Positions 1 to 64,000 of a stretch of 64,000 bases of DNA are shown here, in pieces (position 1 is the stretch's first letter; every line of letters starts with the position of its first letter). The DNA lies in assembly GCA_021404785.1 (NCBI GenBank), contig QWHH01000008.1, positions 1-64,000 on the forward strand, in the 5' to 3' direction. A program made the translations under genes and the position numbers. Under the pieces are notes generated by a model. The model searched no databases and had not been told where the DNA came from. It saw nothing but the letters and a program-made list of their open reading frames with translations. The stretch comes from Lysobacterales bacterium PRO7. Its GTDB lineage: Bacteria; Pseudomonadota; Gammaproteobacteria; Xanthomonadales; Rhodanobacteraceae.

Positions 1-206
1 CCGACGGGCGCGCGCTGGCGCGCGCGGTGCGCGCGCGCGGCAAGGTCGATCCGGTGTTCGTCGCACAGGCGCGCGAACTCGCGACTGCATTACCGGCGCT
101 GCTGCGCGACGGCGACTTGTTGCTGATGATGGGGGCGGGCGATATCGGCGCGGTGGCGAACGAAATCGCCGCTGCCGGAATGCTGAAAAGTGGAAAAGTG
201 AACTGA
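1..206 (+). CDS. murC: UDP-N-acetylmuramate--L-alanine ligase MurC, C-terminal end (5' truncated by window)
   Basis: Only the last 67 residues or so are in the window, read in the frame that ends with TGA at 204-206. The piece contains a [13 protein letters not shown]-type segment, the typical end of the third (C-terminal) domain of Mur ligases. MurC adds L-alanine to UDP-MurNAc in the cytoplasm, the first step of peptide-stem assembly. It is followed directly by ddlB on the same strand, as in the conserved division and cell-wall cluster, which supports murC over other Mur ligases. The identification is by context plus a short motif; the catalytic domains lie outside the window. Confidence 0.85.
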
Positions 207-207
207 C

Positions 208-1140
208 ATGCGCATCACCGATGCCAGACAATTCGGACGTGTCGCCGTGGTCATGGGCGGAAATTCCGCCGAGCGCGAGGTGTCGCTCAATTCCGGCGCC
301 AATGTGCTGGCCGCGTTGAAGGCACGCGGGGTCGATGCGCACGGCATCGACGGCATTCCCGCATTGCTGGACGCGCTGCGTGCCGGCCACTTCTCCCGCG
401 TGTTCAACATCCTGCACGGTCGTGGCGGCGAAGATGGCGTGCTGCAGGGCGCACTGGCCTCGCTCGGAGTGCCGGTCACAGGCTCCGGCGTGCTTGGCTC
501 GGCGCTGTCGATGGACAAGATCCGCACCAAGCAGGTGTGGCAGTCGCTCGGAATGCCCACGCCGCGCTATCGGCGCCTTGCCAGCGGCGAGGACGTGGCT
601 GCGGCGGTGGCGGCGGTCGGGCTTCCGGTCGTGGTGAAACCTTCGCACGAGGGCTCCAGCGTCGGCATCACGCGCGTGCGCAAACAGGCCGACCTGGCGG
701 CCGCGGTGGAACAGGCAGCGCGCTACGACGGCGAATTGCTGATCGAGCAATTGATCGACGGCGACGAATTCACGGTCGGCATCCTGCAAGGCCAGGCATT
801 GCCGTCGATCCAGATTGTGCCGAAAGGCGAGTTCTACGATTACCACGCCAAGTATGTGGCCGAGGATACGCAATACCTGTGTCCGGGCCTGGACGACGCC
901 GGCGAGCGCGAAATCCGCACGCTGGCGGCAGCCGCGTTCGAAGCTGCCGGTTGCGCCGGCTGGGGGCGCGTGGATTTCATGCGCGATCACGACGGCAAAT
1001 TCTTCCTGCTTGAAGTCAACACGACACCGGGCATGACCAGCCACTCGCTGGTGCCCAAAGCTGCGCGCGCGGTCGGCATCGATTTCGAGGAACTGTGCTG
1101 GCGCATCCTGGAAACGAGTTTCGCCGGAGGTGGCCGATGA
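208..1140 (+). CDS. ddlB: D-alanine--D-alanine ligase (DdlB)
   Basis: A 310-residue ATP-grasp enzyme that joins two D-alanines for the peptidoglycan stem peptide. Visible motifs are the N-terminal [14 protein letters not shown] (about residues 17-30), the HGRGGEDG segment near 70, the nucleotide-binding [13 protein letters not shown] stretch near 142, and the C-terminal metal-binding [12 protein letters not shown] motif. The length is normal for the family. It begins one base after murC ends, and its stop overlaps the ftsQ start as ATGA, so translation is probably coupled. Cytoplasmic, part of the murC-ddlB-ftsQAZ operon. Confidence 0.97.
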
Positions 1141-1916
1141 GCAACAGGATCTTGCTCAAGACCATGGGGTGGCTGATCGCGCTCACCATCGTCGCGTTGC
1201 CGGTTATCGGCGTGCTGCAGGGCTGGTTTGCAGCGGATCGCTGGCCGGTTCGTTTTCTGCAAGTCGAAGCCGAATACAACCACGTCAGCGCCGAGCAGAT
1301 CCGTGCCGCTGCCACTACGCAACTCGGAAAGGGTTTCTTTGCGCTGGACCTGGACGATGTCCGCGCTGCGGTCGCGCGCCTGCCCTGGGTCGCGAGCGTG
1401 GAAGCGCGCAAGCGCTGGCCGGATACGGTGGTGTTGCAGGTGCGCGAACGAGCGCCGTTTGCACGCTGGGGCCAAAACCGTCTTATTGACCGCGACGGCG
1501 CGGTGTTCACGGTTCCCGGCGGCGACGCATTGCAGGGACTGCCGCAGCTCGATGGACCCGATGATGCACGCGCCCAGGTCGTGGACTTCTATTCTGATCT
1601 CGTGCACCGGCTTTCCGGTAGCGGCTTGGTGTTGTCCGGCGTGAGCTTGAATCCGCGCGGCAGCTGGACGCTCACGCTGGCCAACGGCGCGCAGATCGCT
1701 CTTGGCCACAAGCAGGCCGACGTGCGTCTGACCCGCTTCCTTGCCGTGCTGCCGCAGCTGACCGCCGCGCACCCGAACGGTTTCCAGCATGCGGACCTGC
1801 GCTACAGCAATGGCTTCGCGGTGCTGTGGGCGGGCAATCCCGCGCCTTCCGCACAACCCAACGACCCATCCAAGACGGGCACGCCAGCGTCGCCCAAGCC
1901 CGAGGCGCATTCATGA
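1137..1916 (+). CDS. ftsQ: Cell division protein FtsQ
   Basis: A 259-residue bitopic divisome protein: short cytoplasmic N-terminus, one membrane segment (about residues 9-28, [20 protein letters not shown]), then a periplasmic POTRA domain (about 40-110, with the [18 protein letters not shown] segment typical of FtsQ/DivIB) and a beta domain. The tail is proline-rich and low in complexity. The start is the ATG that overlaps the ddlB stop (ATGA); an upstream in-frame start would lie inside ddlB and add a non-FtsQ leader. The stop in turn overlaps the ftsA start. FtsQ links early and late division proteins through FtsB and FtsL. Confidence 0.95.
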
Positions 1917-3151
1917 CCAAGGCCAAGAGCGACAAATCCCTGATTGTCGGCCTCGACATCGGCACTTCGAAAGTGGTGGCGATCGTCGGCGAGTACGCGC
2001 CGGGCGAGAGCGTGGAAGTCATCGGCATCGGCTCGCACGCCTCGCACGGGCTCAAACGCGGCGTGGTCGTGGACATCGAATCCACCGTGCAATCGATCCA
2101 GCGCGCGGTCGAGGAAGCCGAACTGATGGCCGGCTGCGAGATCCGTTCGGTGTATGCGGGCATCAGCGGCAGCCACATCAGCGGGCGCAATTCCCACGGC
2201 ACAGCCCCAATTCGCGACCGCGAAGTGACTGTGGCCGATGTCGAACACGTGCTCGACGCAGCCTGCGCGGTGGCGATCCCAGCCGACCAGCGCGTGCTCT
2301 ACAAGGAGCCGCAGGAATACATCGTCGACGGCCAGGAAGACATCCGCCATCCGATCGGCATGAGCGGGGTGCGCCTGGAGGCAAACGTACACATCGTCAC
2401 CGGCGCGGTCAGCACGGCGCAGAACATCACCAAGTGCGTGAACCGCTGCGGCCTGCAGGTGGACGACCTGATTCCGGCGGCAATCGCATCGAGCAAGTCG
2501 ATCCTGGTGCCGGATGAGCGCGAACTGGGCGTGTGCCTGGTCGATGTCGGCGCCGGCACCACCGACATTGCGATCTACATCCAGGGCGCGATCCGCCACA
2601 CCGCCAGCCTGCCGATCGGCGGCGACCAAGTCACGAACGACATTGCCCACGGCTTTCGCACGCCGACCGCGCACGCCGAGGAAATCAAGGTCAAGTACGC
2701 CTGCGCGCTGGCGCAACTCGCGCACGCCGAAGAAACCATCCAGGTGCCCAGCGTCGGCGACCGCCCGCCACGGCGTCTGGCGCGGCAGACATTGGCCGAG
2801 TGGGTGCAGCCGCGCTACGAGGAATTGTTCGGCATGGTGCAGGCCGAACTGCGCCGTTCCGGATTCGAAAGCATGGTCGCCGCCGGCGTCGTGCTGACGG
2901 GCGGTTCATCCAAGATGGAAGGCGTCGTCGAACTGGCCGAGGAAGTATTCCACCTGCCGGTACGCGTAGGCCTGCCGCAGCACGTGACCGGGTTGACCGA
3001 CGTGGTCGGCAATCCGATCCACGCGACCGGCGTCGGGCTGCTGTTGTACGGCAGCAAGCAGGACAACGTGCGCACCCCGATTGCCTCGCCGGGCAACGGT
3101 GCGAACGGCATGTTCGAGCGGGTGGTGCAGTGGATCAAGGGCGAGTTTTAG
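1913..3151 (+). CDS. ftsA: Cell division protein FtsA (actin-like)
   Basis: A 412-residue actin-fold ATPase that tethers FtsZ filaments to the inner membrane. The phosphate-binding loops GLDIGTSKV (about residues 13-21) and LVDVGAGTTDIA (near 205) and the adenosine motif VLTGGSSKMEG (near 330) are all visible. The protein ends in MFERVVQWIKGEF, which fits the amphipathic membrane-targeting helix. The start is the ATG overlapping the ftsQ TGA. A 172-bp gap follows before ftsZ, longer than elsewhere in the cluster, and may hold an ftsZ promoter. Confidence 0.97.
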   Translation: MTKAKSDKSLIVGLDIGTSKVVAIVGEYAPGESVEVIGIGSHASHGLKRGVVVDIESTVQSIQRAVEEAELMAGCEIRSVYAGISGSHISGRNSHGTAPIRDREVTVADVEHVLDAACAVAIPADQRVLYKEPQEYIVDGQEDIRHPIGMSGVRLEANVHIVTGAVSTAQNITKCVNRCGLQVDDLIPAAIASSKSILVPDERELGVCLVDVGAGTTDIAIYIQGAIRHTASLPIGGDQVTNDIAHGFRTPTAHAEEIKVKYACALAQLAHAEETIQVPSVGDRPPRRLARQTLAEWVQPRYEELFGMVQAELRRSGFESMVAAGVVLTGGSSKMEGVVELAEEVFHLPVRVGLPQHVTGLTDVVGNPIHATGVGLLLYGSKQDNVRTPIASPGNGANGMFERVVQWIKGEF

Positions 3152-3323
3152 TTTCATGCCGCGCACGGAAGCGCGGCAGGGTCCGAAACGGATCCAAAGG
3201 CCCGGCAACGGGCAACGCACGGGACATACGCCTGTTCCATGCGGCTGGCGGCGTCAGGAGATGCCGGCGGCGAACCAAAACTATTTCAACGCGTATAACC
3301 CTGGCTAGCGGAGGTTGGGAATC

Positions 3324-4499
3324 ATGTTCGAACTGGTCGAAAAACTCGCACCGAATGCGGTAATCAAGGTCATTGGCGTGGGCGGCGGCGGCGGCAACGC
3401 AGTCGCACACATGGTCGGCGCCAATGTCGACGGAGTGGACTTCATCTGTGCAAACACCGATGCGCAGGCGCTCAAGACAACGGGTGTGAAGAACACCTTG
3501 CAGTTGGGTAGCACGGTCACCAAGGGTTTGGGCGCCGGCGCCAATCCCGAGGTTGGCCGCCAGGCGGCGATGGAAGACCGCGAACGCATCCTCGAAATCC
3601 TGCACGGCGCCGACATGGTGTTCATCGCGGCCGGCATGGGCGGCGGCACCGGCACGGGCGCCGCGCCCGTGATCGCGCAGCTGGCAAAGGAACAGGGCAT
3701 TCTCACCGTGGCCGTGGTGACCAAGCCGTTCGTGTTCGAGGGCGGCAAGCGCATGCAGGCCGCGCTCAAGGGCATCGAGGATCTGGCCCAGCACGTCGAT
3801 TCCCTGATCACCGTGCCGAACGAGAAATTATTGCCTGTACTTGGCAAGAACGTCGCCTTCAAGGCGGCATTGGGTGCATCCAACGACGTGTTGCTCGGCG
3901 CGGTGCAGGGCATTGCCGACCTGATCACCCATCCGGGAATGGTCAACGTCGATTTCGCCGACGTGCGTACGGTCATGTCCGAGATGGGCATGGCCATGAT
4001 GGGCAACGGCAGCGCGCGCGGCGATGACCGCGCCGTTGCCGCGGCCGAGGCGGCCATCAATAATCCGTTGCTCGAAGACGTGAATCTGACTGGCGCTTGC
4101 GGCCTGCTGGTCAATGTCACGGCCGGCGAAAACCTCACCCTGCAGGAATACAGCGAGATCGGCAGGATCGTGCACGAATTTGCCTCGGACGACGCAAAAG
4201 TGATCATGGGCATGGCCCTGGATCCGGAAATGCAGGACGAGGTGCGCGTGACCGTGGTTGCGACCGGGCTGAACCGCAACATGGCGCGGCACGTGGTACG
4301 CCGAGAAGATCAGGTCGTCGCGCAGCGGCCGCAGCTGGTCAAATTAAAGCGCACGGGAACCGACGACATGCCGGTGGATTACCTCGATGCCGCGCCGACC
4401 ACGCCAGCGACGCGAGCTGTCGCGGAGACGGCGCGGACGAAAAGCGAACAGCAGCAATTGCTGGATATTCCGGCGTTCCTGCGCAAACAGGCGGACTGA
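3324..4499 (+). CDS. ftsZ: Cell division protein FtsZ (tubulin-like GTPase)
   Basis: A 391-residue tubulin homologue that forms the Z ring. The GTP-binding GVGGGGGNAV loop (about residues 18-27) and the tubulin signature GGGTGTGAAP (about 105-114) are intact. The C-terminal peptide DIPAFLRKQAD, which binds FtsA and ZipA, is at the very end. The ATG at 3324 is preceded by GGAGG at 3310-3314 with good spacing. An in-frame TTG at 3315 overlaps the spacer and is unlikely to be used. A strong terminator follows at 4575-4604, closing the division operon. Confidence 0.98.
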   Translation: MFELVEKLAPNAVIKVIGVGGGGGNAVAHMVGANVDGVDFICANTDAQALKTTGVKNTLQLGSTVTKGLGAGANPEVGRQAAMEDRERILEILHGADMVFIAAGMGGGTGTGAAPVIAQLAKEQGILTVAVVTKPFVFEGGKRMQAALKGIEDLAQHVDSLITVPNEKLLPVLGKNVAFKAALGASNDVLLGAVQGIADLITHPGMVNVDFADVRTVMSEMGMAMMGNGSARGDDRAVAAAEAAINNPLLEDVNLTGACGLLVNVTAGENLTLQEYSEIGRIVHEFASDDAKVIMGMALDPEMQDEVRVTVVATGLNRNMARHVVRREDQVVAQRPQLVKLKRTGTDDMPVDYLDAAPTTPATRAVAETARTKSEQQQLLDIPAFLRKQAD

Positions 4500-4574
4500 A
4501 CCGGTTCCGCCAACGGCGGCTTTCCACAGTCGCCACCCAGGCACGACGGCGTAGTCGTGTCATTCTCCGCCATG

Positions 4575-4604
4575 GCGGCGACGCAAAGTCGCCGCTTTTT
4601 TTTT
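4575..4604 (+). terminator. Rho-independent terminator after ftsZ
   Basis: An 8-bp perfect GC-rich stem (GCGGCGAC / GTCGCCGC) with a GCAAA loop is followed by nine T residues. This is a textbook intrinsic terminator, 75 bp past the ftsZ stop, so lpxC probably has its own promoter in the 145 bp that follow. Confidence 0.92.
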
Positions 4605-4749
4605 GCGTTCGCCAGACCAGCCCATGGTTTGTGTTGTTTTTTTGCGACACAATGTCGGGAATTTGCAGCGTTTTACTTTTCCGGCTGTTTCGGCTGTGTT
4701 ACGATTCCGCGCGTTTTGCCGCTCCTGCCCCAGGGGACACATAAAAAAA

Positions 4750-5661
4750 ATGATCAGACAGCGCACACTCAAGAATGTGATTCGCGCGACGGGTGTCGGT
4801 TTGCATACCGGTGAAAAGGTCTACATGACCTTGCGTCCGGCAGCAGTCGACACCGGCATCGTCTTTCGTCGCGTGGATATGGACCCGCCGGTCGAGATTC
4901 GCTCCTGCTGCGAAAACGTCGGCGATACCCGTCTTTCCACGACCCTGGTCAAGGGTGATGTCCGCATCGCCACGATCGAACACCTGCTGTCGGCCATTGC
5001 CGGGCTGGGCATCGACAACGCCTACGTGGATCTGTCCGCGCCGGAAGTTCCGATCATGGATGGCAGCGCCGGCCCGTTCGTGTTCCTGCTGCAATCGGCG
5101 GGAATCGAGGAACAATCCGCAGCCAAGCGTTTCGTGCGCATCAAGAAGCCGATCATCGTGCGCGATGGCGACAAATGGGCTCGCTTCGAGCCGTTCGACG
5201 GCTTCAAGGTCGGTTTCTCCATCGATTTCGACCACCCCATCTTCACCCGTCGCACGTCCAGCGCGGAAATCGACTTTTCCACGACGTCCTTCGTCAAGGA
5301 AGTCTCGCGCGCGCGCACGTTCGGATTCATGCGCGACATCGAGATGCTGCGCGAAAAAAACCTCGCGCTCGGCGGTTCGATGGACAACGCCATCGTCCTT
5401 GACGATTACCGCGTCCTCAACGAAGACGGCCTGCGCTACGAAGACGAATTCGTCAAGCACAAGATTCTGGACGCCATCGGCGATCTGTACCTGCTTGGGC
5501 ACAGCCTGATCGGCGCGTTTTACGGCCACAAGTCCGGCCACGAATTGAACAACAAGCTGCTGCGCGCGCTGATTGCCGAAAGGAAGGCCTGGGAAGAGGT
5601 CGTTTTCGAGGATCCGGCCAAGGCGCCGATTTCCTATGCGCACCCGGCTCAGGCGATGTAA
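4750..5661 (+). CDS. lpxC: UDP-3-O-acyl-N-acetylglucosamine deacetylase LpxC
   Basis: A 303-residue zinc amidase that catalyses the committed step of lipid A synthesis. The zinc-ligand region TIEHLLSA (His78) is visible, as is the second motif around [16 protein letters not shown] with its His and Asp and the downstream [10 protein letters not shown] histidine. The start [23 protein letters not shown] matches the family N-terminus; a longer in-frame reading from 4603 would overlap the T-tract of the upstream terminator. A TACGAT at 4700-4705 could be a -10 box, although its -35 is poor. The order ftsZ-lpxC is conserved in gammaproteobacteria. Confidence 0.97.
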
Positions 5662-5671
5662 GGTTTAACGT

Positions 5672-5691
5672 CGCCGTCACGCAAGACGGCG
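5672..5691. terminator. Hairpin between convergent lpxC and dciA
   Basis: A 7-bp perfect inverted repeat (CGCCGTC / GACGGCG) with a 6-base loop lies between the convergent ends of lpxC and dciA. There is no T-tract on either strand, so the terminator role is only suggested by position. Confidence 0.35.
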
Positions 5692-5728
5692 GCGCCTGCG
5701 GGCAGAATCGTGCCCGTCTCGGGAAGAA

Positions 5729-6172
5729 CTATTCGGCAAGGGATGCCAAACGGAGGTACGCGGCCCGGAGTTCCGGGTCGGCGACGGAATGCGCCGCTGT
5801 CCTTAGATGCTCGGCAGCGGCACATGAAAGCGGTCTACGCCTGATCTGCTCCGGGGGAACGGGGGGCAGGGGTGCCACTTTCACGGCGAATTTCCCGATC
5901 GGGGTGCCCGCGATTTTGCGCGCTTCGGCCAACAGCGTCGCTTGATGAAAGCGCAGCTTGGCCGCCCATGCCGGGGAAGACGCCAGGAAGACGAGCCGTC
6001 CGGCCCGCAGATCCGCCAGGCAACACTGGCGGCGCAACGGGTCGGGCAGGCACTGGCGCAAGGTGCGATCCAATGCGTCCAACGCCTTCGCGTGCGCAGC
6101 CAGCGCGGCGACCGCGGGAACCTCGCCGATACTCCGGGCGGGTGGATGTTTTTTGGATGCAGCACGTTGCAT
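5729..6172 (-). CDS. dciA: DUF721 protein, DciA-type replicative helicase loader
   Basis: A 147-residue protein with the DUF721 core (DRTLRQCLPDPLRRQCCLADLRAGRLVFLASSPAWAAKLRF...). DciA proteins load the DnaB helicase in bacteria that lack DnaC or DnaI. The position between lpxC and secA is the usual one in Xanthomonadales and pseudomonads. The internal ATG at 6172 (MQRAASKKHPP) was chosen; the longer form from 6232 would overlap the start of the divergent peptidase gene and adds a non-conserved leader. The C-terminal tail after about residue 110 is variable. Family assignment is good; function follows from the family. Confidence 0.8.
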   Translation of the reverse strand: MQRAASKKHPPARSIGEVPAVAALAAHAKALDALDRTLRQCLPDPLRRQCCLADLRAGRLVFLASSPAWAAKLRFHQATLLAEARKIAGTPIGKFAVKVAPLPPVPPEQIRRRPLSCAAAEHLRTAAHSVADPELRAAYLRLASLAE

Positions 6173-6202
6173 GGCGTTAACCGGATGAAAGAGCCCGTCG
6201 GC

Positions 6203-7144
6203 ATGAACATCATAATCGTCGCCAAGCCGCACGCCACCCCCAGGGCGCTGGACCTCAACTGCTGGCGCATGCGCGCCAAACTGTCAGGCCTGGCCCTGTT
6301 GTGCATTCTATGTTTCGGCGGCGCGGGCTTTGCCGCCGCATTGCTGTTCGCCAACCCGCAAAGCCGCGCCTTGCATGAGCTGCGCGCCTTGCAGGCGCAA
6401 ATCGGCGTGCAACAACAAAGTGTGAGCCAACTCGAATCCTCCTCGCAGCGCAACCTGAACGCACTGGCCATCCAGCTTGGCTCCCTGCAGGCGCGTGCAC
6501 TGCGCCTGGATGCGCTCGGCCAGCGTCTGGCCCAGGTCGGCAAGCTCGATCCGGACGAGTTCGATTTTGCCTCCGAACCTGGCCTTGGCGGCCCGGAGGA
6601 CGCGAACGCGAAGCCGCTGCCGCTGAATGCCGATCTGGCGGACAACATCGCCAGTTTGCGCGGCCAGTTCCGCGACGAGGAAACGCGCCTGAACGTTCTC
6701 GAACAACTGTTGCTGGATCGCCGCGTCGACAACGAACTGTTGCCCAAGGGCTATCCGGTGGCGAACGGCTATATCGGTTCCGGGTTCGGTTCGCGCACCG
6801 ATCCGATGGGCGGCGGTACCGAACACCACCTCGGCATCGATTTTGACGCGCCGGCGGGCACCGCGATCCACGCCGTGGCCGATGGCGTGATCACCTTCGT
6901 CGGCCAGCGCAGCGGATACGGAAACGTGGTCGAAATCGACCACGGCAACGGATACATGACCCGTTATGCCCACAACAACAAGAACCTGGCTACCGTCGGC
7001 GAGCGTGTCCGCGCCGGGCAGACAATCGCACGCGTCGGATCGACCGGTCGCGCGACCGGTCCGCATTGCCATTTCGAAGTCTGGCTGCACGGTCGCGCGG
7101 TGAATCCCATCGCCTACGTGAACGCGGCGACGAAGAAGATCTGA
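6203..7144 (+). CDS. M23-family metallopeptidase, membrane-anchored
   Basis: A 313-residue predicted periplasmic peptidoglycan endopeptidase. An N-terminal membrane segment (about residues 28-50) is followed by a glutamine- and leucine-rich coiled coil (about 57-130) and a C-terminal LytM/M23 domain. The zinc and catalytic residues look intact: the His and Asp of EHHLGIDFDAP and the HxH of GPHCHFEVW. Intact residues suggest an active enzyme rather than an EnvC- or NlpD-like activator. It sits between dciA and secA, a conserved place in Xanthomonadales. An ATG at 6185 would add six residues. Confidence 0.9.
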   Translation: MNIIIVAKPHATPRALDLNCWRMRAKLSGLALLCILCFGGAGFAAALLFANPQSRALHELRALQAQIGVQQQSVSQLESSSQRNLNALAIQLGSLQARALRLDALGQRLAQVGKLDPDEFDFASEPGLGGPEDANAKPLPLNADLADNIASLRGQFRDEETRLNVLEQLLLDRRVDNELLPKGYPVANGYIGSGFGSRTDPMGGGTEHHLGIDFDAPAGTAIHAVADGVITFVGQRSGYGNVVEIDHGNGYMTRYAHNNKNLATVGERVRAGQTIARVGSTGRATGPHCHFEVWLHGRAVNPIAYVNAATKKI

Positions 7145-7297
7145 TTTCGCGCTTTTTTTGAGATTCCCTTGAATGGGGCCGCGAGCGACCCCATTCCCTT
7201 GCAAACTGCGCGCAGCGCCGTATCATGCCGCGGCCCTTCGCCTCGGCTGCCGACGTGCTGCCGTGCTTCCATTTTTCCTTCAAAGTCCGCTTACCTC

Positions 7298-10054
7298 ATG
7301 CTCAATCGCATCCTGACTGGCGTTTTCGGCAGCCGCAACGAACGCCTGCTGCGCCAGATGAACAAGACCGTGGCGAAGATCAATGCGCTGGAGCCGGGCC
7401 TGAAATCCCTTTCCGATGACGATCTGCGCGCCAAGACCGACGAATTCCGCAAGCGTCTGGCCGACGGCGCCAAGCTCGATTCCCTGCTGCCGGAAGCCTT
7501 TGCCGTCGTGCGCGAAGCGTCGCGGCGCGTGCTCGGCCTGCGCCATTACGACGTGCAGTTGATCGGCGGCATGGTGCTGCACCAGGGCAAGATCGCCGAG
7601 ATGCGCACGGGCGAAGGCAAGACCCTGGTCGCCACTTTGCCGGTTTATCTGAACGCGCTGGAAGGCAAGGGCGTGCACGTGGTCACGGTGAACGATTACC
7701 TGGCCAAGCGCGACTCGGCGTGGATGGGCAAGGTCTACGGGTTTCTCGGCATGACCGTCGGCGTGGTCTGGCCGGGGATGGAACACACGGACAAGGGTCA
7801 GGCTTACGCCGCCGACATTACCTACGGAACCAATAACGAATTCGGTTTCGACTATTTGCGCGACAACATGGCGCTGACGCGCGAGCAGCGCCACCAGCGC
7901 GGCCTGCATTACGCGATCGTCGACGAGGTCGATTCGATCCTGATCGACGAAGCGCGCACGCCCCTGATCATCTCCGGCCCGTCCGACGACTCGCCGCAGT
8001 TGTACATCAAGATCAACCGGATCGTGCCCAAGCTGACGCGTCAGGCCAAGGAAAGCGAGCCGGACAAGCCGCATGTTCCCGGCGACTACTACGTCGACGA
8101 GAAACAGAAGCAGGTGCACCTGTCCGAAGACGGCATGGAACACGCCGAACAGATCCTGCGTGACGAAGGCATCATCGGCGACGGCGAGAGCCTGTACGAC
8201 ACCAAGCACCTGGCCGTCGTGCATCACCTCAACGCTGCGCTGCGCGCGAACGCGCTGTACCACCGCGACCAGGAATACATCGTGCGCGATGGCGAGGTGA
8301 TCATCGTCGATGAATTCACCGGCCGTACCCTGCAGGGGCGGCGCTGGTCCGACGGTCTGCACCAGGCGGTCGAGGCGAAGGAAGGCGTGCCTATCCAGCG
8401 CGAAAACCAGACCCTGGCATCGATCACGTTCCAGAACCTGTTCCGCATGTACAAGAAGCTGGCCGGCATGACCGGCACGGCCGATACCGAAGCGTTCGAG
8501 TTCCAGAGCATCTATGGCCTGGAAGTGGTGGTCATCCCGACCCACAAGCCGATGATCCGCAAGGACAACCAGGACATCGTGTTTCTGAAGCAGAAGTACA
8601 AGTTCGAGGCAGTGATCGAGGACATCAAGGACTGCCACCAGCGTGGTCAGCCGGTGCTGGTCGGCACCACCTCCATCGAAACTTCCGAACTGCTTTCGGA
8701 ATTGCTCAAGAAGCAAAAGCCGCCGGTCCCGCACGAGGTGCTCAACGCCAAGCAGCACGAACGCGAAGCGCAGATCGTCGCCCAGGCCGGCCGCCCCGGC
8801 GCTGTGACGATCGCCACCAACATGGCCGGCCGCGGCACTGACATCGTGCTCGGCGGTTCGCTCGACGCCGAACTCGCGGCGCTGCCGCCGGAAACCGGCG
8901 AAGCCGAGCGCGAAAAGATCAAGGCCGACTGGCAGAAGCGCCACGACGAAGTGCTCACCGCCGGCGGCCTGCATATCGTTGGAACCGAACGGCATGAGTC
9001 GCGCCGCATCGACAACCAGTTGCGCGGCCGTTCCGGCCGCCAGGGCGATCCGGGCTCGAGCCGCTTCTACCTGTCGCTGGAAGATTCGCTGATGCGCATC
9101 TTCGCGCCGGACTGGGTCACGCGCTGGATGCAGCTGTTCGGCATGAAGGAACACGAAGCGCTCGAAGACCGCATGATCACGCGCGTCATCGAGAAATCGC
9201 AGCGCAAGGTCGAGTCGCACAACTTCGACATCCGCAAGCACCTGCTCGAGTTCGACGATACCGCGAACGACCAGCGCAAGGTCATCTACGAACAGCGCAA
9301 CGAACTGCTCGATTCGGATGATGTCTCGCAGAACATCGCCGGCATCCGCTATGACGTTTTCGCCACCCTGTGCCAGCGTTTCGTTCCGCCGGACAGCGTG
9401 GACGAGCAATGGGACGTTGCGGGTCTGGAGCGTGCGCTGGAATCCGACTTCGGATTCAAATTTGACCTGCCCCGCTGGGTCGAGCAGCAAAAAGATATTT
9501 CCGCCGACGGCGTGCGCGAGCACGTGCTCGAGGAAGTGGAGCGATTCTTCCGCGAGAAGGAGGCGATGTACGGTTCGGAGATCATGCGCGCGGCGGAGAA
9601 ATTCTTCCTGCTGCAGGTACTCGACCAGTACTGGAAGGAACACCTGGCGGCGATGGACTACCTGCGCCAGGGCATCTACTTGCGCGGCTATGCGCAGGTG
9701 CAGCCCAAGCAGGAGTTCAAGCGCGAATCGTTCATCCTGTTCGAGCGCATGCTCGATGAGGTCAAGGCCGAAGTCGTGCAGCGCCTGGCACGCATCCGCA
9801 TCCAGAGCCAGGCCGAAGTCGAGGCGATGGAAGAGCGCCAGCGCCAGGAAGCCGAACGCCGTGCGCTGGAGTTCCAGCATGCCGAGAGCGTCGGCGTGGC
9901 CGCGGGTGCGGTGCAGGCGGCTGCCGGCGCGGCCGAGGCGATTCCGCAGTCGCACACGCCAGTGACGCGCGACCAACCCAAGGTCGGCCGCAATGACCCG
10001 TGTCCGTGCGGGTCAGGCAAGAAATACAAGCAGTGCCACGGCAGACTCGCCTGA
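7298..10054 (+). CDS. secA: Preprotein translocase ATPase SecA
   Basis: A 918-residue motor that drives secretory proteins through SecYEG. The N-terminus [22 protein letters not shown] is typical. Walker A appears as [17 protein letters not shown] (near residue 103), Walker B as [20 protein letters not shown], and the C-terminal zinc finger as [14 protein letters not shown], used for SecB and lipid contact. The ATG at 7298 gives the family N-terminus; the open frame runs upstream to 7169 but that leader is not SecA-like. The 153-bp region upstream has no recognisable SecM, the arrest peptide that precedes secA in enterics. Confidence 0.98.
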
Positions 10055-11004
10055 TCCAACCTCCAATCATTCATGTCGTCGCGGGGATTCTCCGCGACGG
10101 GCAAGGACGCATACTTCTCGCGCAACGTCCGCCCGGAAAAGATCTGGCCGGCGCGTGGGAATTCCCGGGCGGAAAACGCGAGCCGGGTGAATCGCCCGAA
10201 GTCGCGCTGCGCCGCGAACTGGCCGAGGAAATCGGCATCGACACCGGCGCCGTCCAACCGCTGATCGCGGTGCGGTGGCACTACCCGGAAAAATCAATTC
10301 TCCTCGACGCCTACGAAGTTTGTGACTGGCGCGGCAGCGCGCACGGCCGCGAAGGTCAGGCGTTGCGTTGGTGCAGCGTCGATCAAATGCGCGCACTGCC
10401 GATGCCGCCCGCCGACAAACCGGTAGTCGCCGCGTTGCGCCTGCCGTCGCACTATCCGATCACGCCCGAGCCGGGTGACGATGATGCGGCATTCCTGCGC
10501 GGATTTGGCCAACTGCTCGACCATGGCGAGAGCTGCATCCAGTTGCGTTGCAAAAACGTGTCTGCATCACGGCGTCGCGCATTCGCACAGGCGGCATGCG
10601 CGCTCGCACGCGATGCCGGCGCACACATTCTGATCAACGGCGATGCATCGCTGGCCGAAGAACTTGGCGTTGGCCTGCATCTGCCATCGTCCGTGCTGAT
10701 GCACTTGACGCAGCGTCCGATCGAAACGGATCGCTGGATCGCGGCGTCATGCCACGACGCGCGCGAGCTTGCGCATTCCGCGGCGATCGGCGTGGATTTC
10801 GTCGTGCTCGGTCCGGTACAGCCGACATCGAGTCACCCGCACACGCAGGCGTTGGGCTGGAATCGTTTTGCCGAACTCGTCGCGCATGCGCCGCTGCCGG
10901 TGTACGCGCTCGGGGGGCTGACGCCAGCCGATTTGCCCGCCGCGAAAGCCGCCGGCGCGCAGGGCATTGCCGGCATTTCAGGCTTTTGGATGAACGGCCG
11001 CTAA
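10000..11004 (+). CDS. Nudix hydrolase (MutT-type) fused to a ThiE-like domain
   Basis: A 334-residue two-domain protein. Residues 20-150 are a MutT-like Nudix domain with a full Nudix box ([10 protein letters not shown]...[12 protein letters not shown]), expected to hydrolyse oxidised nucleotides such as 8-oxo-dGTP. Residues 165-330 resemble thiamine-phosphate synthase (CIQLRCKN..., [37 protein letters not shown]). The fusion is known in gammaproteobacteria. The first in-frame ATG lies 55 bp inside secA; the Nudix domain itself begins near 10070, where there is no ATG in frame, so the true start is uncertain. The stop overlaps the convergent coaE by 27 bp. Confidence 0.88.
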
Positions 11005-11592
11005 CACGAGATAGCGTTGGTGCAGCCGCGCGACGACGGCATCAAGCGCGGCCAGCGGCCCGGTGTTGTCGATGACATCGTCGGCCAGCGCGAGGTGTTG
11101 CGCACGCGTGACCTGCGCATCGAGCATGCCTTGCGCGGTCGCCGCGTCGATCCCCGAGCGTTGCGTCAGGCGGTCGATCTGCACGGTGCGTGGCGCGTCC
11201 GTACACAGCACGCGATCAACCCAGGCGTAGTCAGCGCGGCATTCGGCGAACAACGGAATCGCCAGCACACAATATGGATGACGGCAGGACCGCGCACGCG
11301 CGATCAATTCGGCACGGATGCGCGGGTGCAGGATCGCTTCCAGTTTTCTGCGCGCGGTCGCATCTGCGAACACGATTTCGCGCAGTCGTGCGCGGTCGAG
11401 TTCGCCGCCGCTGGACAGCATCGCGCGGCCAAAGGCATCGGCAATTTCTGCCAGTGCCGGTTGCCCACGGACAACCAGGTCGTGGGCAACCACATCGGCG
11501 TCGAAAACGGGCACGCCGTGCCGGGCGAATCGTTGCGTCACCGCGCTCTTGCCGGTCGCGATGCCGCCGGTGAGGGCGATGGCAAGGGTCAT
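10978..11592 (-). CDS. coaE: Dephospho-CoA kinase CoaE
   Basis: A 204-residue P-loop kinase that phosphorylates dephospho-CoA, the last step of coenzyme A synthesis. The Walker A motif GGIATGKSAV is at residues 9-18, followed by the FDADVVAHDLV segment typical of CoaE. It is the last gene of the pilB-pilC-pilD-coaE run, 13 bp after pilD, the same order as in Pseudomonas and Xanthomonas. Its 3' end overlaps the 3' end of the convergent Nudix-ThiE gene. Confidence 0.96.
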   Translation of the reverse strand: MTLAIALTGGIATGKSAVTQRFARHGVPVFDADVVAHDLVVRGQPALAEIADAFGRAMLSSGGELDRARLREIVFADATARRKLEAILHPRIRAELIARARSCRHPYCVLAIPLFAECRADYAWVDRVLCTDAPRTVQIDRLTQRSGIDAATAQGMLDAQVTRAQHLALADDVIDNTGPLAALDAVVARLHQRYLVLAAVHPKA

Positions 11593-11605
11593 GCGTGGAT
11601 CCCGG

Positions 11606-12469
11606 TCAGGCCAGGCCGAACCAGTGCCGGTAGACCAGGTCCAACTGCTCGCCCGCGACGAACCATGTCCACCCGGCAGCTGCGATGAACGGACCGAACG
11701 GAATCGGGGTGGCGCGGTCGTGACCGCGAATTGCCAGAAACGTCCCGCCGACGATGGCGCCGATCAAGGACGACAACAGCACGATTGGCAGCAGTGCAAA
11801 CGGTCCCATCCATGCGCCAAGCGCGGCGAGCAGCTTGAAGTCGCCATAGCCCATGCCCTCCTTCCTGGTGGCAAGCTTGAACAGCCAGTACACACTCCAC
11901 AGGCTCAGGTATCCGACCATGGCGCCGATGATGCTGGCGTGACTGTCGACGAACAATGGCACCAGCGACAGCAACAAGCCGAGCCACAGCAGTGGCAGGG
12001 TCATTTGATCCGGCAACAATTGCGTGCGCACGTCGATGCCGGAAAGCGCGACCAGGGTCCAGGTCAGCGCCAGTCCCGCCGCAGCGTGCCAGCCAATGCC
12101 GAACTTCCACACCACGATTGCCGAAAGAACCGCGGTGAGCAATTCCACCAGTGGATACTGGATGGAAATGGGCGCGTGGCAATGCCGGCAGCGTCCGCGC
12201 AGGGCCAGCCAGCTCACGAGTGGAATATTCTCCAGCGCGCCAAGCCGATGCTTGCAGCGCGGACAATGGGACGGCTCGCGCACGATGCCGGGCGGCGGCG
12301 CAGTCTCTTGTGCTTCGAGCTCCAGCATCTCGCGACTCTGCGCGCGCCATGCGTGCATGAGGCGTTCTGGAAGGCGCAGGATGACGACGTTGAGGAAGCT
12401 GCCGACGACCAATCCCAGGATCCCGGCGCAGGCGATGGCCGCGCCGGGATGGGCAATGAGCAAATCCAC
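11606..12469 (-). CDS. pilD: Type IV prepilin peptidase / N-methyltransferase PilD
   Basis: A 287-residue polytopic inner-membrane enzyme that cleaves the prepilin leader and methylates the new N-terminal phenylalanine. The cytoplasmic zinc-binding region with two CxxC pairs (CPRCKHRLGALENIP... GRCRHC, about residues 70-100) and both catalytic aspartate regions (GIDVRTQLLPD near 150 and GYGDFKLLAALG near 210) are present. It would process both pilins encoded at 32195-33389 and type II pseudopilins. Co-oriented with pilC, 17 bp downstream. Confidence 0.96.
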   Translation of the reverse strand: MDLLIAHPGAAIACAGILGLVVGSFLNVVILRLPERLMHAWRAQSREMLELEAQETAPPPGIVREPSHCPRCKHRLGALENIPLVSWLALRGRCRHCHAPISIQYPLVELLTAVLSAIVVWKFGIGWHAAAGLALTWTLVALSGIDVRTQLLPDQMTLPLLWLGLLLSLVPLFVDSHASIIGAMVGYLSLWSVYWLFKLATRKEGMGYGDFKLLAALGAWMGPFALLPIVLLSSLIGAIVGGTFLAIRGHDRATPIPFGPFIAAAGWTWFVAGEQLDLVYRHWFGLA

Positions 12470-12486
12470 GACGGATCGCGCGCCGA

Positions 12487-13767
12487 CTAGCCGACCACGG
12501 CGGCGAGTTTGAAGATCGGCAGGTACATGCCGACGACCAGGCCGCCGACGATCGTGCCGATGATCACCATGATGAACGGTTCGAGCAGGCTCGACAGCGC
12601 ATCCACCGCGTTGTTGACTTCCTGCTCATAGAATTCGGCGACCTTGAACAGCATCTTGTCCAGCGCACCGGATTCCTCGCCGATTGCGACCATCTGCACG
12701 ACCATGTTCGGAAAAATATTTGTCTGGCGCATCGCCAACTGCAACTGATGGCCGACTGATACGTCGTCGCGAATGCGCCGTACCGCGTCGTTGTAGACCG
12801 GGCTGCCGGTGGCGCCGGCGACTGAATCCAACGCCTCGACAAGCGGCACGCCAGCGGCGAAGGTGACGCCGAGTGTGCGCGAGAAACGCGCAATTGCCGA
12901 CTGTTGAAGAATCTGCCCGACGACCGGCAGCTTGAGCACGGCGCGGGCAAGGAAGTGGGCGAAGCGCGGAGAACGTTTGTAGGCAAATATCAGCGCGGCA
13001 ATGATGCCGGCGACCCAGAGCAGGACGAACCACCAGTACGACGTCAGGAAGCGCGAGGCATTGACGATCATCTGTGTGAAGGCCGGCAACTGCGCGCCGA
13101 AATTCTTGAACACGTCTTCAAACTGCGGTACCACGAAGATCAACAGGATCGCCGACACCAAGATTGCCACCGCAAAAACGATGGCCGGGTAGAACATCGC
13201 CTTCTTGATCTTGCCCTTGATCGCCTCGATGTTTTCCTTGTATGTGGCCACCGTATCGAGCACGGTATCGAGCACGCCGGCCGATTCGCCGGCCTTGACA
13301 AGGTTGCGGTACAGTTCGTCGAACTGGACCGGGTACTTGCCCATGGCCTCGTGCAACGACGAGCCGCCTTCAATATTGGCCTTGACGTCGTTGAGCATGT
13401 TCTTCATGCGTGGATTGGTGCTGCCGTTCGCCATGATGTCGATGCCCTGCACCATGGGCACGCCGGCCGCCATCATTACCGCGATCTGGCGGCTGAACAC
13501 CGCGATATCGCGCGCCTTGATGGTCTTGCCAGTCGACCCGAACAAGGGCTTGCCCTTGGGCTTGACCGACAGCGGGTTGATCCCCTGGCGGCGCAATTCG
13601 GCCTTGACCAGGGTCGCGTTTTTCGCGGCAAAATCGCCTTTCATCTTTACGCCGCGCTTGTCGGTGCCGCTCCAGGTGTAGTTGGTCAGTTCGCTGACCT
13701 GCGAGCGTGACTTGCCGCGGTCGGCGATGGCAGCGGCGCGGTTATTTGCGGTGGTAGCGGTTGCCAT
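12487..13767 (-). CDS. pilC: Type IV pilus inner-membrane platform protein PilC
   Basis: A 426-residue GspF-family protein. Two cytoplasmic helical domains alternate with three membrane segments: about residues 195-220 (FAVAILVSAILLIFVVPQF), 245-265, and the C-terminal 400-420 (IIGTIVGGLVVGMYLPIF). The N-terminus (NYTWSGTDKRGVKMKGDF) and the RRQGINPLSV segment are typical. It forms the platform through which PilB drives pilus assembly. It starts 2 bp after pilB ends, so the two are probably translationally linked. Confidence 0.96.
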   Translation of the reverse strand: MATATTANNRAAAIADRGKSRSQVSELTNYTWSGTDKRGVKMKGDFAAKNATLVKAELRRQGINPLSVKPKGKPLFGSTGKTIKARDIAVFSRQIAVMMAAGVPMVQGIDIMANGSTNPRMKNMLNDVKANIEGGSSLHEAMGKYPVQFDELYRNLVKAGESAGVLDTVLDTVATYKENIEAIKGKIKKAMFYPAIVFAVAILVSAILLIFVVPQFEDVFKNFGAQLPAFTQMIVNASRFLTSYWWFVLLWVAGIIAALIFAYKRSPRFAHFLARAVLKLPVVGQILQQSAIARFSRTLGVTFAAGVPLVEALDSVAGATGSPVYNDAVRRIRDDVSVGHQLQLAMRQTNIFPNMVVQMVAIGEESGALDKMLFKVAEFYEQEVNNAVDALSSLLEPFIMVIIGTIVGGLVVGMYLPIFKLAAVVG

Positions 13768-13769
13768 GG

Positions 13770-15506
13770 TTAGTCCTTGGTCACGCGGTTGATTTCAGCG
13801 AGGCTGGTGATGCCGTTCTTGGCCTTTAGCAGGGCCGACTGGCGCAGATCGCGGATGCCCGCGGCTCTTGCGACTTCGGCGATCTGCAGGGCGTTGCCGC
13901 CGGCAAGGATGATCTTCTGGATGTCTTCGCTCATCGGCATCACCTGATAAATGCCGGTACGACCCTTGTAGCCTTCGTTGCAGCCGGAACAGCCGACCGC
14001 TTCGAACAACTGCAGCTTGGCGTCGATCTCGGCCTGGGTGAAACCTTCGGCGAGCAGCGCCGCGGCCGGCATCGGCGCCATCGGCCGCTTGCAGTCATGC
14101 AGTCGCCGCGCCAGGCGCTGGGCGATGACCAGGGAGAGCGACGAGGTGATGTTGAACGGGGCGATGCCCATGTTCATCAGGCGCGCAATGGTCTGCGGGG
14201 CGTCGTTGGTGTGCAGGGTGGACAACACCATGTGACCGGTCTGCGCCGCCTTGATCGCGATCTCGGCGGTTTCCAGGTCGCGGATTTCGCCGACCATGAT
14301 CACATCGGGATCCTGGCGCAGGAACGAGCGCAACGCCGCGGCGAAGGTCATGCCGCGCTTGGTGTTCTGCTGCACCTGGTTGATGCCGTCGACGCGGATT
14401 TCGACCGGATCCTCGACCGTGGAAATATTGCGGCCTTCGGTGTTGAGGATGTTCAGCGCGGTGTACAGCGACACCGTCTTGCCCGAACCGGTCGGGCCGG
14501 TCACCACCACCATGCCGTAGGGTTTCTCGATGGCGGCCAGGAACAGATCTCTCTGGTCGTCCTCGTAGCCGAGCTTGTCGATGCCGAGCTTGGCCGCCGA
14601 GCCATCAAGGATGCGCAGCACCACTTTCTCGCCGAACAGGGTCGGGCAGGTACTGACGCGGAAGTCGATCGATTTGCTCTTGGACAAGTTGAGCTTGATG
14701 CGTCCGTCCTGCGGCACGCGGCGCTCGGCGATATCAAGACCGGACATGACCTTCAGGCGCGAGGAAATGCGCGGCGTCATCTTCACCGGCGGCGAAGCGA
14801 CGGTACGCAGCATGCCGTCCATGCGCAGGCGCACGCGATACTTGCTTTCGTAAGGCTCGAAGTGGATGTCCGAGGCGCCGCGCTTGATCGCGTCGACCAG
14901 CACCTTGTTGACGAACTTGACGATCGGCGCATCGTCGTCGCCGCCGGTGGCGTCGACACCCGAGGAAGCTTCCTCCAGGTCGCCGCCTTCCATATCCAGG
15001 GTTTCCAAGCCCTCCGCATCCTCACCCAGGTCGCCGATGGTATTGCTGGATTCGGACAACGCGCGTTCGATCACGCGGCCAAGCTGTTCTTCGCTGACCA
15101 GGATCGGTTCAACCGTGTGGTTGGTCTGGAACTTGATCTCGTCCAGCGCATGCAGGTTGGTCGGATCGGTCACGCCGACATACAATCGGTTGCCGCGCTT
15201 GAACAGCGGCAGGGCCTTGTGCTGGGTGATCAGTTTCTCATTGACCAGACGGATCGGTGCCTGCGCCAGATCCAGCGCAGCGATGTCGAACAGGGGAACG
15301 CCGAATTCGGCCGATGCGGCCATCGCCACCTGCTGGCCGTTCGCCAGGGCCTGCTCGATCAGGTAGCTGCCAAGCGGGATCTTCTGCTTGAGCGACGACT
15401 CGACCGCACGCCGCGCGTCCGCGTCGCTGAGCGTGCCCTCCACCACCAGGCGTCTGGCGACGCCAGACAGCCCGGCGACAGCGGCAGGATTCATCTGTGT
15501 CGCCAT
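13770..15506 (-). CDS. pilB: Type IV pilus extension ATPase PilB
   Basis: A 578-residue GspE/PilB ATPase that powers pilus polymerisation. It has an N-terminal MshEN-like region (residues 1-150), an acidic linker near 165-185, Walker A GPTGSGKTVSLYT (near 337), the VEDPVEI Asp box, Walker B VGEIRDLETAEIA, a His box (HTNDA) and a C-terminal cysteine cluster (CSGCNEGYKGRTG). The first part of the usual CxxC...CxxC zinc site reads LHDCK, so one expected cysteine seems replaced. It heads the pilB-pilC-pilD-coaE operon and is divergent from the glycosyltransferase at 15668 across 161 bp. Confidence 0.96.
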   Translation of the reverse strand: MATQMNPAAVAGLSGVARRLVVEGTLSDADARRAVESSLKQKIPLGSYLIEQALANGQQVAMAASAEFGVPLFDIAALDLAQAPIRLVNEKLITQHKALPLFKRGNRLYVGVTDPTNLHALDEIKFQTNHTVEPILVSEEQLGRVIERALSESSNTIGDLGEDAEGLETLDMEGGDLEEASSGVDATGGDDDAPIVKFVNKVLVDAIKRGASDIHFEPYESKYRVRLRMDGMLRTVASPPVKMTPRISSRLKVMSGLDIAERRVPQDGRIKLNLSKSKSIDFRVSTCPTLFGEKVVLRILDGSAAKLGIDKLGYEDDQRDLFLAAIEKPYGMVVVTGPTGSGKTVSLYTALNILNTEGRNISTVEDPVEIRVDGINQVQQNTKRGMTFAAALRSFLRQDPDVIMVGEIRDLETAEIAIKAAQTGHMVLSTLHTNDAPQTIARLMNMGIAPFNITSSLSLVIAQRLARRLHDCKRPMAPMPAAALLAEGFTQAEIDAKLQLFEAVGCSGCNEGYKGRTGIYQVMPMSEDIQKIILAGGNALQIAEVARAAGIRDLRQSALLKAKNGITSLAEINRVTKD

Positions 15507-15667
15507 AAGAATCCTTCGTAAATCCCCGAAACTACGGCAGAATGTACCGCAAAACCAGCTTGGATTGTATCCCTTTCCGGCGCTGGCGTTCGCCCGGGCT
15601 GGAAGCTACTCTTTGAACCGATCCCCGGGCTTGGCCCGAGTCTACCCCTGAATCCTGGCGAGCAAGC

Positions 15668-16516
15668 GTGATCAGTATCGTAATACCGGCAAAAAACGAG
15701 GCCGCAGCGCTGGAAAGCCTGCTGCCACGCCTGCGCGCGGCCCAGCCAAACGCGGAAATCCTGATCGTGGACGACGGATCCACCGACGCCACCGCCCAGG
15801 TTTGCGCGGGCCAGGCGGTGACCGTACTGCGCCAGCCGTATTCTATTGGCAACGGCGCGGCGATCAAACGCGGCGCGCGGGCAGCCAAGGGCGAGACGAT
15901 CGTCTTCATGGATGGCGACGGCCAGCACGATCCTGCCGACATCGCACGTCTTCTCGCGAAACTCGATGAAGGCTTCGACATGGCCGTTGGCGCCCGCAAC
16001 TGGTCTGGTCAGGCGGGCGTCGGGCGCGGTGTGGCGAATGCGCTGTACAACTGGCTGGCCTCGCGCATGACCGGGCACGCCGTGGCCGACCTGACCAGCG
16101 GTTTTCGTGCCGTGCGCGCGGACAAGTTCCGCGATTTCCTGCACCTGCTGCCGAACGGGTTTTCCTATCCAACCACCAGCACGATGGCGTTTTTCCGCAG
16201 TGCCTATCCGGTTGCCTACGTGCCGATCACGGCCGCGCAGCGCGTAGGCAAAAGCCACATCAAACCGTTGCGCGACGGCATCCGTTTCCTGCTCATCATC
16301 TTCAAGATTGCCACGCTGTATTCGCCGCTGAAACTGTTCGTGCCGGCCAGCGTGGTGTTCTTCCTGCTCGGTCTCGGCAACTATCTGCATACCTATCTGA
16401 CCGTGCACCGGCTCACCAACATGAGCGTGCTGCTGTTTTCCGCATCCGTGATCGTGTTCCTGATCGGATTGATCTCGGAGCAGATCACGGCATTGGCGTA
16501 CCGGCGGCAGGCGTGA
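15668..16516 (+). CDS. Family 2 glycosyltransferase, polyprenyl-phosphate-sugar-synthase-like, with C-terminal membrane segments
   Basis: A 282-residue protein starting at GTG. The N-terminal GT-A domain shows IVIPAKNEA (residues 3-11), VDDGSTDAT and the metal-binding FMDGDGQHD motif, all typical of DPM1/DolP-sugar synthase-like GT2 enzymes. Two hydrophobic segments lie near residues 225-245 and 252-275. Such enzymes move a sugar from a nucleotide to polyprenyl phosphate on the cytoplasmic face of the membrane. It opens a plus-strand run of glycan genes and overlaps the next gene by GTGA. The sugar and acceptor cannot be told from sequence. Confidence 0.85.
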   Translation: MISIVIPAKNEAAALESLLPRLRAAQPNAEILIVDDGSTDATAQVCAGQAVTVLRQPYSIGNGAAIKRGARAAKGETIVFMDGDGQHDPADIARLLAKLDEGFDMAVGARNWSGQAGVGRGVANALYNWLASRMTGHAVADLTSGFRAVRADKFRDFLHLLPNGFSYPTTSTMAFFRSAYPVAYVPITAAQRVGKSHIKPLRDGIRFLLIIFKIATLYSPLKLFVPASVVFFLLGLGNYLHTYLTVHRLTNMSVLLFSASVIVFLIGLISEQITALAYRRQA

Positions 16517-17253
16517 ACGATTCGTCCGAGCGGTTGCCGCACGCCGCATTGGATCCGGCGGGTCGGTTGCCCAAGGCAGAAAAAATCGCGGCATTGCTGG
16601 CGCTGCGTCCCGCACCCGCCGGCCAGCGCTTGCGCTTGCTGGAAGTCGGAACCGGCGCCGGGGTCATTGCCCATTATTTTTCGACTCGCGCCGGCTTCGA
16701 CTGCGATGTCGACGCGGTGGACGTGGTCGATCAGCGCAAGGTGGCGGACGGCTACCGCTTCCGCGTCGTGACCAGCGCCGAGCTGCCGTTCGCGGACGCG
16801 ACCTTCGATGCCGTGATCAGCAATCATGTGCTCGAGCACGTCGGTGGCAATACGGATCAACGCATGCATCTGCGCGAGATAGCGCGCGTGCTGAAGCCGG
16901 GCGGCGTCGCGTACCTGGCAACCCCCAATCGCTGGCATCTGGTCGAACCGCATTACCGGCTGGCTTTCCTGAGTTGGCTGCCCAGGAAAAGGCGAAGCGC
17001 ATATTTGCGTTGGCGTGGTCGTGGCGACTGCTACGACTGCGAGCCGCTGAGCATGCCCGAACTCGAAACCATGTTGCGATCCAGCGGGATGACCTACGCA
17101 AATATCTGCTGGGAAGCGATCCGGGCGATGTCGGCGAGCGAAACCCGGCGCAGTCTCGCCGTTGTGCTGGCGAGCAGGATTCCGCGTGTTTTGGCGTACC
17201 CGTTGCGCCGATTCTCGCCGACCCATGTCTACTTGCTGCAGCGGCCGGTCTGA
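16513..17253 (+). CDS. Class I SAM-dependent methyltransferase
   Basis: A 246-residue protein with the SAM-binding motif LLEVGTGAGVIAHYF (about residues 36-50) and post-motif segments FDAVISNHVLEHV and RVLKPGGVAYLATPNRWHL, typical of UbiE/Methyltransf_11-type enzymes in polysaccharide clusters. It starts with GTG overlapping the stop of the previous gene and its own stop overlaps the next start, so the three genes are probably co-translated. Likely modifies a sugar or lipid-linked intermediate; the substrate is unknown. Confidence 0.83.
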   Translation: MNDSSERLPHAALDPAGRLPKAEKIAALLALRPAPAGQRLRLLEVGTGAGVIAHYFSTRAGFDCDVDAVDVVDQRKVADGYRFRVVTSAELPFADATFDAVISNHVLEHVGGNTDQRMHLREIARVLKPGGVAYLATPNRWHLVEPHYRLAFLSWLPRKRRSAYLRWRGRGDCYDCEPLSMPELETMLRSSGMTYANICWEAIRAMSASETRRSLAVVLASRIPRVLAYPLRRFSPTHVYLLQRPV

Positions 17254-18500
17254 TGCGCAGGGTGACAGCGGCTGGCAAGCCTGTGATCCTGGTACTGGCA
17301 TCGACATATCCGCGCCGGGCCGGCGACCATGAGCCCGGCTTCGTGCACGAGTTGTGCAAACGTTTGACGGCCCAGTTCGAGGTCGTCGTGCTCACCGCAC
17401 GTTCGCCCGGTGCGGCGGCTGCAGAAACCATCGACGGCGTCGAAATCGTGCGCTATGCCTATGCGCCGGCACGTTGGGAAACGCTGGCGCACAACGGCGG
17501 GATCACCGTCAATCTGCGCCGCCACAAATGGAAATGGCTGCTCGTGCCGAGTTTTTTTCTTGCGCAGTATTTCGCCGCCCGCGCCATCGTGCGCAAGCGA
17601 CACGTCGATGCCGTCCATGCGCACTGGTTGCTGTTGCAAGGGCTGGTCGCGCGACGTCTGCGCAAGCGCTTCGGCATTCCCTACCTAGTGACCTCGCATG
17701 GAGCAGACCTGTTCGGATTGCGTAGCCGCCTTGCGGGCTGGCTCAAGCGCCTGGTCGCGAACGATTGCGCCATCATGACAGTGGTCAGCAGCGCCATGCG
17801 TGAAGAAGCGGCGCGCATCGGACTGCGGCCGCCGCGCATCGAAGTGCTGTCGATGGGCGTCGACTTGCGCAATCGGTTCGTGCCGGATGCACGCACGCAA
17901 CGCGCCGACGGCGAGCTGTTGTTCGTCGGGCGACTGGTGCCGAAAAAGGGCTTGACGCACTTGCTGGACGCGTTGCCCGCAGTGCTCGCACGGCGTCCGC
18001 AAGCCCGACTTGTCGTTGCCGGCTTCGGTCCCGACGAGGAGGCGCTGCGCGCAAAAGCGCTCGCCCTGAAAGTGCATGATCGCGTGGAATTCGTCGGGCC
18101 GATAGCGCAAGACAAGTTGGCGGACATGTATCGGCACGCGGCCGTATTCGTCGCGCCCTTCGTTCAAGATGCAAACGGCGATCAGGAAGGACTTGGCCTG
18201 GTCGTCGTCGAAGCGATTGGCTGCGGTTGCCCGGTCGTTGCGTCGGCCTTGCCTGCATTGCGCGACGTATTCGGAAACGAGCTTGTCGGATTGGTCGAAC
18301 CCGGCAACGCGGAGGCGCTGGCGGACGCCATTCTCACGGTATTGGATACGTTCGGGCGTGCCGACTCGCTACGCGACAGATTGCGCGAGCGTGTGGTCGC
18401 GAAATTCGATTGGGAGATCGTCGCCGATCAGCATGCCGATCTGCTGGGCACGGCAATAACCGCAAGAAAGGAAGCGTTCGACGCCCGCTCGCAGGATTGA
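17253..18500 (+). CDS. Family 4 glycosyltransferase
   Basis: A 415-residue GT-B enzyme. The N-terminal half has LASTYPRRAGDHEPGFVHEL and a DAVHAHWLLLQGL segment; the C-terminal half has the retaining GT4 signature: LLFVGRLVPKKGLTHLLDALP, FVGPIAQDKLADMYRHA and the EX7E-like stretch DANGDQEGLGLVVVEAIGCG. The ATG at 17253 overlaps the preceding TGA; a longer reading from 16974 would run back inside the methyltransferase gene. Acts on the cytoplasmic face of the membrane in glycan assembly; donor and acceptor unknown. Confidence 0.87.
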   Translation: MRRVTAAGKPVILVLASTYPRRAGDHEPGFVHELCKRLTAQFEVVVLTARSPGAAAAETIDGVEIVRYAYAPARWETLAHNGGITVNLRRHKWKWLLVPSFFLAQYFAARAIVRKRHVDAVHAHWLLLQGLVARRLRKRFGIPYLVTSHGADLFGLRSRLAGWLKRLVANDCAIMTVVSSAMREEAARIGLRPPRIEVLSMGVDLRNRFVPDARTQRADGELLFVGRLVPKKGLTHLLDALPAVLARRPQARLVVAGFGPDEEALRAKALALKVHDRVEFVGPIAQDKLADMYRHAAVFVAPFVQDANGDQEGLGLVVVEAIGCGCPVVASALPALRDVFGNELVGLVEPGNAEALADAILTVLDTFGRADSLRDRLRERVVAKFDWEIVADQHADLLGTAITARKEAFDARSQD

Positions 18501-18504
18501 AGAC

Positions 18505-19446
18505 ATGGAAAATTCAGCGACCATTGCGGTAATCACCGTCACCTTTCATCCCGACGTCGCAAGGCTGCAACGCCAGATTGCGGCGTTGCCATCGAATAGT
18601 CGGCTCGTCATCGTGGACAATGCATCCACAACCGAGGAAGTCGCCGAAATCAAGCGTCTTGTCGATAACCACGACAACGCCGTCTTGCTTCAGAATGCAG
18701 AAAACGCGGGCTTGGGCGCGGCTGTAAATCAGGGCGCTGCACATGCAATGCGCGTATCCCCAGAAATCGAATTCCTGTTGCTCATGGATCAGGACAGCGT
18801 TCCCCACAAAGGGGCTGTCGAAGAGCTGATGCGTACGTTCTTTGCGCTCGAAACAGCCGGCTCGCGAGTGGGTGGTGTCGGGCCTCGGCTCATCGACGAA
18901 TCCACACACTTGCAGCATGGATTCCACACGATCAAAGGTTGTTTCCTGCGTCGGGTCTTTCCCGCCGCGGACGCGCGTGAACCCGTCGAATGCCTCGGCA
19001 TCAACGGTAGCGGCACGCTCGTTCGTGCCTCGCTGTTCCAGGAATTGGGCGGACTGGAAGTCGATTTTTTCATCGACCAGATCGATACGGAGTGGTCGTT
19101 TCGGACGCGAGCCGCCGGCTATCGTTCGTACGGAATCCCGCAAGCGCGCTTCGACCACAGCATGGGCGAGCGTGGCGTTGCCTTCTGGTTCTTTGGCTGG
19201 CATGTCTGGCCGCACCGTTCGCCGTACCGGCATTACTATCTGTTTCGCAACGCGATGCGGCTGTACCGCCGCCCTTACGCCCCGCGCGTGTGGAAGTTCT
19301 GGAACGTGATCAAGCTGTCGGCAACCTTTTGCATTCACGGTTTGTTCGACAAGCAGCGCAAGGCGCAGATGGGAAATATGCTGAGGGGCGTGAGGGATGG
19401 TTTGAGAATGGACTCGTCCAAGGAGAGGCTTACATGTCAGAAATAG
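18505..19446 (+). CDS. Family 2 glycosyltransferase, rhamnosyltransferase-like
   Basis: A 313-residue GT-A enzyme with ITVTFHPD at the N-terminus, VIVDNASTT, LLMDQDSVP (DxD-type motif) and the C-terminal FFIDQIDTEWSFRTRAAGYRSYG plus RHYYLFRNAMRLYRR pattern typical of RfbN/WsaF-type rhamnosyltransferases. The rhamnose assignment is by resemblance only. It begins 4 bp after the GT4 gene and its end overlaps the next GT2 start by 13 bp. Part of the surface-glycan run. Confidence 0.83.
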   Translation: MENSATIAVITVTFHPDVARLQRQIAALPSNSRLVIVDNASTTEEVAEIKRLVDNHDNAVLLQNAENAGLGAAVNQGAAHAMRVSPEIEFLLLMDQDSVPHKGAVEELMRTFFALETAGSRVGGVGPRLIDESTHLQHGFHTIKGCFLRRVFPAADAREPVECLGINGSGTLVRASLFQELGGLEVDFFIDQIDTEWSFRTRAAGYRSYGIPQARFDHSMGERGVAFWFFGWHVWPHRSPYRHYYLFRNAMRLYRRPYAPRVWKFWNVIKLSATFCIHGLFDKQRKAQMGNMLRGVRDGLRMDSSKERLTCQK

Positions 19447-20390
19447 TGGATGTTTCCGTTTGCATTACAACTTTCAATCAAAAGGCCTACATAGCTAGAT
19501 GCCTTGACAGTGCGGTGTCCCAGCTGCCGGGAAAATGTCTGGAGGTCCTTGTCGGGGACGATGGATCCGATGACGGAACCAGGGACATCGTGAAAAGCTA
19601 CGCCGCACGTTATCCGGAGAGGATCGTACCCGTATTCCATGAGCAGAATCTTGGACCGAGCGGAAACTACCGTGCATTGATCGGACGTTCGCGTGGCCGC
19701 TACGTAGCGCACCTTGATGGAGACGATTATTGGCTGCCCGGAAAATTGGCGCGGCAAATCGAAATACTGGAACAATCGAGAGCAAACCCGGCAGTAGTCG
19801 GCAACGCCTTCGTTATTGATTCCCGGGGTGTTCCACTCGGGTTGTTCACTAGCAACACGAACGAAGCCATCGATCTCGATTTTCTCCTGGAGCGTGGCAA
19901 TTTCCTCTGCCACGGAAGTCTCGTTTATCGGGCCGAGTTCAAGGAACGTATCTTGACCATTCCCGGAAATTTCGTCGACTACATGATCCTGATACGACTT
20001 GCGGCGGTGGCACCGCTCGCGTATGTGCCCGAACCGCTTGTCGTGTATCTCTGGAACTCGCCGATTTCAATGCGCGCGACCATGACACCACTTGTGGGGG
20101 AGAATTACTGGGAAGCGATGCTGGAAGCCTTGCGACTTGGCGCGTCTCCGCGCGCGTTTCGGCGATGCACGGTGCGGTTCCTGGAAAGGATTGCCTCAAA
20201 TAGCGTGGCGCAGTTGCGAATGCGCCCATGTGTCGATTGGATTGCGCGCGTTCGAAAGGAGAGTCCGGTACCCGTTGGTGCGGCTGTCCTGACGGGGCTT
20301 GTGCGCACCCCACTTGCGCTCGGACGCCTCTTGCGACGGCGCATTGGCGGAAGGCTGTTCCCGCGGATTTGCGTGTTTTATCCTCGCTGA
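19434..20390 (+). CDS. Family 2 glycosyltransferase
   Basis: A 318-residue GT-A enzyme: VSVCITTFNQKAYIARCLDS at the N-terminus, EVLVGDDGSDDGTRDIV, and HLDGDDYWLPGKLARQIE as the DxD-type nucleotide-sugar site. The ATG at 19434 is preceded by AGGAGAGG at 19421-19428, which sets the start even though it lies inside the previous gene; the open frame from 19092 is antisense-like upstream. The 3' end overlaps the 3' end of the convergent flippase gene by 13 bp. Last gene of the plus-strand glycan run. Confidence 0.85.
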   Translation: MSEIVDVSVCITTFNQKAYIARCLDSAVSQLPGKCLEVLVGDDGSDDGTRDIVKSYAARYPERIVPVFHEQNLGPSGNYRALIGRSRGRYVAHLDGDDYWLPGKLARQIEILEQSRANPAVVGNAFVIDSRGVPLGLFTSNTNEAIDLDFLLERGNFLCHGSLVYRAEFKERILTIPGNFVDYMILIRLAAVAPLAYVPEPLVVYLWNSPISMRATMTPLVGENYWEAMLEALRLGASPRAFRRCTVRFLERIASNSVAQLRMRPCVDWIARVRKESPVPVGAAVLTGLVRTPLALGRLLRRRIGGRLFPRICVFYPR

Positions 20391-21601
20391 AAAGTACAGA
20401 TCCACAGCGCAACCCATGCCAGCAACGCGAGCAGCAATTCGCTGGCCAAGGTCGCCGATACTGCGCCGCTCATAGCGAATGCAGGCACGAGCCACGCCAT
20501 GGACGCGATCAAAGCCACTACGCCGACGGCTTCCACAAGAACGCGGATGCCCAGTTTGCCGAGCGCGGTCAATTGTGAAGTCGCAAGCAGGCGCATGCCA
20601 TACAAAGGCACGATCAACACAAGCATGCGTGCCACGGGGATGGCGGGCGCGTAATCTTCGCCGAGAAGTATGGGAAGCATTGAAGCCAAGGCCTGCATCA
20701 GCAGAATGGCGATTAGGGAATAGCCGGCGATTGCCATTATGGCGTGGCGCACGAGCTTGGTATTTTTGCCTGCGGCGCGAAACAGTCGCGGTTGTACGGC
20801 CATGATCATCGAGACCACCGGCAGGGCGATCACATTCACGAATCGGGAGCCGATCGAATAACTGCCGGCCACGCCGGCGTCGCCGAAATGCAGCACAAGG
20901 GGTTTGTCGAAGTCGGTCGTCGCGCTGCTGGTGAAAAAAAGGGCGGAAAACGTGATGCCTTCCCGTGCTTCTGTGCGGCGCCAGTGAAAGCGATGACGCG
21001 GTGGGCGGAGAATCCAGAAAGACGCAAGCACTGCTACGGTGGCCGAGATCAATGCCGATCCGACGTGGTAGCAAGCATAACCATCTAGATCCGAAACGCT
21101 GCTATCAAGCACAAAAATTATGGTCACAAGCAGGCGCATAAGGGCAGAGAGCGTCGGTAGCGCCACGCTCCAACCCAGTCGTTCGTGCGCCTGGAATGCC
21201 TGACTGCAGAACGTCACAAGCGGAGTGCAGAAAAGTTCGGATACGCCGATAGCCACGATGATCAGATACCCGGTGCCATGCGTTGCGGCTATACAGCGAA
21301 GAATCAGGATAAAGATGCACGCCAGTAAAGTACCGCTGATCAGCGTAATTTGGATGCCCTGCCGCCAGAGGTAGGTGAATGCGGTCGGCGTGGACGAGGC
21401 GTGGCGGAGCATGACCATGCCGGAGCCAAGCCCGGATAATCCACTGAGCGATCCGGCCAGTGCCGCAAGCCCAGCAAAAACGCCGTATTCGGCCACATGC
21501 AATGCTCGCGCGAGCACGATCACCCAGGCGGCCTGGACAACTACGCGGATCGCTTGCCAAAAGACGGCCAGCACCGTATTGCGGGCGACCTTTCCCGGCA
21601 T
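20378..21601 (-). CDS. Oligosaccharide flippase (Wzx/MATE-like) family membrane protein
   Basis: A 407-residue protein with about 10-12 hydrophobic segments. It opens with RNTVLAVFWQAIRVVVQAAWVIVLARAL and then AEYGVFAGLAALAGSL, the usual start of Wzx-type polysaccharide exporters. It would flip a lipid-linked oligosaccharide to the periplasm. It is the last of four co-oriented genes (aminotransferase, acyltransferase, methyltransferase, flippase), 1 bp after the methyltransferase. Base composition here is visibly less GC-rich than in the flanking housekeeping genes, common for exchanged surface-glycan loci. Confidence 0.83.
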   Translation of the reverse strand: MPGKVARNTVLAVFWQAIRVVVQAAWVIVLARALHVAEYGVFAGLAALAGSLSGLSGLGSGMVMLRHASSTPTAFTYLWRQGIQITLISGTLLACIFILILRCIAATHGTGYLIIVAIGVSELFCTPLVTFCSQAFQAHERLGWSVALPTLSALMRLLVTIIFVLDSSVSDLDGYACYHVGSALISATVAVLASFWILRPPRHRFHWRRTEAREGITFSALFFTSSATTDFDKPLVLHFGDAGVAGSYSIGSRFVNVIALPVVSMIMAVQPRLFRAAGKNTKLVRHAIMAIAGYSLIAILLMQALASMLPILLGEDYAPAIPVARMLVLIVPLYGMRLLATSQLTALGKLGIRVLVEAVGVVALIASMAWLVPAFAMSGAVSATLASELLLALLAWVALWICTFQRG

Positions 21602-21602
21602 A

Positions 21603-22388
21603 TCAGTCGGGTTTGACGAAATGCATGAACGGTTCGTTCGCGTTCACGCCGTGGTAATCAGGGCCCATGTCGCGCAGGACGTCGTCATGCGAACGAAGAC
21701 GCGGAATGAATCCGTGCCGCTCAATGCGGGAAAACAGGTCTGTGCCGTAAAGACGTATGTGATCTTCCTGTCCATAAAGCGCCAATCGCGCATCGGGAGA
21801 TCGTACCTGTTCGGCTTCGATGGTCGTCGGAAGGCGTGTAGCGTAGGGAGTCTGCAGGATCGCATGTCCGCCATTTCGCAGCACACGGAAAATTTCGTTG
21901 AGCGCGGCACTGTCATTGTCTACATGCTCGAGTACATGATTTGCGATGACAAGGTCGAAGTGTGCCGATTCGAATGGCATCCTGGTAATATCAATCTTGA
22001 TGACGTCAGGGTGGGCTGGAAACAAGTCCGCTTGCACGTATTCGTGGGGTGCATTCTTCAGAATCAGCTCTTTAATAGCTTGTTCTGGCGCAAAATGCAG
22101 AACTCGTGAGTCGTGAAATTGAATTGAATCTGCGCGCTCAATGAAAGCGAGCAAGTGTCTCTCGCGATCGCTCGATCCACAGCGCGGACAGCGGAAGCGA
22201 TTGAGGTTTGAACCGTTGAGGTTCAAATCGCGCAGAATCGGTGAAAGTGCTGATGCACCTGATCGGTAGGGTAGGAAGGCGGGAACTGATTTCCCGCATG
22301 CCGTGCAATAGCCAGATTGCGCACCTTTGGACGCAAGCCATATCGCCTGCAACATCCATATCGCTCGCTTGATTGCTGCTTTGTTCAT
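21603..22388 (-). CDS. SAM-dependent methyltransferase with N-terminal zinc-ribbon-like region
   Basis: A 261-residue protein. Residues 25-75 hold two CxxC pairs (CTACGKSVPAFLPY and FRCPRCGSSDRERH), a likely zinc ribbon. The rest is a class I methyltransferase with VLHFAPE, FDLVIANHVLEHVDND and RVLRNGGHAILQTP segments. This layout is frequent in O-antigen and exopolysaccharide clusters. It lies between the acyltransferase (28-bp gap) and the flippase (1-bp gap). Substrate unknown. Confidence 0.8.
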   Translation of the reverse strand: MNKAAIKRAIWMLQAIWLASKGAQSGYCTACGKSVPAFLPYRSGASALSPILRDLNLNGSNLNRFRCPRCGSSDRERHLLAFIERADSIQFHDSRVLHFAPEQAIKELILKNAPHEYVQADLFPAHPDVIKIDITRMPFESAHFDLVIANHVLEHVDNDSAALNEIFRVLRNGGHAILQTPYATRLPTTIEAEQVRSPDARLALYGQEDHIRLYGTDLFSRIERHGFIPRLRSHDDVLRDMGPDYHGVNANEPFMHFVKPD

Positions 22389-22416
22389 GGCCGTGTAGCC
22401 GAAGAGATGTCCGCAT

Positions 22417-23097
22417 TCATACGGCGTCGCGGCTGCGACTGCGCTTCAGTACGGCTGGTACGCCAGCAACAAGAGTGTCAGGTTGCACATTCCTCGTTAC
22501 ACATGCTCCCGCGGCTACAACGGCGTCACATCCGATCACGAGAGGCAGGCCAGCCTTGCCATTGATAACATTTGCTCCAGCGCCAAGGAAAACACCGGAT
22601 CCCGTTCTGACATTCCCAGATATGTGGACGCTGGGTGATAGTGTTGAGAAGTCGTCCACTGTCACGTCGTGGCTCAGGGTACAGGCGATATTTACATGTA
22701 CATGCCGTCCAATTTTTACGTTTGTGGTAAGAATTGATCCGGCACACACGATTGACCCATCGTCGATTTCGACTCGCGATGAACGAATCACACTCGGATG
22801 TACAAGTGTTAGAGGTTGCATGCCGAGTTTGTTGCAAAGAGTGGAGAGGCGTTTACGTTGCGCGCCGTCACCCACGGCAATGACGTAATGAGAGAATTTT
22901 CTGGAAATGCGGTCATCAAGAGAAATTACCGGTATATCGTCGATTGCGTCCGTGACAGAAAATTCCGGTTCGACTGCAAACGTGAGTTCAATGTTGGAAC
23001 CGTAAATGTCTCGTGCAAGCCAGGCGACCTCTCGACCGGACCCGCCCGCGCCGACGATCAGCAAGTCGCGAATTCGGTTTGAGATGGCCTCGCTCAT
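22417..23097 (-). CDS. Sugar O/N-acyltransferase, NeuD/PglD type (left-handed beta helix)
   Basis: A 226-residue protein with an N-terminal Rossmann-like PglD_N domain (DLLIVGAGGSGREVAWLARD) and a C-terminal hexapeptide-repeat helix (SIVCAGSILTTNVKIGRHVHVNIACTL and so on) with the conserved catalytic-type His region LSHDVTVDDFSTLSPSVHISGNV. It ends in the AGVPAVLKR signature. Such enzymes acetylate amino-sugar nucleotides. It overlaps the upstream DegT aminotransferase by ATGA, so the two likely act in sequence: transamination, then N-acylation of a deoxysugar nucleotide. Confidence 0.85.
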   Translation of the reverse strand: MSEAISNRIRDLLIVGAGGSGREVAWLARDIYGSNIELTFAVEPEFSVTDAIDDIPVISLDDRISRKFSHYVIAVGDGAQRKRLSTLCNKLGMQPLTLVHPSVIRSSRVEIDDGSIVCAGSILTTNVKIGRHVHVNIACTLSHDVTVDDFSTLSPSVHISGNVRTGSGVFLGAGANVINGKAGLPLVIGCDAVVAAGACVTRNVQPDTLVAGVPAVLKRSRSRDAV

Positions 23098-24263
23098 TGC
23101 GCGGCCAGCACTCGAAGTATCGCCGCTATGGTAGTGATGTCTTGCAATTGCAGTGACGTCCCATTCGGCAATACAACCACACGCTGCGCAACAGTCCTTG
23201 TATCTTCAAGCAATAGTTCTGCGTGCGGGAACAAATCGCGGTACGGCTTCATCTTGTGACATCCCGGCCAAAAATACTTGCGTGCCAAGATGTTCTCGGC
23301 ATGTAGAGCAGCGACAATCTCGTCGCGACGCGCAGAACAACGTTCGTCGATTTCTATCACGATGTAGTGGTGGCTATTGCGCTCGGTCGCATCGTAATCA
23401 AGCACCGAAATGCCGGGAACGCCAGCCAGTGCCTGTTTGTACGCGGCATGATTGCGACGATTGATCGAGAAAATCTCGTCCACGCTGTCCAGATTAGCCA
23501 ACCCCATCGCCGCGCAAACCTCGATCATTTTGCCGTTGGTGCCGGGGTGGATGATGTTATCGTAACCCTTGAAACCGAAGTTGCGCATCAGGCGCATGGC
23601 TTCGGCGAGTTCGTTGTCGTTGGTGACGACGGCGCCGCCTTCCATGGTGTTGAACGCCTTGGTCGCATGGAAACTCAACACCTCGCAGGCGCCGAAGCGA
23701 CCGATCGATTGGCCTTTGTACGTGCTGCCAAAGGCGTGCGCCGCATCGAACATCAGTTTCAGGCCGTGCTCGTCGGCGATGGCTTGCAGCTCGGCGATGG
23801 GCGCCGGGCGGCCCCACAGATGCACGCAGATGATGCCGCTGGTGCGTGGAGTGATCATGCGCCGCACGGCATCCGGATCAAGGTTGTGCGTGGCCGGATC
23901 GATGTCGGCGAACACCGGCGTGATGCCCTGCCAGTACAGCGCATGCGCGGTGGCGACGAAGGTCCACGATGGCACGATGACCTCGCCTTCCAACCCGAGC
24001 GCGCGGATGGCGATTTCCAGCGCGATCGTACCGTTGCACATCGCCACGCAGTGCTTCACTCCGAGGTATTTCGCGATCCGGTTTTCGAATTCCTGCACCA
24101 TCGGGCCGTTGTTGGTCAGCCATTGGTTGTCGAGAATCTGATTGACGCGTTGCAGAAACGCTTCACGATTGCCGATGTTCGGCCGCCCCACGTGCACGGG
24201 TTCGGTAAACGCCGGCGGCGCACCGTTGATGGCCAGGTCGACATTGCAGCGGATGGCTTTCAT
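23094..24263 (-). CDS. DegT/DnrJ/EryC1-family nucleotide-sugar aminotransferase
   Basis: A 389-residue PLP enzyme. The PLP-binding lysine is in SFHATKAFNTMEGGA; the preceding aspartate motif LMFDAAHAFGSTYKG and the substrate-binding IVPSWTFVATAHALYWQG segment are clear. Members convert a 4- or 3-keto-6-deoxyhexose nucleotide to the amino sugar. The C-terminal ILARKYFWPGCH segment resembles the 4-/3-amino-4,6-dideoxyhexose aminotransferase branch, but regiochemistry cannot be fixed from sequence. No nucleotidyltransferase or dehydratase for the precursor is encoded nearby, so it would be supplied from elsewhere. Confidence 0.88.
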   Translation of the reverse strand: MKAIRCNVDLAINGAPPAFTEPVHVGRPNIGNREAFLQRVNQILDNQWLTNNGPMVQEFENRIAKYLGVKHCVAMCNGTIALEIAIRALGLEGEVIVPSWTFVATAHALYWQGITPVFADIDPATHNLDPDAVRRMITPRTSGIICVHLWGRPAPIAELQAIADEHGLKLMFDAAHAFGSTYKGQSIGRFGACEVLSFHATKAFNTMEGGAVVTNDNELAEAMRLMRNFGFKGYDNIIHPGTNGKMIEVCAAMGLANLDSVDEIFSINRRNHAAYKQALAGVPGISVLDYDATERNSHHYIVIEIDERCSARRDEIVAALHAENILARKYFWPGCHKMKPYRDLFPHAELLLEDTRTVAQRVVVLPNGTSLQLQDITTIAAILRVLAAQ

Positions 24264-24336
24264 CCTGTCCTTTTATGCCAAGCTGGGGCAGTTGTCACGC
24301 GGCGGAATGCGTTCGGCAAAAGACCGCCGTCACGGA

Positions 24337-24759
24337 TCAGGGCGACTGCGCGCGGATTCCGGCCGCGAGTGCAGTTTTGATCAAAATACGATCGAGCGAA
24401 ACAATGGTTTCGCCCGCGTTCGCCGCGATGGCAAGGTGCAAGGCATCGCCAGCGCGCAGGCCTGAGCCATATTGATCGGCCAGACGCGCGGCGTCGGCAA
24501 AATCGTTGCGCATCACCGGAATCACGGCGAATGAATCCTGAGTCATCGCTGCGAATGTGGCCAGTACCTCGGCGCGTTGCGATTCGTCCAGATGACCCAT
24601 GCGCAGTTTCATCGAAAGCGCTGCTGAAAACTCGGTGATGGTCCAGTCGCTGATGCAAAGTCGGTTCGGGGGCTGGCTGGCCAGCCAACGCTGAGCGGAT
24701 GCGGTACGTGCTTCACGCGTGGTCGCAGCAACCAATACGCTGGTATCGATGTACGCCAT
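24337..24759 (-). CDS. vapC: PIN-domain ribonuclease toxin, VapC type
   Basis: A 140-residue PIN protein. The four acidic residues that bind Mg in the VapC active site are visible: Asp5 (MAYIDTSVLV), Glu43 (TITEFSAAL), Asp105 (AGDALHLAIA) and Asp123 (IVSLDRILIK). The ATG at 24759 was chosen because MAYIDTSVLV is the universal PIN start; the longer form from 24873 overlaps the antitoxin gene. VapC toxins cut specific RNAs, often initiator tRNA or the rRNA sarcin-ricin loop. Lies 13 bp after its antitoxin on the same strand. Confidence 0.9.
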   Translation of the reverse strand: MAYIDTSVLVAATTREARTASAQRWLASQPPNRLCISDWTITEFSAALSMKLRMGHLDESQRAEVLATFAAMTQDSFAVIPVMRNDFADAARLADQYGSGLRAGDALHLAIAANAGETIVSLDRILIKTALAAGIRAQSP

Positions 24760-24772
24760 TCGTGCCGCCGGT

Positions 24773-25021
24773 CTAGTAGCGCGCCTGATCGCGCAGTCGC
24801 CGCACTGCCTGCCCGTCCGACTCCGGCTGCCGAACCATGCCGCGGGTAAGCGCCTGCAAGCGCGCCAGTTCAATTGGCTTGCGCGGCGCGTGCACGGGTA
24901 CCAGACGCGCGGTCGGCTTGCCGTGTTTGGCGATTACCACCTGCGCACCCTGCGCGACGCGTTCGGCCAATTCGCTCAGATGCGCTTTAGCGTCGCGGAT
25001 CGAAACGGTATGCTGACTCAT
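24773..25021 (-). CDS. Antitoxin, Phd/YefM (VapB-like) family
   Basis: An 82-residue protein with the Phd/YefM fold signature near the N-terminus (TVSIRDAKAHLSELAERVAQGAQVVIAKHGKPTARLVPV). The N-terminal half binds DNA; the C-terminal tail (LTRGMVRQPESDGQAVRRLRDQARY) would wrap the toxin. Preceded by a near-ideal promoter at 25052-25080, where autorepression by the antitoxin-toxin complex is expected. Paired with the PIN toxin downstream. Confidence 0.88.
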   Translation of the reverse strand: MSQHTVSIRDAKAHLSELAERVAQGAQVVIAKHGKPTARLVPVHAPRKPIELARLQALTRGMVRQPESDGQAVRRLRDQARY

Positions 25022-25051
25022 GACGCACTCACTGTGACTCGATTTATGGTC

Positions 25052-25080
25052 ATACTATGGGTGCCGTCAATCGATGTCAA
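25052..25080 (-). promoter_or_regulatory. Sigma-70 promoter of the antitoxin/PIN operon
   Basis: On the minus strand a perfect TTGACA (25080-25075) is followed by a 17-bp spacer and TAGTAT (25057-25052). The predicted transcript would start about 25 bases upstream of the antitoxin ATG at 25021. Box quality and spacing make this the clearest sigma-70 promoter in the window. Confidence 0.75.
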
Positions 25081-25201
25081 CGCATCCCAATGCACATTCA
25101 ACCACGACTACGATCGCAAACCCGCGTGCTTGTCACGCGGTCAGCAGGAGTAACGGTCAAGTTCTTGCGAGCCGGCGGTTGCATTGCGGCGCCAGACTGC
25201 A

Positions 25202-25990
25202 TCAACCTTCCAGCTTGCGCATCGTCCACATGTCGCCGGCCAGGTTGCCGTCGTCCAGGTAGGCATAAGGCATCGTGCAATAGCCCTTCTGGCCCCAGGC
25301 ACGGCCCCAGGAATTGCGTACGATGAACCGCTTCGCGCCGTCGTCGTAGCCCACCGCGCAGACCGCGTGACCGCCGAGCACGCGCTCGCTTTTCTTCGGC
25401 AGCGGCACGGTGCCGGTTGCAGCTACCGCGTCGGACTCGAAGCTGTCGTACACGGTAAAGCCGAACACGAACGGATAACCCGAGGCGAGGCAGGCGCGCA
25501 TGTCCGTCAGCGTCGACAGGCGCTGGTAGCTCGAAATCGTGTGTGCCGTCGCCTGTGCGTAGCAGGCCGCAGTCGGCTTGGCCGCGAATTTCTTGATCGC
25601 ATACGGCCAGAGTCTTTCCGTGCACACGCCCTGCTTGGTCAGGGTCTTGATGCCGTCGCGCAGCATCGCGCCTGCGTCCTGATTCACCGAATGCTCGATC
25701 ACGCGCTCGTTGTAGTAGACGAACAGGCGCGACAGGTTCGCCACCGGCTGCTTCTGCTTGCGTTCGAGAAATTCCAGCGCGCCGACCAGCGCATTCGCCG
25801 TGCAACTGCCGAGCTGGCCCTGGTCCTCGATGGCCGAGCACGCCTTGCGCAAGTCCACCTTGGCCGGCAGTTTCTTCGGCGCCGCGTGCACGGCCGCGTA
25901 CAGGTGATCGCGTTGGTCGGGCAGGTCGGGAATCCAGCCGTACCAGGCGGGATTGCGGATGGTGGTGGTGGCGGAGTTGCGGGTGGGCAT
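25202..25990 (-). CDS. Papain-like (C1A family) cysteine protease
   Basis: A 262-residue protease. The oxyanion Gln57 and catalytic Cys63 are in DQGQLGSCTANALVG, His208 in LGGHAVCAVGYDD and Asn226 in FIVRNSWGRAWG, so the whole papain catalytic set is present with normal spacing. The N-terminus TTIRNPAWYGWIPDLPDQRD is the short propeptide-like segment typical of bacterial C1A enzymes. No signal peptide or membrane segment is visible, so it is probably cytoplasmic or exported by an unknown route. Its first 36 codons recur at 26955-27058 in a truncated copy. Role unknown. Confidence 0.9.
   Translation of the reverse strand: MPTRNSATTTIRNPAWYGWIPDLPDQRDHLYAAVHAAPKKLPAKVDLRKACSAIEDQGQLGSCTANALVGALEFLERKQKQPVANLSRLFVYYNERVIEHSVNQDAGAMLRDGIKTLTKQGVCTERLWPYAIKKFAAKPTAACYAQATAHTISSYQRLSTLTDMRACLASGYPFVFGFTVYDSFESDAVAATGTVPLPKKSERVLGGHAVCAVGYDDGAKRFIVRNSWGRAWGQKGYCTMPYAYLDDGNLAGDMWTMRKLEG
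25884..25990. repeat. Direct repeat, copy A (5' end of intact protease gene)
   Basis: About 105 bp covering the start codon and first 36 codons of the cysteine protease gene. It matches copy B at 26955-27058 closely by eye, both in DNA and in the encoded segment IRNPAWYGWIPDLPDQRDHL. The two copies bracket the MntA/HepT-type pair. Confidence 0.85.
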
Positions 25991-26056
25991 GGCTACAATC
26001 CACGAAATGGTTCGGGAATGGTTATTCGGAGCGGTCTCCGGGTTACCGCAAGTTGC

Positions 26057-26517
26057 TCATGTCGACAGCAGCAACCCGCGCTGCACGCACAGGCGCTTGA
26101 GAGATGTGGCAGCGGCGGCGAGGGTGGTGGCGCCCTTCCGAATCAGTGCGATGAGTTCGGGCAGTTCGTCGTTCGCGAGATCGTAATCGTGGGTGAGCCG
26201 GTTGCGCAGGCTGCGCAGTTCCAGCCAAGTATTCTCGTCGCGCAGGATGCGTTCGGTCACGGTCCACGCCACCACGTCATGAAAGCTGCGCCGCTTTTCG
26301 CCAAGCATGGAGTGGGCGTGGGCAAGCGTTCCTGCCATCTGGTCCTGCAGCTTGCAGAAGCGGTCCACGATGGCGGCGACACGTTCGGAGACGGCCGGAT
26401 TGTAATGGCGTCACTGTCCAGTTCCGGGAGCCTCTCCAGGGACCATGCGAGGCCGCTCTGCAGGCGTTCGAGCACCTGCAATTTCTCCTGCAACAGGCGC
26501 TGCTGTTGGGCCAGCAT
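26057..26517 (-). pseudogene. HEPN-domain protein (HepT-like), frameshifted
   Basis: Two reading frames together encode one HEPN protein. The first starts at ATG 26517 (or a GTG at 26526 that overlaps the nucleotidyltransferase stop as GTGA) and reads MLAQQQRLLQEKLQVLERL... The second carries the C-terminal half with RNRLTHDY, an exact RX4HXY motif of HepT-type RNases (codons near 26183-26206). The distance from start to stop is 461 bases, one short of a multiple of three, and the frames switch near 26396-26410, consistent with one lost base. This may be a true mutation or a sequencing error. Confidence 0.72.
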
Positions 26518-26522
26518 GCCGG

Positions 26523-26813
26523 TCACAGCGGAACACCCGTCAGGCGCGCAATCTCGACGATCGGCCGCTCGCGTTGGCCGGGCCATGTGGTGAGCACGTC
26601 AACAGGTCGGCCGAGTTGCTGCTCCAGCCTGGCGGCCAAGGCGATCTCGCGGGCCAGTGCGACTTTTTCGGGTAGTTCGATCAGCAGGTCGATGTCGCCG
26701 CCTGTGGCGGTTTCATCCACGCGCGAACCAAACACGCACACACGCGCCTCGCTGCCGAGCCCCTCACGAACCAGCGCGCGAATGATCTGGACTTGTTGAT
26801 CGCTCAGTCGCAT
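26523..26813 (-). CDS. Minimal nucleotidyltransferase, MntA-like antitoxin
   Basis: A 96-residue nucleotidyltransferase with VFGSRVDETATGGDIDLLIEL: the Gly29-Ser30 and the Asp40-x-Asp42 pair form the catalytic core (GS-x9-DxD). In type VII toxin-antitoxin systems, MntA proteins inactivate the HEPN RNase HepT by AMPylating the tyrosine of its RX4HXY motif. The HEPN partner follows directly on the same strand. The ATG at 26813 (MRLSDQQVQIIRALV) is preferred; a longer form from 26876 overlaps the truncated protease copy. Confidence 0.85.
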   Translation of the reverse strand: MRLSDQQVQIIRALVREGLGSEARVCVFGSRVDETATGGDIDLLIELPEKVALAREIALAARLEQQLGRPVDVLTTWPGQRERPIVEIARLTGVPL

Positions 26814-27058
26814 GGCCGCAAGATCGCATACAACGAATTGGAAGGCAAAGATTGAATGGCGTCGCCTGCATGCCATTCCAACGCGCTGGTCACGCCGTCG
26901 GTGAGGTTGAAGTAGCGCGTCGCCCCTGCATCATGCTTGACCGAATGCTCGATCGCATGCACGGCCGCGTACAGATGGTCGCGCTGGTCGGGCAGGTCGG
27001 GAATCCAGCCGTACCAGGCGGGATTGCGGATGGTGGTTGTGGGGTAGCGGGTTTTCAT
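26804..27058 (-). pseudogene. Truncated, internally deleted copy of the papain-like protease
   Basis: An 84-codon frame. Residues 1-35 match the N-terminus of the intact protease almost exactly (TTIRNPAWYGWIPDLPDQRD). They are then joined to IEHSVKHDAGA, which corresponds to residues 98-108 of the intact protein, after which the sequence is unrelated. The join removes the QGQLGSC active-site cysteine, and the His and Asn regions are lost, so it cannot be a protease. Its ATG overlaps the TGA of the upstream GT2 gene (ATGA), so it may still be translated. Best read as a decayed duplicate. Confidence 0.78.
26955..27058. repeat. Direct repeat, copy B (5' end of truncated protease copy)
   Basis: Partner of the repeat at 25884-25990, in the same orientation, with its outer end at the ATG of the truncated copy. 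The repeats are about 1 kb apart with the nucleotidyltransferase/HEPN genes between them, so recombination between them could delete that pair. Confidence 0.85.
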
Positions 27059-28062
27059 GCGTCATCGATCGGTTCGGGCCTGGCTTCACTTCCATGGGAA
27101 CGAGCCGCGTGCGGCCCAGGATGTGCGCCGAGCCCAAGGCGTCGTACCCGCCATTCCGTGCGTTCCAGCAAGCGTCGGTTCGTTGCCATCAGATCCGCCA
27201 GAAAACCCAGTACGAACATCAGGAACCCGAGGATAACCGAAAGCGCGGCGAAGACGACCGATTGCACGTGGCCATTGCCGTCGCCGGCCAGATAGAACGC
27301 CAGAAAGCGAATGCCCGCGGCCAAGCCGATCACGGTAAAAGCACCGCCGATCAGCCAGAAGAACAGCATCGGCCGGTAGGTGGCGAAAATGCGCACGATG
27401 GTCGCCAGCGAACGCAGCACGTAGCCTGCATTGCTCTTGACCAGGCGCGATGGGCGCATGTCCGGATTGGTGCGGACCGGTACCGAGATCACGCGCATGT
27501 TGCTGTGGCCGGCCTGGATGATGGTTTCCAGCGTGTAGGTGTAGGAATTGAAAACATTCAGGCGCAAGGCGACGTCGCGCGTCATCGCGCGAAACCCGCT
27601 CGGGGCGTCTGCGACATTGGTGCGCGAAACCAGCCGCACGACCCGGCTGCCAAGCTTCTGCAGCCAGCGTTTGATCGGCGAAAAGTGCCGTGTGGTTTCA
27701 ATCGGGCGCGCGCCGATCACGAATTCGGCCTGCCCTTCGACAATGGGTTTGACCAGGGTCGCGATATCGCGCGCATCGTACTGGTTGTCGGCATCGGTGT
27801 TGACGACAATGTCGGCGCCTTGCCCCACGGCGGTTTCCAGGCCCGTCATGAACGCGGCGGCAAGGCCGCGGTTGGCGGGGTGACGCACGACATGATCGGC
27901 GCCCAGGTGCCGAGCCGCTTCGGCTGTATCGTCGGACGAGCCATCGTCGATTACCAGCCATTCGACCGTGTCGCAGCCGGGCACGCTGCGCGGCAACGCG
28001 GCCAGCGATACGGGCAGCGAATCCGCCTCGTTGAAACACGGGACCTGGATGATCAGTTTCAT
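27055..28062 (-). CDS. Polyprenyl-phosphate-sugar synthase-like GT2 (DPM1/DPMS type) with membrane anchor
   Basis: A 335-residue protein. The GT-A domain shows IIQVPCFNEADSLP (residues 4-17), LVIDDGSSDDTAEAA, VVNTDADNQYDARDI (DxD) and DAPSGFRAMTRD. Two C-terminal membrane segments lie near residues 230-256 and 268-292. This is the layout of dolichol/undecaprenyl-phosphate mannose or glucose synthases, which make the lipid-linked sugar donors used by GT-C enzymes. It lies 41 bp downstream of two such GT-C genes on the same strand, so donor supply for them is a reasonable inference. The tail beyond residue 300 is Arg-rich and variable. Confidence 0.87.
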   Translation of the reverse strand: MKLIIQVPCFNEADSLPVSLAALPRSVPGCDTVEWLVIDDGSSDDTAEAARHLGADHVVRHPANRGLAAAFMTGLETAVGQGADIVVNTDADNQYDARDIATLVKPIVEGQAEFVIGARPIETTRHFSPIKRWLQKLGSRVVRLVSRTNVADAPSGFRAMTRDVALRLNVFNSYTYTLETIIQAGHSNMRVISVPVRTNPDMRPSRLVKSNAGYVLRSLATIVRIFATYRPMLFFWLIGGAFTVIGLAAGIRFLAFYLAGDGNGHVQSVVFAALSVILGFLMFVLGFLADLMATNRRLLERTEWRVRRLGLGAHPGPHAARSHGSEARPEPIDDA

Positions 28063-28103
28063 GGTATGCGCGATAGCTCAGACGGCCACACCTGATCCGG
28101 AGT

Positions 28104-30059
28104 CTACCGGTTTGACGGATCGCTGGGCAGTTGCGGTGCCGGTGCCACTGCTGTTTGGGCGGCCGCGGCGGCGGCATTCAGGTGTGCGATTTCCGCATCG
28201 AGTGCGCCGAAACGGTTGAGTTTCTGCAACGCGTCGATGGCTGCCGGAATTTTGTCGAACTGGCGTGTTGAAATCAGCAGCCGCACCAGGTTGGCCGCGT
28301 AAGTGGGGTTGCTCGGACTCGCCGCCACCACGTCGCGCAGCAAGCGCTCGGCGAGCGCGGCATCGCCGAGTTCATGCAGTGCGAAATCGGAATAGGCGGA
28401 CATCAGGTTGAGATTGCCGCCCGAGCGTTCCAGCCCGGCCACGAACGTGCTCAGCAATTCTTGTTTCTGGGTGGGGCAAGTGCCGTCCTGTTGGCAATGG
28501 AACAGAAAGATGATCGCGGCGATATCCGATTGCGAAGGAGCACGTTCATGCAATTTGGCCACGATCGCCTGCCACCAGCGCGGATCAATGGGTCGGTGCG
28601 CACGGCCGTTGATGTAGATCAGGGCCTGCAGGGAAGTGATGCCGCTGTTGGGCTGATAGGCGTTGCGTTCGAGAATCTTTGTGGCCTCGTCGATCAACGG
28701 GGATTTTTCGTCCTTGCCGGCGGCTACGATGAGGGTGCGCGCCAGTTCGTATTGTGCGCGTTGCGAATCCGGGCGCTTGAGCGCTTCGGAATAGGCAAGC
28801 CGAATCGGGTTCGACCATTCCTCGGCGCGCAGGAAGGTGGTGAATGCGAGAAATGCGATGAATCCCGCGCCAAGCAGCGTTTTGGCAGCGGGTAGACGAA
28901 GCCCCGGTTCGAGCGCGATCAGCGACGCCACGGCGAGCAGCAGGCCGACCGACGGGAAGTAATTGCGGTGCTCGAAAACGAGTTCCAGCGGAATGATCGT
29001 CGCGGTCATCGAATGACCGGCAAAAAACCACAGTATGCCGAGGCAGAACAACGGTCGTGCCTTGCGCTGCCACAGTGCGATGCCGAGAAGGCCGAGCAGC
29101 GCAAGAATCGCGGTCAGCGTTGTTGGTGGGTCGATGAGACCGTGCGATAGGGCGATATCGTCGTGATAGAACGTGAGCGAATTCAGATTCGGCAGCAGTG
29201 TCCAGCCGATGTAATCGCATAACACGCGCGGTTCGGTCAGCAATCGTTGCACGGTGGTGAAGGTGCGGTAACCCGAAACGCCATGGAAGATGCGCGGCGC
29301 GATCCAGATCAATCCGGCGATCATCGGGGCGACAAGCAGGGCGAGATGGGTGCCGATGGCTGGCTTGCACCAGTGGCCATCGCGATTGCGGAATCCGGTA
29401 ATCGCAAATTCCGCGCACGCGGTGAACAACGGCAGCAGCGCAGCGTCTTCCTTCGCGGTCAGACCCAACGCCGTGCACACCGCGATGCTGATCCACAGCA
29501 TCGCGGTTCCGCCGTCGCCCGCGAGTTGACCGCGCCGCGCGCGCAGATACCACCAAAGCCCAAGAAACACGAACACGTTGGCAAGTGCTTCCATGCGTTG
29601 CGATACGTAGGCCACGCCGGTCAGGTTGATCGGCAACAGCAGCCATGCGCCGGCGATGAAGGCAGCGACGAGATCACGGTTATTCTCGATCGCGCGGACA
29701 ACGTTGTTCAGGCGAAACAGCTCGCGCAGCAGCGCGAACAGCAGCAGGCCGTTGAGCAGGTGGATGACCAGGTTGGTGAGCTTGGGCCAGAACGGATCGA
29801 TGCCGGTGAAATACCAGTTCGCCGCGAACGTCAATGCACTCAACGGGCGGCACAGCAGGTTGACGCTGCATTGCGATGTGGCCGCGCGCATCCATTCGCC
29901 CAGTTGCAGCGTCGTGACGTGAACGCCGGGGTTCTCGGCGAAATAGATGCCGTCGTCGAACATGTAGCCGCCGTGGAGCGAAGGCCAGTAAGCCAGCGCA
30001 GTCGCGGCCATCAATGCCATCAGCAGAATCCAGGCGCGGCGGGCGTTCGGCGGGGTCAT
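28104..30059 (-). CDS. GT-C/TMTC-like polytopic membrane protein with C-terminal TPR region (copy 1)
   Basis: A 651-residue protein with about 10 membrane segments in residues 10-410 and a helical TPR-like region from about 425. The first loop has YMFDDGIYFAENP, an Asp-Asp motif as in GT-C enzymes, followed by LCRPLSALTFAANW and HLLNGLLLF. Further on, VFEHRNYFPS and EEWSNPIRLAYSEALKRPDSQRA match the layout of eukaryotic TMTC O-mannosyltransferases and DUF1736 relatives. Such enzymes use polyprenyl-phosphate sugars to O-glycosylate exported proteins. It is 10 bp from a paralogue and near the pilins; the pilin target is an inference. Confidence 0.75.
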   Translation of the reverse strand: MTPPNARRAWILLMALMAATALAYWPSLHGGYMFDDGIYFAENPGVHVTTLQLGEWMRAATSQCSVNLLCRPLSALTFAANWYFTGIDPFWPKLTNLVIHLLNGLLLFALLRELFRLNNVVRAIENNRDLVAAFIAGAWLLLPINLTGVAYVSQRMEALANVFVFLGLWWYLRARRGQLAGDGGTAMLWISIAVCTALGLTAKEDAALLPLFTACAEFAITGFRNRDGHWCKPAIGTHLALLVAPMIAGLIWIAPRIFHGVSGYRTFTTVQRLLTEPRVLCDYIGWTLLPNLNSLTFYHDDIALSHGLIDPPTTLTAILALLGLLGIALWQRKARPLFCLGILWFFAGHSMTATIIPLELVFEHRNYFPSVGLLLAVASLIALEPGLRLPAAKTLLGAGFIAFLAFTTFLRAEEWSNPIRLAYSEALKRPDSQRAQYELARTLIVAAGKDEKSPLIDEATKILERNAYQPNSGITSLQALIYINGRAHRPIDPRWWQAIVAKLHERAPSQSDIAAIIFLFHCQQDGTCPTQKQELLSTFVAGLERSGGNLNLMSAYSDFALHELGDAALAERLLRDVVAASPSNPTYAANLVRLLISTRQFDKIPAAIDALQKLNRFGALDAEIAHLNAAAAAAQTAVAPAPQLPSDPSNR

Positions 30060-30069
30060 GGCTTGGACG

Positions 30070-32082
30070 TCACTTTGCCGATTGAGCTGTGGGCAGGTCT
30101 TGCTGCAATGCCTGCCGCAGGTGTGCGATTTCGTTCTGCCAGTAGCCTTGCCGCTTCAGTACCCAGGCATGCAAGGCGGCCATCGACCATCCGCCACCGC
30201 TCTGGTCGGTTTTCCAGACCGTTTGCAGGTGATCCAGTTCCAGCAGGCCCTGCCGCGGATAGCCGGCCGCACCGAGCTGTGCAGCCTGATTGAGCGCTGC
30301 GCCCGGATCCGGCTTGGCATCGAGTGCCTGATTGAAATATGCAAGAGCCGAATCCGGGTCGTGCAAGGCCAGGGCAAGGCTGCCGCGCAAACTGAAATTG
30401 TCCTGACGCCGGCCCGCGCTTTCCGCTGCGTTCGGATTGGCAGCAGCGGCATCGAGCAAGCGTCGAATCACCTCGGCATCCAGTCCAGCGCAATGCTTTC
30501 CGCGGGCGATGCGCGCGATGGCTTCGTCGAACCAGTCGTAGCCCAGGCGGCCGGTGATGCGCGCATTGCGCAAGGCGGCATCTGCACGCGCGATGTCGGC
30601 GGGCGCAACGTGGCCCAGTTCGCATTCGGCTCCGACAAGGTTCAATGCAATCTGTATGTCGTCGTCCGCCGCGACGTGCACGTCGCGCAAGCGTGCGACG
30701 GCCAGGTCCGGCCTGCCGCGTGCGCGTTCGGCCGCCGCTGCGTACGCTTGGGCGCGCGGCGATGCCGGATTCTTTTCTGCCCACATTTGCGCTTGTTGCT
30801 GGGCGTTGCCCCACAAGTCCGCACGAAAATAGGTCATGCCGGCGAACAGCAGCGGCAGGAGAACGATCAGGGTTCGCCGCGCGGGCACGGCGTGGCCTGC
30901 GCCGGTCAGCCACAATGCCAGTGGCCAGAACATGAGCAGCGCCGGCAGATAGTTGCGATGTTCGTAGTACAGTTCCAGCGGAATCACGGTCGATTCGAGC
31001 AACTGGCCGACGAAGTAGAACACGATGGCCAGCGCCAGTGCCGGCGCACGCTTGCGAATCGCGACGGCGCCCGCGATCAGCGCGGCGAGAAACACGATCG
31101 CCGCGAGTGTGCTTGGCGGCGAGAGCAGGCCGGTAGACACCGGAAAGGCGTCGTTGAACAGCCCGGCCGTGTACGGATGCGGCAGCCAAAGCAGGGCGAG
31201 GTAGTCGCAGACGATACGCGCTTCGGTGAGCAGTCGTTCGCCGAACGTCCACGGCCGGAAGGCCGGCGCACCGTGCAATGAAAAATACAGACCCTGCTGG
31301 GCAAGCCATGCCAGCACGATGCTGCTCGGCAGGATCAGGACCGCAAGTCGCATCCAGGCGAACCGGCGCCGCAGGGCTGCCTGGGCGATAGGCAATGCGG
31401 GCGCCAACACGATGGCGTCGGCCAGCCATGCGAGCAAGGGCAAGAGAATGCCATTGGCCTTGCTGGCCAGTCCCAGCCCCGTGCAAGCGCCAATGGCCAG
31501 TGCTGCGATCCATACACCCGAAGATTTGCCGCGCGCGGCGAGCTCGCGTCCGCGACAATAACCGAGCAGGCCCAGCAGCACGAAAGTCGTCGGCAGCATC
31601 GCCTCGCGCTGCACCACATAGAGAGTCGTCGATACGAACAGCGGATGCAGCAGCCACAGTGCAGCGCCCAGCGCCGCGGCCAGGTCGACTCGCATCGATT
31701 GGCCGTGCAAGGTCCGTCCGAGGCGACGCAGGAGCAACGCCAGCAACAGGCCGTTGACGATATGCAGGATCAGGCTGGTGCGCTTGAAAGGAAACGGATC
31801 GGCCGGCCAGTCGCGCGCATCGATCAGGAAACTGAGCAGGGCCAGCGGCCTGCCGGTGGGGTCGGCGGCGCCGGAGGTGATGTAGCGCCAGAATGCGGGC
31901 CAGTTGTCGATGGGGCCGGTCGCGCCGAGGGTCGGAAGATTGGCGAAATCATCGAACAGGAACACGCCATGCAGGCCGCGCAGGTATGCCAGGGCGGTGA
32001 GCGACGCCGCCAGCGCGAGTAATGCCCAGAATGCCGTGCGCGTTTGCGCAGCGCGTTGTGCAGCACGTTGGCGAAAACTCAC
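30070..32082 (-). CDS. GT-C/TMTC-like polytopic membrane protein with C-terminal TPR region (copy 2)
   Basis: A 670-residue paralogue of the proteins at 28104 and 34904. It has GVFLFDDFANLPTLG in the first periplasmic loop, TGRPLALLSFLIDA, LILHIVNGLLLALLL, a YEHRNYLPALLMFWP segment and the DLWGNAQQQAQMWAEKNPASPRA transition into the TPR-like tail (residues 420-650). About 10 membrane segments precede the tail. It starts about 110 bp downstream of the pilin stop at 32195, with the pilin terminator between. Predicted inner-membrane glycosyltransferase with a periplasmic active site; direct evidence of activity or target is lacking. Confidence 0.75.
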   Translation of the reverse strand: MSFRQRAAQRAAQTRTAFWALLALAASLTALAYLRGLHGVFLFDDFANLPTLGATGPIDNWPAFWRYITSGAADPTGRPLALLSFLIDARDWPADPFPFKRTSLILHIVNGLLLALLLRRLGRTLHGQSMRVDLAAALGAALWLLHPLFVSTTLYVVQREAMLPTTFVLLGLLGYCRGRELAARGKSSGVWIAALAIGACTGLGLASKANGILLPLLAWLADAIVLAPALPIAQAALRRRFAWMRLAVLILPSSIVLAWLAQQGLYFSLHGAPAFRPWTFGERLLTEARIVCDYLALLWLPHPYTAGLFNDAFPVSTGLLSPPSTLAAIVFLAALIAGAVAIRKRAPALALAIVFYFVGQLLESTVIPLELYYEHRNYLPALLMFWPLALWLTGAGHAVPARRTLIVLLPLLFAGMTYFRADLWGNAQQQAQMWAEKNPASPRAQAYAAAAERARGRPDLAVARLRDVHVAADDDIQIALNLVGAECELGHVAPADIARADAALRNARITGRLGYDWFDEAIARIARGKHCAGLDAEVIRRLLDAAAANPNAAESAGRRQDNFSLRGSLALALHDPDSALAYFNQALDAKPDPGAALNQAAQLGAAGYPRQGLLELDHLQTVWKTDQSGGGWSMAALHAWVLKRQGYWQNEIAHLRQALQQDLPTAQSAK

Positions 32083-32141
32083 GTTGCACGATCCGAGGCG
32101 GCCATCGATTCAAGCATAGGCGAAGCCGTTTTGCACAGCCA

Positions 32142-32172
32142 GAAAAAAGAAGGGCCGCGTGCGCGGCCCTTC
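32142..32172 (-). terminator. Rho-independent terminator after pilin gene 1
   Basis: On the minus strand a 10-bp perfect GC-rich stem (GAAGGGCCGC / GCGGCCCTTC, loop of 4) is followed by a run of T residues (A residues at 32142-32148 on the plus strand). It ends the pilin transcript just past its stop at 32195, which suits a highly expressed monocistronic pilin gene. Confidence 0.92.
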
Positions 32173-32194
32173 GATGTTACATGTTGCAATGAAA

Positions 32195-32635
32195 TCAACG
32201 GCAGGAAGTCGGCAAATATTTCGCGTTGACATTGGTGCCGCCGCTTGTCTTGCATGACCACGCCAGACTGCCGCCACCGCTGCTGTAGGAAGAGAACACC
32301 AGCTTGCTGCCCGCGATCTTGGCGTTGGCCTGGTTGCCATACGTCACTTCGATCTTGCCCGCAGTGGAAACATCAACCTGGGTGACGTAATTACCGATGA
32401 TGGACGTTTTGCTCGCAAGACCGGCGGACGCATTGTTGGTCGGATATGCGCCGCGGTTGGAGTAGTACTCGGCCACAGCGGTCTTGGCGCCATCGGCGAG
32501 CACGGAACCTTCCGACACCTGCGAACGGATCACGTAATCCTGATAGGCCGGCAGCGCGATGGCCGCCAGAATGGCGATGATCGCGACCACGATCATCAAT
32601 TCGATCAGGGTAAAGCCCTTTTGCATCTTGTTCAT
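32195..32635 (-). CDS. pilA: Type IV major pilin PilA, copy 1
   Basis: A 146-residue type IVa pilin. It has a short class III leader (MNKMQKG), cleavage before Phe8 by PilD, Glu12 (fifth residue of the mature form) and the long hydrophobic helix [25 protein letters not shown]-terminal disulfide loop is bounded by cysteines in [11 protein letters not shown] and LPTSC. The start is supported by the leader. A sigma-54-like promoter lies at 32766-32781 and a strong terminator follows. The first 40 mature residues are nearly identical to copy 2 and the globular domain differs. Confidence 0.95.
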
Positions 32636-32765
32636 GACGATTCCTCAAGAGTTGAGTTAGCTAACCATGCAGCATCAAACGTTTGCCCCTGAATTTCTGC
32701 CGGGCCCGGCTGGCCTGCGCGTCCGTGGCTCCTAGCCCGGATCGGCGGAAACTCGTAAGAACTTT

Positions 32766-32781
32766 AGCACGTTCCATGCCA
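32766..32781 (-). promoter_or_regulatory. Sigma-54 (-24/-12) promoter-like site for pilin gene 1
   Basis: The minus strand reads TGGCATGGAACGTGCT: GG, ten bases, GC, with TGGCA at -24 and TGC at -12. Consensus is TGGCAC-N5-TTGCW. pilA is sigma-54/PilR-dependent in Pseudomonas, and pilR and pilS are encoded nearby. The predicted leader is about 120 bases, somewhat long. Confidence 0.6.
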
Positions 32782-32834
32782 TGATCGACACGCCACGCGC
32801 GCATGAAGAAATGCGAAACCGGTCACGCTATTTG

Positions 32835-32845
32835 GTCTTAAAGAC
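32835..32845. promoter_or_regulatory. Palindrome upstream of the pilin 1 promoter, possible PilR site
   Basis: GTCTT-A-AAGAC is a perfect 11-bp palindrome, and on the minus strand it extends to GGTGTC. Reported PilR-binding elements contain a (C/G)TGTC core. It lies about 54 bp upstream of the -24 element, a plausible enhancer position. Only one copy is clear. Confidence 0.3.
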
Positions 32846-32903
32846 ACCGTTCGGTTCAGCAATGCCACCAGTTTGAGCACTTGCGATGCGAAAGCCGACG
32901 TTC

Positions 32904-32922
32904 TGCGTCAACCGATGACGCA
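32904..32922 (-). terminator. Hairpin after pilin gene 2
   Basis: A 7-bp perfect stem (TGCGTCA / TGACGCA) with a 5-base loop lies 36 bp past the stop of pilin gene 2. It lacks a clear U-tract, so it is at most a weak terminator or an mRNA-stabilising hairpin. Confidence 0.35.
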
Positions 32923-32957
32923 ATTGGTCAGTCGAAACCTGAAAATGCGAGGATGAC

Positions 32958-33389
32958 CTAACGGCAACTCGTGGGTAGAAACTTGCCGCTGATCGTGGTG
33001 CTGTGACAAGTCCAAGGAATCGAACCGGCCTTGGTGTTCGGAGACATAAGCAAGGTCAGGCCGGAAATCTTGGCGTTGGCGTCGCGCCCATACGTGACGG
33101 TAATGACGCCGCCAGTCGCATCGAGCTGATCGACATAGTTGCCGATGATGCTGGTCGGCGTCGCCAAACCGGTAGACGCGTTGTTCGGCGGCATCCGCCC
33201 GGTGTTGGCGATGAAATCCCACACTGAGGTCTTGGCGCCATCGGCCAGCGAGAGGCCTTCCGAGACTTGCGCACGGATGACGTAATCCTGATAGGCGGGC
33301 AGCGCGATCGCGGCCAGGATCGCGATGATCGCCACCACGATCATCAACTCGATCAGGGTGAATCCGGCAGGTTGTCTGGGCTGGTACAT
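32958..33389 (-). CDS. pilA: Type IV major pilin PilA, copy 2
   Basis: A 143-residue type IVa pilin: leader MYQPRQPAG, PilD cleavage before Phe10, the conserved Glu14, then the same [20 protein letters not shown] helix as copy 1. The C-terminal cysteines are in SIPWTCHS and LPTSC. It directly follows pilR and has a very good -24/-12 promoter ending about 20 bases before the start. The GGGGGA run at 33394-33399 (minus strand) can serve as the ribosome-binding site. Two adjacent pilins with divergent globular domains suggest antigenic or functional variants, or a mixed fibre. Confidence 0.95.
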
Positions 33390-33421
33390 GGCGTTCCCCC
33401 GCGCACGGTATTACCAACCAC

Positions 33422-33437
33422 AGCAAGAACCATACCA
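33422..33437 (-). promoter_or_regulatory. Sigma-54 (-24/-12) promoter of pilin gene 2
   Basis: The minus strand reads TGGTATGGTTCTTGCT: GG, exactly ten bases, GC, with a perfect TTGCT at -12. It lies between the pilR stop and the pilin ATG, with a predicted leader of about 22 bases. Upstream activator sites would have to lie inside the 3' end of pilR. Confidence 0.78.
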
Positions 33438-33452
33438 GCAGTATTGACCGTT

Positions 33453-34823
33453 TTAGTCGATACCCAGCTTTTTCAGCTTGTAGCGCAGCGCGCGGAACGT
33501 GATGCCGAGCTTCTTGGCCGCGGCGGTCTTGTTGTAGCGGGTTTCGAGCAGGACTTTTTCGATCGCTTCGCGTTCGATGTTGCTGATGTAACCCTCAAGG
33601 CCGCCGTCGCCACCCGGGCCGTCATCGCCGTCATCCTCTTCGGCGGCGGGAAGCGCGCTGGCCTTCTGCGCGGATGCCGGGACAAGGCGCAGGTCGTCGG
33701 GTTTGATCGTGTTCGCCTCGCACAGTGCAACCGCGCGTTCGAGCACGTTTTCCAGCTCGCGCACATTGCCGGGAAAGGCATACGTGAGCAGCGCCGACAG
33801 GGCTTCCGGCGTGAGCTTGGCGGGCGGCTGGCCGCTGCCGGTGGCGAGGCGTTCAAGCACGCGACCGGCTAGTTTGGGAATATCGTCGCGGCGTTCGCGC
33901 AATGGCGGCACGCGCAGCTCGATCACATTGATGCGGTAGTACAAGTCCTGGCGGAAGTGCGCGCTTTCCACGAGCTTGGCCAAGTTCTTGTGCGTGGCCG
34001 AAAGGATGCGCACGTCCACCGGTACTTCGGCGCGGCCGCCGATCGGGCGCACGGCTTTTTCCTGGATTACACGCAGCATCTTCACCTGCATGTGAATCGG
34101 CAATTCGGCGACTTCGTCGAGGAACAGGGTGCCGCCGTTCGCGGCCTGGAACAGGCCGTCCTTGTCGGCCTGCGCGCCGGTGAAGGAGCCTTTCTTGTGG
34201 CCGAAGAATTCCGATTCCATCAGTTCGGACGGAATCGCGCCGCAGTTGACCGGCACAAACGGCCCGGATGCGCGCGGGCCTTGCTCGTGGATCAGGCGCG
34301 CGACCAGCTCCTTGCCGACGCCGGATTCGCCACTGATGTAGACCGGCGCCTGACTGCGCGCAAGCTTGGCGATCGTGATGCGAAGTTCGGCAATCGCCGG
34401 CGAATCGCCGAGCATCTTCGCCGCACCGGCGCTGGGCGGTTCGGTTTTTTTGTCCTCGGCCAGCTTCAGCGCGGTCTGCACCAGCCGGCGCAGCATGGCG
34501 ATGTCGACCGGCTTGGACACGAAATCGAACGCGCCGGCCTTGAGCGCGTTTACCGCGGCGTCGACATTGCCGTAGGCGGTGATCATCGCGACCGGTGTTT
34601 CCGCGTACTGCGCGTTGATCAGCTCGATGATTTCCTGGCCCGAACCATCCGGCAGGCGCATGTCGGTGAAGCAAAGTGCATAGCGTGATTCGGCAAGGCG
34701 CTGCTTCGCCTCGGAAACATTGCTCGCGGTTTCCACGCGCAGGCCCATGCGTCCAAGCGTGATCGTCAAGAGTTCGCGGATGTCGCGTTCGTCGTCGATG
34801 ACGAGGGCGGTGGGGTTGGCCAT
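33453..34823 (-). CDS. pilR: Sigma-54-dependent response regulator PilR
   Basis: A 456-residue NtrC-family activator. It has a receiver domain (residues 5-120, acidic pocket in VIDDERD, phospho-Asp in CFTDMRLPDGSG), an AAA+ domain (about 140-375) with Walker A GESGVGKELVA, the sigma-54 contact loop GSFTGAQ and Walker B LFLDEVAELP, and a Fis-type helix-turn-helix at the C-terminus (NKTAAAKKLGITFRALRYKL). It activates pilin transcription with PilS. Here it is separated from pilS by a GT-C gene, an unusual arrangement, and directly precedes pilin gene 2. Confidence 0.96.
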   Translation of the reverse strand: MANPTALVIDDERDIRELLTITLGRMGLRVETASNVSEAKQRLAESRYALCFTDMRLPDGSGQEIIELINAQYAETPVAMITAYGNVDAAVNALKAGAFDFVSKPVDIAMLRRLVQTALKLAEDKKTEPPSAGAAKMLGDSPAIAELRITIAKLARSQAPVYISGESGVGKELVARLIHEQGPRASGPFVPVNCGAIPSELMESEFFGHKKGSFTGAQADKDGLFQAANGGTLFLDEVAELPIHMQVKMLRVIQEKAVRPIGGRAEVPVDVRILSATHKNLAKLVESAHFRQDLYYRINVIELRVPPLRERRDDIPKLAGRVLERLATGSGQPPAKLTPEALSALLTYAFPGNVRELENVLERAVALCEANTIKPDDLRLVPASAQKASALPAAEEDDGDDGPGGDGGLEGYISNIEREAIEKVLLETRYNKTAAAKKLGITFRALRYKLKKLGID

Positions 34824-34903
34824 GGGCTGGACGATAAGGGAAATCGTGGCGAAGGTGAAGCGGAAAACCGAAACCTGTTGTCGATCGAAGGGGGGGGTCG
34901 GGC

Positions 34904-36694
34904 CTAGCGCCGCAGTTTGGCGGCGTTGATGAAGTCATCGAGCGATTTTCGGTGCACATCCCGCTCGGCAGGGGCATACAATTCAATGGCCTTGTCCGCT
35001 GCGGCTTGTGCTTCGGGCAGCCGACCCTGGCGAGCGAGAAAATAGGCGAGTTGCTCGGCCGCCAGCGGATCGTGCGGGTCAGCGGCAATTGCATCGCGAA
35101 ATGAGCTTTCCGCATCCGCCGTCGCACCTTTCATCTCTTCAAGTTCGCCCGTCGCGACCATGAATCCTTGCCGCAGTCTCGGTTCATAAAGCAGTTCCAT
35201 GCCTTCGTTCCGGATGCGTGCAAGTGCTTTGGCCGCATTCTTGGAGTCGCCGTAGAGAAGGCTGAGATTGGCGATATTGAGCAGGCAGTTCGCGCAGCGT
35301 CGTTTGTCGTCGAGCAGACTGCTGGCCAGCGCGCGCGCAGGTGCGTAGTCGCCACGGCGCATGTATTCGGAGAGCAAATGATCCTTGACCACTATCGAGT
35401 CGGGATTCTGGCGCAAGGCCCATTGCCACAGGTTGAGTTCGTCGGACCACATCGGAATCGTGGCGCGTATGTTGAATACGGCCAGAACCAGCCAACCCGC
35501 CACGACGAGGGCGAGCACGGCACGCAGCAATCGCAGCCCTGCCGTTCGACGCAGTGCGGCACTAACCACGGCGGGAAGCCAGGCGGCGCCCATGGCAATG
35601 GCCAACATCGCATAGCGCTCGTGGTACAGGCTTTCGACGAACAGTGTGGGAACGATATTCAGCACGGGCGTCAGCGCTAGGCTGAAGGCCAGGATGAATG
35701 CGCCGATGGGCCGGCCTTTGAGGAATGACGCGAAGCCCGCGCTTGCGATCAGCACGCTCGCGACATCGATGCCGAGCATGGCAACATCGAATTGCGCGAA
35801 GCGCTCGGCATCGACGATGTGCAGCGGTCCAAGACCGACCATGGGCCACAAGCCGATGCGCCAGTACGAAAGATAGGTGTAGCAGATCTTCTGGAAGTGC
35901 TGGATCGAGAATAGGTGCTCGCCGCCAATTGGCTTGACGAGATGGCCCAGCGCGAAGTCTCTTAGCGCCAGATAGGCGATACCGGCCGCCAGCACGCCTG
36001 CGTAGACCAGACCTTGCCGGCGCCACAGACGTTGCAATGCGTCGCGGTCCGGATGTACGCCGGTCAGCGCGGCCGCATCGAAAAGCATCAGCAGCAAAGG
36101 CAGGCAGGCCGCCGACTCTTTGGCGCAGGCGGCGAGGAAAAAACACGACGCCACGGCCAGCGCGCGGGGAATCGTGCGAACGATGGCTAGATTCAGCCAG
36201 AGTGCGAGCAACACGAACAATGTGGCAACGAGGTCGTACTGACACGAGATCCAGACGACGGGCTCCACCAGAGCGGGATGAAGCCCGTAGACCAGCATCG
36301 ACAGCGCTGCGAGGTACGGGCGCAGGGTCGTCGTATCGCGCTGCAGCTGCAACGCCAGCATGCCGACCAGCGTGGTGTTGGCCAGATGCAGGGCCAGTGA
36401 CACGAGATGAAGCGGCATTGGCGCTGCGTGGAACAGGCGGATTTCCACCGAGTACAGTGCCAGCACGAGCGGGCGGAAATAGTTGACCCAGTTCTCGACG
36501 CCGCCGAGCAAGTAGCGCCACCAGTCACTGCTGCGCAGCGATGCGGTATCCAGGAACGTACTCTTGTCGTCCCAGACAAATCCAGCATGCCAGACGGGCC
36601 AGTAAACGAGCGCGATAATCGCAAGAATGCCGACGACCAGAAAACTCAACGCCACGCGAGCGTTGCGGAGAAACGAAAAAGCCGGGATCTGCAT
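34904..36694 (-). CDS. GT-C/TMTC-like polytopic membrane protein with C-terminal TPRs (copy 3), between pilS and pilR
   Basis: A 596-residue relative of the proteins at 28104 and 30070, more diverged. It has AGFVWDDKSTFLDTASLRSS in the first loop, NYFRPLVLALYSVEIRLF, LALHLANTTLVGMLAL, a YHERYAMLAIAMG segment and the IPMWSDELNLWQWALRQNPDSIV transition to TPR repeats (about 430-590, ending in PHDPLAAEQLAYFLARQGR-type units). It lies 10 bp downstream of pilS and 80 bp upstream of pilR, so it is probably co-transcribed with the two-component genes. Predicted protein O-glycosyltransferase. Confidence 0.75.
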   Translation of the reverse strand: MQIPAFSFLRNARVALSFLVVGILAIIALVYWPVWHAGFVWDDKSTFLDTASLRSSDWWRYLLGGVENWVNYFRPLVLALYSVEIRLFHAAPMPLHLVSLALHLANTTLVGMLALQLQRDTTTLRPYLAALSMLVYGLHPALVEPVVWISCQYDLVATLFVLLALWLNLAIVRTIPRALAVASCFFLAACAKESAACLPLLLMLFDAAALTGVHPDRDALQRLWRRQGLVYAGVLAAGIAYLALRDFALGHLVKPIGGEHLFSIQHFQKICYTYLSYWRIGLWPMVGLGPLHIVDAERFAQFDVAMLGIDVASVLIASAGFASFLKGRPIGAFILAFSLALTPVLNIVPTLFVESLYHERYAMLAIAMGAAWLPAVVSAALRRTAGLRLLRAVLALVVAGWLVLAVFNIRATIPMWSDELNLWQWALRQNPDSIVVKDHLLSEYMRRGDYAPARALASSLLDDKRRCANCLLNIANLSLLYGDSKNAAKALARIRNEGMELLYEPRLRQGFMVATGELEEMKGATADAESSFRDAIAADPHDPLAAEQLAYFLARQGRLPEAQAAADKAIELYAPAERDVHRKSLDDFINAAKLRR

Positions 36695-36704
36695 GGATCG
36701 GCGC

Positions 36705-38384
36705 TTATGTCCCTGTCGTTCGGCGTACTAGCGCCGGCGCTGCCGGCAGCGTGATGCGGAAGCAACTGCCGCCGCCCGCGACGGGCACGTATTCCAGCGT
36801 GGCCTGGTTCGCGTCGCACATGGTGCGCGCGAGGTAAAGGCCCAGTCCCGTGCCGTATTCGTGGGTGGTGAAGAACGGCTCGAAGATCTGCGCGGCGACT
36901 TTCGCCGGAATGCCGGGTCCGCGGTCGACCACTTCGATCAGCGGCGGGCCTTTGTCGCTGAGCATTCGCGCCACCACCGCCACCCGCGCCGGTTCGCCCG
37001 GTTGGCGGCCGTAGCGCAGCGCGTTCTGCACCAGGTTCCAGACCACCTGCTGCATCTGCTGCGGATCGGCCAGCGCCTCGACCTGGCGCGCCTGCGTGAT
37101 CGCGCGCAACTGGTCCGCGCCCAGGTCATTGCCGAGTTTGTATTCGTCGACGAAGCGCTGCGCCCACACCGAAAGATCCAGACTCTCCGGCCGCGAACGT
37201 TCGCGTCGCGACAATTGCAGGATGTTCTCGACGATTTCGTTCACGCGGCTGCAGTGGTTGTTGATGATCTCGACCATGCGCTTGTCCTCGTCCGACATGG
37301 TCTCGGATTCGGCGAGCAGTTGCGCCGAATAGCTGATCGCGGCCAGCGGGTTGCGGATTTCGTGCGCGATCGAGGCGGACAGGCGCCCGAGCGAGGACAG
37401 GGTCAGTTCCTCGGCGCGGCGCGATACCAGCGAGGTGTCGTCGAGAAAGATCAGCACGTTTTCGTCGTCCGCCGACGACAGGCGGGTGAAGCGCGGGATC
37501 ACCTCGGGCGCGCCGTCGGCCAGGGCCACGCCGGTGGAATCGATCTTGCCGGTGGTGCGCCAGTGGTAAAGGCGCCGCGACAGTTCCGGCGCCATCGTAC
37601 CGAGGTCGCGCTGTCCGGTTTTGGGATTGCCGATCAGCGCCCAGGCCGATTCATTCCAGCGGTGCACGCGGTTGGCGTCATCAACCACAAGTACGCCGGT
37701 CTTCATGCGCCGGATGATCAATTCGTTGATCTGGGCAAGGTTGGCGAGGTCGATGCCGCGCTGTTCGGCCAGTTCGGCGGTTTCGCGCATCTGCCGACGC
37801 AGCACCAGCGCGAGCGAGGTGATCGCGAAATAACCCAGGCCGTACAGGCCATACTCGATCAGGTTGCGGTCGCTGCCGTCGATGATGCGGCTGGCCAACG
37901 CCTGTCCGATCACGCACAGCGTTGCCAACGCGGCGAAGAATCCGGCCTGGCGCGGCGGCAACAGCAAGGCGCCGGCGCCGACATTGACCAGCAGCAGCAT
38001 GGCGATTGCACTGGGCGGGTTGGCGATCGCGAACAGCGCCACCGTGGTCGCGATGATGTCCAGGGTCAGCATCACGGCGACCTTCAGGCGCAGGTCCTGG
38101 CGCCAGTGCTCGGTGCGCAGCAGTGCGTAAGCCGACAACAGCAGGTAGACGACGGCGCTGATCTGGCCCAGCAGCGGGTGGTCCAGGCGCAAGCGGTTGG
38201 TCAGCAACGGGCTGAACATCAAGCCCGCGATCACGAACGCCTGCAGCACGCGGAACAGATTGAAGAAATACAGTTCGCGCCGGTCGATGTCGCGCAGCGC
38301 GGGATCGGTGTGGATGCTGGATTTCTGCGCTGAGTTCACTTCGATCCAGAAAGTCCGCCATCTCGCTCGCGACGAGTATAACAA
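36705..38384 (-). CDS. pilS: Sensor histidine kinase PilS
   Basis: A 559-residue membrane sensor. About six hydrophobic segments (residues 45-200) are followed by a PAS-like region (215-320, [20 protein letters not shown]), the dimerisation/phosphoacceptor helix with [23 protein letters not shown] (His near 348) and an HATPase domain ([28 protein letters not shown]). The first 15 residues are Arg/Trp-rich and unlike the family; a GTG at 38339 is a reasonable alternative start. In Pseudomonas, PilS senses pilin in the membrane through its transmembrane segments. Confidence 0.94.
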
Positions 38385-38412
38385 TGCAGCCGGCTGATTC
38401 GCGGCCTTTTAA

Positions 38413-38440
38413 TTGCCGGGGCGATTGATCACAATATACG
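38413..38440 (+). promoter_or_regulatory. Candidate promoter of sucCD
   Basis: TTGCCG (38413-38418), a 16-bp spacer and TATACG (38435-38440) lie about 40 bp upstream of the sucC ATG in the only gap between divergent pilS and sucC. Box match is moderate. Confidence 0.4.
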
Positions 38441-38480
38441 GCTTGCCGTAGCAGCTTGCGCGGCGTCCCCGAGGCAGCCC

Positions 38481-39641
<1,161 letters not shown>

Positions 39642-39650
39642 GGAATCACG

Positions 39651-40523
39651 ATGAGCGTATTGATCGACAAGAACACCAAGGTCATCTGCCAGGGCTTCAC
39701 CGGCCAGCAGGGCACGTTCCATTCCGAACAGGCGCTGGAATACGGCACCAAGCTGGTCGGCGGCGTCACGCCCGGCAAGGGCGGCGGCGAGCACATCGGC
39801 CTGCCCGTGTTCAACACGGTGCAGGATGCGGTCGACGAAACCGGCGCCGACGCGACGATGATCTTCGTGCCGCCGCCGTTCGCGGCCGACGCGATCATGG
39901 AAGCGGCCGACGCCGGGATCCGCGTGATCGTCGCCATCACCGAAGGCATTCCGGTGCTGGACATGCTGCGCGTGAAGAACGTACTCAAGCAATATCCCGA
40001 CACCGTGCTGATCGGCCCGAACTGCCCCGGCGTCATCACTCCCGGCGAATGCAAGATCGGCATCATGCCCGGCCACATCCACAAGCCGGGCAAGATCGGC
40101 ATCGTCTCGCGCTCGGGCACGCTCACGTATGAGGCCGTGTTCCAGACCACGAACGAGGGCTTGGGCCAATCCACCGTCATCGGCATCGGCGGCGATCCGA
40201 TCAATGGCCTGAATTTCATCGATTGTCTGAAACTGTTTCAGGGCGATGCGCAGACGCAGGGCATCATCATGGTTGGTGAAATCGGCGGCAGCGCGGAAGA
40301 AGACGCGGCCGAATTCATCGCCGAGTACGTGACCAAGCCGGTGGTGTCGTTCATCGCCGGCGCCAGCGCGCCTCCGGGCAAGCGCATGGGCCACGCCGGC
40401 GCGATCATCTCGGGTGGCAAGGGCACGGCGGCGGCCAAGTTCGCGGCGCTGGAAAAAGCCGGCGTGACCACGGTGAAATCGCCGGCGGATTTGGGCAAGG
40501 CGATTGCGGCAAGGTTGAAGTAA
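39651..40523 (+). CDS. sucD: Succinyl-CoA ligase alpha subunit SucD
   Basis: A 290-residue CoA-binding subunit. Visible landmarks are the CoA-site [16 protein letters not shown] (residues 12-27), [20 protein letters not shown], and the active-site histidine in [19 protein letters not shown] (near residue 248), which is phosphorylated during catalysis. Forms the heterotetramer with SucC. Transcription probably ends in the inverted-repeat element just downstream. Confidence 0.98.
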
Positions 40524-40534
40524 TTCCAAATTTC

Positions 40535-40627
40535 CGTCATTCCGGCCATGGATTGGCCGGAATCCAGGAGGCAGGATGCCATCACCAGCGAGCCAAAAGC
40601 TGGATTCCAGCTTGCGCTGGAATGACG
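40535..40627. repeat. 93-bp inverted-repeat element (MITE/REP-like)
   Basis: The element is bounded by perfect 9-bp inverted ends CGTCATTCC ... GGAATGACG. Nested inside are TGGCCGGAATCCAG and CTGGATTCCAG in opposite orientation, so the whole can fold into a branched hairpin. This is the familiar CGTCATTCC-type intergenic repeat of Xanthomonadales and other proteobacteria, usually in many genomic copies. It fills the gap between sucD and nadE and may act as a transcript terminator or stabiliser. Confidence 0.8.
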
Positions 40628-40646
40628 AGCCAACGAGCGCGCCGGC

Positions 40647-42260
40647 ATGGCAGTCCTTAAATTCGCTCTCGCCCAATTCGACTTCCCCGTTGGCGCGGTC
40701 GCGCGCAACGGTGAGCGCGTGCGCGAACTGATGCAGCAGGCGCGTGTGGCGGGCGCCCAACTCATCGCGTTTCCGGAACTCACGCTGTCCGGCTATCCAC
40801 CGGAGGACCTGCTGCTGCGGCCGAGTTTTCTTGCCGCATGCGAGCGCGAGTTGACCGAAGTCGCGAAGGTCGCCGATGGTATCGCGGCTTTCGTCGGCCA
40901 TCCGCATGCGATGGGCGAAGTATACAATGCCGCATCACTGCTGGCGGCCGGCAAGATGCAGTTCACTGCGCACAAGCAAGCGCTGCCAAACTACACGGTG
41001 TTCGACGAGAAGCGTTACTTCCGCCCCGGCCACGATTCGGCGGTGGCGGATCTTTCCGGCGTGAGCGTCGGCTGGCTGGTCTGCGAGGACATCTGGGAAC
41101 CCGAGCCTGCCGCGCGCGCGGCATCGAAAGGCGCTGAGCTGCTCGTCGTCATCAATGCCTCGCCGTTCGATGTGGGCAAGTCGGCGCAACGCGATGAATT
41201 GCTCGCGCGGCGTGCGCGCGAGAATCACGTCGCGATAGCGTATTTGAATCTCGTCGGTGGTCAGGACGATCTCGTTTTCGACGGCGGTTCGTTGCTGGTG
41301 GAACCCGGTGGCCGCATCGCCGCGCGCGCGTCGGCGTTCGCCGATGCGCTGCTGCTGGCGGAATACGACAGCGCGACGCGCAAGTTCCGTGCGATCGATT
41401 GGCCGGTCGAGGCCGACGCCTCGCGCGAGGCGCGCGCGTACGCGGCGATCGTGCGCGGCATTGCCGACTATGTCGGCAAGAATCGTTTCCCGGGCGTGAT
41501 CCTCGGGCTATCGGGCGGCATCGATTCGGCGCTGACGCTTGCGCTCGCCGCCGATGCGCTCGGCGCCGACAAAGTAACCGCGGTACGGCTGCCGTCGCGC
41601 TACACATCCGGCCTGAGCAACGACCTTGCTGCCGAACAGGCGCAGGCGCTGGGCGTGGAATTGCTGACCATACCGATTGCCGCGCCGTTCGCCGGATTCC
41701 TCGACGCGCTTGCGCCCGCGTTCGCCGGCCGCGCGTCGGATGTCACCGAAGAAAACCTGCAATCGCGCTGCCGCGGCACGATCCTGATGGCGCTTTCGAA
41801 CAAGACCGGGCGCATGCTGCTCACGACCGGCAACAAGAGCGAATACGCGACCGGGTACGCCACGATCTACGGCGATATGTGCGGCGGTTACGCGCCGCTG
41901 AAGGATTGCTACAAGGAGCTGGTGTATGCGCTATCGCGATGGCGCAACCGCAACGCGGAGGTCATTCCGATTGCGGTGATTGAACGCGCACCCTCCGCGG
42001 AACTGCGCGAAAACCAGCGTGACGAGGATTCCTTGCCGCCGTACGCGACGCTCGACGCGATCCTTGAACGCTTCATCGAAGACGAACAGTCGCAGGCCGA
42101 GATCATTGCCGCGGGTTTCGACGAAGCAACCGTGCGGCGTGTGGCGAGACTGGTGCTGGCCAGCGAATACAAGCGTCGGCAAGCGGCGCCCGGGCCGAAA
42201 ATCTCCACACGTGCATTTGGCCGTGACCGGCGTTATCCGATCAGCTCGGGGTGGCGTTAA
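40647..42260 (+). CDS. nadE: Glutamine-dependent NAD+ synthetase
   Basis: A 537-residue two-domain enzyme. The N-terminal nitrilase-type glutaminase domain (1-250) has the Glu (IAFPELTLSGYPPEDLL), Lys (AHKQALPNYTVFDEKRYF) and Cys (LVCEDIWEPEPA) residues of the triad. The C-terminal synthetase domain has the PP-loop GLSGGIDSALTLALA (near 288) and TTGNKSEYATGYATIYGDMCGG. It amidates nicotinic acid adenine dinucleotide to NAD+ with glutamine as nitrogen source. The last 4 bp overlap the convergent bamD gene. Confidence 0.96.
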   Translation: MAVLKFALAQFDFPVGAVARNGERVRELMQQARVAGAQLIAFPELTLSGYPPEDLLLRPSFLAACERELTEVAKVADGIAAFVGHPHAMGEVYNAASLLAAGKMQFTAHKQALPNYTVFDEKRYFRPGHDSAVADLSGVSVGWLVCEDIWEPEPAARAASKGAELLVVINASPFDVGKSAQRDELLARRARENHVAIAYLNLVGGQDDLVFDGGSLLVEPGGRIAARASAFADALLLAEYDSATRKFRAIDWPVEADASREARAYAAIVRGIADYVGKNRFPGVILGLSGGIDSALTLALAADALGADKVTAVRLPSRYTSGLSNDLAAEQAQALGVELLTIPIAAPFAGFLDALAPAFAGRASDVTEENLQSRCRGTILMALSNKTGRMLLTTGNKSEYATGYATIYGDMCGGYAPLKDCYKELVYALSRWRNRNAEVIPIAVIERAPSAELRENQRDEDSLPPYATLDAILERFIEDEQSQAEIIAAGFDEATVRRVARLVLASEYKRRQAAPGPKISTRAFGRDRRYPISSGWR

Positions 42261-43072
42261 CCTCTAAACGGAATCATCCGCCACCACCAATGCGGATACT
42301 TCGGCCAGTTGCCGGCGAAGTATGGGTGGTTGGGGTAATTGAGCTTGAGCACGCGTTCGCTGTCGGCGGCGAGCTTGTCCTGGCCCAGCTTCTTGTAGGA
42401 CACGACCTGGATCGCCAGCGCGTCGCCCACGGCCGGCGTGCGCGGGTAGCGCTCGATGATGTCCTTGGCGCGGTTGGCGGCGGCGACGTAGGCGCCTTCG
42501 CGCAGGTAGAACTCGGCGATGTTGAGCTGGCCACGCGCGAGGATGTTGCGCAGGTAGACCATGCGCTGGCGGGCGTCGTCGGAATAGCGGCTGTCCGGGA
42601 AGCGCGTGAGCAGGTCGTTGAAATCCTCGAACGATTGCAACGTATGCGCCTGGTCGCGCTTGCTCATGTCCTGGTTGGCGTAGCGGTCGAGGAAGCCACG
42701 GTCGCGGTCGAAGTTGATCACGCCGCGCAGGTAGTAGGCGTAGTCGACATGCTTCTGCGCCGGGTAGGTCTTGATGAAGCGGTTGATCGTGGAATACGCG
42801 TCTTCACGCTTGTCGCTCTTGTACTGGGCGTAGGCGAGGTCCAGCGTCGCCTGCTCGGTGTAGGCGCCAAACGGAAAGCGCGCGATCAGGCGTTGGTCAT
42901 ACTGGATCGCCTTGCTCAGGTTGCCGTCTTCCAGCGCGGCCTTGGCGACCGAATACATCTGGTCGACCGGCAGGGTCTCGGTGGCTTCCTTCTTCGCCTC
43001 GCCGCGATGGCAGGAGGCAAGCAGGACCGCGAACAGGATCAGGCCGAGCCTGGACAAGGTGACGAATCGCAT
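42257..43072 (-). CDS. bamD: Outer-membrane assembly lipoprotein BamD
   Basis: A 271-residue lipoprotein. The signal peptide ends in a lipobox (FAVLLASC, lipidated Cys near residue 21), followed by TPR-type repeats (LPVDQMYSVAKAALEDGNLSKAIQYDQRLIARFPFGAYTEQA and on). BamD is the essential partner of BamA in inserting beta-barrel proteins in the outer membrane. It is divergent from rluD across 82 bp, an arrangement conserved across gammaproteobacteria. The C-terminus (NHPYFAGNWPKYPHWWWRMIPF) is Trp-rich. Confidence 0.96.
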   Translation of the reverse strand: MRFVTLSRLGLILFAVLLASCHRGEAKKEATETLPVDQMYSVAKAALEDGNLSKAIQYDQRLIARFPFGAYTEQATLDLAYAQYKSDKREDAYSTINRFIKTYPAQKHVDYAYYLRGVINFDRDRGFLDRYANQDMSKRDQAHTLQSFEDFNDLLTRFPDSRYSDDARQRMVYLRNILARGQLNIAEFYLREGAYVAAANRAKDIIERYPRTPAVGDALAIQVVSYKKLGQDKLAADSERVLKLNYPNHPYFAGNWPKYPHWWWRMIPFRG

Positions 43073-43154
43073 GGGGGTGAGGTTTTCGCTGGGGTAAACC
43101 GCGATAATAGCGGATAAGTGTTAGAAGATTGAAAAACCGGATTTGGCATTCAGC

Positions 43155-44123
43155 ATGGATCAAGACCTGGAAACGCGTCGCACGCACTTGCCCCCCGAGG
43201 CCGCCGGCCGCCGACTTGACCAGGCGTTGGCCGGCATGTTCCCGGAATTCTCCCGCTCCAGGCTGACCGCCTGGATCAGGTCCGGCGACGTGCGCGTGGA
43301 CGGTGAAATCGCGCTGCCACGCCAGATCGTGCGCGGCGGCGAGGAAGTGATCCTGCGCGCGGAACTTGCTCCCGAAGTGGCGATGGCGCCGGAAGACATC
43401 GCGCTGGACATCCGCTACGAAGATGCCGATGTCATCGTGGTGAACAAACCGCCGGGACTGACCGTGCACCCCGGTGCCGGCCAGCCGTCCGGAACCTTGC
43501 AGAATGCGTTGCTTCATTTCGATCCGGAATTGGCGAAGATTCCGCGTGCCGGCATCGTGCATCGCCTGGACAAGGACACTTCGGGCGTGATGGTGGTGGC
43601 GCGTTCCCTGCGCGCGCACACGGCGCTCGTCGAACAACTGCAGGCGCGCGACATGCACCGCCAGTACGTGGCGATCGTGTACGGATCGATGATCGCCGGC
43701 GGCAGCGTGGACGCGCCGATCGGGCGGCATCCACGCGACCGGCTCAAACAGGCCATCGTCGAGGAACCCGCCGGCAGACGCGCGGTCACTCACTACCGGG
43801 TGCGCGAACGTTTTCGCGCGCATACGCTCGTCGAATGCCGCCTGGAAACCGGGCGCACCCACCAGATTCGCGTGCACATGGCGCATGTGAAGCATGCGTT
43901 GCTCGGTGACCAGACCTACGGCGGCGGATTGAAGCTGCCCAAGGGCGCGACGCCGGAGCTGGCCGAAGCGATGCGCGAATTCCGGCGCCAGGCCTTGCAT
44001 GCCGAAACCCTGGAATTCGCGCATCCGGCCGATGGCCGCGCGATTCGCGTCGACGCCGAACTGCCTGCGGACATGCAGGCGTTGCTCGCGGCGCTGCGCG
44101 AGGATACGAAAAGAAATGCCTGA
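43155..44123 (+). CDS. rluD: 23S rRNA pseudouridine synthase RluD
   Basis: A 322-residue enzyme that makes pseudouridines in helix 69 of 23S rRNA (positions 1911, 1915 and 1917 in E. coli). An N-terminal S4 RNA-binding domain (residues 15-75, [32 protein letters not shown]) precedes the catalytic domain with the Asp motif [12 protein letters not shown] (near 140) and the [19 protein letters not shown] segment. The ATG at 43155 was chosen over an in-frame TTG at 43143. The end overlaps the pgeF start. Confidence 0.96.
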
Positions 44124-44892
44124 AAGCAGGTTCGCGGCGAATGTCATCGTGCCGGATTGGCCCGCGCCGCCGCGTGTGCACGCATTCACGACGGCGCGGA
44201 CGCTGCCCGGCAACTCGCTGCCGCCGTACGATGCCTTCAATCTCGGACCGCGCAGCGGCGAGGACGAATCGATCGTGCGTGCCAATCGCGCCTTGCTGGA
44301 ACGCGCGTTCAATCTGCCTGCGTCGCCACGCTGGCTGCAACAGGTTCACGGTGACCGCGTCCTGCGTATGACTTGCGAGTTGCCGGATGGCGAGCCGCAG
44401 GCGGATGCGGTGTTCAGCGCCGAACCCGGTGTCGTGCTTGTGATCCAGACCGCTGACTGCCTGCCGATCCTGTTGTGCGCCGACGACGGTTCGGAGATCG
44501 CCGCCATCCATGCCGGTTGGCGCGGTCTCGCTGGTGGCGTGATCGAGGCCTGCGTGCGTCGGCTGACGATGCCGCCATCACGTCTGCTCGCCTGGCTGGG
44601 TCCGGCCATCGGTCCGGCGTCGTACGAAGTGGGCGAGGAGGTGCGTGTTGCGTTCGTCGAGTCCGATCCCGCCGTCGAATCGGCTTTTGCCGCTACACGG
44701 CCAGGCCATTGGCATTGCGATTTGTACGCACTCGCGCGAAGACGCCTGGCCGCGCTCGGCGTAACCCGGATTCACGGCGGCGGATTCGATACCCTCGCCG
44801 ATGCGCGGTTTTATTCGTATCGCCGCGATGGCGCCCGCAGCGGGCGCATGGCGAGCCTGATCTGGCTCAAGACAGCTACTGATTCAGCTTGA
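44116..44892 (+). CDS. pgeF: Peptidoglycan editing factor PgeF (YfiH, laccase domain)
   Basis: A 258-residue multicopper-oxidase-like protein of the YfiH family. The metal-site motifs are visible: [13 protein letters not shown] (His), [33 protein letters not shown] (Cys and His) and the C-terminal [16 protein letters not shown] end. In E. coli it hydrolyses aberrant UDP-MurNAc-L-Ser, keeping L-Ser out of the peptidoglycan stem. The start ATG lies within the end of rluD; a longer frame from 43999 is inside rluD. The order rluD-pgeF-clpB is conserved. Confidence 0.93.
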
Positions 44893-44964
44893 AAAAAGCG
44901 GCCATGAGCCGCATAAACCCCGCATCTTGCGGCTTCGGCCGCGTTGCATTTTCGGGGTATTCCT

Positions 44965-47553
<2,589 letters not shown>

Positions 47554-47558
47554 AAGAA

Positions 47559-47583
47559 CAAGCCCGGCGCAAGGCCGGGCTTG
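47559..47583. terminator. Bidirectional hairpin between clpB and the TonB-dependent receptor
   Basis: A 10-bp perfect stem (CAAGCCCGGC / GCCGGGCTTG) with a 5-base loop lies in the 52 bp between the convergent stops. There is no long T-run on either side, but position and strength fit a shared terminator. Confidence 0.7.
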
Positions 47584-47605
47584 AGGTGCAGCGTAAAGCG
47601 TTGTT

Positions 47606-50026
47606 CTAGAAATCGCGGGTGACGCGAACCCCGATCGTGCGCGGCTGTACCGGCACGATATAGGTTTGCGCGCCGCAGGTGTCGGCCGCGCATTCCGCAT
47701 ATCGAGCAAGCTGGCCGCGGTTGTCGAATGCATTCTTCAGGTAAAAGTCGAACGACCACAGATCTTTCTTGAAGCCCGCGGAAAGGTCGACCGTGCCGTA
47801 GCCGGGCATATCGCCGATGATCGCGTTCTCGTGCAGGCGCAGGTCGGTGCCGCGTCGGCCTTCGAAGAATCCGGCGGCTTGCAGGTAGCTGTCCATGCCG
47901 TGGAAATCGAAACTGTAGCGCGCCGTGATGTTCCCTTTCTCACGCGCCGTCAGAGGCAGGCGCGTGCCCGAAGGCGCCTGCGGATCGGCGCAGTCGGTCA
48001 CCGGATTGCCGTTCGCATCCGTGGTGCCACAATAGTTTTGCGTCAGTACGGCGTCATACAGCGCCAGGCCCGCCGATACCGTCAGGTTGTAGTTCACGGC
48101 CCAGCCCAGGCTCGTTTCCAGGCCACGGATGCGCGCCTGGTTCGCGTTCTTGGTCTCGGTTAGGCCGTTCGCGCCGAGCAGGGAGAACTGGAACTTCTTC
48201 CAATTTTCCTGGAACACTGCGCCGTTCCAGAGCAGGTGATGGTCCAGCCATTCGGTCTTCCAGCCGAATTCGTAGTTGTCGAGCTTGTCGGCTTGGTACG
48301 GCGGCAGCGAGCCGCGCCGGTTGATGCCGCCGGGGCGGAAACCCTGTGACCAGGTCGCGTAGATCATCTTGTCCGCATCGAGCTTGTAGGTGAGGTTGAC
48401 CTTGCCGAGCGTGCCGTTCTCCTTGGTGCTCTTTGCCACGTCCACGCAAGGCGCCCCTTCGAACGGCGTGTAGGGCGTGAAGCAGACCGCTTCGCCCTGC
48501 GAGCTGTTGTAACCTGGCGCGAAGCCGTAGTAGCCGAACAGGCCGTTATCGGTGTGGTAGCGGCGTGCACCGACCGTGGCGGTGAGCTTGTCGGTGAAGT
48601 CGTAATTGAGCTCGCCGAACGCGGCGTAATCGTTGTCCTTGCGCGACTGCTGGGTCAGCCACAGCGTGTTCGGCCATCCGGTCACGGACAGGTCCGAGCC
48701 CAATCCATCGATGATGTACTGCTGGTTGATGTCGTGCGATTGCACCTCGTCGAACACGCCGGCGACGAAGCGCAGGCGGTCTTGCTGCGGCGAGGCAATA
48801 CGCAGCTCGTTGCTGGTCTTGCGGTATTTGTCGATGCCCAGGATGTGCTGCGCCGGATTGATCAGGTTGCCGGCGTTGTCGTGGATATAGGCGCCGTACC
48901 CGTACAGCGTGTCGTACCAGAACCCGTAGTCGCTGTAATCCTGCGCATAGTGATCGTCGCGGTTCAGGTGCGCGACCGCGTAAGTCAGGTCGAAGTTGCC
49001 GATCTTGCCCTTGACCGTCAATGCCGCCTGCACCCAGCGGTCGTCGAAGCTTTCCGGATAGAAATGCGTCAGCTCGAGGTCCCCCACGTTCGGATCGAAC
49101 GCGTTGATGCCGTTCGCGTGCTGGGTCTGCCCGGCGACGGTCGGCATGATCGACCAGTCCTCGTTGAGGTCGACCTTCAGCGCCGCGCGCGCGCCGCGCG
49201 TGTCGGCGTCGTTGTAGTTGTTCTTGACTCGGTTGGCATTGTTGACCGTGATGCCCGAGGTCGGATACGTGCGCGTGCCGTAGACATTGTCGATGTAACC
49301 GGCGTCGGTCTTGCTCCAGCCGACCAGGCGCAATGCGGAGTTTGACGCGATCGGCAGGTTGACGTAGCCCTGGGTCACGTAGCCGATGCCGCCGTGGTCC
49401 ACGGAATTGAGCTCGGCGCTGGCGCTGGCCGAGAATGCCGTCGGATCGGGCTTGTTGGTGATGATGCGGATGGTGCCGGATTGGGAACTGGCGCCGTACA
49501 GCGTGCCTTGCGGGCCGGCCAGTGCCTCGACGCGCTCGACGTCGTAGATGTTCATGTCCAGCGCGCCCTGGATCGTGGTGATCGGTTGCTCATCGAGGTA
49601 GATGCCCACGCTCGGCAGCGGGCCGGAATGGTTGCCGTTGCTGCCGCTAGCGACGCCGCGCATGTAGACCTGCGAGAAGCCCAGGTAGAGGCTCTGGATC
49701 GCCACGCTCGGCAGCAGCTTGACGTAGTCGTGCATGTCGGCGACGTTCATCTGCTGCAGCGTGTCTGTGCTGAGTACGTTCATGCTGATCGGCACGTCCT
49801 GCGCGTTCTCGGTGCGCTTTTGTGCTGTCACCGTGATTGTCTGCAGTTCGTGCGAATCTTTCTTCGCCTTGGTGTTGTCGGCGGCAGCCGGCGCGGTGGT
49901 CTGGTTCTGGTCGGCGTCGACCGCGAACGCGGGCGCGAAGCAGGCCAGGTGGATGGCGGCGGCCAGCGGCAGGCGCGCAACGAACGCATGCCGGCGACCA
50001 GATCGGGTGCTGCGGATTTTTCTCAT
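47606..50026 (-). CDS. TonB-dependent outer-membrane receptor
   Basis: An 806-residue receptor. A signal peptide (about residues 1-35, LPLAAAIHLACFAPAFA) is followed by a TonB box-like ITVTAQKRTENAQDVPISM, a plug domain (about 65-180, with RVEALAGPQGTLYGASSQSGTIRIITNKP) and a beta barrel ending in the aromatic PRTIGVRVTRDF. It imports a scarce ligand through the outer membrane using TonB-ExbBD energy. The plug type resembles receptors common in Xanthomonadales and sphingomonads with diverse substrates; no siderophore, vitamin B12 or sugar operon adjoins it, so the ligand is unknown. Confidence 0.93.
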   Translation of the reverse strand: MRKIRSTRSGRRHAFVARLPLAAAIHLACFAPAFAVDADQNQTTAPAAADNTKAKKDSHELQTITVTAQKRTENAQDVPISMNVLSTDTLQQMNVADMHDYVKLLPSVAIQSLYLGFSQVYMRGVASGSNGNHSGPLPSVGIYLDEQPITTIQGALDMNIYDVERVEALAGPQGTLYGASSQSGTIRIITNKPDPTAFSASASAELNSVDHGGIGYVTQGYVNLPIASNSALRLVGWSKTDAGYIDNVYGTRTYPTSGITVNNANRVKNNYNDADTRGARAALKVDLNEDWSIMPTVAGQTQHANGINAFDPNVGDLELTHFYPESFDDRWVQAALTVKGKIGNFDLTYAVAHLNRDDHYAQDYSDYGFWYDTLYGYGAYIHDNAGNLINPAQHILGIDKYRKTSNELRIASPQQDRLRFVAGVFDEVQSHDINQQYIIDGLGSDLSVTGWPNTLWLTQQSRKDNDYAAFGELNYDFTDKLTATVGARRYHTDNGLFGYYGFAPGYNSSQGEAVCFTPYTPFEGAPCVDVAKSTKENGTLGKVNLTYKLDADKMIYATWSQGFRPGGINRRGSLPPYQADKLDNYEFGWKTEWLDHHLLWNGAVFQENWKKFQFSLLGANGLTETKNANQARIRGLETSLGWAVNYNLTVSAGLALYDAVLTQNYCGTTDANGNPVTDCADPQAPSGTRLPLTAREKGNITARYSFDFHGMDSYLQAAGFFEGRRGTDLRLHENAIIGDMPGYGTVDLSAGFKKDLWSFDFYLKNAFDNRGQLARYAECAADTCGAQTYIVPVQPRTIGVRVTRDF

Positions 50027-50101
50027 GGTGCTGAACCCCTTCGGTGTGGTTGTTTTTCCTGAAGTCCGTCCGTGAACGTAACGAGCAACGGTATTGAAAC
50101 T

Positions 50102-51862
50102 TCATGCATAGGGATACGATTCGAACAGGGGCCCGAGCGCGGCCTTGAGCGGGTCGAGCCAGGGATCGAAATGGCGCCAGTGTTCGACGCCGTCGCGGTA
50201 GATCGGCTGGCGCACCTGCTCGGAACTGGCCGTGCGCACGGGGCGCTCGTTTTCGAAGAAGCGCAGGCAGGTTTCTTCGAACGGCAGGCCGCAGTAATCG
50301 AGCAGCTGCCGCACCTGCGCTTCGGTATCGGCGACCATGGCTTCGTAGTGCACACGATGCACGCGCCCGGGCAGCACCGCGTCGAAATGCGCCATCAGTT
50401 CGGCATAGTCACGCCAGTAGCGGCCGAGGTCTTCGAGGCCGTAGCTGAAATTCTGGCCGCGCGCGAAATGTTGCTTGAAGCCGGAAAAGCAGCACGCCAG
50501 AGGATGCCGGCGCGCGTCGATGATCTTCGCGTTTGGCAAGATCAGATGGATCAATCCGACGTGCGCGAAGTTGTTCGGCATCTTGTCGATGAAGAACGGC
50601 CGGTCGAGCTTGCGATGGATGCGCGTGGCGGCGAGGTACGCTTCGCCGAGTTCGCGCAGCTCCTCGCGGGTACATTGTGCGAGCGCCTCGTGGTAGGCGC
50701 CCGGCGCGCGATGGCCGGCGCGCTCGCGCAGCGCGCGCGTGAGCGAGACGAGTTCGGGCAGTTCCATCGTGCCTTCCACCTGCGGGTGGCTGGAGAGGAT
50801 CTGCTCGATCAAGGTGGAGCCGGCGCGCGGCAACCCTACGATGAAGATCGGATCGGGCGCGGTGCAGCCGGCGCCGGCGCGTTCGCGGAAAAAATCTTCC
50901 GTATACGTTTCCCGCGTGCGCCGCAGGCGCGCCGTGGTGTCGTCGGCACTGTAGGGCACGAGTTTGCGGCGCAGGGCGTTGCCGCGTGCGTAGTGGTCGA
51001 AGGAGTCGGCGTAGGCGGCGCGATCCTCCAGCGCCTTGGCCAGGGCGAATTCGAAATGCAGGCGATGCTCGTCGGCCAGGTCCGTGCGCGCCAACGCATT
51101 ACGCATGGTATCGACCTGCGCGTTGTCAAAGCGGAAGGTCTTGAGGTTCGCCAGACTCCACCAGGCTTCGCCGAAATCCGCATCGAGTTCGATGCAATGC
51201 TGGTAAGCCGCGATCGCGCGCTCGGTGTGACCTGCGGTCTTGAGCGCGTGTCCCAGGCTGAGCCAGACCTGGGCTTGCGCCGGATGCTCTTCCAGCAGCT
51301 GCGTATAGATCGCGATCGCCGGCTCGTAGTCGCCGGTGCGGCACAACACGGCGGCTTTCAGGTTGCGCACGCCTGGGTCCCCGGGCGCCTCAAGCAGCAG
51401 GCGGTCGAGCTCCGCCAGTGCGGCGGCGGGTTCGTTGAGCCGGTGCAGCACGAGCGCGTAATGATGCCGCGCCTCGCGGAAATCCGGCGCCAGTTCCAGG
51501 CAGCGTTCAAGCAGGCGCTGCGCGTCCTCGCAGCGGTCCAGGCGCACGGCGAGCTCGGCCAGCATGCGGATCGCGACGACGTCGGTCGGCGCCTGCTTCA
51601 AATGCGACTTCAGCAGGCGCTCGGCAACCGGAATATCATTCGCGTGCAGCGCTGTGGCGGCACGCATCAGGGCTGGATCGGCGGCCGCATGTTCGACGTG
51701 CTGCAGATAGGTAGCCGCGGCGCCGATGCGGTCGCCCGCCGCATCCAACGCATCGGCCAGGCGGCGCCAGATTTGTGGCTGCACGGGATCGGCAGCGGCG
51801 TCATGCCGCAGCCGAACGAGGCCGGCGCCAATGCTTTCATGTTCCCGAGCCGCAACGCTCAT
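50102..51862 (-). CDS. TPR-repeat sulfotransferase family protein
   Basis: A 586-residue protein. About eight TPR units fill residues 20-300 (for example PGDPGVRNLKAAVLCRTGDYEPAIAIYTQLL). The C-terminal domain (320-580) has the PAPS 5'-phosphosulfate motif IFIVGLPRAGSTLIEQILSSHP. The domain order is that of bacterial TPR-sulfotransferases; the catalytic domain resembles tyrosyl-protein sulfotransferases more than small-molecule enzymes. The ATG at 51862 was chosen since the longer open frame to 52363 runs antisense through fmdB. Predicted cytoplasmic; target unknown. Confidence 0.85.
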   Translation of the reverse strand: MSVAAREHESIGAGLVRLRHDAAADPVQPQIWRRLADALDAAGDRIGAAATYLQHVEHAAADPALMRAATALHANDIPVAERLLKSHLKQAPTDVVAIRMLAELAVRLDRCEDAQRLLERCLELAPDFREARHHYALVLHRLNEPAAALAELDRLLLEAPGDPGVRNLKAAVLCRTGDYEPAIAIYTQLLEEHPAQAQVWLSLGHALKTAGHTERAIAAYQHCIELDADFGEAWWSLANLKTFRFDNAQVDTMRNALARTDLADEHRLHFEFALAKALEDRAAYADSFDHYARGNALRRKLVPYSADDTTARLRRTRETYTEDFFRERAGAGCTAPDPIFIVGLPRAGSTLIEQILSSHPQVEGTMELPELVSLTRALRERAGHRAPGAYHEALAQCTREELRELGEAYLAATRIHRKLDRPFFIDKMPNNFAHVGLIHLILPNAKIIDARRHPLACCFSGFKQHFARGQNFSYGLEDLGRYWRDYAELMAHFDAVLPGRVHRVHYEAMVADTEAQVRQLLDYCGLPFEETCLRFFENERPVRTASSEQVRQPIYRDGVEHWRHFDPWLDPLKAALGPLFESYPYA

Positions 51863-51976
51863 GTAACGCCCCTCGCGTGTCGCCGAAGCATAGGGATTCG
51901 CATTTCCAGGTGCAATGTCCTTGCAATTGGGCCGCAATGCCCTAGATTCCGCCCGTACCGATATTGTGGTGATCGC

Positions 51977-52306
51977 ATGCCCATCTACGAATTCGAGTGT
52001 TCCGCCTGCGGCAATGTCTTCGACCGCCTGCAGAAATTGTCCGATCCGGATCCGGACACCTGCCCGCAATGCGGCAAGAAAAAGGTACATCGCCGCGTGA
52101 CGGCGCCAGCTTTTCGCCTGGCCGGCAGCGGCTGGTACGAAACCGATTTCAAGAAAGATGGCGAGAAGAAGCACAACCTCGTCGACAAGGGCGAAGCGCC
52201 GAAGGCCGAAGCCGCAAAATCTGAACCTGCGAAATCCGAAAAACCGGCGAAGGAATCGAAACCAAAAGCCGATGTCAAGGCCACAGAGAAGAAGCCCGCG
52301 GCGTGA
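51977..52306 (+). CDS. FmdB-family zinc-ribbon protein
   Basis: A 109-residue protein that begins MPIYEFECSACGNVFDRLQK with a second CPQCG motif, the FmdB/putative regulatory zinc ribbon. The second half (residues 55-109) is a Lys/Glu/Ala-rich low-complexity tail with KSEPAKSEKPAKESKPKA-type repeats. FmdB-like genes commonly sit just upstream of aspS, as here, apart from one intervening gene. Function is not established. Only the last 330 bp of a much longer open frame are coding; the rest is antisense to the sulfotransferase gene. Confidence 0.85.
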   Translation: MPIYEFECSACGNVFDRLQKLSDPDPDTCPQCGKKKVHRRVTAPAFRLAGSGWYETDFKKDGEKKHNLVDKGEAPKAEAAKSEPAKSEKPAKESKPKADVKATEKKPAA

Positions 52307-52380
52307 CCGCATGCAGCGCACATTCAGGCCGCCACGCGCTACACTCGGGCTGCTTCGTTCCAACGTCTAGGAGGGTAGTC

Positions 52381-52965
52381 ATGTCGATGCGTTCGATACT
52401 TGGTTTTGCGGGAATGGCTTTCGGCGCGCTGGGCGTCGTGGGCAGCGCAAGCGCGCAGGATCCGCGTTATGGCGGCGGACCGGGCTATGGCGGCCGACCC
52501 GACGCGGTGGACTGCAAGAGTAGCGGTTACAACACGCAGCGTTGCCCGATTCCGTGGCGCGATGCGCGACTGGTGCGCCAATACTCGAACACGCAGTGCG
52601 TGCGCGGGCAAAATTGGGGAGTGGATGTGCGGCGCGGATTCATCTGGGTCGATCGCGGTTGCGCCGGTCAGTTCGTCGATGCCCGTGGCGGTGGCGGCGG
52701 TTACTACCCGCCGGGACATGGGCCCTCAAATCCGCCATGGCAGCCCGGTCCTGGCTGGAACCAGAATTTTTCAATCCGTTGTGAAAGCATCGGCGGCGGC
52801 GACCGTTTCTGTTCGGTCGATGTCGGCGGTCGCGGCCAAGTCTACCTGCAGCGCCAGGAGTCCAGCTCACCCTGCTACGAAGGTCAGACCTGGGGCTGGA
52901 ATCGTGCCGGCGTGTGGGTAACGCAGGGCTGCCGTGGCGTGTTCACGATCGATCGGCGCTGGTAA
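52381..52965 (+). CDS. Secreted DUF3011-domain protein
   Basis: A 194-residue protein with a signal peptide ([25 protein letters not shown], cleavage near residue 25). Two DUF3011 units follow, at about 42-105 and 135-194. Each has the C...C...GQ(N/T)WG...GxxWVxxGCxGxF pattern ([22 protein letters not shown] and [20 protein letters not shown]), joined by a Gly/Pro/Tyr-rich linker. Paired cysteines suggest disulfides in the periplasm or outside. AGGAGGG at 52369-52375 sets the start. A terminator follows at 52990. Function unknown; the family is common in Xanthomonadales. Confidence 0.85.
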
Positions 52966-52989
52966 GGTTTTCGCCGGGACCGTCACAAG

Positions 52990-53015
52990 AGCCCGCCGCC
53001 CGGCGGGCTTTTGTT
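52990..53015 (+). terminator. Rho-independent terminator after the DUF3011 gene
   Basis: An 8-bp stem AGCCCGCC / GGCGGGCT with a 4-base loop is followed by TTTGTTTG. It separates the DUF3011 gene from aspS. Confidence 0.85.
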
Positions 53016-53135
53016 TGCAGTGCAACAAAATCCCGCTTAGCATTCGCGATCGGAATTTTTGCGCGGGTTCATTCGCGCGGGGTCAAGATCCGCCCATTTC
53101 GGGGTGGAACTCTCATTTGTGCGCGGGATTTTCAC

Positions 53136-54908
53136 ATGCGAAGCAACTATTGCGGTCTCGTCGACGAGGCCCTGATCGGTCACGATGTCACCTTGTGCGG
53201 CTGGGTCGATACCCGCCGCGACCATGGCGGGGTGATCTTCATCGATCTGCGCGATCACGTAGGCATCGTGCAGGTCGTGATCGAGCCGGACAACAAGGCC
53301 GCATTTGCCGCCGCCGAACATGTGCGCTACGAATTTTGCCTGCGCATCACCGGCAAGGTGCGCAATCGTCCCGCCGCGCAGATGAACGAGCGCCTGCGTA
53401 CCGGCAAGATCGAAGTCGTCGCGGCCACGGTCGAGGTTCTCAACGCCGCCGCGCCGCTGCCGTTCATGCTCGACGACGCGGTCGGCGAAGAACCGCGCCT
53501 GCGCTGGCGCTATCTCGACCTGCGCCGCCCGGAAATGCAGCGCAGGATGCGCATGCGCACGAAGCTCGTCGCGGCGCTGCGCCGCTATCTGGATGCGCGT
53601 GGCTTCCAGGACATCGAAACGCCGATCCTGACCCGCGCCACGCCCGAGGGCGCGCGCGACTTTCTCGTTCCTTCGCGCATGCATCCCGGCGAGTTTTACG
53701 CCCTGCCGCAGTCGCCGCAGTTGTTCAAGCAGATCCTGATGATGGCCGGCTTCGACCGCTACTACCAGATTGCGCGCTGTTTCCGCGACGAGGCGCTGCG
53801 CGCCGACCGCCAGCTCGAATTCACCCAGCTCGACATGGAGTTCGCGTTCGTCGAAGAACGCGACGTGCAGGATAGCGTCGAAGCGATGATCCGCGACGTG
53901 TTCAAGGAGGTCGCGAATGTCGAACTGGCCGCAGAATTTCCGCGCATGACGTATGCGGAGGCAATGCGCCGCTACGGTTCGGACAAGCCCGATCTGCGTA
54001 TACAACTGGAACTTGTGGACATTGCAGAAAATGTCCGTCACGTCGAATTCAAGGTGTTCAGTGGGCCGGCCAACGATGCCGGCGGCCGCGTCTGTGCGCT
54101 GCGCCTGCCCGGCGGCGCCAAGCAGCCGCGAAAGTATCTGGACGACCTGGGTCCGTACGTTGCGCGCTATGGCGCTAGGGGCCTGGCCTGGATTCGCATC
54201 GACGACCTGGCGAAAGGCCGCGAAGGCATGACATCGCCGATCCTGAAATTCCTCGACGATGCGGCGCTGGATGGCGTGCTCAAGACTGTCGGCGCACAGA
54301 CGGGCGACGTGATCTTCTTCGGCGCCGGTCCGTACAAGACGGTGAGCGATTTCATGGGTGCATTGCGCATCAAGGTCGCGCACGACAACGGCCTGGTCGA
54401 GAACGCCTGGAAACCGCTGTGGGTCACCGATTTCCCGATGTTTGAATACGACCACGAAGCCAAGCGCCACGTCGCCCTGCATCATCCGTTTACCGCGCCC
54501 AAGGTTGATGACATCGCCGATCTGAAGGCCAATGCGGCGACGGCGGTGTCGCGCGGCTATGACATGGTGCTCAACGGCAACGAGATCGGCGGCGGCTCGA
54601 TACGTATCCATCGCCCCGAGATGCAAAGCGCGGTGTTCGCCCTGCTCGGCATCGATGCCGAAGAAGCGCAGGCCAAGTTCGGCTTCCTGCTCGAAGCGCT
54701 CAAGTATGGCGCGCCGCCCCACGGTGGCATCGCGTTCGGCATCGACCGGCTCGCCGCGCTGCTGGCCGGCACCGAGTCCATCCGGGAGGTGATCGCGTTC
54801 CCGAAAACCGCTACCGCGCAATGCCTGATGACCGACGCGCCGTCGCCGGTGCCCGAAGTGCAGCTGCAGGAAGTGCATATTCGCGTGGTCAAGCCGCTCA
54901 AGGCTTAG
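53136..54908 (+). CDS. aspS: Aspartyl-tRNA synthetase AspS
   Basis: A 590-residue class IIb synthetase. The N-terminal OB fold binds the anticodon ([27 protein letters not shown]), motif 2 is in [23 protein letters not shown], the bacterial GAD insertion covers about 290-415, and motif 3 is [16 protein letters not shown] near the end. It charges tRNA-Asp. The ATG at 53136 gives the standard N-terminus; the open frame extends upstream through the DUF3011 terminator and is not coding there. Confidence 0.97.
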
Positions 54909-54913
54909 AGGCT

Positions 54914-56281
54914 GTGAGCCCTGTAACAGACCCGACGCACAGTGGTAAGCGATGGCGCTTCGTTATCGCCGTCGCATTCGTTGTGTTGTTCGGTGCCGGT
55001 TTGCGCACGCTGTACGTGCTGACGGCTCAAGCCGAACCGCCGATTTACGGTGACGGCGTACAATACATGGCGTACGCATGGAACTTGCTGCACCACGGGG
55101 TTTTTTCATGCAGTATTCCGGGCAGTACAGAGGTCGCGCCGGATGGCTATCGGGGGCCTGGCTATCCGCTGTTTCTCGCTGCCGCGCTGACCTCGGGCAG
55201 GGATGATGTGGGTAAAGCGCTCGGTTATATCTATGCCGGGCAGGTCGTATTGGGGACTGCGACCGTGCTGTTGACTATAGCGCTGGCGCGTCTATGGCTG
55301 GGGCGATGCGCCGGGATTCTTGCTGGGCTTCTTATCGCCTGCTGGCCGCACTTGATAAGTTTTTGCGGTGTGGTAATGAGTGAGACTTTATTCGGGTTTC
55401 TGCTCGTGCTCGGTATTTGGCTGCTGGCACTCGGCGTACGCAGGGCTGCGGGCTGGTTGCTCGCACTATCTGGTCTGGTGCTTGGTGCGGCTTATCTTGT
55501 CAATCCAATAGTGCTGTTTTTCCCGATCGCTGCCGCGCTAGTGGTGATGCGCCGCTGGAATTGGCGGGCCGGTGCGCTTCTGGCAGTGTGTTTCGCAATT
55601 GCACCGTTCGCGTGGAACCTGCGCGACGCAAACCTGCCGCTCCAGTACGGCGCTTCCCGTCGTGCAATGGAGAACTTTGTGCAGGGTTCCATGCCGCTAT
55701 ATATGCGCGCATTCAATTCGCGATGGGTGAATGCCGATGCGAAGCGTATTGTCGACGCTGCCACGTCCGAAACCGTGATCATGTTCGATGATCCACGCGC
55801 AGGACTCGTGGATGTATTGGGACGGATCCGGCAACAACCGCTGACTTATCTATCCTGGTATCTGCTGGACAAGCCATGGCAACTGTGGGCCTGGCCGATC
55901 ATCATCGGCTCTGGCGACATCTATTATTCGCCAACACAACACTCGCCGTTCGCTCGAATTTTCCTGTTGAAGTGCATGAAATCGGCTATCGAATGGATGA
56001 ATCCAGCGATTTTCGCGCTGGCTTTGCTCACGGCGGGTGGAGTTCTTGTACGCGCAGGAAGAAGAACGCAGATGCCGTTCCCAGCAATCGTGATCGTATT
56101 GTTCGTGATCTACGTAACCGCCATACACATGGTATTTCAGTCCGAGCCGCGCTATTCGATTCCGTATCGCCCGTTCGAGGTACTTTTGGCGCTGGCTGGT
56201 GCGACTGAGGTAATACGGCGCTTCCTGATGCGCGGGCAGCGTGCTTCGCCGACGCATTCTCACCAGCAAACGGATGATTGA
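54914..56281 (+). CDS. GT39/PMT_2-like polytopic glycosyltransferase family protein
   Basis: A 455-residue membrane protein with about 9-10 hydrophobic segments. The first periplasmic loop has PIYGDGVQYMAYAWNLLHHGVFS and then DGYRGPGYPLFLAAAL, the Asp-containing and R-x-PGYP signature of ArnT/PMT_2-like GT-C enzymes that use polyprenyl-phosphate sugars. The start is the GTG at 54914, 5 bp after aspS; the frame upstream lies in aspS. Codon use is less GC-biased than in aspS and ruvC on either side, hinting at transfer. Unlike the TMTC-like proteins it has no TPR tail. Substrate unknown. Confidence 0.75.
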   Translation: MSPVTDPTHSGKRWRFVIAVAFVVLFGAGLRTLYVLTAQAEPPIYGDGVQYMAYAWNLLHHGVFSCSIPGSTEVAPDGYRGPGYPLFLAAALTSGRDDVGKALGYIYAGQVVLGTATVLLTIALARLWLGRCAGILAGLLIACWPHLISFCGVVMSETLFGFLLVLGIWLLALGVRRAAGWLLALSGLVLGAAYLVNPIVLFFPIAAALVVMRRWNWRAGALLAVCFAIAPFAWNLRDANLPLQYGASRRAMENFVQGSMPLYMRAFNSRWVNADAKRIVDAATSETVIMFDDPRAGLVDVLGRIRQQPLTYLSWYLLDKPWQLWAWPIIIGSGDIYYSPTQHSPFARIFLLKCMKSAIEWMNPAIFALALLTAGGVLVRAGRRTQMPFPAIVIVLFVIYVTAIHMVFQSEPRYSIPYRPFEVLLALAGATEVIRRFLMRGQRASPTHSHQQTDD

Positions 56282-56285
56282 TTTC

Positions 56286-56912
56286 ATGAACGATCACGTC
56301 ATCCTGCTGCATGGGTTGTGGATGCGCGGCTTCACCCTGGCCGCATTGCGCCATCGTCTGGAAGCGGCGGGATTTTCGGTCGATCTGTTCGACTATGCGA
56401 GCGTTTTGCGCGGTCCGGAAATCGGCGTCGCCAACTTGATAGAGAAGACCCGTTCGCACAAGGGCGGGAAAGTGCATTTCGTCGGTCACAGCCTCGGCGG
56501 GCTCGTTGCGCTGCAGGCGTTGCAACGCGCGCCGGAAATCACGCGCGGTCGTGTCGTATGCCTGGGTTCGCCGCTGCGCGGCAGCGCGGTGGCGCGCACG
56601 GTTGCGCAGTTTCCGGGCGGATCGCTGGTCATTGGCAAGAGCCTCGATGTACTGACCAGCGGCGTCGAGCGCTGGGAAGGCAAACAGGCGGTCGGCGCGA
56701 TCGCCGGTCGCCTGCCGATCGGCTTCGGCTTCGCGTTTGGCGCGCTGGCCTCGCCGCACGACGGCACGGTGAGTGTTGCCGAAACCGAATTGCCGGGACT
56801 GACCGACCACGTCGTCGTACCGGCCACGCACACCGGTTTGCTGTTTTCGCAGGACGCCGCCGCGCAGACGATTGCGTTTCTGCGCACGGCAAGGTTTTCC
56901 CAGCGCGTCTGA
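56286..56912 (+). CDS. Alpha/beta hydrolase, lipase-like
   Basis: A 208-residue protein. It opens [24 protein letters not shown] (oxyanion HG). The nucleophile Ser is in [17 protein letters not shown] (near residue 73), a candidate acid in [10 protein letters not shown] and the His in [10 protein letters not shown], giving a complete triad. It resembles the small PGAP1/triacylglycerol-lipase-like hydrolases often seen near ruvC in Xanthomonadales. No signal peptide. An ATG at 56274 would add four residues and overlap the previous stop. Substrate unknown. Confidence 0.83.
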
Positions 56913-56949
56913 GCGCTGGCGCTACGGCGCGCGGTGTAAACTTCGCACG

Positions 56950-57471
56950 ATGACCCGCATTCTTGGCATCGACCCCGGTTCGCAACGCACCGGCATCGGC
57001 ATCATCGATGCGGATGCGGGCGGCGCGACGCGACACGTGTTCCACACCGCGCTGGATCTGCTCGGTAACGACACGTTTCCGCTGCGCCTCAAGCAGATTT
57101 TCGACGAAGTCTGCGCGCTCATCGCCGAACACGCGCCGACCGAAGTCGCGGTGGAGCGAGTGTTCATGGCGCGCAATCCCGATTCCGCATTGAAACTCGG
57201 CCAGGCACGCGGCGCCGCAATCTGCGCCGTCGTGCACGCAGGTTTGCCGGTGACCGAATACGCGGCCAAGGAAATCAAGCAGGCCGTGGTCGGCGGCGGT
57301 GGCGCGGACAAGACCCAGATTCAGCACATGGTCGGCGTACTGCTCAACATCCCGCGCAAATTGCAGGCCGATGCGGCCGACGCGTTGGCGGTCGCGCTCA
57401 CGCATGCGCACACGCGCGCGAGCATCGAGCGCATCGGAATCCCGCGCACGGCATGGAGGCGGCGCCGATGA
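56950..57471 (+). CDS. ruvC: Holliday junction resolvase RuvC
   Basis: A 173-residue RNase H-fold nuclease that cuts Holliday junctions. The catalytic acidic residues are at Asp8 ([12 protein letters not shown]), Glu near 68 (EVAVERVF) and the [14 protein letters not shown] pair near 140. Length is normal. The stop overlaps the ruvA start (ATGA). The upstream frame to 56872 is inside the hydrolase gene. Confidence 0.96.
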
Positions 57472-58052
57472 TCGGGAGATTGACGGGGATTCTCGTATCC
57501 AAGCAGCCGCCATGGCTGGTGGTCGACGTTGGCGGGGTCGGCTACGAACTCGAGGCGCCGATGTCGACGGTGTTCGACCTGCCGGAAACTGGGCGCGAGG
57601 TTGCGCTGTTCACGCATTACGCGGTGAAAGAAGACACGGTCGCGCTGTACGGATTTTTGCGCGAAGCCGAGCGCACGCTATTCCGCACTGTGCAAAAAGT
57701 CAGCGGCATCGGCGCAAAGATCGCGCTGGCGGTGTTGTCTGGAACCTCCACCGACGAATTTGCCCGGCTTGTGCAGGCTGGCGACATCGCCGCGCTCACG
57801 CGCATTCCCGGCATCGGCAAGAAAACCGCCGAACGCATCGTGGTGGAATTGCGCGATCGCGTGGATGGCCTCGCTGCGGTACCGGGCGTCGCGGCGGGCA
57901 TGCCGCGCGATGCGCAATCCGAAGCGGTGGTCGCGCTGCAGCAACTGGGCTACAAACCGGTCGAAGCGGCGCGATTGGCGAAGGATGCCGCGGCGGACGG
58001 CGATAGCGCCGAGGCGATCATCCGCAAAGCGTTGAAAGCGGCATTGCGTTAG
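57468..58052 (+). CDS. ruvA: Holliday junction branch-migration protein RuvA
   Basis: A 194-residue junction-binding protein. It has an N-terminal OB fold ([28 protein letters not shown]), two helix-hairpin-helix motifs ([14 protein letters not shown] and [19 protein letters not shown]) and a C-terminal domain III that contacts RuvB ([20 protein letters not shown]). The ATG overlapping the ruvC TGA was chosen over an upstream one that adds MEAAP. ruvB is separated from it by kup. Confidence 0.96.
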
Positions 58053-58062
58053 AGGATCCACG

Positions 58063-59955
58063 ATGAACGAACCCGTTGGCAGCCATACCGAGCACACGCG
58101 CAAGGCGCTGGCGGGTCTTGCCCTGGGTACGTTGGGCGTCGTCTACGGCGACATCGGCACCAGTCCACTGTACACGGTGCAGGCCACGTTCGGCGCGCAG
58201 GGCATCGCACCCACGCCGGACAACGTGCTCGGAGTGCTTTCGCTGGTGTTCTGGTCGCTGATCCTGGTCGTGTCGGTCAAGTATGCAGGCTTCATCATGC
58301 GCGCGGACAACAAGGGCGAGGGCGGCATCATGGCGCTGACCGCGCTGGCCCAGCGCAGCGTCAAGAGCAGCATTCACGCGCGCTGGTGGATCGCCATGCT
58401 CGGCCTGTTCGGCGCATCGTTGTTCTTCGGCGACGGCGTGATCACGCCGGCGATGTCGGTATTGTCGGCGGTGGAAGGCGTCGAAGTGGCCGCGCCAGGT
58501 TTGCGCCATCTCGTCGTGCCGGTGACGGCGATCATCATCGTACTGTTGTTTGCGTTCCAGAATCGCGGCACCGGCAAGGTCGGCGCCGTGTTCGGACCGA
58601 TCATGGCGCTGTGGTTCGTGACGATTGCCATGCTCGGCGTGATGCAGATCGCGCAGCATCCGTTCGTGCTGCACGCCTTGTCGCCGTATTATGCGATCGA
58701 ATTTTTCATGCGCAACGGCATGACCGGTTTTTTTGCCCTGGGCTCGATCGTGTTGTGCATTACCGGCGCGGAGGCGCTGTATGCGGACATGGGTCATTTC
58801 GGGCGCAAGCCGATCCGCATGTCGTGGTTCGGTTACGTGCTGCCGGGACTGATCCTGAATTACTTCGGTCAGGGCGCACTGCTTATCGCCAATCCCGCGG
58901 CGGCCTCCAATCCCTTCTACCTGCTGGTGCCGCAGCCGCTGCTGTATCCGATGATCGCACTGGCGACGATTGCCACCGTGATCGCGTCACAGGCGGTGAT
59001 TTCCGGCGCATTTTCAGTCGCCCGCGAGGCGATCCAGCTCGGCTATTTGCCGCGCATGGAGATCCGCCATACATCCACGCAGACGATCGGGCAAATCTAC
59101 CTGCCGTGGATCAATCGCTTGCTGCTGGTGCTGATCCTGGCGGTCGTGCTGGGCTTCCGCTCCTCGGCGAACCTGGCCGCGGCCTACGGCATCGCCGTGG
59201 TCGGCACGATGACGATCGATTCGATCCTGGTGCTGTTCGTGTTCCGCAACCTGTGGCAATGGCCGTGGTGGCGCGTTGCGGTCGTGGGTGGATTGTTCCT
59301 CATCGTGGACCTGGCCTTCCTCGGCGGCAACGTCGACAAGATCGAGACCGGCGGCTGGTTGCCGCTGGCGCTGGGCGTCGTCGTGTTCACGGTCATGAGC
59401 ACGTGGCGGCGTGGCCGCGATCTGGTGCTGCGCGAACTCAAGCAGGGAGGACTCGCGCTTGAGCCGTTCATCGAGAGCCTGGCCGAACATCCGCCGCTGC
59501 GCGTGCCGGGTACCGCCGTGTTCCTCACCGCCAACATCAATGCCGTACCCAGCGCGTTGCTGCACAATCTCAAGCACAACAAGGTGCTGCACGAGCGCAA
59601 CGTGTTGTTGACGGTGGAAACCCTGGAATCGCCGGTTGCCGAATATGGCGAGCGCACCGAGATCACCGCGCTCGGCCACGAATTCTTCCGCCTGACCTTG
59701 CGCTTCGGTTTTGCCGAGGACCCGGATATCCCGGTCGCGCTGCAAAGCTGTTCGGCCAAGGGCATCGGCTTCGACATGATGGATACCACGTTCTTCGTCA
59801 GCCGCGAAAGCATCGTCGCCACGGACCGGCGCGGCATGCCGGTGTGGCGCGACAAGCTGTTCGCCTTCCTCGCGCGCAACGCGAGTTCGGCTACCGCGTT
59901 TTTCCGCATTCCCGGCAACCGGTTGATCGAACTTGGGACGCAAGTAGAAATCTGA
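58063..59955 (+). CDS. kup: Low-affinity potassium transporter Kup
   Basis: A 630-residue K+/H+ symporter of the KUP/HAK/KT family. The N-terminus (LGTLGVVYGDIGTSPLYTVQATFG) is the family signature, 12 membrane segments follow, and the soluble C-terminal domain covers about residues 460-630. It takes up K+ across the inner membrane. It sits between ruvA (10-bp gap) and ruvB (21-bp gap), so it is probably in the ruv operon. Confidence 0.96.
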   Translation: MNEPVGSHTEHTRKALAGLALGTLGVVYGDIGTSPLYTVQATFGAQGIAPTPDNVLGVLSLVFWSLILVVSVKYAGFIMRADNKGEGGIMALTALAQRSVKSSIHARWWIAMLGLFGASLFFGDGVITPAMSVLSAVEGVEVAAPGLRHLVVPVTAIIIVLLFAFQNRGTGKVGAVFGPIMALWFVTIAMLGVMQIAQHPFVLHALSPYYAIEFFMRNGMTGFFALGSIVLCITGAEALYADMGHFGRKPIRMSWFGYVLPGLILNYFGQGALLIANPAAASNPFYLLVPQPLLYPMIALATIATVIASQAVISGAFSVAREAIQLGYLPRMEIRHTSTQTIGQIYLPWINRLLLVLILAVVLGFRSSANLAAAYGIAVVGTMTIDSILVLFVFRNLWQWPWWRVAVVGGLFLIVDLAFLGGNVDKIETGGWLPLALGVVVFTVMSTWRRGRDLVLRELKQGGLALEPFIESLAEHPPLRVPGTAVFLTANINAVPSALLHNLKHNKVLHERNVLLTVETLESPVAEYGERTEITALGHEFFRLTLRFGFAEDPDIPVALQSCSAKGIGFDMMDTTFFVSRESIVATDRRGMPVWRDKLFAFLARNASSATAFFRIPGNRLIELGTQVEI

Positions 59956-59976
59956 CCGCTCTGCCATAATGGCGGC

Positions 59977-61020
59977 ATGAACGACACCCGCGTCATCGCT
60001 CCGGACGCCACGCGCGAAGACGATATCGCCGAAGCCTCGATCCGTCCGCAAAAGCTCGACGAATACCTCGGCCAGCGCGCGGTGCGCGAACAGCTGGCGA
60101 TCTACATCGAGGCAGCGCGCCGGCGCGGCGAGGCGCTGGATCATGTGCTGATCTTCGGCCCGCCGGGCCTGGGCAAGACCACGCTGTCGCACGTGATCGC
60201 GAATGAGCTTGGCGTGAACCTGCGCGGCACGTCCGGCCCGGTGATCGAACGCGCCGGTGATCTCGCCGCGCTGCTGACGAATTTGCAGCCGCGCGACGTG
60301 TTGTTCGTGGATGAAATCCATCGTCTCTCGCCGGTCGTCGAGGAAATCCTGTATCCGGCGATGGAGGACAACCAGATCGACATCATGATCGGCGAGGGTC
60401 CGGCCGCGCGCTCGATCAAGCTCGATTTGCCGCCGTTCACCCTCATCGGCGCGACCACGCGTGCGGGCCTGCTCACGAGTCCCTTGCGCGACCGCTTCGG
60501 CATCGTGCAGCGCCTGGAGTTCTACACCCCGGACGAACTCGCCGCGATCGTGCGACGCTCGGCGAAGATCCTCGGCATCGCCTGCGCCGACGATGGCGCC
60601 GCGGAAATCGCATGCCGCGCGCGCGGCACGCCACGCATCGCCAACCGCCTGTTGCGGCGCGTGCGCGATTTCGCGCAAATCAAGGCGAACGGCACGATCA
60701 CGCGCGAGGTTGCGATCGCTGCGATGGGCATGCTGAAAGTCGACGCGGAAGGCTTCGACGCGCTCGACCGGCGTCTGCTGGAAACGATCATCGAGCATTT
60801 CGACGGCGGCCCGGTCGGCGTGGAATCGCTCGCCGCCGCATTGTCCGAAGAACGCGGCACGATCGAGGATGTGCTCGAGCCGTATCTGATCCAGCAGGGC
60901 TTCCTCATGCGCAGCGCACGCGGGCGCATGGCCACGAGCAAGGCCTACCGGCACTTGGGTTTGAAGGCGCCACGGCGTCACGACCTGTTCGAAGAACCCA
61001 GGATTGAAGGCGAATCGTGA
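59977..61020 (+). CDS. ruvB: Holliday junction branch-migration ATPase RuvB
   Basis: A 347-residue AAA+ motor that drives branch migration with RuvA. It has the N-terminal [11 protein letters not shown], Walker [17 protein letters not shown], Walker [11 protein letters not shown], sensor 1 [19 protein letters not shown] and the C-terminal winged helix ([14 protein letters not shown]). Its TGA overlaps the GTG start of ybgC, so the ruv and tol-pal genes are tightly joined. Confidence 0.97.
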
Positions 61021-61433
61021 ACGTGCCTGCCGTTTTCTCGTGGCCGGTACGCGTGTACTGGGAAGACACCGACGCGGGTGGCGTGGTTTATCACGCGGCC
61101 TACCTGCGCTTTCTCGAACGTGCACGCACCGAGTGGTTGCGTGCCTGCGGCGTGGAGCAGGCACGCGTGCGCGCCGAACACGGCGTGCTGTTCGTGGTCG
61201 CCGACCTGGCGGTGAAGTTTCATGCGCCTGCGCGGCTGGACGACGAACTGCAGGCGCAGATCACCGCGTTCACGCGGCGTTCGGCCTCGATGCGCTTCGC
61301 GCAATGTATACTTCGCCCGGCCGATGGCGCGGTGCTGGTCGAAGCCGATGTGCGTGCCGCCTGCATCGACGCGACCGGATTCAAGCCGCGCCGCATTCCC
61401 GATCCACTGCTTACGGAGCTCGTCCACGCATGA
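61017..61433 (+). CDS. ybgC: Tol-Pal-associated acyl-CoA thioesterase YbgC
   Basis: A 138-residue hotdog-fold thioesterase. The catalytic segment [35 protein letters not shown] is typical, with the active-site Asp in EDTDAGG. It starts with GTG overlapping ruvB and its stop overlaps the tolQ start as ATGA. It is the usual first gene of the tol-pal cluster; its exact substrate in vivo is not settled. Confidence 0.94.
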
Positions 61434-62113
61434 ACGGCGGCATCGATATCCTGCAGCTGGCGCTCAACGCCAGCCTGTTCGTCAAGATCGTCATGGCGAT
61501 CCTGATCGTGTTCTCGGTCCTGTCGTGGGTGATCATCTTCCGCAAGATGAACGTGCTCAACCGCGCGATGAAGGGGGCGGATGATTTCGAGGAGCGTTTC
61601 TGGTCCGGCGCCGATCTGGCTGGATTGTTCCGGGATGTCACCGCCAACGGCGACCGCGTCACCGGCATCGAGAGCATCTTCGAGGCGGGCTTTCGCGAAT
61701 TCGCGCGCCTGCGCCAGCGCCGCCACATGGATCCGCGCACGATCCTGGAAGGCGCGCAGCGCGGCATGCGCGTGGCGCAGTCCCGCGAGCTGGATCGGCT
61801 CGAACAGAACCTGGAATTCCTCGCCAACGTGGGCTCCATAAGCCCCTACGTCGGCCTGCTCGGCACGGTCGCCGGCATCATGGTCGCGTTCGTGGGGCTG
61901 GCGAACGTGAAAGAAGCAACGATCGCGATGGTCGCGCCGGGTATTTCCGAAGCACTGATCGCCACCGCGATGGGCCTGATCGCGGCAATCCCGGCGGTGT
62001 GGGCTTACAACCGTTACTCGAACAAGGTCGAACGGATCCTGAGCCGTTACGACACATTCGTGGAGGAATTCTCCTCGATCCTGCAACGTCAGGCACACCT
62101 GGATGAGACCTGA
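61430..62113 (+). CDS. tolQ: Tol-Pal motor subunit TolQ
   Basis: A 227-residue inner-membrane protein homologous to ExbB and MotA. Three membrane segments are visible: residues 15-35 (SLFVKIVMAILIVFSVLSWVII), about 135-155 (SISPYVGLLGTVAGIMVAFVG) and 170-190 (ISEALIATAMGLIAAIPAVWA). With TolR it forms the proton-driven motor that energises TolA for outer-membrane constriction during division. The ATG overlaps the ybgC stop; the longer frame from 61004 is antisense-like upstream. Confidence 0.96.
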   Translation: MNGGIDILQLALNASLFVKIVMAILIVFSVLSWVIIFRKMNVLNRAMKGADDFEERFWSGADLAGLFRDVTANGDRVTGIESIFEAGFREFARLRQRRHMDPRTILEGAQRGMRVAQSRELDRLEQNLEFLANVGSISPYVGLLGTVAGIMVAFVGLANVKEATIAMVAPGISEALIATAMGLIAAIPAVWAYNRYSNKVERILSRYDTFVEEFSSILQRQAHLDET

Positions 62114-62149
62114 CCCCGCTGTTCTGCCTCATTCGTTGAAAACATCGCC

Positions 62150-62590
62150 ATGCAAGTGATTGGCCGCACCCGCAAGCGCCGCAAGCTCAAGTCCGAGATC
62201 AACGTCGTGCCCTATATCGACGTCATGCTGGTGCTGCTCATCATTTTCATGGTCACCGCGCCACTGCTGAATCTGGGCGTCGACATCCAGTTGCCGCAAT
62301 CGGCGGCCAAGGCCGTGCAGGCGAACAGCGAGCCAGTCGTGATCAGCGTGGACAAGGATGGCAGCTTGTATCTGACCCTGGGCACCGCAAAGCGCGAAAG
62401 CATCGATGCGGACAACCTCGTGCGCAAAGTCACTGCCTTCGTGCACCAGAACCCGCACGTGCCGGTGTTGATCGCCGGCGACGATCGCGCCAGCTACGGA
62501 CAGGTATACGCGATTTTGCCGGCACTGCAGCAGGCGGGCGTCGCCAAGGTCGGTCTGATGAGCCAGCCGGTGCAACAGCCCAAGCGCTGA
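62150..62590 (+). CDS. tolR: Tol-Pal motor subunit TolR
   Basis: A 146-residue ExbD/TolR protein: a basic cytoplasmic N-terminus (RTRKRRKLKSEIN), one membrane helix with the essential proton-carrying Asp (VVPYIDVMLVLLIIFMVTAP) and a periplasmic domain. It follows tolQ after 36 bp and precedes tolA by 8 bp. Acts with TolQ. Confidence 0.96.
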   Translation: MQVIGRTRKRRKLKSEINVVPYIDVMLVLLIIFMVTAPLLNLGVDIQLPQSAAKAVQANSEPVVISVDKDGSLYLTLGTAKRESIDADNLVRKVTAFVHQNPHVPVLIAGDDRASYGQVYAILPALQQAGVAKVGLMSQPVQQPKR

Positions 62591-62598
62591 CGACGGCC

Positions 62599-63465
62599 AT
62601 GGAAAGCTTTGGCGACAAGTTGCGCGCATGGATCCTGGCGGTGCTGGTGCATCTGGGCGTCGTCGCGCTGCTGTTCGCCGGCTTGCTGTGGACGACCACG
62701 ACGCGACCGCTCAGCTTGCCCGGGCCGATCATCGAGGCGGAACTCGTCGGCATCAGCGCTGCGCCGAAAGCCGCGGCGCCGCGGCCATCCAGGCCTGCGC
62801 CGGCCAGGCCGGCAACTCCGGCGCCGGAACCGCCCAAACCGCCGGAGCCGAAGCCACAGCCGCCTAGCCAGGTGCAGAACCAGGACCGCGTCGAGCGCGA
62901 AAAAGTCGCCGAGATGGCGCAGCAGAAGGCCGAAGACGCCAAGCGCGCCGAGGAAGAGCGCCATCGCCAGGAACAGGTCCTGCTCGACCAGCAACAGCGC
63001 GAAGAACGCGAACGCGCCAAGCAGCTTGCGCAAATTCGCGCCGAGCGCGAAGCGGCCGACAAGAAGCTCAAGCTGGAAAAGCAGAAGCTCGAGCAACTCA
63101 AGGATCTGGCCAAGGCCAAGCCGGCGCCGGCGCAACCGGTGCCTGAGGCCGAACAGGCCAAATCGGGAACCAATGGCAGCGACGACAGTCTGTCGGCACA
63201 ATACCAGGCTGCGATCCAGAACGCCGTGACCGAAAACTGGCTGCGTCCGGACAGCGCGGTGCCGGGGCTCAAGTGCATGCTGCGCATCGTGCAGATTCCC
63301 GGCGGCGACGTGATCGGCGTGCAGCTGAGCAATCCCTGCAATGCCGATGCGCAGACGCGCGATTCAATCGAACAAGCGGTCAAGCGTGCATCGCCTTTGC
63401 CCTACAAGGGCTATGAAAAAGTGTTTCTGCGCCAGATCGACTTCAATTTCACCTACGACGGATGA
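62599..63465 (+). CDS. tolA: Tol-Pal envelope-spanning protein TolA
   Basis: A 288-residue TonB-like protein. One N-terminal membrane segment (about residues 10-30, AWILAVLVHLGVVALLFAGL) is followed by a Pro-rich stretch (55-90), a charged coiled coil rich in Glu, Arg, Lys and Gln (about 95-175) and a C-terminal globular domain (195-288). TolA links the TolQR motor to TolB and Pal across the periplasm. It is shorter than E. coli TolA, mainly in the helical domain. The stop overlaps the tolB start. Confidence 0.94.
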   Translation: MESFGDKLRAWILAVLVHLGVVALLFAGLLWTTTTRPLSLPGPIIEAELVGISAAPKAAAPRPSRPAPARPATPAPEPPKPPEPKPQPPSQVQNQDRVEREKVAEMAQQKAEDAKRAEEERHRQEQVLLDQQQREERERAKQLAQIRAEREAADKKLKLEKQKLEQLKDLAKAKPAPAQPVPEAEQAKSGTNGSDDSLSAQYQAAIQNAVTENWLRPDSAVPGLKCMLRIVQIPGGDVIGVQLSNPCNADAQTRDSIEQAVKRASPLPYKGYEKVFLRQIDFNFTYDG

Positions 63466-64000
63466 AACCCGCCATGACCCACCGGATTTTCGCCAGAGCC
63501 TTCACCGCGCTCGCCCTGATGCTTGCCGCCGCAGCCGCGTTCGCGCAGGGGCTGAGCGGCGACGTGCCGACCATCGACATCAAGAATGGCACCGCCACGG
63601 CCACGCCGATAGCAGTGATCCCGTTTGCGTTCGAGGGCACCGGCCTGCCGCCGGATACCGACGTCGCCGCCGTGATCGGCAACGACCTGGACCGCTGCGG
63701 CCAGTTCCGCACCCTGCCCAAAGCCGACATCGTCGAATATCCGACGCGTGGCAGCGAGATCAAATATCCGACCTGGAACCTGCTCAAGCAGGCCTATATC
63801 CTGGTCGGACGCCAGATCGAGAACCCGGGCGGCGATATCCGTGTCGAGTTTGAACTTTACGACGTGGCCAAGCAGCAGCAACTGCTCGCGCTCGCGATCA
63901 CCGGCCAGCGCACCGGCCTGCGCGACGTTGCGCACCAGATCGCCGACCTTGTCTATGAAAAGATCACCGGCGTGCGCGGCGCTTTCTGGACGCGCATCGC
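63462..64000 (+). CDS. tolB: Tol-Pal periplasmic protein TolB (3' truncated by window)
   Basis: The first 179 codons are present. A signal peptide (MTHRIFARAFTALALMLAAAAAFAQ) is followed by the TolB N-terminal domain (IAVIPFAFEGTG..., VIGNDLDRCGQFRTLPKADI, WNLLKQAYILVGRQIE), which binds TolA and Pal. The beta-propeller lies beyond the window. The ATG at 63462 overlaps the tolA stop; a second in-frame ATG at 63474 gives a cleaner signal peptide. Confidence 0.94.
   Translation, partial: MKPAMTHRIFARAFTALALMLAAAAAFAQGLSGDVPTIDIKNGTATATPIAVIPFAFEGTGLPPDTDVAAVIGNDLDRCGQFRTLPKADIVEYPTRGSEIKYPTWNLLKQAYILVGRQIENPGGDIRVEFELYDVAKQQQLLALAITGQRTGLRDVAHQIADLVYEKITGVRGAFWTRI

Follow-up and report, generated by a model that had tools for sequence, protein, structure and literature searches.

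A probable TfpW-type pilin glycosylation locus in a Lysobacterales bacterium and a widespread sister group of TfpW homologues

TfpW, a GT-C pilin arabinosyltransferase of Pseudomonas, is known to add D-arabinofuranose (D-Araf) to pilin, and its gene is followed by that for TfpX. The study of TfpW is reportedly that of Kus et al. 2008. Pilin or general protein O-glycosylation, often encoded beside the pilin gene, is also ascribed to TfpO/PilO, TfpM, PglS and PglL (PMC12645811), which are O-antigen-ligase-type enzymes of a family unlike the GT-C proteins with TPR tails described here. The three-component GtrA/GtrB/Gtr (GT136) system combines a polyprenyl-phosphate sugar synthase, a flippase and a GT-C enzyme (PMC11127046), but its acceptor is O-antigen, whereas the acceptor that we propose here is pilin. 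The eukaryotic O-mannosyltransferases TMTC1–4 likewise consist of a GT-C core followed by TPRs, and their acceptors are cadherins; prokaryotic homologues of TMTC have been noted earlier (PMC7801869). Against this background, the locus described here is very probably a TfpW-type locus for pilin glycosylation. It includes members of a sister group that is both distinct and widespread, and it is not categorically new.

The window analysed is a stretch of 64,000 nucleotides (contig QWHH01000008.1, positions 1 to 64,000) from the 2.8 Mb, 99.5% complete genome of Lysobacterales bacterium PRO7. Along its minus strand lie pilS (36705–38384), the GT-C+TPR protein P0007 (34904–36694), pilR (33453–34823), the type IV pilins P0005 (32958–33389) and P0004 (32195–32635), two more GT-C+TPR proteins, P0003 (30070–32082) and P0002 (28104–30059), and the GT2 protein P0001 (27055–28062); every open reading frame named in a first-pass annotation is present at its coordinates on this strand. 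A Rho-independent terminator with a 10-bp stem and 6 T (32149–32172, minus strand) separates P0004 from P0003, and sigma-54-like promoter sites precede P0004 (32766–32781) and P0005 (33422–33437, both minus strand), recognised by a pattern devised after reading the sequence, a search with the unmodified consensus giving no match. Beyond pilS are sucC and sucD, with a long shadow ORF (38409–40907, minus strand) antisense to them. The nearest relative found is a metagenome-assembled genome labelled Proteobacteria (L062), 74–91% identical on shared genes and 44–49% for its two P0007 homologues. In that genome a papain-family C1 peptidase, which here adjoins P0001 (25202–25990, minus strand), is kept at 78%; the same strand also encodes, at 26523–26876, a small nucleotidyltransferase with a sub-threshold similarity to MntA-type antitoxins (E 4.9e-6).

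At the other end of the locus, pilC and pilB occupy 12487–15506, and the interval from pilB to the pilins is a glycan stretch. It begins on the plus strand with GT2x (15668–16516), by sequence comparison a GT2 that resembles polyprenyl-phosphate sugar synthases and has hydrophobic segments at its C-terminal end, a GT4 glycosyltransferase that may belong to a glycan block (16974–18500) and a rhamnosyltransferase-like GT2 (18505–19446). A lower-GC part follows (GC 0.55–0.58 at 18–24 kb), with, on the minus strand, a Wzx-like flippase (Polysacc_synt, 20378–21601) possibly acting on lipid-linked sugar, a methyltransferase (21603–22388), a sugar acyltransferase of the NeuD/PglB/VioB family (22417–23097; 171.7 bits, cut-off 160.8) and a DesI-like DegT aminotransferase of the dTDP-4-dehydro-6-deoxyglucose aminotransferase type (23094–24263; 500 bits, below the 650 cut-off). 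This stretch of amino-sugar and flippase genes (18000–24000) is probably an acquired sugar island; DesI-like genes with 63–79% identity also occur near the enzyme pair in nine of the named loci introduced below. An open reading frame antisense to GT2x (orf15491, 15491–16615, minus strand) was rejected as a shadow ORF.

The three polytopic proteins had been proposed to be paralogues, and BLASTP bears this out clearly for P0002 and P0003 (36% identity over 425 residues, E 9e-46) and more distantly for P0007 (E 6e-12 with P0002, 1e-13 with P0003; all single-comparison E-values). The motifs claimed for them are present, except that the core of P0002 ends in R-P-D-S rather than N-P-x-S and P0007 has H-E-R-Y rather than E-R-x-Y. 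Positions common to all three and to TfpW of strain PA7 are, in P0003 numbering, D44, D45, R78, P79, N110, P147, K208, Y294, R376, W424 and P439. They include the acidic pair of the first extracytoplasmic loop, which all three proteins retain; the first Asp of this pair varies in some members of the P0007 group. A TPR domain and the position of a pilin-accessory gene would also suit a non-catalytic pilus assembly factor, as proposed for TfpY, but the invariance of Asp, Arg, Lys and Tyr positions across the aligned groups, together with the GT-C fold, makes this very improbable. The TPR-like tail predicted earlier exceeds the Pfam cut-off in P0007 and is weak, below cut-off, in P0002 and P0003.

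The fold check named in the first-pass annotation came out in favour of a GT-C core, as the predicted structures of P0003 and P0007 match solved GT-C enzymes in a Foldseek list re-ranked by VIA-align. Without realignment, all Foldseek E-values lie above 1e-3 and TPR proteins lead, and TPR proteins are also among the matches listed in PDB sequence searches with GT-C profiles (best 60 of 115 and best 60 of 192). On these models the GT-C core is well supported for P0003 and P0007; the fold of P0002 is assigned through its homology to P0003.

Sequence comparison identifies P0002, P0003 and P0007 as homologues of TfpW of Pseudomonas (para)aeruginosa. The TfpW gene of the PA7 group IV pilin cassette (PSPA7_5160), which we recognised because it lies behind pilA and precedes an ORF similar in size to TfpX, encodes a protein 28% identical to P0007 over 442 residues (E 1e-35) that matches the P0007-group profile with E 8.8e-34 and the P0002/P0003 profile with E 6.4e-12; P0003 and TfpW compared pairwise are barely alike (E 8e-5). 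A profile scan of 298 Pseudomonadaceae genomes (family f161) gave 25 with E <= 1e-10, and in 19 of 20 fetched loci the homologue is directly behind pilA (the remaining one begins at the end of a contig), with pilB divergent wherever the fetched stretch reaches so far. The same arrangement, a gene directly behind the pilin gene with a terminator between, is seen here for P0003 behind P0004. The likeness extends to the homologous core with the same acidic pair and to the TPR-like tail, which in TfpW is read from sequence and from a profile match in other members. Two Pseudomonadaceae loci (L230 and L231) carry shorter, weakly similar GT-C genes (543–561 residues) behind a different pilin type, perhaps a further subfamily.

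In a tree built by a quick method and midpoint-rooted, with the TfpW gene entered twice, the P0007 group and the Pseudomonadaceae group containing TfpW come together in one 17-row clade (SH-aLRT 100), and P0002 and P0003 fall among 145 rows apart from it; TfpW is flagged as a long branch, so its placement is less sure. As judged from this tree, P0002 and P0003 are members of a broad group that is sister to TfpW, and P0007 groups with TfpW itself. The locus differs from that of TfpW in that P0007 sits between pilR and pilS, in having three paralogues, two pilins and candidate GT2 donor synthases, in placing P0002 and P0003 outside the TfpW clade, and in the sugar pathway. A D-Araf donor pathway is a feature of TfpW's known sugar and not of the fold, and no DprE1-like gene was found here: the genome has no match to the ALO domain (PF04030, a proxy for DprE1; controls were positive in 3 of 14), so D-Araf made by the known route is unlikely.

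TfpW, with its matching context and known function, is the closest characterised relative found, and it displaces TMTC, the model first proposed. P0002, P0003 and P0007 have no match to TMTC_DUF1736 (PF08409) at E 0.1, nor has any other protein of the window, which sets TMTC1–4 apart at the level of this domain; a search of 185 genomes gave no match anywhere, controls included, and so adds nothing. The earlier statement that the window encodes no TfpO/PglL-type oligosaccharyltransferase holds, and none was seen genome-wide in a Wzy_C search (E <= 0.01), whose sole match in the 2.8 Mb genome is a 407-residue gene between two glycosyltransferase-like genes that we read as WaaL-like.

The association with pilins is broad. 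Of 98 genomes from the organism's family, the Rhodanobacteraceae, 87 carry a P0003 homologue (E <= 1e-6), in all 26 of 26 genera; a PF00114 pilin is found in 97 of 98 and a P0007 match in 34 of 98 (E <= 1e-6), 16 of these at E <= 1e-90. Across the class, 200 of 369 genomes match at E <= 1e-6, the weak matches possibly being to TPRs only. From the 80 best genomes in rank order, leaving out the source genome, we fetched the stretch around the best match (the second-best for G230 and G343). In 57 of these 80 class loci (55 of 78 without G230 and G343) a pilin is encoded no more than 5 kb upstream of the enzyme and on its strand; one locus has a pilin elsewhere within 6 kb, none was found in eight, and in the remaining 14 the contig ends first. 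The 57 loci represent 41 of 53 families. The same genomes supplied 20 control stretches, each of 16 kb, in which no GT-C homologue was found and the pilin pattern gave a single match, to a sequence unlike a pilin. The neighbourhood survey proposed in the first-pass annotation thus places the pilin link (57/80 vs 1/20) far above background, and this link is well supported. One record labelled Verrucomicrobia (L126) holds a Nevskia-like pilin and GT-C cassette and is perhaps a mis-binned contig.

A terminator between pilin and accessory gene is the arrangement of P. aeruginosa pilin-accessory cassettes (PMC11841053). We found one within 150 nt past the pilin stop in 38 of 55 pairs from the class, 54 of 63 from a set of named loci, mostly from the window's own order, and 15 of 16 from Pseudomonadaceae, against 2.2, 3.2 and 0.8 expected in base shuffles; some few genomes are present in both the named and the class sets. 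In 36 loci, the enzyme–pilin distance correlation persists beyond that with pilR (partial r 0.27, 0 of 2000); that for enzyme and pilS is weaker (0.16, 35 of 2000) and there is hardly any correlation for pilin and pilS (0.09, 374 of 2000), all computed without species-tree correction. Such a correlation would be expected where each enzyme is matched to its pilin and also where the two move together as a single cassette, and it fits either. Numbers of pilins and enzymes vary between contiguous clusters (n=143; 1:1 in 47, 2:2 in 45, 2:1 in 20, 1:2 in 19, others in 12), so the relation is not simply one enzyme per pilin. That the proteins instead modify another envelope glycan, LPS or exopolysaccharide, with the pilin neighbourhood reflecting only co-regulation, would suit the 8 of 80 class loci without a nearby pilin, and the sugar genes could serve a polysaccharide; we consider it quite improbable in view of pilin linkage in 41 families, the terminator cassette, the distance correlation with pilin and the homology to TfpW.

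The GT2 protein that adjoins the GT-C genes on the same strand, P0001, has two hydrophobic C-terminal segments, as had been described, and is of the polyprenyl-phosphate sugar synthase type, with DPMS (5mlz) and ArnC as its best PDB relatives. Its reading as a DPM1-like enzyme stands as to type, but the widely conserved donor-synthase candidate is GT2x, overlooked in the first reading, which resembles ArnC and DPMS more strongly. Close orthologues of P0001 (E <= 1e-40) occur in 27 of 98 family genomes, and in 2 of these 27, own genome included, one lies within 1 kb of a listed homologue (judged by eye, among the matches listed). A P0001-like GT2 stands behind the enzyme in 14 of 80 class loci; 12 of the 14 are closer to GT2x, and we rejected P0001 as a general donor enzyme. 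Only L272 and L286 have a P0001-closest GT2 there, so its pairing is not confined to one subclade. Among 70 named loci having a P0002-type gene, seven carry P0001 relatives with more than 60% identity: six of the 7 loci in which the enzyme reaches 44.5% or more identity to P0002, and 1 of the 63 others. The latter, L140, has its P0001 relative on the opposite strand, and in the tree its enzyme falls within the same subclade as those of the six. P0001 thus goes mainly with one enzyme subclade.

Of the 80 class loci, 60 have a GT2x homologue with 56–72% identity: in 48 of them (39 families) it is the gene immediately following the GT-C gene, and in 12 it lies elsewhere in the stretch; 15 loci have none and 5 more are beyond judging. 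Pilin, GT-C gene and GT2x stand together in 38 of the 80, and the 20 control stretches contain no GT2x or P0001 match. In Pseudomonadaceae, leaving out L230 and L231, GT2x follows the enzyme gene in 10 of the 11 loci that fall outside the TfpW clade (one of the 10, L222, being too short for the tree) and in 0 of 7 within it, where the stretches reach some 1 kb past the enzyme; no P0001-like GT2 is present in three of these seven read over some 15 kb. The sister group apparently has its own donor synthase, and the widely conserved candidate, as far as sequence conservation indicates, is GT2x. One could suppose that P0007 alone is a true TfpW attaching D-Araf, with P0002 and P0003 using other sugars: P0007 groups with TfpW, and the Pseudomonadaceae members of that clade do without GT2x. 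The apparent absence of the known D-Araf route makes this fairly improbable.

Among the 80 named loci, 60 have no GT2x in the stretch fetched, 2 have it directly behind the enzyme and 10 elsewhere, and 8 are beyond judging; in the window GT2x stands beside pilB, 12–20 kb from the GT-C enzymes. In L186, from another family, one run holds pilins, GT-C gene, GT2x antisense marker, GT4, GT2, pilB and pilC, an order that may be the older arrangement. Such GT4-like and GT2 genes between enzyme and pilB, which in the window are accompanied by a Wzx-like gene between pilB and the pilins, raise the possibility that they make a preassembled oligosaccharide that the enzymes transfer en bloc, and a preprint title names TfpW both a glycosyltransferase and an oligosaccharyltransferase. 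This reading is unlikely, if still a serious contender, since the recurrent neighbour just downstream of the enzyme gene belongs to the type of synthase that makes single-sugar donors, and GT4 appears in about 10 of 80 class loci (by eye, among the matches listed).

We therefore favour, with a probability of roughly 0.82, a TfpW-family pilin-glycosylation cassette with GT2 donor synthases, probably PilSR-controlled and terminator-tuned. The first-pass proposal of a lipid-linked-sugar O-glycosylation route for pilins is partly upheld, by the fold of two of the three enzymes, the pilin linkage and the homology to TfpW, and sugar transfer itself is the step that we infer. Cytoplasmic DPM1/ArnC-like GT2s would make the donors, each charging polyprenyl phosphate with one sugar; GT2x would most likely serve P0003 and its kin, and P0001 would serve P0002. 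A flippase would turn the polyprenyl-phosphate sugar over, and the inner-membrane GT-C cores would use it to glycosylate Ser/Thr of the neighbouring pilins still embedded in the inner membrane; the conserved Asp pair would activate the pilin hydroxyl, and the C-terminal TPR domain, probably periplasmic, may hold the pilin. Pilin and enzyme would form one cassette, probably under PilSR control, in which the terminator would keep the enzyme less abundant than pilin. Among possible sugars, a 4-amino-4,6-dideoxy sugar is suggested by the DesI-like and NeuD-like genes. No Ser/Thr column is invariant in the pilins, so glycosylation sites are not predictable.

We found no description of the TfpW sister group in the literature searched, which covered few subscription papers, and no database family name for it; one paper speaks of 'most TfpW-encoding species' (PMC11841053), so part of the spread is already known. 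We give even odds to a wider proposal, in which the sister group, together with the major pilin and a polyprenyl-phosphate sugar synthase of its own, would make up a cassette of three genes and be a main pilin O-glycosylation route in Gammaproteobacteria, its TPR domain docking the pilin and paralogues with their own synthases building the glycan sugar by sugar.

The analysis ties TfpW, seemingly exotic and experimentally studied, to a protein family whose genes accompany pilin genes in at least 41 bacterial families within a single class, and puts forward a likely donor synthase for many members, which makes pilin glycosylation testable in many bacteria. The family may also be useful for protein glycan engineering. 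Pilin sugars protect Pseudomonas from pilus-specific phages, and the GT-C family may therefore be a broad layer of phage defence.
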